Positions 1-36,033 of a DNA stretch of 36,033 nucleotides are shown here, piece after piece. The notes beneath the pieces were generated by a model that was given only the letters and a program-made list of their open reading frames with translations, did not search any database and was not told the origin of the DNA. How positions within the stretch are numbered: the stretch's first letter is position 1; each line of letters opens with the position of its first letter. The DNA comes from Propionibacteriaceae bacterium (lineage in GTDB: Bacteria > Actinomycetota > Actinomycetes > Propionibacteriales > Propionibacteriaceae). A program made the position numbers and the translations under genes. The stretch spans positions 1 to 36,033 of the forward strand of contig JAISUR010000021.1 in NCBI GenBank assembly GCA_031271975.1, written 5' to 3'.

Positions 1-117
1 GGGCTCGTCTGCCCGCGCCACAGTAGGCGCGTCCAGTTCCAACCCCGGCATCAATCCAAAAGTGATGAGTGCCGCCAAAACGGAGCACAAAACAACATTG
101 CTTTTACGTGTGTGCAT
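1..117 (-). CDS. Exported protein, N-terminal fragment (runs off the left edge)
   Basis: Only the first 39 codons are in the window. Reading leftward from the ATG at 117-115, the product begins MHTRKSNVVLCSVLAALITF, followed by GLMPGLELDAPTVARADEP. That is a classical export signal: a short basic start, a hydrophobic core at about residues 8-24 and an alanine-containing cleavage region (A-R-A near residue 36). A GGGGGA Shine-Dalgarno lies about 6 bases before the ATG, on the minus strand at about 124-129. Nothing of the mature protein is visible, so no function can be given. The frame stays open to the edge. Confidence 0.6.
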   Translation of the reverse strand, partial: MHTRKSNVVLCSVLAALITFGLMPGLELDAPTVARADEP

Positions 118-309
118 AGCTTCCCCCCAGAACACGCACATCAGGATGTCCCCCACACCCTGGCCAAGAGGCTAGCACCGACAGATGGGTCGGCGTTGGA
201 AAACTGCGAGAATCGCACCCGTCATCGCCAGCAACCCACCTCGTCATCGCCAGCAACCCACCCCGTCATCCCGGGATGACGGGTGGGGTTGTCGAGATGA
301 CGACGAGAG
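118..309. repeat. Gap with a 20-bp direct repeat and a REP-type palindrome
   Basis: No gene is seen here. The sequence GTCATCGCCAGCAACCCACC occurs at 221-240 and again at 243-262. It is followed by a perfect 22-bp palindrome at 262-283 (CCCGTCATCCC and its reverse complement). The palindrome shares the GTCATCCCGGGATGAC core with repeats elsewhere in the window and lies just past the stop codon of the histidine phosphatase at 310. It could form a hairpin but is not followed by a T-run, so a rho-independent terminator is not demonstrated. Confidence 0.7.
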
Positions 310-933
310 TTAGACGCGCTGACCGTCGACCAAGTACCCGGAGCGCTGATTCAACCCTTCCAGGCGCACCAGATCCCACCCGGACACCGGATCCCCGTCG
401 GCGACGACAAAACCCGTGTTCTGCAACACCCCATCGCCGAGGGCCTCCTTGAAGCCGCGAATGCGCGCCCACGACCACGTGCGGGTGGCGGCGCCATGGC
501 TGAAGCAAACGGCCACGTCGTGTCCTGCGGCGGCCACCTGGCAGATCGCGCCTTCATAACGCATCATGAACTCCACCGCGGATTCCCCTCCGGGCACGCG
601 CGCTGATAGATCGCCGTCGCGCCAGGCGAGCATGGTGTTGATGTAGTTGGTGGCGTCGGCGGACATCTCGTCGTCGCCGGCGCTGATCTCGCGCAGACCC
701 TCCAGGATCGTCACCGGCAGGCCCAGCTTGGCGGCCAGCGGCGCCGCGGTCTGCTGCGTGCGCACCAGCACAGACGCGTAAATCGCCGCGATCGGATACT
801 CGTCCAGGCGCGCGACCAAGTCCTCGGCTTGCCGGCGTCCCAACTCAGTCAGATTTGCCCCCGGCACGGCAGTGTCGAGTAAGAATCCGGTGTTGGAAGT
901 TGTTTGCCCATGCCGCACGAGAATCAAACGCAT
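310..933 (-). CDS. Histidine phosphatase family protein (phosphoglycerate-mutase-like)
   Basis: The 207-residue product begins MRLILVRHGQTTSNTG. The L-V-R-H-G motif at residues 5-9 carries the histidine that is phosphorylated in this superfamily. The second catalytic histidine is in C-F-S-H-G-A-A in the C-terminal third, and E-L-G-R-R-Q-A and R-T-Q-Q-T-A fit the family. Members remove phosphate from small metabolites or act as mutases; the substrate cannot be told here. A longer open frame extends upstream to about 1125, but homology starts at this ATG. A TAGGGT hexamer lies 7 bases before it (941-946), so the message is probably leaderless. No partner gene is coupled to it. Confidence 0.85.
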   Translation of the reverse strand: MRLILVRHGQTTSNTGFLLDTAVPGANLTELGRRQAEDLVARLDEYPIAAIYASVLVRTQQTAAPLAAKLGLPVTILEGLREISAGDDEMSADATNYINTMLAWRDGDLSARVPGGESAVEFMMRYEGAICQVAAAGHDVAVCFSHGAATRTWSWARIRGFKEALGDGVLQNTGFVVADGDPVSGWDLVRLEGLNQRSGYLVDGQRV

Positions 934-940
934 ATAGCCC

Positions 941-946
941 ACCCTA
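941..946 (-). promoter_or_regulatory. Leaderless-type -10 box for the histidine phosphatase gene
   Basis: On the minus strand the hexamer is TAGGGT, followed by 7 bases and then the ATG at 933. This fits the actinobacterial TANNNT -10 element with transcription starting at or next to the start codon. It is inferred from spacing and from the same arrangement before several other genes in the window. Confidence 0.5.
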
Positions 947-970
947 CCAAGCGCCAACCAGCCGCACTGC

Positions 971-991
971 ATGCCGGATCCAGTCCGGCAT
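971..991. repeat. Solo REP-type hairpin upstream of mdh
   Basis: ATGCCGGA (971-978) and TCCGGCAT (984-991) form an 8-bp stem with a 5-base loop, followed by GACGG. This is the terminal hairpin of the repeat family found elsewhere in the window. It lies between the divergent histidine phosphatase and mdh genes. Confidence 0.7.
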
Positions 992-1126
992 GACGGGGAA
1001 TAAGGAGCCATCCGTCTCAATGGTCGGACCAAAAACGCCCACGAGGAGGTGAACATTGCCGCAACGGTGTCAAAATGCCCCCGTCTACTGCTAGCGTCAG
1101 TAGCGCAAAAGCCGCACACTCTCATC

Positions 1127-1134
1127 GAGGAGGA
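1127..1134 (+). promoter_or_regulatory. Ribosome binding site of mdh
   Basis: GAGGAGGA lies 5 bases before the GTG start at 1140. It is one of the strongest Shine-Dalgarno sequences in the window and decides for the GTG. Confidence 0.75.
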
Positions 1135-1139
1135 CTCAA

Positions 1140-2126
1140 GTGAGCCAAACCCCTGTGAAGGTAGCAGTCACCGGCGCCGCCGGCCAGATTGGCTACTCCT
1201 TGCTATTCCGCATCGCGTCCGGAGCGATCTTCGGCCCTGACCAACCTGTTGAGTTGCGGTTGCTGGAAATCACGCCCGCCCTGAAGGCTTTGGAAGGCGT
1301 CGTCATGGAGCTTGACGACTGCGCTTTCGACACTTTGGCCGGCGTTGAAATCGGCGACGACCCGAAGGCGATCTTCAACGGCGCATCGCTGGCGCTGCTG
1401 GTGGGCGCGATGCCGCGCAAAGCGGGCATGGAGCGCAGTGATCTGCTTTCCGCAAACGGCGCGATCTTCACCGTCCAGGGCAAGGCGCTGAACGAGGTCG
1501 CCGCCAGCGACATCAAGGTCCTCGTCACCGGCAACCCGGCCAACACGAACGCGCTGATCGCCGCCACCAACGCCCCGGACATCCCGAAGGAGCGTTTCAA
1601 CGCGCTGACCAGGCTCGACCACAACCGCGCCATCGCCCAGCTCGCGAAGAAGACGGGCGCGCCCACGACTGCGATCAAGAACCTCGCCATCTGGGGCAAC
1701 CACTCGTCGACGCAGTATCCGGACATCTTCCACGCCACGGTGAACGGCCAACCCGCGTCGTCCTTGGTGGACGAGGCTTGGCTGGCAAGCGAATTCATCC
1801 CGACGGTCGCCAAGCGCGGCGCCGCCATCATCGACGCCCGCGGCCTGTCGTCTGCGGCCTCGGCGGCGAACGCCACCATTGAGCACGCCCGCGACTGGAT
1901 CCTGGGCACGCCCGAAGGCGAATGGGTGTCGCAGTCGGTCTGGTCAGATGGCTCCTACGGCGTCGCCGAGGGCATCATCTCGTCCTTCCCGGTCACCACG
2001 TCTGGCGGCGAGTACTCGATCGTCCAGGGCCTGGAGATCAACGCCTTCTCGCAGGCCAAGATCGATGCTTCCGTGGCCGAGTTGCTCGACGAGCGCGAAG
2101 CCGTGAAAGGCCTGGGCCTGATCTAG
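1140..2126 (+). CDS. mdh: Malate dehydrogenase (NAD-dependent)
   Basis: This cytosolic TCA-cycle enzyme interconverts malate and oxaloacetate with NAD. The 328-residue length is normal for the family. The Rossmann dinucleotide loop is G-A-A-G-Q-I-G at residues 12-18. The substrate-binding arginines are in M-P-R-K-A-G-M-E-R (91-99), T-G-N-P-A-N-T-N is at 130-137, and the catalytic pair is Asp160 (T-R-L-D-H-N-R) and His188 (W-G-N-H-S-S). The insertion after the dinucleotide loop and the W-G-N-H-S-S-T-Q motif match the cytosolic-type MDH subgroup rather than the lactate-dehydrogenase-like one. It starts with GTG behind a GAGGAGGA site. The next gene begins on the base after its stop codon. Confidence 0.96.
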
Positions 2127-2882
2127 TTGGTTGACTTCCAAGGCACCGCAGATCGCGTCTGGCGTGCCGTTCTCGAACCCGAGACGGTCAATGCCGGGCT
2201 CATAGCGGGCGACACCGGCGCCCTGCTCGTCGACACTGGGTCGACACCAGAGCAGGGCGCCGAGTTGCGCGCGGCGGCCGAAGCCACGGCGGGTGTGCCG
2301 CTGGCAGGCGTCTTCATCACCCACGACCACTACGACCACACCGGCGGCCTGGCCGCGTTCGCCGACCTGCCGGTGTATGCGCATGTGTCGGTTGCGCCGA
2401 GTCCCCTGTCATCCCGGGATGACAGGGAGTTAACCAGGCCCAGTGGGCAGCTCCCAGGGCGGTTCCATGTGGCAAAGGCCCTGGATCTCGGCGACCGCCG
2501 CGTGGAGCTCCTCTATCTCGGCCCGGCGCACACCGGCGGCGACTCCATCGCAATCTGCGACTCGGCGGTGTTCGCCGGCGACTTGGTGGAATCGTTCGGC
2601 CCGCCGCAGTTCGACGAGGCTACGGACTTGCGCCGCTGGCCGCTCGCCCTGGAATCACTGCTGGGCCTGCTGCAGGCTGACACCGTGGTCATCCCCGGGC
2701 ACGGCGAACCAGTGGACCGCGATTTCGTCGCCGACCAACGCGAACGCCTGCAGGCGCTGTACGGCATGGCCACATGGGTGCAGCAGGCGCGAATTCCGCT
2801 CGAAACTGCGCTTGACCAGCCCCATTTGCCGTTCCCACGGGAAGTTGTGGAGCAGGCCTTGCGGCTGCGGGCAAGAGAGTAA
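2127..2882 (+). CDS. MBL-fold metallo-hydrolase
   Basis: The 251-residue product has the metallo-beta-lactamase-fold metal site: T-H-D-H-Y-D-H (His66, His68, Asp70, His71), a later histidine in P-A-H-T-G-G-D (about 135), Asp152 in F-A-G-D and I-P-G-H-G in the last third. This is the layout of thiol-ester or glyoxalase-II-like hydrolases with two metal ions; the substrate is unknown. The TTG start directly abuts the mdh stop, so it is probably translated by coupling with mdh. A perfect 24-bp palindrome of the window's repeat family lies inside the gene (2404-2427) and encodes roughly residues 93-101, in a loop between core strands. Confidence 0.88.
   Translation: MVDFQGTADRVWRAVLEPETVNAGLIAGDTGALLVDTGSTPEQGAELRAAAEATAGVPLAGVFITHDHYDHTGGLAAFADLPVYAHVSVAPSPLSSRDDRELTRPSGQLPGRFHVAKALDLGDRRVELLYLGPAHTGGDSIAICDSAVFAGDLVESFGPPQFDEATDLRRWPLALESLLGLLQADTVVIPGHGEPVDRDFVADQRERLQALYGMATWVQQARIPLETALDQPHLPFPREVVEQALRLRARE
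2404..2427. repeat. Perfect 24-bp palindrome inside the metallo-hydrolase gene
   Basis: CCCTGTCATCCC is followed immediately by its exact reverse complement. The inner GTCATCCCGGGATGAC is identical to the core of the intergenic palindrome at 262-283. It keeps the reading frame of the host gene. Confidence 0.9.
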
Positions 2883-2906
2883 TCCTCCGTCCGAAGCACC
2901 CCCATC

Positions 2907-2996
2907 CGTCATGCCGGACTCGTTCCGGCATCTTGGGACGAAGTCCCATGCACCCCGCAGGGGTGCCCCTAACAGGCCACACAGACTACGTGACGG
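2907..2996 (+). repeat. Structured REP-like repeat, partial copy
   Basis: The left-end hairpin (CGTCATGCCGGACTCGTTCC and onward) starts at 2907. It is followed by GGGACGAAGTCCC, a GCACCCC...GGGGTGC hairpin and a worn right part ending in TGACGG. It sits between the convergent metallo-hydrolase and DUF5302 genes. Confidence 0.8.
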
Positions 2997-3009
2997 TGCT
3001 GGGTGAGAC

Positions 3010-3174
3010 TTATCCTCCGGCTTTGCGGCGGAACTCCCGCGACCCGCCTTGGCGGCCGCGCTCTTCGGGGCCTTTTTCTTTGTGGTGGCCCTCTTCGGTG
3101 GACACTGTGTCGTGCGCCTTCTTCTTGTTCAGCGCTTCCAGCATCTTGGCTTTGAGATCCTCGTTCCCGGACAT
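3010..3174 (-). CDS. DUF5302-type small protein
   Basis: This 54-residue gene is easily missed. The product starts MSGNEDLKAKMLEALNKKKA and ends R-E-F-R-R-K-A-G-G. The layout is an acidic start, a D-L-K-A-K-hydrophobic-x-E-A-L helix, a lysine cluster, a polar glycine-rich middle and a terminal F-R-R-K-A-G. It matches the DUF5302 family of small conserved actinobacterial proteins, whose role is unknown. Composition suggests a soluble, largely disordered, charged protein. On the minus strand AGGATGG precedes the ATG; the same stretch also reads as TAGGAT 5 bases before it, so either SD-led or leaderless initiation is possible. The stop is TAA. Confidence 0.78.
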   Translation of the reverse strand: MSGNEDLKAKMLEALNKKKAHDTVSTEEGHHKEKGPEERGRQGGSREFRRKAGG

Positions 3175-3187
3175 GCGGCCATCCTAC

Positions 3188-3955
3188 TCACCGCAAGGCA
3201 ATCGCGTCTCGCACCTGCTTCCAGACCAGGTCGTTCATAGCCGAAATCACGCGCCGGCCGAACACCCCGGCGCGGTAGGGCACTCCTTCGTCGCTGGCGA
3301 TCTTGCCGCCCAACTCGTTGATCATCAGGCCCGCGGGCAGGTGGTCCCAGGGGAACATGGAACGGTAGGCGAGGAAATCGACCACCCCTTCGAGCAGGTT
3401 CGGGTAGTCCACGCCGGCCGATCCCCAGGTGCGCCGCACTTTGATGCTCAACTCCGATTCGCCCTTCAGCGGAACGTACGTCGCGCCCAGCGGCACTTCC
3501 CGGCCCGGGTTGACCGGCCGCAACTGGGCCCCGTTGCACGTGACTCCGCCGCCGTGCTCGGCGACGTACAGCTTGGAATGCACCGGCTGGTAGATCCACG
3601 AGCGGACTGTCTCGCCGTGTATGACCTCGGCGAGCATGACGGCAAAATCCGGGGAGGCCTTCGTGAAGTTGCGGGTGCCGTCGATCGGGTCGAGCACCCA
3701 AGCGTGGTCCGCGCCCGGCAGCGCGTCCATGATCCGAGTATCCGTGAAGACGCCTTCCTCGCCGACGATCAGCGCGTCCGGAGTCCGCTGCGACAAGGCT
3801 TCGCCGATCTCGGCCTCAGCCTCCTTGTCCGCGATCGTCACCAGGTCGCCAGGCTTCTTCTGCTGCACTTCGTCGCGCTCCAAGTGGCCGAAACGCGGCA
3901 TGATGACGCGCTCGGTAACCTCGAAGAGGATCTCGGCAACTTCTTCAGTCTGCAT
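3188..3955 (-). CDS. Inositol monophosphatase family phosphatase
   Basis: The 255-residue product has the Mg-dependent FIG/IMPase signatures: I-V-G-E-E-G in the first third, D-P-I-D-G-T-R-N-F (metal-binding aspartates and the catalytic loop) near residue 90, and W-D-H-L-P-A-G-L-M-I-N-E in the C-terminal part, corresponding to the family's WD-x-A-G motif. It should hydrolyse a sugar- or inositol-type phosphate ester. Homologs include inositol-1-phosphatase, PAP phosphatase and the histidinol-phosphatase HisN, and the exact substrate cannot be decided. A TTG one codon upstream (3958) is also possible, but the ATG at 3955 has a CATGAT hexamer 6 bases before it. It lies 13 bases from the DUF5302 start in the same direction. 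Confidence 0.9.
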   Translation of the reverse strand: MQTEEVAEILFEVTERVIMPRFGHLERDEVQQKKPGDLVTIADKEAEAEIGEALSQRTPDALIVGEEGVFTDTRIMDALPGADHAWVLDPIDGTRNFTKASPDFAVMLAEVIHGETVRSWIYQPVHSKLYVAEHGGGVTCNGAQLRPVNPGREVPLGATYVPLKGESELSIKVRRTWGSAGVDYPNLLEGVVDFLAYRSMFPWDHLPAGLMINELGGKIASDEGVPYRAGVFGRRVISAMNDLVWKQVRDAIALR

Positions 3956-4000
3956 CAAACCATCATGGCTGTTCCGCGCGGGGAACCGCGCCGCGTCTCA

Positions 4001-5206
4001 TCAAACGGAGACCAGATCCCGCGCGATCGCATCCGCCAGCAACCGCCCGGAGAGTGTCAACCGCAGCCGGTCGGCGTCCACGACGGCGAAACCGTGCTTC
4101 TTGAGCTCCGGCACGCGCTTGCGCTCCGCGGGCGTCAACTCACCCATGGCGAGGCCTTCTGCCAGCCGCAGGCCCAGCATGACCCGTTCCAGGTGGGTCT
4201 GCTCCGGTGTCAGTTCTTCGCGGGCCTGGGCCGGGCTGCGGCCCGCCTCCAAGGCTTGCGCGTAATCGCGCGGATGCCGCAGATTCCACCAGCGCACGCC
4301 GCCGACGTGCGAGTGCGCGCCGGGGCCGATGCCCCACCAGTTGCCCGAATGCCAGTACACCAAGTTGTGCTTGGCTTGGTGGCCGCGCCGGGCCCAGTTG
4401 CTGATCTCATACGGATGCAGGCCCACCGAGTCGAACAGCCCGTCGGCGAGCGTGTAGTAGTCGGCCAGCGTGTCCTCGTCCGGGGCGTCCAGTTCCCCGC
4501 TGGCCACCCGGCCGGCCAGGCGCGTGCCCGGTTCAACGGTGAGCGAATATGCGGAGATGTGGTCGGGCTTCATGGAAAGGGCGGTCTCCACGCTCGCCCG
4601 CCAATCGGATTCCGCTTCCCCCGGCGTCCCGTAGATCAAGTCCAGCGAGACGGAGCGGAAACCGGCCTTGCGGGCCCACTCCACGGCCTCGAAGACGCGG
4701 CCCACCGTGTGGTTGCGCTCCAAGGTCGCCAAGGTCTTGGGCACCGCCGACTGCATGCCGAACGAGATGCGGTTGAAACCGGCCATGGCGAGCATGTCGA
4801 GCCCCATGGGGCTGACCGACTCGGGATTGGCCTCAGTGGTGATCTCAGCGTTCTTGGCCAGTGGGAAGCGCTGCCGGATCGCGTCGAGCAGCGCCGCCTG
4901 CTCTCCGACTGGGAGCATGCTCGGCGTGCCGCCCCCGAAGTAGACTGTGGTGACCTTCGGCACCTTGCCGAGCACGCGGGCGGCCAAGTCCAGTTCGCGG
5001 CGCACGGCTGACAGGTAGGCGGTCAGCGCATCGGGGCCGAACGCGGAGAGCACGTATGTGTTGAAATCGCAGTAGCCGCAGCGCGCCGCGCAGAAGGGCA
5101 CATGTAGGTAGATCGCAAAGGGCGCTTTGCTGAGCGCCGACAGAGCATGCTCCGGGAGAGCACCGTCGGCGGGAGCGGGAGCACCGTCCGGGGGCAGGCC
5201 GGGCAT
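4001..5206 (-). CDS. hemW: Radical SAM heme chaperone HemW
   Basis: The 401-residue product has H-V-P-F-C-A-A-R-C-G-Y-C, where Cys39, Cys43 and Cys46 form the CX3CX2C site for a [4Fe-4S]-SAM cluster. It also has the G-G-G-T-P-S SAM-binding motif, the H-N-x-x-Y-W...G-x-G-P-G-A-H-S block and the C-terminal HemW domain. HemW resembles oxygen-independent coproporphyrinogen oxidase (HemN) but binds and inserts heme; the spacing and the single CX3CX2C favour HemW. The frame is open further upstream, but the ATG at 5206 overlaps the mtnP stop as TGATG, indicating translational coupling. HemW next to lepA is a common bacterial arrangement; here mtnP separates them. Confidence 0.93.
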   Translation of the reverse strand: MPGLPPDGAPAPADGALPEHALSALSKAPFAIYLHVPFCAARCGYCDFNTYVLSAFGPDALTAYLSAVRRELDLAARVLGKVPKVTTVYFGGGTPSMLPVGEQAALLDAIRQRFPLAKNAEITTEANPESVSPMGLDMLAMAGFNRISFGMQSAVPKTLATLERNHTVGRVFEAVEWARKAGFRSVSLDLIYGTPGEAESDWRASVETALSMKPDHISAYSLTVEPGTRLAGRVASGELDAPDEDTLADYYTLADGLFDSVGLHPYEISNWARRGHQAKHNLVYWHSGNWWGIGPGAHSHVGGVRWWNLRHPRDYAQALEAGRSPAQAREELTPEQTHLERVMLGLRLAEGLAMGELTPAERKRVPELKKHGFAVVDADRLRLTLSGRLLADAIARDLVSV

Positions 5207-6012
5207 CAGGGCAACTCGAAGGGTAGTTTCATGCCGTCGAGAGCATGGCGGCAGGAGCATTGCGCCCAAGCGTCCAGTTCCGGCGCCGGGGCGATGGCGA
5301 TCACTTTGCGCAGCAAGTCTTTCAACGTGCCGATGGAGCGGCCAAACACCTCCAGCACGTCGGCGTGGCTGACCGCCGCTTGGCCCTCCACCCCGGCGTC
5401 ATGGTCGGTGACCAGGCAGATCGGCGCGTAGCACATCGCCAGTTCGCGGGCCACGGAAGCCTCCGGCATGCCCGTCATCCCCACCACGGTGCCGCCGGCG
5501 GAGCGGTGCCACAGCGACTCGGCTTTGGTGGAAAAACGCGGCCCGTTGATGACGACCAACGTGCCGCCGTCGGTCACACTTGGCTCTGCTTCCAGGTAGG
5601 TGGCGCGCAGCCGCGGGCAGTAAGGCTCGGCGAATCCGATGTGGAAGACGGGCCCTTCGTCGTCGCAGAAGGTGTGCTGGCGGCCCCAGGTCCGGTCGAT
5701 GACCTGGTCCGGCACCACGAAATCGCCGGGGCCCAACTCGGGAACGAGCGCGCCGACCGCGCATGGGGCCAGCACCTGCCGCACACCCAGCGAACGCAAC
5801 GCCCACAGGTTGGCGCGGTAGTTCACTTGGTGGGGCGGAAACTGGTGGTGCTTGCCGTGCCGGGGAACGAACGCGACTTCCCTGTCGCCGACAACTCCGA
5901 CCGCGATCATCGCGCTCGGCTCCCCAAAGGGCGTATCCACGCTGACAGACCTGGCGTCGGAGAGGAATTCGTAGAATCCGGAGCCGCCGATAATCCCAAT
6001 ATCAGGCTTCAT
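5206..6012 (-). CDS. mtnP: S-methyl-5'-thioadenosine phosphorylase
   Basis: The enzyme cleaves methylthioadenosine, the by-product of polyamine and autoinducer synthesis, with phosphate to adenine and methylthioribose-1-phosphate. The 268-residue length is typical. Visible motifs are G-I-I-G-G-S-G-F-Y near the N-terminus (phosphate site), R-H-G-K-H-H at 51-56 with N-Y-R-A-N at 64-68, N-G-P-R-F-S-T-K-A-E-S, M-T-G-M-P-E-A and V-T-D-H-D. An aspartate rather than asparagine in that last motif favours 6-aminopurines, so MTA phosphorylase rather than purine nucleoside phosphorylase; inosine-type activity is not excluded. A TAGAGT box lies 6 bases before the ATG, so hemW may be expressed from this leaderless promoter. 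Confidence 0.9.
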   Translation of the reverse strand: MKPDIGIIGGSGFYEFLSDARSVSVDTPFGEPSAMIAVGVVGDREVAFVPRHGKHHQFPPHQVNYRANLWALRSLGVRQVLAPCAVGALVPELGPGDFVVPDQVIDRTWGRQHTFCDDEGPVFHIGFAEPYCPRLRATYLEAEPSVTDGGTLVVINGPRFSTKAESLWHRSAGGTVVGMTGMPEASVARELAMCYAPICLVTDHDAGVEGQAAVSHADVLEVFGRSIGTLKDLLRKVIAIAPAPELDAWAQCSCRHALDGMKLPFELP

Positions 6013-6018
6013 GGGAGA

Positions 6019-6024
6019 ACTCTA
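6019..6024 (-). promoter_or_regulatory. Leaderless-type -10 box for mtnP-hemW
   Basis: TAGAGT on the minus strand is followed by 6 bases and the mtnP ATG (6012). The same hexamer and spacing precede the gene at 26965. It falls between the lepA stop (6038) and mtnP, giving the downstream pair its own promoter. Confidence 0.55.
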
Positions 6025-6037
6025 GTGCACCGGCAGG

Positions 6038-7858
6038 TCAGCTCTCTTCGGATGTGGACAAAGCGGCGACGAAGGCTTCCTGCGGCACTTCCACGCGCCC
6101 CACGGTCTTCATGCGCTTCTTGCCCTCTTTCTGCTTTTCGAGGAGCTTGCGTTTGCGGGTGATGTCGCCGCCATAGCATTTGGCCAGCACGTCTTTGCGC
6201 ACGGCCCGCACTGTCTCGCGGGCGATGACGCGGGCCCCGATCGCCGCCTGGATCGGCACCTCGAACTGCTGTCGCGGGATGAGCTTCTTCAGCTTGCGGG
6301 CCATCGCCACGCCGTAGTTGTAGGCCGCGTCGGCGTGCACGATGGAACTGAACGCGTCCACCGGCTCGCCGTTGAGCAGCACGTCCACCTTGACCAGCTT
6401 GGAGGCTTGTTCGCCCGCCTCGTCGTAATCCAGCGAGGCGAACCCTTTGGTGCGCGACTTCAACTGGTCGAAGAAGTCGAAGACGATTTCCGAAAGCGGC
6501 AGTAGATAACGGATCTCCACCCGGTCGGACGAGAGGTAATCCATGCCCAACTGGGTGCCGCGGCGGGTCTGGCAAAGCTCCAAGATGGTGCCGATGAAAT
6601 CCGTCGGGGACAGGATCGTGGCCCGCACCACCGGCTCGTACACTTCGGCGATCTTGCCCTCGGGGAACTCGGACGGGTTGGTCACGATCACTTCCGCGCC
6701 GTCCTCCAGCACCACCCGGTAGACGACGTTGGGCGCCGTCGAGATCAGGTCGAGGCCGAATTCGCGCTCCAGCCGCTCCCGGACGATCTCCATGTGCAGC
6801 AGCCCGAGGAACCCGACGCGAAACCCGAAACCCAACGCCCCGGACGTTTCCGGCTCGTAGCTGAGCGCGGCGTCGTTGAGCTGCAGCTTGTCGAGGGCTT
6901 CGCGCAATTCCGGGAAGTCCGCGCCGTCGATCGGATAAAGCCCCGCGTACACCATCGGCCGCGGCTGGCGGTATCCGGCCAAGCCCTTCTTGGCAGGCCG
7001 GGACGCGGCGGTGACGGTGTCGCCCACGCGCGATTGCCGCACTTCTTTCACGCCGGTGATCAGATATCCCACCTCGCCGACGGAAATCGAATCCGCCTTG
7101 ACCGGCTCCGGCGAGATCACGCCCACCTCCAACGTCTCGTGTGTGGCCTGCGTGGACATCATGAGCACCCGCTCCCGGTGGCTCAACTCGCCGTCCACCA
7201 CCCGCACATACGTGACGACGCCGCGGTAGGTGTCGTAGACCGAGTCGAAGATCAACGCCCGCGCCGGGGCCGTCCGGTCGCCTTCCGGCGGCGGCACCAG
7301 TTCCACCAGCGAATCCAGCAGTTCGCGCACTCCTTCGCCCGTCTTGGCCGACACCTGGAACACGTCCGCCACATCGCAGCCGACCAGGTGGGCGATCTCG
7401 GCGGCGTACTTGGCCGGCTGGGCGCTCGGCAAATCGATCTTGTTCAGCACCGGGACGATGTGCAGATCCGCTTCCAGCGCCAGGTACAGGTTGGCCAAAG
7501 TTTGCGCCTCGATTCCCTGGGCGGCGTCCACCAACAGCACGGCCCCCTCGCAGGCCGCCAGGGAGCGGGAAACCTCGTAGGTGAAATCGACGTGTCCAGG
7601 GGTGTCGATCATGTTCAGCACATAGTCTTGGCCGTCTTTGCGCCACGGCATGCGCACCGCCTGCGACTTGATCGTGATGCCGCGTTCCCGCTCGATGTCC
7701 ATCCGGTCGAGGTATTGCGCGCGCATGGCCCGCTCGTCCACGACGCCGGTCAACTGCAGCATCCGGTCGGCCAGCGTGGATTTCCCGTGGTCAATGTGCG
7801 CGATGATGCAGAAGTTGCGGATCAGCGCGGGATCAGTGGAACCAGGCTTGAGTGTCAT
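6038..7858 (-). CDS. lepA: Elongation factor 4 (LepA), ribosome-associated GTPase
   Basis: The 606-residue protein has the full LepA layout. The GTPase domain has A-H-I-D-H-G-K-S-T (about 20-28), [15 protein letters not shown] and N-K-I-D. Domain II follows, then the EF-G-like domain ([13 protein letters not shown]) and the LepA-specific tail [17 protein letters not shown]. It acts on the ribosome, in back-translocation or initiation and biogenesis. The frame is open to an ATG at 7900, but the extra 14 residues have no family counterpart and a TATCGT box lies just before the chosen ATG. Neither start has a good Shine-Dalgarno. Confidence 0.96.
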
Positions 7859-7915
7859 GTCGATCAACGGACAACGATACAGCAACGGCCGGAACGTCAT
7901 CCCGGACGTGGTCAG

Positions 7916-8143
7916 CTACCCAGCCTGGCGGTCGTAATCCTCTTCGTCGTGCGCCGGTTCGGGGTCGGCGTAGCGATCGGCGAGCTCCGCGTAGGGATCG
8001 AATTCTTCGGGATCCTCGTCGTAAGCGTCACCAGACTCCCCGCGCAGCTCGCGCTCCAAGGATGCGAAGTCGGTGGAGTAAGAACGGTATTTCAGGTCGC
8101 GAGCGACTTTCGTCTGCTTCGCTTTTGCACGGCCGCGCCCCAT
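7916..8143 (-). CDS. DUF3073 family protein
   Basis: The 75-residue protein begins MGRGRAKAKQTKVARDLKYR, which is the hallmark of the actinobacterial DUF3073 family. After this basic N-terminal 20 residues, the chain becomes strongly acidic (D-E-D-P-E-E-F-D-P-Y and D-E-E-D-Y-D). The split of positive and negative charge suggests a nucleic-acid- or ribosome-associated role, but no function is established and none is inferred. It lies 57 bases upstream of lepA on the same strand. A GAGGGGG run is present, about 13 bases before the ATG, which is farther than usual. Confidence 0.9.
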   Translation of the reverse strand: MGRGRAKAKQTKVARDLKYRSYSTDFASLERELRGESGDAYDEDPEEFDPYAELADRYADPEPAHDEEDYDRQAG

Positions 8144-8223
8144 ATGTCCGGGTCAGCCCCCTCGCGTAGTCGTTAGCGGTCAGGCCGCTGCGTCGTTCAA
8201 TGTCTATTCGTGAGTCCAAGATT

Positions 8224-8266
8224 ACCGAATAACCCCCGCACGGACCAAAAGGCCCGCAGATTCGGT
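8224..8266. promoter_or_regulatory. Imperfect inverted repeat in the DUF3073/DUF4032 divergent gap
   Basis: ACCGAAT (8224-8230) and ATTCGGT (8260-8266) are 7-base arms 29 bases apart, between two divergent genes. It could be a regulator-binding site or chance; only the symmetry is seen. Confidence 0.3.
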
Positions 8267-8307
8267 GATTCCACACGTTCGACCAGCCACGGTGGAACAA
8301 TGGCTGC

Positions 8308-9681
8308 ATGCCACGTTTCCTGTCATCGAGGCCCGATTCGCGCCTGATCCCGCTGCCGTGGCAACTCCCGCTGGAGACCTGGCCCAAGGAGGCCTTGGTC
8401 GCCCTGCCCCGGGGCATCTCGCGCCACGTGGTGCGTTTCATCAAGGTGGGCAACTCCGTCTACGCGGCGAAGGAAGTCATCGCCACCTTGGCCTTGCACG
8501 AATACCGCATCCTCACCGACTTGCACCGCCTGAGCACCCCGGCCGTGGAGCCAGTCGCCGTAGTCACGGACAGGTTCGACGAGCAAGGCATCCCGTTGGA
8601 CCCGGTCCTGATCACGAAGCACTTGGAGTTTTCGCTGCCGTACCGGGTGCTGTTCGACCAGGGTGTCCGGCCGGCGACCGTCACCCGGCTGGTGGACGCC
8701 ATGGTCGTCTTGCTGGCGCGGCTGCACCTGATCGGGTGCCACTGGGGTGACGTCTCGCTGTCGAACGTGCTGTTCCGGCGCGACGCCAGCGAGTTCGCCG
8801 CCTACCTGGTGGACGCCGAGACCGCCGAGCTGCACCCCACGTTGACGAACGGCCAGCGCGCCAACGACCTGGAGATCGCCCGCATCAACCTGTATGGGGA
8901 ATTCTGCGACCTGGAGGCGGGCCGGATGCTCGACTCGTCGCTTGATCCGAAGACGCTGGTGGAGTCCATCCTGGCGCGCTACCGCGATTTGTGGGCTGAG
9001 TTGACGGGAGCGGAAGAGTTTTCCGGCGACGAGACCTACCGCATCGAGAACCGGGTGCGCCGCCTGAACGCGCTCGGTTTCGACGTCGCCGAGTTGGATC
9101 TGCAAACCACTCCGGACGGCTCCACGATCCGCATCCAGCCGAAAGTCGTCGACGCCGGGCACCACTCCCGGCGCCTGCTGCGGCTGACCGGCCTGGACGC
9201 GGAAGAGAACCAGGCCCGGCGCATGTTGAACGACATGGCCACCTACCGGTGGGCCACCGGCCAGCAGCAGGAGGACGAAGCCGTGGTGGCACACCGCTGG
9301 CTGACGGAGTGTTTCCAGCCGGTCGTGAACGCCGTCCCGCCGGAGTTGCGCGGCAAACGCGACTTCGCGCAGATCTTTCACGAGGTGCTGGACTACCGCT
9401 GGTACCAGTCGCAGCGCGAATCGCGGGAAGTCCCCCTGCTGGAAGCCACCCACGGCTACATCAACGACGTACTCCGTTCCCTGCCGGACGAACGCCGCAC
9501 GCTGACGCAGGTGGCCCCACACGCCGACGAACGCCTCCCGGCCAACCCGTTCGACCCCAGCGCCGGCTTCGCCGAAGACGACGAACCCCTCCCCCAAGAC
9601 CCGTGGGCCACCGGCGAGATGCCCGCCGTGGATCCCAACTTCTTGGACATCGACGCCCTGCGGGCGCGGGCCAAGAAGTAA
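8308..9681 (+). CDS. DUF4032 family, protein-kinase-fold protein
   Basis: The 457-residue protein belongs to the actinobacterial DUF4032 family, which has a lipopolysaccharide-kinase-like N-terminal domain. Support comes from V-Y-A-A-K-E-V (about residues 50-56, a plausible ATP-binding lysine), the catalytic-loop-like H-W-G-D-V-S-L-S-N (His145 to Asn153, Asp148 as base) and V-D-A-E about 15 residues later as the metal-binding motif. The second half (about 200-400) is the family-specific region, and the tail is acidic and proline-rich. The substrate is unknown. There is no Shine-Dalgarno; an AACAAT hexamer lies 6 bases before the ATG, suggesting a leaderless message. Confidence 0.85.
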   Translation: MPRFLSSRPDSRLIPLPWQLPLETWPKEALVALPRGISRHVVRFIKVGNSVYAAKEVIATLALHEYRILTDLHRLSTPAVEPVAVVTDRFDEQGIPLDPVLITKHLEFSLPYRVLFDQGVRPATVTRLVDAMVVLLARLHLIGCHWGDVSLSNVLFRRDASEFAAYLVDAETAELHPTLTNGQRANDLEIARINLYGEFCDLEAGRMLDSSLDPKTLVESILARYRDLWAELTGAEEFSGDETYRIENRVRRLNALGFDVAELDLQTTPDGSTIRIQPKVVDAGHHSRRLLRLTGLDAEENQARRMLNDMATYRWATGQQQEDEAVVAHRWLTECFQPVVNAVPPELRGKRDFAQIFHEVLDYRWYQSQRESREVPLLEATHGYINDVLRSLPDERRTLTQVAPHADERLPANPFDPSAGFAEDDEPLPQDPWATGEMPAVDPNFLDIDALRARAKK

Positions 9682-9695
9682 GAAGCAGACCCACC

Positions 9696-9887
9696 CGTCA
9701 TGCCGGACTCGTTCCGGCAAAACCCACCCGTCATGCCGGACTCGTTCCGGCATCTTGGGACGAAGTCCCATGCACCCCGGAAGGGGTGCCCCTACGGGGC
9801 ACACGGACTACGTCCGAGACCCCGGAACACCACCCCACAAAGTTCTTCGATACTTTGCGGGGACCCCGGAACGAGTCCCGGATGACG
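9696..9887 (+). repeat. Full-length structured repeat with terminal inverted repeats
   Basis: A 33-bp direct repeat places the left-end hairpin at 9696 and again at 9729. From 9729 to 9887 lies the most complete element. Its 22-bp ends (9729-9750 and 9866-9887) are inverted copies matching at 20 of 22 positions. Between them are hairpins GGGACgaaGTCCC, GCACCCC/GGGGTGC, GGACtacGTCC and CAAAGT/ACTTTG flanked by CCCC and GGGG. No open frame with family features is present, so it is non-autonomous if mobile. It lies between DUF4032 and cysS. Confidence 0.85.
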
Positions 9888-9923
9888 AGGTGGGGGATCT
9901 CGATGACCAGGTTGGGGGCGCGG

Positions 9924-9954
9924 ATGACGGGGTGGGGGAGACAGCGTATACACT
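9924..9954 (+). promoter_or_regulatory. Probable cysS promoter, -35 next to the repeat
   Basis: TACACT (9949-9954; overlapping TATACA at 9947-9952) lies 8 bases before the GTG at 9963, consistent with an almost leaderless transcript. ATGACG at 9924-9929 is a possible -35, 17 bases before TATACA. Its GGATGACGGG context looks derived from the adjacent repeat end. Confidence 0.45.
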
Positions 9955-9962
9955 TGTGCCCC

Positions 9963-11363
9963 GTGAGTTTCCGATTGTATGACAGCGCACTTCGCCAGAT
10001 AGTTCCCTTCGAGCCGGTGCGGCCTGGCGAGTGTTCCATTTACCACTGCGGGCTCACGGTCCAATCGGCGCCACACCTGGGGCACATCCGCAAGGAAGTG
10101 ATTTTCGACGTGCTGCGGCGCTGGCTGACTTACTCCGGGTTGAAAGTGACGATCGTCGCCAACGTGACAGACATCGACGACAAGATCTTGAACAAGGCGG
10201 CCGACCAGGGCATCGAGTGGTTCGCGCTGGCCTACCACTTCGAGTTGGAGCTGCACAAGGCGTACGCGGCCCTGGGTTGCACGCCGCCGACGTACGAGCC
10301 GCGCGCGACGGGGCACATCCCCGAGATGATCGAGTTGATCCAAGCCATCATCGACAACGGGCACGCCTATGCGGCTTCGGACGGCTCCGGCGATGTCTAT
10401 TTCGACGTGCGCTCATGGCCGAAGTACGGCGCGCTGTCCGGCCAGAAGGTTGACGAGATGCAGCCGGCCGAAGACGCCCCGCCGGAAGGCAAACGCGACC
10501 TGCGCGACTTCGCGCTGTGGAAGGGCTACAAGGAGGGTGAGCCGCTGACGGCCTCGTGGCCGTCGCCCTGGGGCCGGGGCCGTCCGGGCTGGCACATCGA
10601 ATGCTCCACCATGTCCGGCAAGTATCTCGGCGACGCATTCGACATCCACGGCGGCGGTATGGACCTGAAGTTCCCGCACCACGAGAACGAAATGGCGCAG
10701 TCGCAGGCGGGCGGAAGGCCGTTCGCCAAGTACTGGATGCACAACGGCTGGTTGACGATGGCCGGGGAGAAGATGAGCAAGTCGCTGGGCAACACGGCGA
10801 CCGTCACGGAAGTGGTCAAACGCTTCCCGGCGCGCGCCGTGCGGCTGTATCTGCTGGCCCCGCATTATCGCTCGGCGGTCGAGTTGTCCGACCAAGCCCT
10901 GGAAGAGGCCACCGCCCAGTTGAACCGCCTGGATTCCTTCTGGACCAGGGCCCACGAGGCCTTGGGCGAAGTGGCGCCGGGCAAAGTGCCCGACGAGTTC
11001 GCAGCGGCGATGGACGACGACTTGGGCACGCCGGGGGCCGTCGCGATCTTGTTCCAGCAAGTGCGGGCCGGCAACCAAGCGCTGGATTCCGGCGATACGG
11101 CTGCCGCGACTGCGGCCTTGGCCACCGTGGCAGCAATCGAGGACATCTTCGGCTTGAACCCCGCCGACCCGATCTGGGGCAAGGGCGCCGAGGCAGACCT
11201 CAAGCCCATCGTGGACGGCTTGGTGGAGGCGCTGTTGGCGCAACGCCAAGAAGCCCGTGCCCGCAAGGATTTCGCCGCCGCCGACGCCGTGCGCGACAAG
11301 CTCGCCGAGTTGGGGCTGAAGGTGGAGGACACCCCTGCGGGCGCCCGCTGGAGTTTGGGTTAG
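9963..11363 (+). CDS. cysS: Cysteinyl-tRNA synthetase
   Basis: This class I synthetase charges tRNA-Cys. The 466-residue length is normal. The HIGH motif is H-L-G-H at residues 38-41, KMSKS is at 270-274, and the zinc ligands are Cys29 (Y-H-C-G), the cysteine in W-H-I-E-C-S and the histidines in F-P-H-H-E-N-E. The frame stays open far upstream, but similarity begins at the GTG (V-S-F-R-L-Y-D-S), behind a TATACA/TACACT box. No T-box leader is visible. rlmB follows 23 bases later, an order common in Actinomycetota, but it has its own -10-like box. Confidence 0.95.
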
Positions 11364-11373
11364 CCCGTTGAGC

Positions 11374-11379
11374 TAGGCT
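11374..11379 (+). promoter_or_regulatory. Leaderless-type -10 box for rlmB
   Basis: TAGGCT, then 7 bases, then ATG at 11387. The identical hexamer and spacing occur before the sigma-like gene at 12931. Confidence 0.5.
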
Positions 11380-11386
11380 GAACGCC

Positions 11387-12262
11387 ATGGCAGGCAATTC
11401 GCAGCGGCGTTCGCTGCGCGGCAAGGGGCCGACTCCCAAGGCGGAGGACCGGCCCTATCACAAGGCGTATCGCAAGCGCCGTCCGGACGAGCCCGGGAAG
11501 ACGCCCGGCAAGGCGAAACGCGGCGGGGCCGGAAAGCCCGCGCGCCAAACGGCCAAACCCGGGGCGGACTGGGTATTCGGCCGCAACCCGGTCTATGAGG
11601 CGCTGCAGGCGGGCCTGCCGATCAAGCGGGCATTCGTGGCGGAGGGCGTCGAGCGCGACGACCGGCTGCGCGACATCCTCGCGTTTGCGGCGGCCAACGG
11701 CATTTCGCTGCTGCAGGCCACCCGCGCCGAACTCGACCGCATGACCGGTGGCGGCGTGCACCAGGGCGTCGCCCTGCAACTGCCGCCGTACGAGTACGCG
11801 GACATCTTGGACATCCTGGAATCCACACAGCCGATCGTGGCGCTGGATTCGATCACCGACCCGCACAATCTGGGCGCGATCATCCGCTCCGCCGCCGCGT
11901 TCGGTGCCGCCGTGGTGATCCCCGAACGCCGCTCCGCCCAGGTGACGGCCGCCGCCTGGAAAGCCTCCGCGGGAGCTGCAGCCCGCGTCCCGGTGGCCCG
12001 CGTGGTCAACCTCAACCGCACCCTGCGCCAAGCCGCTGATAGCGGCTACACCATCGTCGGCCTGGCCGGCGAAGCTGAAACCCCGATCACCGAAGTCACC
12101 GGCGACCCGGTCTGCCTGGTCGTGGGTTCCGAAGGCGACGGCCTGTCCCGCCTGGTCAGGGAGAACTGCGACGTGCTGGCCGCAATCCCGATCACGTCCG
12201 CCATCGAATCCCTGAACGCCTCCGTGGCCGCGGGGATCGCCCTATGGGAGTTGGCGAAATAG
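11387..12262 (+). CDS. rlmB: 23S rRNA 2'-O-methyltransferase RlmB / TrmH (SpoU) family
   Basis: The 291-residue SPOUT methyltransferase has a basic, disordered start (residues 1-60), then W-V-F-G-R-N-P-V-Y-E-A-L, the usual beginning of the substrate-binding domain. The trefoil-knot motifs are D-P-H-N-L-G-A-I-I-R-S-A (motif 1), V-V-G-S-E-G-D-G-L-S (motif 2) and I-P-I-T-S-A-I-E-S-L-N-A-S-V-A (motif 3, SAM binding). Members methylate the ribose of a guanosine, G2251 in E. coli 23S rRNA. Position after cysS supports the RlmB-type assignment. Confidence 0.92.
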   Translation: MAGNSQRRSLRGKGPTPKAEDRPYHKAYRKRRPDEPGKTPGKAKRGGAGKPARQTAKPGADWVFGRNPVYEALQAGLPIKRAFVAEGVERDDRLRDILAFAAANGISLLQATRAELDRMTGGGVHQGVALQLPPYEYADILDILESTQPIVALDSITDPHNLGAIIRSAAAFGAAVVIPERRSAQVTAAAWKASAGAAARVPVARVVNLNRTLRQAADSGYTIVGLAGEAETPITEVTGDPVCLVVGSEGDGLSRLVRENCDVLAAIPITSAIESLNASVAAGIALWELAK

Positions 12263-12267
12263 TCCGC

Positions 12268-12400
12268 CATCGGGATCTCGGACGTAGTCCGTGTGGCCCG
12301 CCAGGGGCACCCTTGCAGGGTGCATGGGACTTCGTCCCAAGATGCCGGAACAAGTCCGGCATGACGGGGGGTGGACACCGGAACAAGCCCGGCATGACGG
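12268..12400 (-). repeat. Structured repeat in reverse orientation plus a second end
   Basis: Reading on the minus strand, the left-end hairpin starts at 12367 and the GGGAC/GTCCC, GCACCC and GGACTACGTCC modules follow down to about 12268. An extra end copy (CCGGAACAAGCCCGGCATGA and onward) occupies 12378-12400. It fills the gap between the convergent rlmB and sigma-like genes. Confidence 0.8.
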
Positions 12401-12412
12401 GCTGGGGGCGTG

Positions 12413-12931
12413 CTACCTCCAGTGTTCGCCCGGTTTCGCGGTCTTCAGCCAGGTAACTGGATCCGGTGACGGTTCCGCGTCGGCGACCGGGTGGCGTTCC
12501 ATTTCGCGTTGCAGGCGAGCGGCGTAGTTTGCCAGGGCGGTTGCCAACTCGGCTTCCACCTTCGCCGCCGGACGCCCCGTGATTTCTTCAATTTCGGCGA
12601 CAGTCAGACCGTCCCAGTACGCGTGGCGGAGCACGTCGGCGTCGCGGACGCGCAGGTTGCGCAGGGCTTCGGCGGCGAGATCGGCCATCGTGGTGTATTC
12701 GATCTTGGGCGAGATGTTCTGGAAGATGGCAAACAGCGGCTTCTTTGACGCGGCGCGCCGGTACGCCTCGGAGACGACCTCGCCAATGGCCTGGTAAAGC
12801 CCCTTGAGGTCTGGTTTGCGGGCACGGCGCAGGGCGTCTTCGGCCAACGCCTCCGGGTCCCCCAGTTCGAAGGCCCGCCACTCGCAAGCTGCCACGGCCA
12901 GGGAGCGATACCGCTCGGCGAATTCATCCAT
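12413..12931 (-). CDS. Sigma-70 region-4-like protein
   Basis: The 172-residue product is soluble and alanine-rich. Residues about 95-135 read as a sigma-70 region 4 helix-turn-helix: V-L-R-H-A-Y-W-D-G-L-T-V-A-E-I-E-E-I-T-G, followed by a helix with R-P-A-A-K-V-E-A-E-L. The middle (K-G-L-Y-Q-A-I-G-E-V-V-S-E-A-Y-R) could be a divergent region 2 but I cannot confirm it. It may be a small sigma factor or only a sigma-like regulator. A GTG at 12952 is possible, but the ATG at 12931 has TAGGCT 7 bases before it (12939-12944), identical to the rlmB arrangement. It is divergent from the first propeller gene, 51 bases away. Confidence 0.6.
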   Translation of the reverse strand: MDEFAERYRSLAVAACEWRAFELGDPEALAEDALRRARKPDLKGLYQAIGEVVSEAYRRAASKKPLFAIFQNISPKIEYTTMADLAAEALRNLRVRDADVLRHAYWDGLTVAEIEEITGRPAAKVEAELATALANYAARLQREMERHPVADAEPSPDPVTWLKTAKPGEHWR

Positions 12932-12982
12932 GGACGCAAGCCTACTTGCCACAGATTTGCGTCAGTCAGCATTGTTAATTGT

Positions 12983-14095
12983 GTGACGAGTTTGCAGCGT
13001 TGGCAGATAGCCGTACTCGCAGTGGTCGGATTGGCTTTGGGGGCGGGCGCCGTGTTCGGCGTCAACGCCCTGACCGGGGTGGTGGCCGCCCCGAAGCAGA
13101 GCCCCGCCAGTTGGCAACAGTTGGAAGTGCCGTTCGAGCCGGGGGAATTTCCTTCCGCATCGGTGTGGCTGGGCGACGGCGAGTACTTGGTATTCGGAGT
13201 GGGCGCCAACACAGACCAGGCGTATCGTTTCTCACTCGCCGACATGTCTTGGCGGCAGGTGGCGGACATGCCGGCGCCCTACAAGGCCGGCGCCGACAAT
13301 CCGGTCGACTCCCAACTTGCGGTGCTCCATGACGGCAGCGTGTGGGTCGCCCTGGTGGACTCATTCGCTGACGAGGGAGTCGGAGACATGTCCCAGATCG
13401 TCCGCTACGACATCGCCGCAGATGCGTGGGAAACCGTCCGGGACTGTGCCAGTATCCCTGGCAATTTCGTAGACCTGGCCGCCACGCCGGACGCGGTCGC
13501 TGTGTTCAAGTGCGAGGGCTACGACACCGAGACCTTCGACTACTTGTTCGACGGCCAATGGCGGCAGGCCGCGATAGACGTGGACCAGCCGGCCGGAACC
13601 GGGGTCGGCAATGTGTTGTTCTTCGCGGTCGAGGAAGAGGACGACAACACCTACTACGAGGCTTTCGATCCCACCACAGGCAAATGGGTTGGGGAGGAAC
13701 CCGACCGGAATTGGGGAGGGGAACTGACGCATTTCCACGAGGACTTGCCGGGACATGGTCAGGGAGCCAACGCCAACACCACCACTGCCTCCAGCATCCC
13801 AGTTGTCGATGTGTCGCAGACACTGCTGAAAACACTGGACCCGGCCTCGCTTGAGCCCAAGGACACCGCACTGGTATGGGACGCCACAGGGGTCGGCGAC
13901 GCCCTGATGATCGTCCAGCAAGATGATCCCCAATCGGAATACATTTATTCGGCGATCGACCTGGACAGCGGCCACGCGTGGCGGTTGCCAGCCATGGACG
14001 GTCTGGACAAGGCCCCAGTTCCGGGCACATTCAACGGCACCGGCTACGCCCTGCATGGCCAGGACGGCAAGTGGTGGCTGGCAACCTTCGGGTGA
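12983..14095 (+). CDS. Exported Kelch-like beta-propeller protein (paralog A)
   Basis: The 370-residue protein has an N-terminal hydrophobic segment (residues 7-30, ending V-F-G-V-N with no lipobox cysteine), so it is either secreted or anchored by an uncleaved signal. The rest is built of short strands with Kelch-like blades, e.g. Y-R-F-S-L-A-D-M-S-W-R-Q-V-A-D-M-P and R-Y-D-I-A-A-D-A-W-E-T-V-R. It opens with W-Q-Q-L-E-V-P-F-E-P and ends G-T-G-Y-A-L...W-W-L-A-T-F-G. The next gene is a close paralog and the product of 16484-17785 a more distant one. The GTG start has CATTGT 7 bases upstream and no Shine-Dalgarno. The ligand is unknown. Confidence 0.75.
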   Translation: MTSLQRWQIAVLAVVGLALGAGAVFGVNALTGVVAAPKQSPASWQQLEVPFEPGEFPSASVWLGDGEYLVFGVGANTDQAYRFSLADMSWRQVADMPAPYKAGADNPVDSQLAVLHDGSVWVALVDSFADEGVGDMSQIVRYDIAADAWETVRDCASIPGNFVDLAATPDAVAVFKCEGYDTETFDYLFDGQWRQAAIDVDQPAGTGVGNVLFFAVEEEDDNTYYEAFDPTTGKWVGEEPDRNWGGELTHFHEDLPGHGQGANANTTTASSIPVVDVSQTLLKTLDPASLEPKDTALVWDATGVGDALMIVQQDDPQSEYIYSAIDLDSGHAWRLPAMDGLDKAPVPGTFNGTGYALHGQDGKWWLATFG

Positions 14096-14112
14096 GGCCC
14101 TTCGGTCCGACA

Positions 14113-14150
14113 CAGCTCAAGTCTTCGGGCAGGCAGCTCAAATCTTCGGG
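14113..14150 (+). repeat. Short tandem repeat between the propeller genes
   Basis: CAGCTCAAGTCTTCGGG (14113-14129) recurs at 14134-14150 with one mismatch, a 21-base period. It lies in the 110-base gap after the first propeller gene. It may be a double binding site or a small duplication; nothing else is seen in the gap. Confidence 0.6.
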
Positions 14151-14205
14151 TGAGCTATGAGCGGCCGGGCCGCCACGAATCTCGTAAGACCGGCATGTCA
14201 ATTGC

Positions 14206-15330
14206 ATGAAGAGTTTGCGGCGCTGGCAGGTGGCCGCTGTCGCATTGGCTTTGGGCGTCGGTGGTCTCTTCGGTTGCGGCTCCGGACAGGGCACGGTGGC
14301 GACTGGGGAGCCAAATGACACCGGTTCCAACACCGTCGAGCCAGCGGTCCCCCAAGAAGCCAGCCCCGCTAGTTGGCACCAGTTGGAAGTGCCGTTCGAG
14401 CCGTCCGGTGATCGCGCCGCCGCAGTGTGGTTGGGCGCCGGTGAGTACTTGGTGTTCGGCGTGGGCGGCGACGCCAACCAGGCATACCGCTTCTCGCTGG
14501 CCGACATGTCCTGGCGGCGCATGGCAGACATGCCGACGCCGTACTGGACGAGCCGCGTGCAGCAACACGCCGTGGTCAGCGGTGGGAGCGTGTGGGTCAA
14601 GATCCGCCAGGACCGCATTGACGGTGAAGGGGAAGGCAATACTCGTCTGGTGCGCTACGACATCGCCGCGGATTCGTGGGAGATGGTCCGTGACTGTGAC
14701 GATCTGGACGGTATGTCCCTGCTGGGAACGCGGCAAACGGTGGCGGTGCGCCACTGCTCCTATGATGACCAGCGAACCGTCGACTACTTGGTGAACGGTG
14801 ATTGGCGCCAGGCCCAAGCCGACGCCGAAAAAGAAACCATGGGCGTGGGAAACCTCTTGATTCAATACGGCGTTGATGACAACAGGGTTTGCCACTACAA
14901 CGCTCTCGACCTCGCCACCGGCGCATGGTCGGACAGGCGGAACCTCAACGAGGCGACTGGGGACCTACTGGGCTACCCCGTTTGCGAGGGTGCGACGACC
15001 ACTGCGGGCGACGCGCTGCTCGTTGGCTCTTCTGATGCTTTGATCAGCATTCTCGACCCGGTTTCGTCCGAGGCAAAGGACATCCCGATCAGGTGGGATG
15101 CCGCAGGGCCAGTGGGCGACAACGTCATGCTCCGCGATGATTACGCCAACTGGCAGTCGCACTATTGGGCGGTAGACCTCGACACGGGTCACGCTTGGCG
15201 GTTGCCCGAAGTGATCGACTGGGCCGATGGCTGTGAGGAACCAGTTCTGGGAACACTGGACGGCACCGGCTACGCCCTCTTGTCATCCAACGGTGATCAC
15301 ATCCGATGGTGGCTGGCGACGTTCGGGTGA
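14206..15330 (+). CDS. Beta-propeller lipoprotein (paralog B)
   Basis: The 374-residue protein is a tandem paralog of the preceding gene: W-H-Q-L-E-V-P-F-E-P, Y-L-V-F-G-V-G, Y-R-F-S-L-A-D-M-S-W-R-R-M-A-D-M-P, R-Y-D-I-A-A-D-S-W-E-M-V-R and the terminal W-W-L-A-T-F-G all recur in order. It differs in having a signal peptide ending G-L-F-G-C (Cys24), a lipobox, so it is probably a lipid-anchored surface protein, followed by a linker rich in Thr, Gly and Pro. Extra cysteines in the propeller could form disulfides. The start is ATG with no clear Shine-Dalgarno. alr begins 22 bases after its stop and may share its transcript. Confidence 0.75.
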   Translation: MKSLRRWQVAAVALALGVGGLFGCGSGQGTVATGEPNDTGSNTVEPAVPQEASPASWHQLEVPFEPSGDRAAAVWLGAGEYLVFGVGGDANQAYRFSLADMSWRRMADMPTPYWTSRVQQHAVVSGGSVWVKIRQDRIDGEGEGNTRLVRYDIAADSWEMVRDCDDLDGMSLLGTRQTVAVRHCSYDDQRTVDYLVNGDWRQAQADAEKETMGVGNLLIQYGVDDNRVCHYNALDLATGAWSDRRNLNEATGDLLGYPVCEGATTTAGDALLVGSSDALISILDPVSSEAKDIPIRWDAAGPVGDNVMLRDDYANWQSHYWAVDLDTGHAWRLPEVIDWADGCEEPVLGTLDGTGYALLSSNGDHIRWWLATFG

Positions 15331-15352
15331 CCTGCTGTGGCACGATAGTCGG

Positions 15353-16468
15353 GTGACTACCTCGTCTACCGCCATCACCGACCTTGCGGCGATCGCCGCC
15401 AACCTCGCTGCCGTCCGGGAGCGGGTGGGACAGCGGAAAGTGCTCGCGGCCGTCAAAGCGAATGCTTACGGGCATGGCGCCGTCGCCGTCGCCCAGATGA
15501 TCGAACAGCGCAAAGCCGCCGACGCGCTGGGAGTGGCGACCGTGGCCGAAGGGCTGGAGTTGCGCGAGGCCGGGGTGCGGCTGCCGATCTTGAAACTGTC
15601 CGTGGCGCGCGGATCGGAAGTGGCCGAGGCAGTCAAGGCCGGCATCACGCTGCCTGTGATCGACGCGACGTCCGTGCAGGAGTTGGAACAGGCCGCCATC
15701 GCATTGGGGCAATCCATCAACACGCACATCAAGGTGGATACGGGCATGGGCCGCATCGGCTGCCGCCCCGCCGACGCGCCCAAGCTGGCCGAACTCGTCG
15801 AAGAGTCGCAACTGCTGCGCCCGGCGGGCATCTTCTCGCACATGCCCGTCTCCGACACTCCCTCCCAAGACGAGTTCTCCCGCGCCCAGATCGCGCTGTT
15901 CGCCCGCACCTGCGCCGAAGTGGAGGCCATCACCGGGCCGCTGTTGAAGCACCTTTCCAACTCCGGGGCGGTTCTGGCCCACCCGGACGCCTGGTTCGAC
16001 ATGGTCCGGCCCGGCATCATGATCTACGGGGCCTACCCCGACCCGGACTGCCCGCAAACCGTTGCGCTGCGACCCGCGCTGGAATGGAAATCCCAAGTCA
16101 GCTTCGTGAAGCTCGTCCACGCTGGGGAGACCGTCTCCTACGGCCGCACCTGGCAGGCCGACGCCGACACCTGGATCGCCACGGTGCCCGTGGGCTACGG
16201 CGACGGCTACTCGCGCCTCGGCTCCAACCGCAGCCGGGTGCTGATCGGCGGACAGCCCTACCCGATCGCCGGACGGGTCTGCATGGACCAATTCATGGTG
16301 GTCCTCGGCGAGCACACCAACGTCCGGGTCGGAGACCAGGTGACTTTGATCGGCCGGGACGGCGAAGCTGAGATCACCACGTCGGAAGTGGCCGCCTGGA
16401 TGGGCACCATCCCCTACGAAGTGACGTGCCTGATCACCCGGCGGGTGTTGCGCGCATACCGAGGGTAA
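15353..16468 (+). CDS. alr: Alanine racemase (PLP-dependent)
   Basis: The enzyme converts L- to D-alanine for peptidoglycan. The 371-residue product has V-K-A-N-A-Y-G-H-G-A (the PLP-binding lysine), K-V-D-T-G-M-G-R-I-G, H-L-S-N-S-G-A, R-P-G-I-M-I-Y-G, and V-G-Y-G-D-G-Y-S-R with the catalytic tyrosine region and G-R-V-C-M-D-Q-F. The GTG start follows CACGAT by 6 bases and has no Shine-Dalgarno; the frame is open upstream into the lipoprotein gene, but homology begins here. It is placed between propeller genes, with only 15 bases to the convergent membrane-propeller gene. Confidence 0.95.
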   Translation: MTTSSTAITDLAAIAANLAAVRERVGQRKVLAAVKANAYGHGAVAVAQMIEQRKAADALGVATVAEGLELREAGVRLPILKLSVARGSEVAEAVKAGITLPVIDATSVQELEQAAIALGQSINTHIKVDTGMGRIGCRPADAPKLAELVEESQLLRPAGIFSHMPVSDTPSQDEFSRAQIALFARTCAEVEAITGPLLKHLSNSGAVLAHPDAWFDMVRPGIMIYGAYPDPDCPQTVALRPALEWKSQVSFVKLVHAGETVSYGRTWQADADTWIATVPVGYGDGYSRLGSNRSRVLIGGQPYPIAGRVCMDQFMVVLGEHTNVRVGDQVTLIGRDGEAEITTSEVAAWMGTIPYEVTCLITRRVLRAYRG

Positions 16469-16483
16469 CCCTGCGAAGCGCCC

Positions 16484-17785
16484 TCACTTGAACGAGGCGA
16501 GCAGCCAATTCCCGGTGTAGACCTCGCGATAGAGGGCGTAGCCGACGCCGTCCGCGGCGCCCAGGACAGCCGCAGTTGTCGCAGGCTCTGCAGCGGCCGA
16601 CCTGCCGGGGACTTCGAGGGTGAACACGTTGCCCGAATCCAAGTCGATAACCAGGTCTGCTTCCGGCGAGTAGGGCTCCGACTCGTCGTCGCGGTACTGC
16701 TGCGTGGTGACGATCAGATTGCCGCCCACGGTCCCGCCCACGTCCCAGTTCAGCGCAAGTTCCTCCGCCTGCAGCGTGTCGGGATTGAAGAACCTGACTG
16801 CCCGGCGGTTTTCCGGATCGTCGATTCCCGACCAGAACATCCGGTCGATCACGGTGGAGCCGCCGCTGAGGTTGGGAACCGTTGACCATCCGTACGGCGC
16901 GGTCGCGGCGGGCAAGGTGACCGAATCCCACTCACCTGCTGCACCGAAGACTTTCACCCAGGAGTTTTGCATGTCGTCGGTTTCCAGTGTCACCAGTTTG
17001 CCGCCTGATTCGAACATGCCGGACAGCCATTCGTCGTCCATGTCGTTGGGTGCCGCCGACACCGGGAGCCATTCGCCGTCGGCCAAGTACTCCACCTCGT
17101 CGTCGTAGCGGACGTAAACGGTCTCGCCCACCGCCAACACGGACACGACCGTCGACTCCCATTGTCTGACCTCGGCCCATTCGTCCGCGGCCATGTCGTA
17201 GCGCAGCAGGACGACCAGGTCAATTTCACCAGTGGCCTTGACCGCCAACCAGGCGTACTGGCCGGCGACCGCGATTTCGCTGCTGTCGGCTTCGCCAGAT
17301 CCGGGGAACGGCATGTCGGCCAACTGTGTCCACGTGTGGAAAGCTGGATCGAAGCGGTAGCTCTCCTGGACGGTCGGCCCGACACCGAAGAACCAGTAAC
17401 TTCCATCCGCCCACACCGCGTACTGTGAACCGCTGTCCTGGCCGGCCGGCTCGAACGGCGTGTAAAGATCTTCCCAAGACACGGTCGCCTGGGGTGCCGG
17501 AACGGCTACCGTCGGCTCGCCCGGACCCAGCGGCAACTGCACTTGCGCGGGCGGCATCATCATCGTCACGATCAAGGCGCCGACGGCACCGACGATGGCG
17601 AACACGGCCGCCACGGCAACAAGGCGCCATGGGCTGGCCTTGGGCTTGGCGCGCAAGAAGACGGTGGCGTCAAGGGGCTGAAACGCCTGGGTGCGGGTCG
17701 CTGACTGCATGCGGGCGCGCACGTACGAGCGGACGCGCTCATCGTCCGACCGGTATTCCTCCAGCGAAGTCACTTTGTTGCTCAT
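16484..17785 (-). CDS. Membrane-anchored beta-propeller, putative sigma-factor partner (paralog C)
   Basis: The 433-residue protein has three parts. Residues 1-53 are cytoplasmic and charged, with no Cys/His zinc motif. Residues 54-76 form one membrane span (W-R-L-V-A-V-A-A-V-F-A-I-V-G). Residues 77-433 form an outer domain homologous to the two propeller proteins encoded nearby: W-E-D-L-Y-T-P-F-E-P, W-F-F-G-V-G, Y-R-F-D-P...W-T-Q-L-A-D-M-P, R-Y-D-M-A-A-D-E-W, and G-V-G-Y-A-L...N-W-L-L-A-S-F-K. Its ATG overlaps the sigma-factor stop as ATGA. The coupling and topology suggest an anti-sigma-like sensor with the propeller outside the cell; this role is inferred, not shown by a recognised anti-sigma domain. 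Confidence 0.75.
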   Translation of the reverse strand: MSNKVTSLEEYRSDDERVRSYVRARMQSATRTQAFQPLDATVFLRAKPKASPWRLVAVAAVFAIVGAVGALIVTMMMPPAQVQLPLGPGEPTVAVPAPQATVSWEDLYTPFEPAGQDSGSQYAVWADGSYWFFGVGPTVQESYRFDPAFHTWTQLADMPFPGSGEADSSEIAVAGQYAWLAVKATGEIDLVVLLRYDMAADEWAEVRQWESTVVSVLAVGETVYVRYDDEVEYLADGEWLPVSAAPNDMDDEWLSGMFESGGKLVTLETDDMQNSWVKVFGAAGEWDSVTLPAATAPYGWSTVPNLSGGSTVIDRMFWSGIDDPENRRAVRFFNPDTLQAEELALNWDVGGTVGGNLIVTTQQYRDDESEPYSPEADLVIDLDSGNVFTLEVPGRSAAAEPATTAAVLGAADGVGYALYREVYTGNWLLASFK

Positions 17786-18303
17786 GACACCCCCTTGATC
17801 AAGTTCTTGCGCATTGCCGCGACCCCACGGTGCAAATGCGAACGGGCCGTGGCCTCCGAGCAGCCCAACACGTCGCCTATCTCCTCGAAACTCGCATCCT
17901 CGTAGAACCGCATGACCACGGCCGTGCGCTGCTTCAGCGGCAACTGGTCACACATCTCAGCCACCCACATGACGTCGACGACGCCGTCTGCCGACGGCAT
18001 GGCCGCGCCGCCTTCGACCACCCGGGACATGTCCTCCCAGGTGGTCTCTTTTCGCGTCTTGCGCCACCGGGACACGTTCGCGTTGGCGATGGAACGCCGC
18101 ACGTACGCGCCGGCCTTGCCCCCGGCCGCGACCTTGTCCCAGTGCCGATACGCGCCCAGCAAGGCGTCCTGCACCGCGTCCAGTGCGTCTTCCCGGTTAC
18201 CGGTGATCAGATAGGCGAACTCTTGCAGCGCGACCGACTCGGTGGCGACGAAATGCTCAAACGTCGGCACGAAAGAGCCCGGGGACCACTGGTCTTGACC
18301 CAC
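17782..18303 (-). CDS. ECF sigma factor, SigE-type family
   Basis: The 173-residue product has sigma region 2 (F-A-Y-L-I-T-G-N-R-E-D-A-L-D-A-V-Q-D-A, then A-Y-V-R-R-S-I-A-N-A-N-V-S-R-W-R-K) and region 4 (L-P-L-K-Q-R-T-A-V-V-M-R-F-Y-E-D, helix-turn-helix S-F-E-E-I-G-D-V-L-G-C-S-E-A-T-A-R-S-H). Y-V-R-R followed by a basic stretch is typical of the actinomycete SigE-like subfamily. Longer starts (ATG at 18327 and beyond) are open, but GAAGGAG at 18310-18316 sits 6 bases before this GTG and the length fits the family. The downstream gene is translationally coupled and probably its regulator. Confidence 0.9.
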   Translation of the reverse strand: MGQDQWSPGSFVPTFEHFVATESVALQEFAYLITGNREDALDAVQDALLGAYRHWDKVAAGGKAGAYVRRSIANANVSRWRKTRKETTWEDMSRVVEGGAAMPSADGVVDVMWVAEMCDQLPLKQRTAVVMRFYEDASFEEIGDVLGCSEATARSHLHRGVAAMRKNLIKGVS

Positions 18304-18309
18304 TGCGCG

Positions 18310-18316
18310 CTCCTTC
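18310..18316 (-). promoter_or_regulatory. Ribosome binding site deciding the sigma-factor start
   Basis: GAAGGAG on the minus strand, 6 bases before the GTG at 18303. It selects this start over the ATG at 18327, which has no comparable site. Confidence 0.7.
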
Positions 18317-18356
18317 AAGCCGTTCATACCAATACTGACGCAGGACCGGGCGGTTT

Positions 18357-18370
18357 CGTGGCAAACCACG
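18357..18370. promoter_or_regulatory. Small inverted repeat between sigma factor and oxidoreductase
   Basis: CGTGG (18357-18361) and CCACG (18366-18370) flank CAAA in the divergent gap. It could be an operator or a short hairpin; no clear ECF-type promoter was found. Confidence 0.3.
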
Positions 18371-18387
18371 CGGTCTCTATTTTTCGG

Positions 18388-18417
18388 GTGACGAGAGCAA
18401 GGCGCCGGGTCTATCCT
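18388..18417 (+). promoter_or_regulatory. Promoter of the Gfo/Idh/MocA gene
   Basis: TATCCT (18412-18417) is 7 bases before the ATG at 18425, the leaderless arrangement. GTGACG at 18388-18393 is a possible -35 with an 18-base spacer. Confidence 0.5.
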
Positions 18418-18424
18418 TCCCAGC

Positions 18425-19456
18425 ATGAGGACTCTTCCACCTACTCGGGTGCCCACGCCGGGGGACGCCCCGGGGCTGAAATGGGGCATCATCGCCCCCG
18501 GCGGGATCGCCAACAGATTCGCGCGGGCCATCCGCGCCCACACCAGGCAAGAAATCGCCGCTGTCGGGTCGCGCTCGCTGGAGCGGGCGCAGCAGTTCGC
18601 CGAGCGCTACCAGATCGAGAAGGCCTACGGCTCCTACGAGGAGTTGGTGGCTGATCCGGAAGTGCAGGCCATCTACGTCTCATCGCCGCACAGCCAGCAC
18701 TGCGAGCAGGCGCTGCTGTCCATCGCCGGGGGCAAGCACGTGCTGGTGGAGAAGGCGTTCGCCCGCAACGCCGCCGACGGCCAACTCATGGTCGACGCTG
18801 CCCGCCAAGCCGGCGTGGCGCTGATGGAGGCCATGTGGACGCGCTTCCTGCCCGGCATCGACATCATTCGGCAGTTGCTGGCCGACGGCGCGCTGGGCGA
18901 CATCCGGTTGGTGGCCGCCGACCACGGCCAGGACTTGCGGCACGTGCCGCGCCTGCTCGACCCGGACACCGCCGGCGGCGCTTTGCTCGACTTGGGCGTC
19001 TACGTGATTTCGTTCGCGGCCTTCGCGCTGGGCCAACCCGGCGCGATCACTGCCCGCGGCAGCCTGCTCGATTCCGGCGTGGACGCCCAGGAAGCGATGA
19101 TTCTCAACGGCTACGCCGCGCATCCGGGCGCCGAAGCGGTGCTGCACGCGACGATGTCCGCGCGCACGCCCACGACGGCCATCATCTGCGGCACAGACGG
19201 CCGCATCGAGCTGGACAGCGACTTCTACACCCCGCAGCCCGTCCACTTCATCGCGCCGGACAACACCCGCCTGACCAGCCCGAGCCCGCGCGTCCACCTG
19301 CATCAAGCGCTGTGCTACGAAGCCGAGCACTTCGCCACGATGGTCGCCGAAGGCCGCACCGAATCCGAATGGCTCCCCCTGGAGGAAACCCTGGAAATCC
19401 TGCGCACCATGGACGAGGTGCGAGCGCAACTAGGCGTGCGCTTCCCCGGGGAATAA
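18425..19456 (+). CDS. Gfo/Idh/MocA family oxidoreductase
   Basis: The 343-residue protein has an N-terminal Rossmann domain (W-G-I-I-A-P-G-G-I-A-N-R-F at about 20-32), A-I-Y-V-S-S-P-H-S-Q-H, and L-V-E-K-A-F-A-R-N in place of the family's usual E-K-P. The C-terminal half carries the beta-sheet domain with G-G-A-L-L-D-L-G-V-Y-V-I. Such enzymes oxidise or reduce sugar, inositol or dihydrodiol substrates with NAD(P). The substrate is unknown. It is a single gene, divergent from the sigma factor and convergent with the SLH operon. Confidence 0.88.
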   Translation: MRTLPPTRVPTPGDAPGLKWGIIAPGGIANRFARAIRAHTRQEIAAVGSRSLERAQQFAERYQIEKAYGSYEELVADPEVQAIYVSSPHSQHCEQALLSIAGGKHVLVEKAFARNAADGQLMVDAARQAGVALMEAMWTRFLPGIDIIRQLLADGALGDIRLVAADHGQDLRHVPRLLDPDTAGGALLDLGVYVISFAAFALGQPGAITARGSLLDSGVDAQEAMILNGYAAHPGAEAVLHATMSARTPTTAIICGTDGRIELDSDFYTPQPVHFIAPDNTRLTSPSPRVHLHQALCYEAEHFATMVAEGRTESEWLPLEETLEILRTMDEVRAQLGVRFPGE

Positions 19457-19554
19457 GACCCATGCGCGCCACAGGCGTGCCCCTGCCGGGCCACACGGAC
19501 TACGTCCGAGATCCCGGAACACCACCCCACAAAGTTCTTCGATACTTTGCGGGG
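19457..19554 (+). repeat. Structured repeat lacking its left end
   Basis: It starts directly at the oxidoreductase stop with a worn middle module, then GTGCCCC, GGACTACGTCC and the CCCCACAAAGT...ACTTTGCGGGG hairpin at about 19526-19554. That last module is nearly identical to 9833-9862. It lies between convergent genes. Confidence 0.8.
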
Positions 19555-19563
19555 ACGGCTGGG

Positions 19564-22491
19564 TTAAGCCCCTAGATACCGGTACATGAATGCGGCCATC
19601 TCGTCGCGGGTGCATCCCCGGTCGGGGTGGTAAAGCGTGCCGGCGCTGGCCACCTCCTGGGCACGCATCCATTCGATGTCGGAGAAGAACATGTGGGTGC
19701 GGGGCACGTCGGTGTAACTGGGCGCGACGACGGTGATCGGCGTGAATCCGTTCCGGTAGATGTCCAGGCGGTGTAGGAAGGCGGCGATTTCCCCCCTGGT
19801 AGCGGGCTGGTCCGGCAGGTAGCGGCCGCCCCCGGCGCCGGTGGTGATGCCGGACGCCTTCAGCCATTCGATGTCGGAATAGAACATGTGCGTCTTCGGC
19901 ACGTCGGAGAACGACGGCGTCGCCGGGCTGGTGAACGCCGGGCGCCCGGCCATGCGATACAGGTAGGCGGCCATCTCGGCGCGGGTCACGTCCCGGTCGG
20001 GCCAGAAGTTGTCGGAAGTGGCGCTGACGATGCCGCGTTGCACGAGGTCGTTGATGGCCACGTAGAAGCGCTGTGTCGAGGGCACGTCGATGAAATAGCG
20101 CACCTGGCGCGGTGTCTGCGCCGTAAACACCTGTGTCGCGCCAGATTTCGACACCGTCACCGTCAAAGTGATCCGCGAACCCAGGTCGGCGGCCGTGGGC
20201 GTGAACGTGGCCGTGGTGGAGCGGATGACGTCGCCGCGTTTCCAGGCGTATTGGAAGGTCGACGCCGGACACGACAGCCCGGCGGCCGACAGAGGCTGCC
20301 CCACGCGGATCGTGCCCTGGATCGATAGCGTGCCCGTGCAAAGAACCGGCTGAATCAACTCGACGGTGTAGTTGAAGCCGTATTCGTATGCGTCCGCCCA
20401 CACCGACACCCAGTAGGTGCTGTGCGAATCCAGTGTCGCCGTGATCGCATAGACGCCGTCGCCCTGGTCTTCCAAGTCGCCCACATAATTCCATTCCAGG
20501 TCTTCCATGTAGCCGTAAAGCAGGTGGCTGGAGCGGAACTTGATCGTGTACTCCCCCGTGACAGGCGGCGTGAAGGCCCAAAAGTCCTCGTCAAACAGGT
20601 ATTGGATGCCGCCGGACGCGCCGTTGGCCAACGCGCACGCCAAATCTAGGTCTTGGCCGCAATCGTCGTAGCCCAAGCTCAGCGTGTAGTCGAAACCGGA
20701 AAGGAAGTTTCCGAGCACGGCGAGCGTGTATTGCTGCCCGGTCACCACCCCTTCCGGCCGCTGCAGGACGAACGCCGCCGTCTCGTTGCCGCCCCCCCAC
20801 ACAAACCAGGCCGACGCCCAGTCGAGCCAGTTGCCGGCCTGGTCGTACAGGGCGGCGCGCGCCGGCTGGCCTTCCAGCCCGGGCGCGACAGCGGCTTGGA
20901 TGAACCAGTTTCCGGCAGGCGCGGTGACTTTGTACCAATCCACGTCGTAGGGATACTCGATCCGGCCGGTGGTGCCGTTGGAGAACACGCACGATGTCGC
21001 CTTGTCGTCGCGGCAGACGTCGGCGGTGGGGTGATATGTGTACGCGAGCACGGCCGCGTCCTCGTCCAGGCTTTGCACGGTCACGGTCAGGTGCCCGCCC
21101 GCGGAGCGGAACGTGTCCCCGGGCTGCAGATAAACCGGGGTTTCGGCCCGGTCGGACCAGTAGCGGGCTTCGTTGGCGGGCTGGATGACCATCTGGCTGG
21201 TCGAATAGACCGCCGCCGATCCCACCCGCAGCACGGCCACACCCAAGGGCGTGCGCCACCGCTGCGCGCGGAATTCGAAGAAGTACGAATAGCCGGGAAG
21301 CGTGTCGTTGGCATTCGCGTCCGGCCGGAACACCACCGCCTGAACGCCGGAGTTATTCGAAACCGGCGAGACGGGCAATACGACCGTGCCGCTGCCGTCT
21401 TGGGTGATCTCGGTCAACCCGTCACCGTAGTCGATGATGCCGAGTTGGAATTTGTGGACGGCGCTGAGCCGGTCGGCGATACCCATCACGTCCCAGTTGT
21501 CGCCGTACTCGATCTCGCGGCAGCCGTAGGAATTGTCCTGGTCCCAGGTGACCAAGTTCGTGTTGGCCTGGTGGCATTCCTGCCGATAGTCGTGGGTGAA
21601 GCCGAGCGTGTGCCCAAACTCGTGCGCCATCAGGTGGCTGCGCAGGTCGGCAGGCTGGCCGAGGCGCACTTCCATCATCGACGAATTCCCCAGCGAAATG
21701 TCGCCGCTGAGCGGATACGACGCCACGCCGTCCGAGCCTTGGATCGCAACCCCCGCGGCTTCGCACAGCGGCACGGACTCGAACACGATCAGGTGCTTGC
21801 CAGCGGAGAAGAATTCCCGGGTCACGCCGAACAGGTCGACTGCCTCGTCCCACACATTCCAGATCCGGGGCTGGTTGCAGGACCAACTGGTGTTGAACGT
21901 GCGGAAGTTGGCCTCGTCCCAGACCAGGTCGAACCTGCTGCCGACGAACTCGCGGTAGTTGGTTTCCAGATCGTTCAGGTGCGTCCAGATATTCGGCTTG
22001 GACAGCCAGTTCGTCGACTGCCCTTGCGGCGCGGCGACGGCCACGTACACCTCATGTGTCCAATACGAATCCGGTAGCGCGTCCGCTGTCGGGCCGCCCT
22101 TCAGCGCTGGCCGTTCCAGGACTTCGACGTCGCTGACCGCCAATGCGGTGCCCGCCGCTTCGGCCAGCAGCCCGCTGCTGACAGCGGAACCAGCTTTCAG
22201 TTTGCCGCGCTTGTCACCAGGCACCTTGGCGGCGATCTTGGCAGGCACGGCCACAGTTGCCCGCACTGTGGCGCCGGTCTGCAGGTCTGCCGCGGCCACG
22301 TCGACGCTGGTGCCATCAGCGAGCACGATCTGCGCCAAGGTGGTGGAAGCGCCGTCCGCAACAGGTTCCGCGACCGCCGACCACACCGTGCCCTCGACCT
22401 CGATTGGGACGTCCGAAGCCGCTTCAGCCGGCGGGGCCGTCACCAATGCCAACACCAAACTGGCGCCCAACGCCGCCACCACAGTTCTCAT
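19564..22491 (-). CDS. Secreted metzincin-like metalloprotease with three SLH domains
   Basis: The 975-residue protein has a signal peptide (residues 1-26, ending P-P-A-E-A-A). The zinc site H-E-F-G-H-T-L-G-F-T-H is at 290-300 (ligands His290, His294, His300; base Glu291), and the Met-turn-like D-V-M-G follows near 334-337, a metzincin layout resembling peptidase M11 (gametolysin). Two prepeptidase-C-terminal-like beta domains cover about 490-710, an Ig-like domain with V-T-V-S-K-S-G about 717-797, and three SLH repeats 799-975 (F-x-D-V...T-R-A-E-M-A-A-Y-L-Y-R), which attach the protein to cell-wall polymers. Its ATG overlaps the stop of the upstream SLH gene (ATGA). The frame is open further upstream but the signal peptide fixes the start. 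The target protein is unknown. Confidence 0.88.
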   Translation of the reverse strand: MRTVVAALGASLVLALVTAPPAEAASDVPIEVEGTVWSAVAEPVADGASTTLAQIVLADGTSVDVAAADLQTGATVRATVAVPAKIAAKVPGDKRGKLKAGSAVSSGLLAEAAGTALAVSDVEVLERPALKGGPTADALPDSYWTHEVYVAVAAPQGQSTNWLSKPNIWTHLNDLETNYREFVGSRFDLVWDEANFRTFNTSWSCNQPRIWNVWDEAVDLFGVTREFFSAGKHLIVFESVPLCEAAGVAIQGSDGVASYPLSGDISLGNSSMMEVRLGQPADLRSHLMAHEFGHTLGFTHDYRQECHQANTNLVTWDQDNSYGCREIEYGDNWDVMGIADRLSAVHKFQLGIIDYGDGLTEITQDGSGTVVLPVSPVSNNSGVQAVVFRPDANANDTLPGYSYFFEFRAQRWRTPLGVAVLRVGSAAVYSTSQMVIQPANEARYWSDRAETPVYLQPGDTFRSAGGHLTVTVQSLDEDAAVLAYTYHPTADVCRDDKATSCVFSNGTTGRIEYPYDVDWYKVTAPAGNWFIQAAVAPGLEGQPARAALYDQAGNWLDWASAWFVWGGGNETAAFVLQRPEGVVTGQQYTLAVLGNFLSGFDYTLSLGYDDCGQDLDLACALANGASGGIQYLFDEDFWAFTPPVTGEYTIKFRSSHLLYGYMEDLEWNYVGDLEDQGDGVYAITATLDSHSTYWVSVWADAYEYGFNYTVELIQPVLCTGTLSIQGTIRVGQPLSAAGLSCPASTFQYAWKRGDVIRSTTATFTPTAADLGSRITLTVTVSKSGATQVFTAQTPRQVRYFIDVPSTQRFYVAINDLVQRGIVSATSDNFWPDRDVTRAEMAAYLYRMAGRPAFTSPATPSFSDVPKTHMFYSDIEWLKASGITTGAGGGRYLPDQPATRGEIAAFLHRLDIYRNGFTPITVVAPSYTDVPRTHMFFSDIEWMRAQEVASAGTLYHPDRGCTRDEMAAFMYRYLGA

Positions 22492-25400
22492 GACAAATAC
22501 CTCCACAGGAATGCCGCCATCTCGTCCCGGGCGCACGCCCGGCTGGGATTGAAGTTCGCCGCCGCCGCGGCAATGCCTTGGGCGCGCATCCATTCGATGT
22601 CGGAGAAGAACGTGTGGGTGCGCGGCACATCCGCGTAGCTGGGCGCGGGCACTGTGAGCGCGCGGAAGCCGTGCAGGTAGATGTCCAGGCGGTGCAGGAA
22701 CGCGGCGACCTCGCCCCGCGTGGCGGCTTGGTCCGGCAAGAACTTCCCGTTGCCCGCACCAGTCGTAATGCCCGACTGCTTCAGCCACTCGATGTCGGAA
22801 TAGAACATGTGCGTCTTCGGCACGTCAGTGAACGACGGCGCCGCTGGGCCGGAGAACGCCGGGGCCCCGGCCATGCGATACAGGTAGGCGGCCATTTCGC
22901 CCCGGGTGACCGCCCGGTCCGGCCAGAAACCGCCGCCGGTGGCGCTCGACGAGACAATCCCAGCCTGCACGAGGTTGGTGATCTCCAGATAGAAGCGCTG
23001 TGTGACCGGCACGTCCGAGAAGTACACCACTTTCGCCGGCCAACGGTTCGGCAGCGCTACCGCCTCCAGGGTGAGCGGTGAATAGTGCACATATGCGCCG
23101 AACGTGGACCATTCGGACTCGTCGATGGGCGCGTCGCCCAGCCAGCCGGGTCGGCCCAGGGAGATGGTTGCCGTGGGCACGGCCCGGTTTTGGACCTTGA
23201 ACGTGCCTTGCTCGGTCGTGCCGATCCACCACTGCTGAGCGGGTGTCGGAGCCGCGCCGACATCCGTCAAGGCGACGGCATGCGACCACTCGCTGGTGGC
23301 GTTGCCCAAAGTGAGCGCCTTGCCGCCGAACTTCAGCACCGCATACCCGTCGGCGGTGTACGAGATGTCGAAATACTGGTTCGCGTTGGCGACTGTGGCC
23401 GCCCGGGTCCCCACAACGCCGTTCCGGACTTCGAGCACGTAGGCGTCCAGCCCGCCGTGGATCCGGTAGGTGCCCGGCATCGCCGGCCAGACCACCGCGC
23501 CCGACACCGGTTTGATCGGCGTATCCGCAGAATTGAGGGCACCGGCCGAACCTGGCCAGGGCGTGCCCGACAATACGATCGCCGACTGCGAATTCAGCTT
23601 CTTGACGTCCGCCACGCGCACGCCGGCGGCCGCGGAGAAACCGATCTGCCGATAGCTGCCGCCGGTACCGAACCAATCCCCGTTGCGGATGCGGTAGTAG
23701 TAGCCCTGCAGCACCTGGTACTTGGCCCGGCCTGACGCGTCTGTCTTGATCGTCCCGGCAGCCCGGCCGTCAAGATAGACGTTGACCGTCGTGTTCGCCA
23801 GCGCCTGCCCGGCGGAGTTCTTGAAGACGGCGTCCAAGGTGCGGATCACCGAGAGTTCCGCCTCGCCGGTGCCCACGTCCGGGCTGGCCGCCGGGTCGCC
23901 GAGCACCGTCACGCCGTCGGTTTGCGGCGGCAGCAGATTCACGCCCACACCCTCTATCGGGTCGATGATGCGGTTGTTGTTCGTCGGGTAGGAGTACCAA
24001 GCCAGCCTGATGGGCAGGAACATCGAGTCGTGGCTGTTTATCCGCTCGAAAGAGTTGCCGGAGGCCATCAAGATCCCGCCGCCCACGCCGTAGCTGGAGG
24101 TCAACTCGATCAGGTGGTAGTTGCCGATGAGCCGGTTGTTTTCCATCAGCAGGTCGTTCATGCGGTTTTCCGTCGTGCGCTCCACGGCCCCGCTGACCTC
24201 CAGGGCGGTCACTTCCCGCCCGGACGACCACCGTTCGAAGCCCGGCTCCGGATCGACCACCAGCTCGGCCTTCATGACATTGCCGCGCAGCACGTTGTTG
24301 AGCGAGCGCGTGCCTTCGCCGCCGGAAAGCCAAAAGGCCTTGCCATACATGCCTTCCTCGTACACCTTCACCACCGCCGTGTTGTTTTCCCACAGCGCGT
24401 CGTGGGTGTCCAGTTCCGACCAGTGCCCGGTTTGCTGGTTGCCGCCATAGTCGGTGTAGCGGAAGCCGCCGCCGCCCGACAAGCGGTAGCCGTATTCGTT
24501 CAGTTCGCGTCTGAAGGGCGCGTCGATGTGCATGTAAGCCAGGTTGTGGACGCAGTCCATATACGAGGCGATCGCGTACCCTTGCGGGTTGAAACCCAGG
24601 CCAAAGACATAGTTGTCCTTGACGTATGTCTTCTCGGTGGCGTAGAAGAAGTGCGCGATGCCGATCGAGTTCACGGTGTACGAGTCGATGTATATCTCGT
24701 TGTGGATCATGTCCCCGGTCATGGCGATGCCCATCTGCCGCGCCCGGCGTGCCGAGTTGAAGCTGGCGTCGCCCGTCCCGAAGATGATCCGGGAGCCCTG
24801 GTGGCGGTTTCCCGTGAACGTGCCCAGGTCGTAGATCACATTGTGGTTGACGGACGCTCCATCCACGCTGATGGCCCGCAGCGAATCGCCGCGATAGCGC
24901 AAGGTGAGGCCCTCCACGACGCAGTCGTGGCACTCGCCCAGCGCGACGGGGCCCATGTGCTCGGTGCAGTCCGGGTTCCCGGCGCTGCCCTGGGCACCTT
25001 GGACGACGGAACCATTGGCGATGGTGACGTGTGAAGCCGGATGCCCGAACTTGACGCCGTAGGTCTCCAATGGGTTGTCTTGGCCACCCGGCCCGGCGTT
25101 GTCGTAGGTGACGGTGTGCCCGCCGAGGTCCAAGGTGACGTTCGCGTTCGGATTGGCCAGGCCGATGATGGCGGTGGCGTCAGCTGTGATGTCTTGTGTG
25201 ACCAGATAGGTCTTGCCGTCGCCGGAAAGCTGATAGGGGGCTCCGCCCGGCATATCTTCCGGGATGCGGACCACGTCCGGCGTCATCGCCTTGGTGCGCA
25301 AGGTCTTGTCGGCCGAGGCCCGCGTCACGCCGTCGGCGCCTTTGTACAGCAGCCGGTAGTGGTAGACGGTGTCGGGCTGCAGGCCGGTCAGATAGCGCAG

Positions 25401-25787
25401 ATGGTTGTAGTAGTAGAAGTCCTCCGCGCCGGTCACCGTGCCGTAATTGCTCGTCAGGCCGTATTCGACGGCGCCGACGGCGGGCAGCGCGGTGGACCAG
25501 CCGACGCTCGCCGAATAGTACGACTGATACAAATACAGCGAGTCCACGGGCACCGACTGGGTGTTGCCCACGAACGCCTTCACCTGCGGATCGGTGTCCG
25601 GCAGGAAGTGCTGCATCCGATAGTTGTGGAACCACTCCCAAACGTCCGCTTCCGGATCCGGGTTGGCGTACAGCGTCGGAGCGGGGAGGTTGGGAATGGG
25701 CGGATCGGCCATGGCGCTGGCCGCGGGCAAGAACGTGGCGACAAGGGTGATGCTGGCCGCGCACAAAGCACTCCTCAAAGCAGTCAT
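22488..25787 (-). CDS. Secreted beta-helix protein with three SLH domains
   Basis: The 1099-residue exported protein has a signal peptide (1-27, ending A-S-A-M-A-D). A fibronectin-III-like domain lies at about 95-168 (V-E-Y-G-L-T-S-N-Y-G...Y-H-Y-R). A right-handed parallel beta-helix follows at about 190-640, rich in N-N and G-N turns. A short carboxypeptidase-regulatory-like fold sits at 643-700, a ricin-like lectin region at about 765-910, and three SLH repeats at 922-1099. The beta-helix resembles pectate-lyase-like or polysaccharide-binding folds, but no catalytic set can be assigned. GAAGGAG lies 4-5 bases before the ATG at 25787. Together with the coupled protease gene it forms a surface operon; a glycan-binding or lyase role is inferred only. 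Confidence 0.85.
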   Translation of the reverse strand: MTALRSALCAASITLVATFLPAASAMADPPIPNLPAPTLYANPDPEADVWEWFHNYRMQHFLPDTDPQVKAFVGNTQSVPVDSLYLYQSYYSASVGWSTALPAVGAVEYGLTSNYGTVTGAEDFYYYNHLRYLTGLQPDTVYHYRLLYKGADGVTRASADKTLRTKAMTPDVVRIPEDMPGGAPYQLSGDGKTYLVTQDITADATAIIGLANPNANVTLDLGGHTVTYDNAGPGGQDNPLETYGVKFGHPASHVTIANGSVVQGAQGSAGNPDCTEHMGPVALGECHDCVVEGLTLRYRGDSLRAISVDGASVNHNVIYDLGTFTGNRHQGSRIIFGTGDASFNSARRARQMGIAMTGDMIHNEIYIDSYTVNSIGIAHFFYATEKTYVKDNYVFGLGFNPQGYAIASYMDCVHNLAYMHIDAPFRRELNEYGYRLSGGGGFRYTDYGGNQQTGHWSELDTHDALWENNTAVVKVYEEGMYGKAFWLSGGEGTRSLNNVLRGNVMKAELVVDPEPGFERWSSGREVTALEVSGAVERTTENRMNDLLMENNRLIGNYHLIELTSSYGVGGGILMASGNSFERINSHDSMFLPIRLAWYSYPTNNNRIIDPIEGVGVNLLPPQTDGVTVLGDPAASPDVGTGEAELSVIRTLDAVFKNSAGQALANTTVNVYLDGRAAGTIKTDASGRAKYQVLQGYYYRIRNGDWFGTGGSYRQIGFSAAAGVRVADVKKLNSQSAIVLSGTPWPGSAGALNSADTPIKPVSGAVVWPAMPGTYRIHGGLDAYVLEVRNGVVGTRAATVANANQYFDISYTADGYAVLKFGGKALTLGNATSEWSHAVALTDVGAAPTPAQQWWIGTTEQGTFKVQNRAVPTATISLGRPGWLGDAPIDESEWSTFGAYVHYSPLTLEAVALPNRWPAKVVYFSDVPVTQRFYLEITNLVQAGIVSSSATGGGFWPDRAVTRGEMAAYLYRMAGAPAFSGPAAPSFTDVPKTHMFYSDIEWLKQSGITTGAGNGKFLPDQAATRGEVAAFLHRLDIYLHGFRALTVPAPSYADVPRTHTFFSDIEWMRAQGIAAAAANFNPSRACARDEMAAFLWRYLS

Positions 25788-25863
25788 GACAGCTCCTTCG
25801 CTGTGCTGCCGAAACACGGGGATTCAGTTGTGGCCGTTCTGGGGGCGAGCAGGGACGAGACCC

Positions 25864-25893
25864 AATTTACGCCCGCAATTTAACGCCTGACAA
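25864..25893 (-). promoter_or_regulatory. Probable promoter of the SLH operon
   Basis: On the minus strand TTGTCA (25893-25888) and TAAATT (25869-25864) are separated by 18 bases, giving a leader of about 70 bases before the ATG at 25787. Unlike most promoters here, this one would produce a leadered message with a Shine-Dalgarno. Confidence 0.45.
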
Positions 25894-25908
25894 TGCCTTT
25901 TGCGGCGC

Positions 25909-26904
25909 CTATTCGCCAGTGAGCGTGGCCACCATGATCGCCTTGATGGAGTGCATGCGATTTTCCGCTTGGTCAAACACAATCGACGCCTCAGACTCGA
26001 AGACTTCTTCGGTCACCTCCAATTCGGGCAGGCCGAAGAGTTGGTAGACCTGCTCTCCAACCGTCGTCTCACGGTTGTGGTAGGCGGGCAGGCAGTGCAT
26101 GAACTTCACGTCCGGGTTGCCGGCGCGGTCCATCAGGGCGCTGGAGACCTGGTAGTCCCGCAGCAACAGGATGCGCTCGGTCCACACGCTTTCCGGCTCG
26201 CCCATGGAAACCCAGATGTCGGTGTGCAGGAAGTCGCAGCCTTTGACGCCGTCCAGATCGTCGGTGACGGTGATGCGCGCGCCGGTTTGAGCTGCGGCGG
26301 CCTGCGCTCCGGCGACGACTTGGGCGGGCGGCTGTAGTTTCGGCGGCGCGACAATGCGCACGTCGGCTCCCATCAGCGCCCCACCAACCAGCAGCGAGCA
26401 GCCCACGTTGAAGCGGGCGTCGCCCACGTAGGCGAACTTCAGCTCATGGTCTTCCTTGCCGGACGATTCCCGCATGGTGAACATGTCGCACAGCGCCTGC
26501 GTCGGGTGCCATTCGTCGGTCAGGCCGTTCCACACCGGCACCGACGAGTAGCGCGCGATCGTCTCGACGGTGGACTGCTTGGCCCCGCGGTATTCGATGC
26601 CGTCGAACAGCCGCGACAGCACCCGGGCGGTGTCGGCGGGCGATTCCTTGTGGCCCAGCTGCGACGAGTTGCCGTCCATCTGCGTGACGTGCGCGCCTTG
26701 GTCGTGCGCGGCCACCTCGAAAGCCGACCGCGTGCGGGTGGACGTCTTCTCGAAGATCAACGCGAAGTTCATGCCGGTCAACCGCTTCGGCTCCGTGCGC
26801 GCCTTGCGTTCGGCTTTGACGCGCTCAGTGAGCGTGAGCAGGTATTGCCATTCGGCGGGGCTGAAATCCAGCTCTTTGAGATAATGCCGTCCGCGCAGAT
26901 CCAT
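25909..26904 (-). CDS. argF: Ornithine carbamoyltransferase
   Basis: The enzyme makes citrulline from ornithine and carbamoyl phosphate, or works in reverse in arginine catabolism. The 331-residue product has S-T-R-T-R (carbamoyl-phosphate site) near 54-58, [14 protein letters not shown] and F-M-H-C-L-P-A. The L-G-H-K-E-S...Y-R-G style is shared by enterobacterial ArgF and catabolic ArcB, so the direction is uncertain. No arginine genes flank it. The ATG at 26904 has GGGAAGG upstream; the frame is open much farther but without homology. A TATTCT hexamer about 30 bases before the ATG may be its -10. Confidence 0.92.
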
Positions 26905-26952
26905 CGAAGTGCCTTCCCAAGAGGAAGAAAAGAGAATACACCCCAGAGGGGC

Positions 26953-26958
26953 TAGAGT
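26953..26958 (+). promoter_or_regulatory. Leaderless-type -10 box for the five-gene operon
   Basis: TAGAGT is followed by 6 bases and the ATG at 26965. It is the same element and spacing as for mtnP. Confidence 0.55.
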
Positions 26959-26964
26959 AACCCC

Positions 26965-27357
26965 ATGCTCGTTCGCTTCTTGGCGCGCTTCCTCGCCAGC
27001 GCCGCAGCCCTCGCGGTCGCCACGTACATGCTGCCCGGCATCCGGACCGACGCCGAGGACGACCAGTCCAAAATCTGGATCGTGCTGGGCGTGGCCGTCA
27101 TCTTCGGCATCGTGAACGCCGTCGTCAAGCCGCTGTTCAAGTTCATCACGACGCCGATCATCATGCTCTCGCTGGGGTTGTTCTTGTTGGTCGTGAACGC
27201 CGTGCTGCTGCAGTTTGTGGCCTGGGTGGCCGGACAAGTCGGCCTGGGCTGGCATGTGGACGACTGGGGGTCCGCGTTCCTGGGCGCGCTGATCGTGTCG
27301 GTGGTGAGTTTTGTGCTCAACGCCTTCATCGGGCAGAAGGGCAGCAACCACCGTTGA
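26965..27357 (+). CDS. Holin superfamily IV-type small membrane protein
   Basis: The 130-residue protein has four hydrophobic spans (about 7-25, 36-55, 60-88, 103-123). Signatures such as [12 protein letters not shown] and [16 protein letters not shown] match the Phage_holin_4_2 family, widespread on bacterial chromosomes outside prophages. The real role is unknown; no lysis genes are near. It is first in a dense operon and its stop overlaps the TTG start of the next gene. Confidence 0.85.
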
Positions 27358-27827
27358 ACGTCATTTTCGTGTGCTGGGGCAACATCTGCCGCTCGCCGAT
27401 GGGCCGGTTCGTGGCCGAGAAGTGGTTCGCCGAAGCCGGGCTGGACGCCGTGGTGACCAGCGCTGGAGTGAGCGACGAGGAGCACGGCAACCCGGTCTAT
27501 TACACCGCCCAGCAGGTGTTGCGGGAGCACGGCTACGCGTACGCCCCACACCGGGCCCACCAAATCACCGCCTCCGAAATAGCCGGCGCCGACCTCGTCA
27601 TCGGCTTTGAGCCGATCCACATCTCCCGGATGCGCCGCATCGCCCCACAAGCCGGCAACCTGCGCCTCATCACCGATTTCGACCCGGACGCCGCCACGGA
27701 CGGCATTGCGGATCCGTGGGGCTACCCGGCATCCGAATTCCGTGAAACCTTGGCGGGAATCGAGGCGGCTATGCCGGGAATCCTCGCCGAGGTGCAACAA
27801 TTGGCCGCAGCGAAGTCGAAAGGCTGA
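27354..27827 (+). CDS. Low-molecular-weight protein tyrosine phosphatase
   Basis: The 157-residue product carries the P-loop V-C-W-G-N-I-C-R-S, with nucleophile Cys7, Cys12 and Arg13 of the CX5R signature, and the general-acid loop D-P-W-G at Asp120. Such enzymes dephosphorylate phosphotyrosine proteins, or arsenate in relatives; the substrate is unknown. The TTG start overlaps the preceding stop (TTGA), indicating coupling. The response regulator starts 2 bases after its stop. Confidence 0.9.
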
Positions 27828-27829
27828 AC

Positions 27830-28519
27830 ATGCATATTCTCGTGGTAGACGACGATCAGGCGGTACGCGACTCCCTGGCCCGGTCCCTGCACTATGCGGG
27901 CTACGAAGTCACGACGGCCAACGACGGCGTCGACGCCCTCGCCAAACTCTCCTCGATCCGCCCCGAAGCCGTCATCATGGACGTGATGATGCCCCGCCTG
28001 GACGGTTTGGAAACGACCCGCTCGCTGCGGGCTTCCGGCAATGACGTGCCGATCCTGGTTTTGACCGCGCGCGAGGCCATCGGCGACCGGGTGGATGGCC
28101 TGGACGCCGGAGCGGACGACTACATGGCCAAGCCGTTCTCCTTCGAGGAGTTGCTGGCCCGGCTGCGTGCCCTCACGCGGCGCGCCCGCCCAGTCAGCGG
28201 CAGCCCCGGGTCGGAAGTCGTCTCGTTCGCGGACTTGTCGCTGGATTTGCAGACCCGGGAGGTGCTGCGCGGCGAACGGCGCATTTCGCTGACGCGGACA
28301 GAATTCGCCCTGTTGCAGGCCTTCCTGGAGCATCCGCGGCGGGTGCTGGAACGCGGTTGGCTGCTCAACGAAGTGTGGGGCTCGGATTTTCCGACGACGG
28401 CCAACTCTTTGGAGGTCTACATCGGCTATCTGCGGCGCAAGACGGAAGGGGACGGCGAGACCCGCCTCATCCACACCGTGCGCGGCATCGGCTACGTGCT
28501 ACGTGAGACGCCGCCGTGA
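27830..28519 (+). CDS. OmpR-family response regulator
   Basis: The 229-residue product has a receiver domain with the acidic pocket Asp7-Asp8, phospho-acceptor Asp51 (V-I-M-D-V-M-M-P), Thr79 and Lys101 (A-K-P-F). A winged-helix DNA-binding domain follows (about 130-226, with L-T-R-T-E-F-A-L-L and V-R-G-I-G-Y-V-L). The sequence style resembles actinobacterial MprA/TcrA regulators. Its stop overlaps the kinase GTG (GTGA), so the two form a coupled two-component pair. Confidence 0.93.
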
Positions 28520-30003
28520 TCGACTGGACGGCGTCCCCCGACACGACAAGGCGCCGATCACTGCAAGGCCGGCTCTCCGCCCTGATCACTTTCGCTGTGG
28601 CTTCAGCCGTCGCGGTGACCGGCTTGATGGCGTTCCTTTTCACCAACCTGGCGATCTATTCGCAGTTGGACTCGGAGTTGATCGACGTCGCCGTCATGAC
28701 ATCCACGGGCATGAGCGACCCGCAAACCCTCGAAGGCCTCAACGCCGACGCGCTGGTGGCCGCAAACGTCACCTTGACCGTGATCCGCTCCGACCTGCAG
28801 CCGTCCACCGACACGCTGCAGGCCAGCCAGGCCGGCCGCATCACCACGTTGGCGGGAGCCAAGATCGAATTGCAGGTCACCAGCGAGGACATCGCCATCG
28901 CGCGCACCCAGCTCGGCTATTCGGCCCGCACCGGCAAGGCCACGCTGATCACCGAGTCGAACGAACGCACCGAGTTGCGCTACCGCATCATCGCCGTGCC
29001 GCTTACGTCCGGCAGCAACCACTACGCGCTCATCATCGGCCGCCCGCTGGCCCCCACCGACTCCATCATCTTCATTCTGGGCGTCTCGCTGCTCAGCTTC
29101 GGCCTGCTGGCCGCCATCCTGGCCGCCGTCATCGGCCGCACGGTCGCCCGCTCCGGCCTGCGCCCGATCCAACTGCTTTCCGACGCGGTGCGCCGCGTCA
29201 CCGAGACCGACAAACTCGTCCCCGTCGAAATCGGCGGCATGGAGGAGCTGACCGAGCTGACCAGTTCGTTCAACAACATGATGACTTCGCTCAACTCGTC
29301 GCGGGAACAGCAGAACCGGCTCATCGCCGACGCCAGCCACGAGTTGCGCACCCCGCTGACCAGCCTGCGCACCAACGTCGAACTGCTGGTCGCCGACGAA
29401 CGCGAAGGGATGCTGCCCGAGGGCTCCCGCCAAGAGATCCTGACCGACGTGGCGGCGCAGCTTGGCGAGTTCACGACGCTGGTCGGCGACTTGGTGCACC
29501 TGTCCCGCGAGGACACCGTGCGGGCTGATCCGGAACCCATCGACCTGCGCGACGTGGTCTCGGCGGCCTTGGAACGGGCGAAGCGGCGCGGGCCGGGACT
29601 CACCTTCGAGGTGACGCTCAGCCCGCTGTACATGATCGGCGAACCCGCCTCGTTGGAGCGCGCCGTCACGAACCTGCTCGACAACGCCATCAAGTTCTCG
29701 CCACCCAACGGCACCATCCGCGTCAGCCTGGAACGCGACCGGCTGCGCGTCTCGGACGAGGGCCCGGGCATCGCCGACGAGGACCTGCCGCACGTGTTCG
29801 ACCGCTTCTACCGCTCCGACAAGTCGCGGACGACGCCGGGATCCGGCCTGGGCCTGTCCATCGTGGCGCAGACCATCAAAGCGCACGGCGGCTGGGTGCG
29901 GGCGGGACGCGCGCCCAATGGCGGCGCCGAGTTCACCGTCCGCCTGCCCGGCACCACTGAGCCTCCCGAAGGGATGCCGGTTTCGGAAGAGTCCGCCGAG
30001 TGA
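28516..30003 (+). CDS. Sensor histidine kinase
   Basis: The 495-residue membrane kinase has two spans (about 29-51 and 186-209) flanking an extracellular sensor of about 130 residues. A HAMP domain follows, then the dimerisation helix with phospho-acceptor His275 ([10 protein letters not shown]) and an ATPase domain ([25 protein letters not shown]). It resembles MprB-type kinases in layout. The signal is unknown. The stop overlaps the next gene's ATG as TGATG. The GTG start is supported by the GTGA overlap. Confidence 0.93.
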
Positions 30004-30620
30004 TGGAGTACTTGCCGCCGGCGCTTGCCGCCGTGCTCGGCATTGCGGTGGGCTGGTGGCAAGTCCGGCGGCTGGACACGCTGAGCTATCGCCTGGCCGG
30101 CGAAGACGGTCCCGCGCCGTCGCGGCGCTGGGTGTGCGTGGCCACCGCCGGGGCCGCGTTCACGATCGCCTGTGCGGCGCCGTGGCAGTTCTGGCCCGCG
30201 TACGCCCCGCTGGTGTTCGCCGGGGGCTGGCTGGCCGGCGTCGACCGGGATGTGCGCCGCTTGCCGAACAAGGTGATGGGCCCGGTGGCGCTCTGCACGG
30301 CGGTGGGGATCGCCTGCTCGGCGGCGCTGCTGGGTGACTGGATCCGCCCGTTGTGGGCTTTGGGCGCGGCGGCCCTGGTGTTCGCCATTTTCGCCGTTGG
30401 AGTCGCGCGCGGCGGGATCGGCGGCGGCGATGCGAAACTCGTGGCCATTTTCGCCGCCGCGTTGGGCCTGCGCAGCCCCATGCTGGGCATGGCCGCGGTG
30501 ATGATTGGCGGCGTCTTCATGCTCGTGTGGGCACTGCTGATCTACAAACAACGCCCGTTCCCGTACGGCCCGGGCCTGCTGCTGGGCGCATGGGTGGCGG
30601 CGTTGATCCCGGTCAGTTAG
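30003..30620 (+). CDS. A24-type prepilin peptidase-like membrane protein
   Basis: The 205-residue protein is almost all membrane helices. It carries the two aspartates of the GxGD aspartyl peptidases: G-V-D-R-D-V-R-R-L-P-N and G-G-G-D-A-K-L. The N-terminal methyltransferase domain of full PilD is absent, as in CpaA/TadV-like peptidases. No pilin genes are in the window, so its substrate may be encoded elsewhere. The ATG overlaps the kinase stop; a GTG one codon earlier is also possible. Its 3' end overlaps the convergent DUF3152 gene by 8 bases. Confidence 0.82.
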   Translation: MEYLPPALAAVLGIAVGWWQVRRLDTLSYRLAGEDGPAPSRRWVCVATAGAAFTIACAAPWQFWPAYAPLVFAGGWLAGVDRDVRRLPNKVMGPVALCTAVGIACSAALLGDWIRPLWALGAAALVFAIFAVGVARGGIGGGDAKLVAIFAAALGLRSPMLGMAAVMIGGVFMLVWALLIYKQRPFPYGPGLLLGAWVAALIPVS

Positions 30621-31365
30621 CCCACGGGTTGGCTTTGCAGCCGCCGAGGTCGCTCCACTGTTCCTGCATGACGGAGGCCTTCTTGCCCTTGCCGGCGCAC
30701 GTCTTGACCTTCTTCTTGAGCACCAAGCCGGCGCCGTGGTTGACCAGGTAGGTGTGGTATTCGTCGAGCGACGCTTGGGTGCTGGGCAGCGTCGCCCACG
30801 CTTTCGCACTGACCGTGAGCATCTTGGACTTGAAACAAATCGGCGCCGTGCCGCAAGCGAGCGTCGCGGTGGTCTCGCCGACGAAATAGACGGTGAACGC
30901 CGCCTTGGATTGCTGCTTGACGACGGAGAAACGCACGTCGCCGGAGCCCGTCCAGGATCGCGGATCGTTCAGCACCGCGGCGAACTCAGTGGCCAAGTCA
31001 TTCGCGGCCAAGCTCACCCCGGGCTCCAGTTGGACGATGAAGCGGTGCAACGTCCCCGAACCGCTCACCGCGTCGATAGCGATGTCGGAGAGCAACTGTG
31101 GGGCCGCCGTCGTCGCCCCCGGCGTGGGGCTGGCAGTCCCGGTGGGCGTGGCCGTGCTTTCGGGAGTCGGCACCTGTGGGGCCGGCGTCATCACCACCGG
31201 CACCGGCGGCGTCCAAGGCAAAGCCGTCGTGGTGGGCTCCCCCACCCGGTACGCGGGCGTGGTCAGGTTGTTCAACCACCATGCGCCCGCGCCCAGCCCG
31301 AGGGCCACGACTACACCGTAGACGACCCAAGACTTGGCGATGCTCCACCTGAACCACCGCTTCAC
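30613..31365 (-). CDS. DUF3152 family protein with a lost metal-binding site
   Basis: The 250-residue protein has a membrane anchor (about 13-32), a Pro/Thr-rich linker (45-90) and a DUF3152 domain (about 95-250). The fold markers are present: F-S-V-V-K-Q, two cysteines in L-A-C-G-T-A-P-I-C, Y-L-V-N-H, C-A-G-K-G, V-M-Q-E-Q, G-G-C-K-A-N-P-W. In family members the segment after N-H reads E-V-G-H-x-L-G-x-x-H, a metzincin zinc site. Here residues 210-220 are H-G-A-G-L-V-L-K-K-K-V, so the glutamate and two histidines are gone. It is probably a non-enzymatic binding or structural homolog. The GTG start has TAGGGT 6 bases upstream. Confidence 0.82.
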   Translation of the reverse strand: MKRWFRWSIAKSWVVYGVVVALGLGAGAWWLNNLTTPAYRVGEPTTTALPWTPPVPVVMTPAPQVPTPESTATPTGTASPTPGATTAAPQLLSDIAIDAVSGSGTLHRFIVQLEPGVSLAANDLATEFAAVLNDPRSWTGSGDVRFSVVKQQSKAAFTVYFVGETTATLACGTAPICFKSKMLTVSAKAWATLPSTQASLDEYHTYLVNHGAGLVLKKKVKTCAGKGKKASVMQEQWSDLGGCKANPWAN

Positions 31366-31371
31366 ATGGCA

Positions 31372-31377
31372 ACCCTA
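31372..31377 (-). promoter_or_regulatory. Leaderless-type -10 box for the DUF3152 gene
   Basis: TAGGGT on the minus strand, then 6 bases, then GTG at 31365. Same hexamer as before the histidine phosphatase. Confidence 0.5.
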
Positions 31378-31760
31378 AACTCGCATGCGCGAAGACCGCG
31401 GCATGCCACGCCCCCATCGAGTCATCCCGAGCAACCCAACCTGTCGTCCTGAACAACCCAACCCGTCATGCCGGGCTTGTTCCGGCATCTCGGACGCGGT
31501 CCGCTCCCAACCCAACCTGTCGTCCTGAACAACCCAACCCGTCATGCCGGGCTTGTTCCGGCATCTCGGACGCAGTCCGCTCCCAACCCAACCTGTCGTC
31601 CTGAACAACCCAACCCGTCATGCCGGGCTTGTTCCGGCATCTCGGACGCAGTCCGCTCCCAACCCACTGAGGAACCGGACTTCGTCCGGAGATGCTGAAA
31701 CGAGTTCAGCATGACTCGGTAGGTCACGCTGAACTCGTTCCAGGTGCTTTGTTACGGTCG
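31378..31760. repeat. Intergenic repeat array, 3 x 76 bp plus variants
   Basis: No gene is seen in this 395-base gap. A 76-base unit begins CCTGTCGTCCTGAACAACCC and contains the GTCATGCCGGGCTTGTTCCG hairpin and the CGGACGCAGTCCG hairpin. It occurs at 31440-31515, 31516-31591 and 31592-31667, nearly identical. Downstream, 31668-31745 carries a diverged relative with ATGCTGAA/TTCAGCAT hairpins. The array lies downstream of lutC. There are no unique spacers, so it is not a CRISPR. Confidence 0.9.
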
Positions 31761-32411
31761 TTACTCGGCCAGGATGATCAGCAGGTTCCGCGGCCCGTGA
31801 ACTCCTTCGACTCGGCTCAACTCGATGTCGGACGTCGCCGAACCGCCGGAAATCCACGTCAGCGGATTGCCGGCCTGGACGGACGGCTTCAAGCGCTGCA
31901 CGGCCTCGGGAACGTCGGAGACGACCTGGTCGGCGTTGATGACGCACAGGTGTGTGTCCGGCACCAGCGACAGTGCGCGACGGCCCTGGTCGGGAGCGTG
32001 GTCGAGCACGATCGTGCCGGTGTCGGCGATGCCGACGCGGGCTGCCGTGATGACGCCGTCGATCTCGTTCAACTCGGGCGAGGTCTTCTGCGGCTCGTCG
32101 TCGACGATCTTGGCTCCGCCTTTCTCGGCGGCTTTGCGCCAAGACGCTTCCAGACCGCCAGGCACCACGAGCGACTTCAGGCCGCGGTCCTTGACGAGCT
32201 TGGTGATGGTCTCACCGATCTTCGCGGCCGGGACGCGCTCCACCGTCGCCTTGTAGTCGACGCACATCTTGACGAACGTGTCCAGCACGTCGTCGAGTGC
32301 GAGCGGCTCGCCGTACTTCCAATCCAGCGGGATGTCCTGCTCCGGCGGCAGATTCGGCACGTCGGCCAAAGCTGTGCGGATGCGGGAGAAGATGACGTCG
32401 CGGGCGTTCAT
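31761..32411 (-). CDS. lutC: LutC/YkgG-type L-lactate utilisation protein
   Basis: The 216-residue DUF162 protein is the third part of the LutABC iron-sulfur L-lactate oxidase system. Family features are the N-terminal helix M-N-A-R-D-V-I-F-S-R-I-R-x-A-L, V-V-P-G-G-L, G-I-A-D-T-G-T-I-V-L-D and the C-terminal H-G-P-R-N-L-L-I-I-L-A-E. The ATG at 32411 overlaps the lutB stop as ATGA and has GAGGAGG just upstream, so the longer frame is not used. Confidence 0.92.
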   Translation of the reverse strand: MNARDVIFSRIRTALADVPNLPPEQDIPLDWKYGEPLALDDVLDTFVKMCVDYKATVERVPAAKIGETITKLVKDRGLKSLVVPGGLEASWRKAAEKGGAKIVDDEPQKTSPELNEIDGVITAARVGIADTGTIVLDHAPDQGRRALSLVPDTHLCVINADQVVSDVPEAVQRLKPSVQAGNPLTWISGGSATSDIELSRVEGVHGPRNLLIILAE

Positions 32412-33928
32412 CGGGCACCTCCTCGGTTCTTCTTCCACCATTCTCTGAAGGATTCCTGCGGCGGCATGGGCAAGTCGCGGGCCCTGGTCCATGGCGACGC
32501 CGGCCAAGGCAGCGGGCCGAAGTACTCAACGTTCTTCAGCACGGACTTCTTGGCTATCGACACGGCCTTCTGGGCCAACTCCCAGTGTTTGGACTCTTTG
32601 AAGACCCAGTCGACCGGGATGAACACCAGCGGCTCCAAATGCGGACGCCGGTCGTGCTTCTTCTTCTCGGCGATCTTGTTGCGCATGTGGACGATGATGT
32701 CCGGAATTGGGATCTTCACCGGGCAGACGTCCGCACACGCGCAGCACAGCGTGGACGCGTAGGGCAGCGACTTGTCGATGTCGGAATCGATGCCACGCAG
32801 CATCGGCGTGAGGATGATGCCGATCGGCCCCGGATACACCGAGCCGTAGGCGTGGCCGCCGACGCGCTCGAAGATGGGGCAGATGTTCATGCAGGCCGAG
32901 CAGCGGATGCAGCGCAGCGCCTGGCGCCCTTCGGGATCGGCCAGGGCATTCGTGCGGCCGTTGTCGACGAACACGACGTGGACTTCCTTGGGCCCGTCGC
33001 CTTCGGTGACACCCGTCCACATCGACGTGTACGGATTCATCCGCTCTGCCGTCGACGAGCGCGGCAGCAGCTTCATGAACACTTCCAGATCGTCGAAAGT
33101 CGGGATGATCTTCTCGATGCCGACAACGGAAATCAGCGTCTCCGGCAGCGTCAGGCACATGCGGCCGTTGCCTTCGGATTCCACGATGCACACTGTGCCC
33201 GTGTCGCAGATCACCATGTTGGAGCCGGAGATACCCACTTTGGCGCGCAGGAACTTCTCGCGCAGGTGGACGCGGGCGGCGCCGGCGAGCACTGGCGGGT
33301 CGTTCGTCATGCCTTGTGGCGGCGGCGTCCCGTAGGTGCCCATCTCTTTCTTGAAGATCTCGCGCACTTCTTCGCGGTTGCGGTGGATCGCCGGGACGAG
33401 CACGTGCGACGGGCGGTCGTGGCCCAACTGCACGATCAATTCGGCCAGATCTGTCTCCCAGGCGGCGATGCCGGCGGCTTCCAGGGCCTCGTTCATCTCG
33501 ATTTCTTGGGTGACCATCGACTTGATCTTCACGACCTCGTCGACGCCTTTCGCCTTCACCAGGGACGTGATGATCTGGTTCGCCTCTTGGGCGTCGCGCG
33601 CCCAGTGGACGACCGCGCCGTTCTTGGTGAGGTTCTCCTCGGCTTGGGCCAGGTATTGGTCGAGGTGGCGGGCCACCCGGTCCTTGATCGCCGCGCCGGC
33701 GGAGCGGACGTCCTCCCAGTTGGGCACTTCGGCCACGCGCAGCAGCCGCTTGTTGCGGATCGTCGTCGTGGCGTGGGACAGATTCTTGCGCATCCGGCCG
33801 TTCTGCAACTGCTTCTGGGCGTTCTTGCGGAACGCGGGCGAAGCCACCGGCTCGGGCTGGCCGACACCGAACGTGCCGGGAGGCGGAGCCGGGGTGCGGC
33901 GGGCATGGCTGGTCTGGTTGATGGTCAT
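32408..33928 (-). CDS. lutB: LutB/LldF iron-sulfur L-lactate utilisation protein
   Basis: The 506-residue protein combines a DUF162 N-terminal half with two ferredoxin-type [4Fe-4S] motifs, C-I-R-C-S-A-C-M-N-I-C-P and C-C-A-C-A-D-V-C-P, and a C-terminal basic region. It carries electrons and forms the core of the L-lactate oxidation complex. The first 30 residues are Pro/Ala-rich and unusual. ATG at 33928 overlaps the lutA stop (ATGA), with GAAGGAG upstream. Confidence 0.94.
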   Translation of the reverse strand: MTINQTSHARRTPAPPPGTFGVGQPEPVASPAFRKNAQKQLQNGRMRKNLSHATTTIRNKRLLRVAEVPNWEDVRSAGAAIKDRVARHLDQYLAQAEENLTKNGAVVHWARDAQEANQIITSLVKAKGVDEVVKIKSMVTQEIEMNEALEAAGIAAWETDLAELIVQLGHDRPSHVLVPAIHRNREEVREIFKKEMGTYGTPPPQGMTNDPPVLAGAARVHLREKFLRAKVGISGSNMVICDTGTVCIVESEGNGRMCLTLPETLISVVGIEKIIPTFDDLEVFMKLLPRSSTAERMNPYTSMWTGVTEGDGPKEVHVVFVDNGRTNALADPEGRQALRCIRCSACMNICPIFERVGGHAYGSVYPGPIGIILTPMLRGIDSDIDKSLPYASTLCCACADVCPVKIPIPDIIVHMRNKIAEKKKHDRRPHLEPLVFIPVDWVFKESKHWELAQKAVSIAKKSVLKNVEYFGPLPWPASPWTRARDLPMPPQESFREWWKKNRGGAR

Positions 33929-34686
33929 GCCGCGTCTCCTTCCTGGGCGGCGAGAATCTCGGCGATGTGGATCGTCTTCACACCGGTGTTGTTGCGGTGC
34001 AACACGCCGCCGATGTTCATCAGGCAGGCGTTGTCGCCGGTGACGACGTACTCCGCGCCGGTCGACAGCACGTTGCGAGCCTTGTCGGCGGCCATCGCGG
34101 CAGAGACTTCGGGATTCTTGATGGAGAACGTGCCGCCGAAGCCGCAGCAGGTGTTGGCGTCGGGAAGCTCGACGAGCTCCAGGCCCTTGACTGCTTTCAG
34201 CAACTGATACGGCCGGTCGCCGACTTTGGCGATGCGGGCCGAGTGGCACGTGGGATGATAGGTGACTTTGTGCGGGAAGAACGCGCCGACGTCCGTCAGG
34301 CCGAGCACGTCCACCAGGAACTCGCTCAGGTCGTAGGAATGTTCGACGCACTTGGCGGCTTTGCCCGCCAGCACGTAGTCGCCGGCCTTTTCGGCCAGCA
34401 TGACGGACTGGTGCCGGATTGCGCCCACGCAGGAGCCGGAGGGACCAACGATGTACTCGTAGGGCTCAAACGCCTTCACATAGGTGCGAACCGAATCCAG
34501 GCCGGCTTCGAAGTACCCGGTGTTGGTGAACATCTGCCCGCAGCAGGTCTGCTCCATGGGAAACTCCACGACGCAGCCCAGCCGTTCAAGCAGGCGCACC
34601 ACCGCCTTCGGTGTGGATGGAAACATCAGGTCGTTGACACAAGTCGCAAACAACGCGACTCGAAGACCCTTCGCCGAGACCGGCAT
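33925..34686 (-). CDS. lutA: LutA/LldE CCG-domain L-lactate utilisation protein
   Basis: The 253-residue product has two cysteine-rich CCG domains (E-Q-T-C-C-G-Q at 46-51 and N-T-C-C-G-F-G-G near 181-188) that bind an iron-sulfur cluster, plus G-P-S-G-S-C and H-P-T-C-H. It works with LutB and LutC in oxidising L-lactate to pyruvate. It is the first gene of the operon; the ATG has AAGGGG upstream. It faces the GntR regulator across a 177-base control region. Confidence 0.94.
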   Translation of the reverse strand: MPVSAKGLRVALFATCVNDLMFPSTPKAVVRLLERLGCVVEFPMEQTCCGQMFTNTGYFEAGLDSVRTYVKAFEPYEYIVGPSGSCVGAIRHQSVMLAEKAGDYVLAGKAAKCVEHSYDLSEFLVDVLGLTDVGAFFPHKVTYHPTCHSARIAKVGDRPYQLLKAVKGLELVELPDANTCCGFGGTFSIKNPEVSAAMAADKARNVLSTGAEYVVTGDNACLMNIGGVLHRNNTGVKTIHIAEILAAQEGDAA

Positions 34687-34744
34687 GCCTTACCCCTTTC
34701 GGATTTGCTCTCGGCAACACTGCCGAGGACTTGGCAGGAAAGAA

Positions 34745-34753
34745 TCTGACCAA
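34745..34753. promoter_or_regulatory. Second half-site for the GntR-type regulator
   Basis: TCTGACCAA here equals the reverse complement of 34776-34784 in the main operator. It may be an auxiliary, weaker site nearer the lut genes. Confidence 0.35.
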
Positions 34754-34775
34754 CACCAGAACGCGCCTCTAGTAT

Positions 34776-34804
34776 TTGGTCAGACCATAAACCTAAACTA
34801 GAGT
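34776..34804 (+). promoter_or_regulatory. Operator TGGTCAGACCA and GntR gene promoter
   Basis: TGGTCAGACCA (34777-34787) is a perfect 5-1-5 palindrome of the TGGT-N3-ACCA type bound by FadR/LldR-subfamily regulators. It overlaps a possible -35 (TTGGTC, 34776-34781) placed 17 bases before the TAGAGT -10 (34799-34804) of the regulator gene, so autoregulation is likely. It also lies upstream of lutA on the other strand, fitting control of the operon. Confidence 0.65.
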
Positions 34805-34863
34805 CCGGCACGGGAACCGTCAAGGGCCCAGGCCGAATTCTCTGGGTTTGTGGGAGGCGAGCC

Positions 34864-35574
34864 GTGGAATCTGTTGCTGAGTCCGATGGCGATGTCCGCG
34901 CGTACGAAGTCGTGCTGCGCTACATCGAGGCAGGCATCTTGGAAGGCCGGTACCGCAACGGCGGGCTGCTGCCGCCGGAACGCGATCTGGCGGCGCTGCT
35001 GAACGTGGGCCGTCCGGCGGTGCGCGAAGCGATGCGCGTGCTCGCCACTCAAGGCTTGATCGCGGCCAGCACCGGGCGCGGCGGCGGTACCAGGCTGGTG
35101 ACGGCCCAGGACGACGCCTTGGCCCGCATGTTCCGCCTGCACTTGGCGGTGGCCGGGCAGGGCATAACAGACTTGACCGAGACCCGCATCGCCTTGGAAC
35201 GCGCGTCGGCTGCGACGGCCGCGAAAAACGCCACCGCCGAAGTGATCGCCGAACTGGACGAAGTGCTCGCGGCGATGCGCGCCGACACCCAGATCGTGAC
35301 GTTCAACTCGCTGGACACCGAATTCCACGTGTTGATAGCCCAGGCCGGCTCCAACAACCTGGTAGCCGACCTGACGGTCGCCATCCGCGAAGCCGTGAAA
35401 GAGCCCATCCGCGAAGCCTCCACCGAAATGACCGACTGGCAAGCATTCCGCCTCAGCCTCATCGAAGAACACCAAGCCATCCGCGACGCCATAGCCGCCC
35501 ACGACCCAGACTCCGCCGTAGCCCTCATCGAGAAGCACATCCGGCGGGCCTACCAGTCGCTGATCGGAATCTGA
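34864..35574 (+). CDS. GntR-family (FadR/FCD subfamily) regulator, probable lactate regulator
   Basis: The 236-residue protein has an N-terminal winged-helix (E-R-D-L-A-A-L-L-N-V-G-R-P-A-V-R-E-A-M-R-V-L-A-T-Q-G-L-I, about 39-66) followed by an FCD ligand domain (about 100-236, with E-R-A-S-A, F-H-V-L-I-A-Q-A and E-E-H-Q-A-I-R-D-A-I). Such regulators of the LldR/LutR type usually release DNA on binding lactate or a related acid. Divergence from lutABC with a TGGT-N3-ACCA palindrome between supports that role. The start is GTG with GGGAGG 6 bases upstream. Confidence 0.9.
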   Translation: MESVAESDGDVRAYEVVLRYIEAGILEGRYRNGGLLPPERDLAALLNVGRPAVREAMRVLATQGLIAASTGRGGGTRLVTAQDDALARMFRLHLAVAGQGITDLTETRIALERASAATAAKNATAEVIAELDEVLAAMRADTQIVTFNSLDTEFHVLIAQAGSNNLVADLTVAIREAVKEPIREASTEMTDWQAFRLSLIEEHQAIRDAIAAHDPDSAVALIEKHIRRAYQSLIGI

Positions 35575-35942
35575 GGCAAGCAGAGAAGTGGTGAGCGCTG
35601 CCGCGCTCGCACCCCAGCCTGTCGTCCCAACCATGTCGTCCCGGACGCCCCAACCGGTCATCCCGGACTTGTTCTGGGATCTTGGGACGAAGTCCCATGC
35701 GCCCCGCAAAGGGGTGCCCCTGCCGGGCACACGGACTGCGTCCGAGATGCCGGAACAAGCCCGGCATGACGGTGAGGTTGGCACGCGATAGCCCGCCTGT
35801 GTGGCACAAGCAACCACGTCGTCCCGGACGTCCCTAGCCCTGTCGTCCCGGACGTCCCAATCACGTCATCCCGGACTTGTTCCGGGATCTTCGCACGACA
35901 GTGCGATGGTGCCCCGCAAGGGGTGCCCCGGCATGGCGGGTG
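35575..35942. repeat. Intergenic block of structured repeats
   Basis: No gene is seen. A near-complete element lies at about 35655-35772, from CGGTCATCCCGGACTTGTTC to a right end in CCGGCATGACGG, with the GGGAC/GTCCC, GCGCCCC...GGGGTGC and GGACTGCGTCC modules but without the CAAAGT/ACTTTG hairpin of the copy at 9729. Partial ends (GTCGTCCCGGACGTCCC type) flank it, and a further copy runs from about 35864 to 35938 with a different inner hairpin (TCGCACGACAGTGCGA). It separates convergent genes. Confidence 0.85.
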
Positions 35943-36033
35943 TTATCGGTAGATTTTCATGGTTTTGTTGGATGTGCGTGTCACTGTCGGGTAGCCGTCT
36001 TTTGACCCGGTGATGCGCACTTGCAGGCGGGTG
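35943..36033 (-). CDS. Exported repeat protein, C-terminal fragment
   Basis: The last 29 residues of a protein read from the right edge: T-R-L-Q-V-R-I-T-G-S-K-D-G-Y-P-T-V-T-R-T-S, then N-K-T-M-K-I-Y-R and TAA at 35945-35943. The L-x-V-x-I-T-G-S-K-x-G-Y-x-T-V motif is the last strand pair of an Ig-like repeat common in secreted actinobacterial proteins, and resembles the T-L-T-V-T-V-S-K-S-G segment in the SLH protease. It is therefore probably a surface or secreted protein. Only the end is visible. Confidence 0.6.
   Translation of the reverse strand, partial: TRLQVRITGSKDGYPTVTRTSNKTMKIYR

Follow-up and report, generated by a model that had tools for sequence, protein, structure and literature searches.

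Gene content of the locus

The window (the whole 36,033-nucleotide stretch that was analysed) carries five open reading frames between positions 12413 and 18303, all of them confirmed where an initial annotation had placed them. They are R4 (12413-12952, minus strand), whose product matches sigma factor region 4; P1 (12983-14095, plus strand, 370 aa) and P2 (14206-15330, plus strand, 374 aa), which encode exported propeller proteins; MP (16484-17785, minus strand), which encodes a membrane propeller protein; and a SigE-type ECF sigma factor gene (17782-18303, minus strand). The sigma and MP genes share the annotated ATGA stop-start overlap (17782-17785). Because an alr-like gene separates P2 from MP, the three propeller genes are not one operon. 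Neighbouring genes (alr, rlmB, cysS, oxidoreductase) were named by eye, and positions 12000-19000 gave zero Rfam matches at gathering scores.

Read from GTG at 18303, with AAGGAG upstream, the sigma gene encodes 173 aa, within which Pfam Sigma70_r2 (40.3 bits) and r4_2 (53.0 bits) both scored above cut-off. The presence of regions 2 and 4 in so short a protein predicts an ECF sigma factor, and ECF sigma chains were matched in the PDB (best E 2.2e-11). TIGR02983 (SigE family) was by far the best NCBIfam model, with 123.9 bits, under its curated cut-off of 141.55 bits; eight SigE-family matches were found in the same genome among the matches listed. The alternative start ATG 18327, which lies 13 nt past the first -10 base, may give a protein of 181 aa. 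The predicted sigma promoter (18329..18362, minus strand) consists of a -35 box GCCACGAAACC (18362-18352), an 11-nt spacer and a -10 box CGTCAGTATTGG (18340-18329), and was the top-scoring site in the window with a matrix made from 40 other sigma loci, its own locus being held out.

MP comprises 54 residues, one membrane helix (~55-73) and an exported part with the propeller at ~103-433; the net charge immediately N-terminal of the helix is +4. This is the layout of a membrane anti-sigma factor (a sigma-coupled gene, the N-terminus inside, one helix), with both transcription and topology being predicted. The tail had been described as a cytoplasmic part of about 53 residues without a zinc anti-sigma motif, and this proved correct: with zero Cys or His in residues 1-54, the motif Hx3Cx2C (PMC7406223) is excluded there.

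The outer domains of MP, P1 and P2 are predicted Kelch-type propellers. Pfam Kelch repeats scored under cut-off in each (MP 16.1 vs 20.1 bits, P1 23.3 vs 25.3 bits, P2 22.0 vs 25.3 bits), and TolB gave no Pfam match in MP at E <= 1. When the three proteins were aligned by hhalign with seven Kelch anti-sigma proteins of relatives, Prob was 97.6 (E 4.7e-12), as against 0.8 in a control with three non-propeller anti-sigma proteins of the same class. Structure prediction, which the initial annotation had named as a check on all three outer domains, was carried out for MP: the matches listed by Foldseek were Kelch-type, at low TM-scores (~0.4-0.5 by target, rmsd mostly 6-10) and from a weak model (mean pLDDT 59.1).

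The class of SigE-type sigma and membrane protein pairs

The initial annotation recognised no system of this architecture; comparison with relatives (59 others, the figure of 60 including the genome of the window) places the pair instead in a large class whose members resemble membrane anti-sigma factors and carry an exchangeable outer domain. In 41 of the 41 SigE-family loci examined (the window plus 40 others, namely the best 38 matches listed after the window's own and two further matches in the same genome), the sigma gene is followed by a gene whose product begins with a short cytoplasmic tail and a single membrane helix and continues into an exported part. The start of this second gene, taken as the one nearest to the sigma stop, overlaps that stop in 38/41 loci, and the helix begins at residue 36-55 in the 40 proteins measured; in L087, judged by eye, it lies further from the N-terminus. 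The exported part is a propeller in 18/39 loci, so that sigma genes followed by membrane propellers, the arrangement that the initial annotation proposed to look for in other genomes, do recur.

L059 and L087 were left out of the sensor tree, the outer part being masked in both. The propeller labels of L052, L055, L056 and L062 were taken from weak Pfam Kelch matches because each otherwise matched only itself; L063 was labelled via its match to L062, and L065, labelled 'other', may carry a different type of propeller. Mapped on the sigma tree, the sensor type changed at least 9 times over the 39 rows, 6 of these changes being forced by well-supported branches. The exchange is plain between close loci: the sigma factors of L067 and L068 are 86% identical and their N-termini 53% (E 3.7e-16), and those of L066 and L060 are 84% and 75% identical (E 2.4e-23), the outer domains being without similarity in both pairs.

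Class architecture and sensor exchange, which like the gene pair and the Kelch homology are demonstrated by sequence comparison, therefore make it most likely that MP is an anti-sigma factor that senses with its propeller. An unannotated gene pair is thereby placed in a large actinobacterial-type class, in which the sensor is exchanged between close loci and the tail is kept. Less favourable to this role is the tail comparison, in which MP scored a weak 7.9 bits with a profile built from the remaining tails (12 of 2000 shuffles equalled it, the best reaching 14.5). A loose tail pattern matched MP and 25/39 others, yet also 268 of 5000 shuffled MP tails, and BLAST of the MP tail against the tails of L051, L058, L062 and L063 gave zero matches.

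A precedent is found in Thermoanaerobacter tengcongensis where, in the available part of the report (PMC3397946), the ECF sigma gene for Tt-RpoE1 is likewise followed by that of a one-helix membrane protein, Tt-TolB, with a short N-terminus inside and a large outer part. Residues 1-39 of Tt-TolB bind the sigma factor, which Tt-TolB inhibits, lowering its transcription; and Tt-RpoE1, as predicted for the window sigma, is transcribed from a promoter under its own control whose -10 box contains CGTC (PMC3397946). Unlike MP, Tt-TolB has a TolB outer domain, not Kelch, and no exported paralogs are described in that part of the report (PMC3397946). The proposal that the membrane propeller holds the sigma factor is supported by this precedent and by the gene order and tail-helix layout of all 41 loci.

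The window sigma groups with those of L051 and L058 on the sigma tree. Orthology to the sigma genes that are linked to an oxidoreductase gene in G027, G026, G016, G018 and G012, and that share its neighbourhood, was left unsupported by this grouping; a common clade with these genes was not rejected (p-AU 0.074).

Exported propellers and their predicted promoters

The three propellers are homologous, as had been proposed: P1 and P2 are 52% identical to each other, and MP is 34-37% identical to both (E 5.5e-27 with P2, 2.3e-22 with P1). The annotated motifs (W..L..PFEP, YRF, W...ADMP, RYD-A-D-W and W-L-A-F) are invariant columns in their alignment. The three membrane formats were also recovered, with, as judged by eye, a signal or anchor segment at the start of P1 and a lipobox-like LFGC in P2, and with one helix after 54 residues in MP, which alone has a cytoplasmic tail. 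At E <= 0.01 the 2.7-Mb genome holds no MP-like proteins besides P1 and P2. Searched against the other 29 genomes of the genus at E <= 1e-4, P2 gave zero matches save a remote one in G010 (E 4.0e-5), its best match outside its own genome.

This match is a free exported propeller that follows a SigE-type sigma/anti-sigma pair. Both G010 proteins align with a single 765-aa protein of G009, the anti-sigma protein with its residues 2-442 at 56% identity and the free propeller with its residues 431-765 at 69%; two propellers are thus separate in G010 and fused into one protein in G009.

An ECF-type promoter was predicted directly upstream of P2 (14172..14205, plus strand; GCCACGAATCT, 11 nt, CATGTCAATTGC, then ATG), with 15.9 bits, a score equalled in 3 of 20000 simulated upstream regions. 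A weaker site precedes P1 (12948..12982, plus strand; GCCACAGATTT, 12 nt, ATTGTTAATTGT, then GTG), with 9.3 bits, equalled in 167 of 20000. The promoters of the sigma gene and of P2 are accordingly strong predictions and that of P1 a weak one. Five other nearby genes were tested and were without a promoter of the sigma-gene type; two sites in the window, at 8638 (minus) and 27794 (plus), outscore that of P2 and have no evident tie to the module. A strict promoter pattern found three sites in G009, G010 and G028, one of them being the G028 sigma promoter and none of them preceding an exported propeller. TGCGTCAGT, noticed by eye in the upstream regions of both the sigma gene and P1, was set aside; it falls within the spacer of the better-fitting P1 site.

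Together, the promoters (strong for P2, weak for P1) and the free or fused propeller of two relatives tie P1 and P2 probably to the sigma circuit. The membership of the exported propellers, as proposed in the initial annotation, stood to this extent; their suggested action on the membrane propeller is a tentative part of the model below.

Proposed circuit, alternatives and known systems

In the proposed circuit, the SigE-type ECF sigma factor would autoregulate its operon with MP. By analogy with Tt-TolB and from the class as a whole, the 54-residue MP tail would bind the sigma factor and hold it at the membrane, and the Kelch-type propeller would sense conditions outside the cell. A signal, probably followed by MP proteolysis, would free the sigma factor, both steps being assumed from other anti-sigma systems; one match in the genome is a candidate M50 site-2 protease. 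SigE-type sigma factors would also switch on P1 and P2, tail-less copies of the MP outer propeller; the role we favour for these would be to act at the outer face by binding the MP propeller or its ligand, and so to provide feedback. The core of this model (the sigma/MP pair and ECF control of the exported copies) we regard as fairly probable. That P1 and P2 act on MP, as suggested by their homology and by the free and fused propellers of two relatives, is possible, although the balance lies somewhat against it. A more specific form of the model we consider rather unlikely: under control of the sigma factor, the sensor of its own anti-sigma factor would be copied without the tail, as one anchored and one lipoprotein-like protein, and these copies would pair or compete with the sensor propeller and set a threshold or a shut-off of the response, a comparable second propeller being free or fused elsewhere.

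P1 and P2 may instead be regulon output alone, surface or secreted Kelch proteins that act on an outside target and leave MP untouched. Exported proteins are common ECF targets, and on other contigs promoter-like sites also precede genes for exported proteins, an RCC1 propeller (C23) and a Kelch protein of 243 aa (C40); but P1 and P2 are the genome's only matches to the MP sensor at E <= 0.01 and adjoin MP, and elsewhere a second propeller is fused into an anti-sigma protein, which leaves this reading only a little short of even. The exported copies might also be read by another SigE-type sigma factor of this genome, one candidate being C9:190019, whose gene is followed by that of a Kelch-type anti-sigma protein. 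The P2 -35 box agrees with the C9:190019 sigma promoter at 10/11 bases and with the window sigma promoter at 9/11; the -10 box agrees at 10/12 and 6/12, respectively, so that the window sigma may not read P2. Several such sigma factors are available, as the eight SigE-family matches indicate; on the other hand, the -35 box is nearly identical in both promoters and P1 and P2 lie beside the window sigma gene, and such cross-wiring is a reasonable possibility on which we would not settle.

The remaining alternatives concern MP and R4. Its lack of a zinc motif and its weak profile score would also suit a tail of an MP that is a membrane activator or anchor needed by the sigma factor; gene order and architecture, however, match those of the proven anti-sigma factor Tt-TolB and of the whole class, and this role is improbable. 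R4 was annotated as a region-4-like protein on the other flank, and its Pfam match is indeed to region 4 alone, the N-terminal part being degenerate and region-2-like by eye. Being sigma-like in region 4, divergent to P1 and, in five relatives, located a few kilobases away from a SigE-type sigma gene, R4 might be a working partner, either a split or an accessory sigma factor. Against this, a homologue occurs in 22/29 other genomes of the genus (one match each), as compared with 1/29 for P2 at E <= 1e-4, the remote one of G010; R4 adjoins alr in G029 and G017; and no ECF-type promoter precedes it. Partnership is most improbable, and R4, which these findings remove from the module, is a genus-wide neighbour outside it.

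The sigma/MP pair belongs to a large modular class; what is unusual about it is the additional exported copies. If P1 and P2 do feed back on MP, the circuit would be one that copies its own sensor. No literature on a Kelch-type anti-sigma factor was found, as judged by titles and abstract starts in a search outside which most subscription papers lay, and which is thus no proof of novelty.

RsgI systems use another sigma family and other sensor domains than those found here. In Clostridium thermocellum, several paralogous RsgI anti-sigma factors per genome, sensing different substrates, parallel the several pairs of this genome, and the available part of the source describes no tail-less exported copies, unlike the window (PMC12203970). 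The excerpt available on FoxA/FoxR/FoxI offers a parallel to the proposed feedback, in that an exported sigma-target partner binds the anti-sigma outer domain: the signalling domain of FoxA both binds FoxR and shields it from proteolysis (PMC11637429). FoxA differs from P1 and P2 in being a Gram-negative outer-membrane receptor whose domain is no copy of the anti-sigma sensor (PMC11637429). Class I anti-sigma domains, as far as the source was available, include membrane-bound members with and without the zinc motif, to which MP is likened by description only (PMC7406223). ECF57, in the available text, also couples propeller-type repeats (a WD40-like C-terminal extension) to an ECF sigma factor, but within the sigma protein itself (PMC8999054).

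Here, the sensor fold appears also to be deployed as free exported proteins under a similar promoter type, and the promoter matrix gives a route to predicting the targets of the genome's SigE-type sigma factors.

Gene layout and fold of the propellers

The genes of the initial annotation were real and positioned as it had placed them: R4, a sigma-like region-4 gene (12413-12952, minus strand); P1 (12983-14095, plus) and P2 (14206-15330, plus), encoding exported propellers; MP, encoding the membrane propeller protein and predicted anti-sigma factor (16484-17785, minus); and the SigE-type ECF sigma factor gene (17782-18303, minus). An alr-like gene ends at 16468 (plus) and an oxidoreductase-like gene occupies 18425-19456 (plus), both functions being assigned by eye. 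The ATGA overlap of MP with the sigma gene was confirmed, the propeller motifs quoted in that annotation were invariant columns in the MP/P1/P2 alignment, and the cytoplasmic part of about 53 residues was specific to MP (54 residues, no Cys or His), P1 and P2 having none.

P1 and P2 look like a tandem duplication, because the proteins are 52% identical and their DNA shares blocks of up to 95% identity. MP was more distant from both (34-37% identity, E down to 5.5e-27), and no further family match was found at E <= 0.01 in the 2.7-Mb genome. Pfam Kelch matches of all three proteins fell under their cut-offs. A profile of seven relatives' Kelch anti-sigma proteins matched the MP/P1/P2 family with probability 97.6 (E 4.7e-12, 232 columns), against 0.8 for a control profile built from three non-propeller members of the class, and a PDB sequence search with the family returned three matches only at E <= 0.1, all Kelch proteins. 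The AlphaFold2 model of MP, built from three sequences, was weak (mean pLDDT 59.1, pTM 0.62) with a beta-rich outer part; the 50 PDB matches listed for it by Foldseek are, judging by their titles, Kelch domains or Kelch-like propellers (best E 8.6e-10 among the matches listed; TM-scores were low and most rmsd values lay between 6 and 10). From these profiles and, for MP, the model, the outer domains of MP, P1 and P2 were taken to be Kelch-type propellers.

Of the 29 other genus genomes, 22 had an R4 homologue, as did one more genome of the family, with one match each. The family (window 12413-12952 and L099-L117) has region 4 and, by eye, a worn, region-2-like start. In two relatives (G029, G017) the homologue adjoins alr with no propellers between, and R4 appears to be a long-standing neighbour at this chromosomal site. 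This genus-wide, sigma-like family has conserved CEWRA and KPG-type C-terminal motifs. A dispersed repeat of ~110-130 nt with CCGGCATGACGGG-type ends occurs in both orientations (9694-9864, 12271-12401, 19449-19556), and the oxidoreductase-like gene adjoins a large protein (19564-22788, minus) that by eye resembles a metalloprotease (HExxH motif HEFGH) and has SLH-like repeats at its C-terminus.

Pairs of sigma and predicted anti-sigma factors with exchangeable sensors

When 60 genomes (the window's own and 59 relatives) were searched with the sigma protein, matches at E <= 1e-8 were obtained in at least 49. Besides the window's, 40 sigma loci were fetched (the 38 best among the matches listed and two further own-genome loci). 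The initial annotation had proposed a search for ECF genes followed by membrane propellers: at 40/40 fetched loci, as in the window, the next gene encodes a membrane protein with a short cytoplasmic tail, one membrane helix and an exported part (the outer part was masked in L059 and L087). A Kelch-type outer domain was counted in 18 of 39 loci, some labels being weak; these 18 include 6 of the 8 own-genome pairs. Pfam Kelch_6 alone at E <= 0.01 gave 14/39. The helix started at residue 36-55 (40 proteins measured), and the start nearest the sigma stop overlapped it in 38 of 41 loci. A pattern like E..AFR..L......F.PLD recurs in many of the tails, with FQPLD at the corresponding position in MP, whose tail matched the tail profile weakly (7.9 bits; 12/2000 shuffles equally good).

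Sigma factors of L067 and L068 were 86% identical and the N-termini of their partners 53% (E 3.7e-16), with outer domains lacking similarity; the same held for L066 and L060 (84% and 75%, E 2.4e-23). On the sigma tree, sensor type changed at least nine times, six changes being forced by well-supported branches, and the types were still more clustered than most shuffles (mean 13 changes; 6-7/500 as low). The window sigma's own group contains two pairs with non-propeller sensors. Closely similar sigma factors with unrelated sensors and repeated type changes argue that the class, as judged from sequence, is modular, the tail being kept and the sensor exchangeable; this modularity supports the MP propeller as a sensor. 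Relatives also differ at one and the same oxidoreductase-linked locus (L119, L120 against L118, L121, L122), where the anti-sigma protein has either a Kelch or an unrelated sensor.

Predicted promoters of the sigma gene and exported propellers

A two-box matrix was trained with the regions preceding the other 40 sigma genes, the window's being held out (consensus GCAACGAAA - 11 nt - CGTgT). The held-out sigma promoter was the window's best site (21.2 bits; six simulated windows, each scanned on one strand, gave 17.1 at most). Immediately upstream of P2 lay the fourth-ranking site (15.9 bits), which was equalled in 3/20000 simulated upstream regions and before 12 of the 3186 possible start codons in the window, P2's neighbours included. 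The site before P1 was weaker (9.3 bits; 167/20000 and 34/3186 as good), and the matrix scan gave no such promoter before R4, alr, the oxidoreductase gene, rlmB or MP (at most 1.0 bits). Two sites between sigma and P2 in rank, 27794 (plus, 18.1 bits) and 8638 (minus, 18.2 bits), show no evident link to the module; the former has a 9-nt spacer and precedes a gene that by eye is response regulator-like.

Across the own genome, GCMACGAA-N13-15-CRTGT occurred five times (reversed control, 0), including before P2, another sigma gene (C9:190019) and an exported RCC1 propeller on contig C23. A second pattern occurred 21 times (control, 1), including upstream of the window sigma gene and of an exported Kelch protein of 243 aa on contig C40. 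Seven of the 26 sites scored >= 15.5: two before sigma genes, three before exported propellers and two with no evident target. The P2 -10 box matched that of C9:190019 at 10/12 bases and that of the window sigma gene at 6/12, so P2 may be read by a sigma factor other than the window's. A strict pattern gave three sites in the relatives G009, G010 and G028, one a sigma promoter and none before an exported propeller. The C40 gene (L161:746-1474, minus), which lies behind a strong ECF-type promoter, may have been shortened; more RCC1-like sequence lies upstream of the C23 propeller and its ECF-type promoter (L141).

Proposed circuit and a second propeller in relatives

The sigma factor is probably kept at the membrane by MP and probably released when the MP propeller reads a signal. 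This hold-and-release is modelled on Tt-TolB, which binds its sigma factor through residues 1-39 and lowers transcription when added (PMC3397946). Release is assumed to be by proteolysis; the genome has one M50 match. P1 and P2, with their ECF-type promoters, may act outside the cell on the same circuit, for which FoxA, an exported, sigma-controlled partner binding the anti-sigma factor FoxR (PMC11637429), is a precedent. Large outer domains are already known from membrane anti-sigma factors; searches of open-licence papers did not find a Kelch anti-sigma class that combines sensor exchange with exported copies lacking the tail and preceded by promoters of this type.

In G010 (contig C6), a Kelch anti-sigma gene overlaps the gene after it, which encodes a free propeller with, by eye, an N-terminal helix of its own. 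The matching G009 locus (C164) encodes both as one 765-aa protein, of which residues 2-442 are 56% identical to the G010 anti-sigma protein and residues 431-765 are 69% identical to the free propeller. Since one domain occurs both free and fused, this one pair of genomes suggests that the anti-sigma factor and the free propeller work together. In the 29 other genus genomes, P2 matched only the G010 free propeller at E <= 1e-4 (E 4.0e-5). Beyond a PT-rich linker, the G010 anti-sigma propeller (L132, 2280-4121) continues into an additional C-terminal part that the fused G009 protein lacks.
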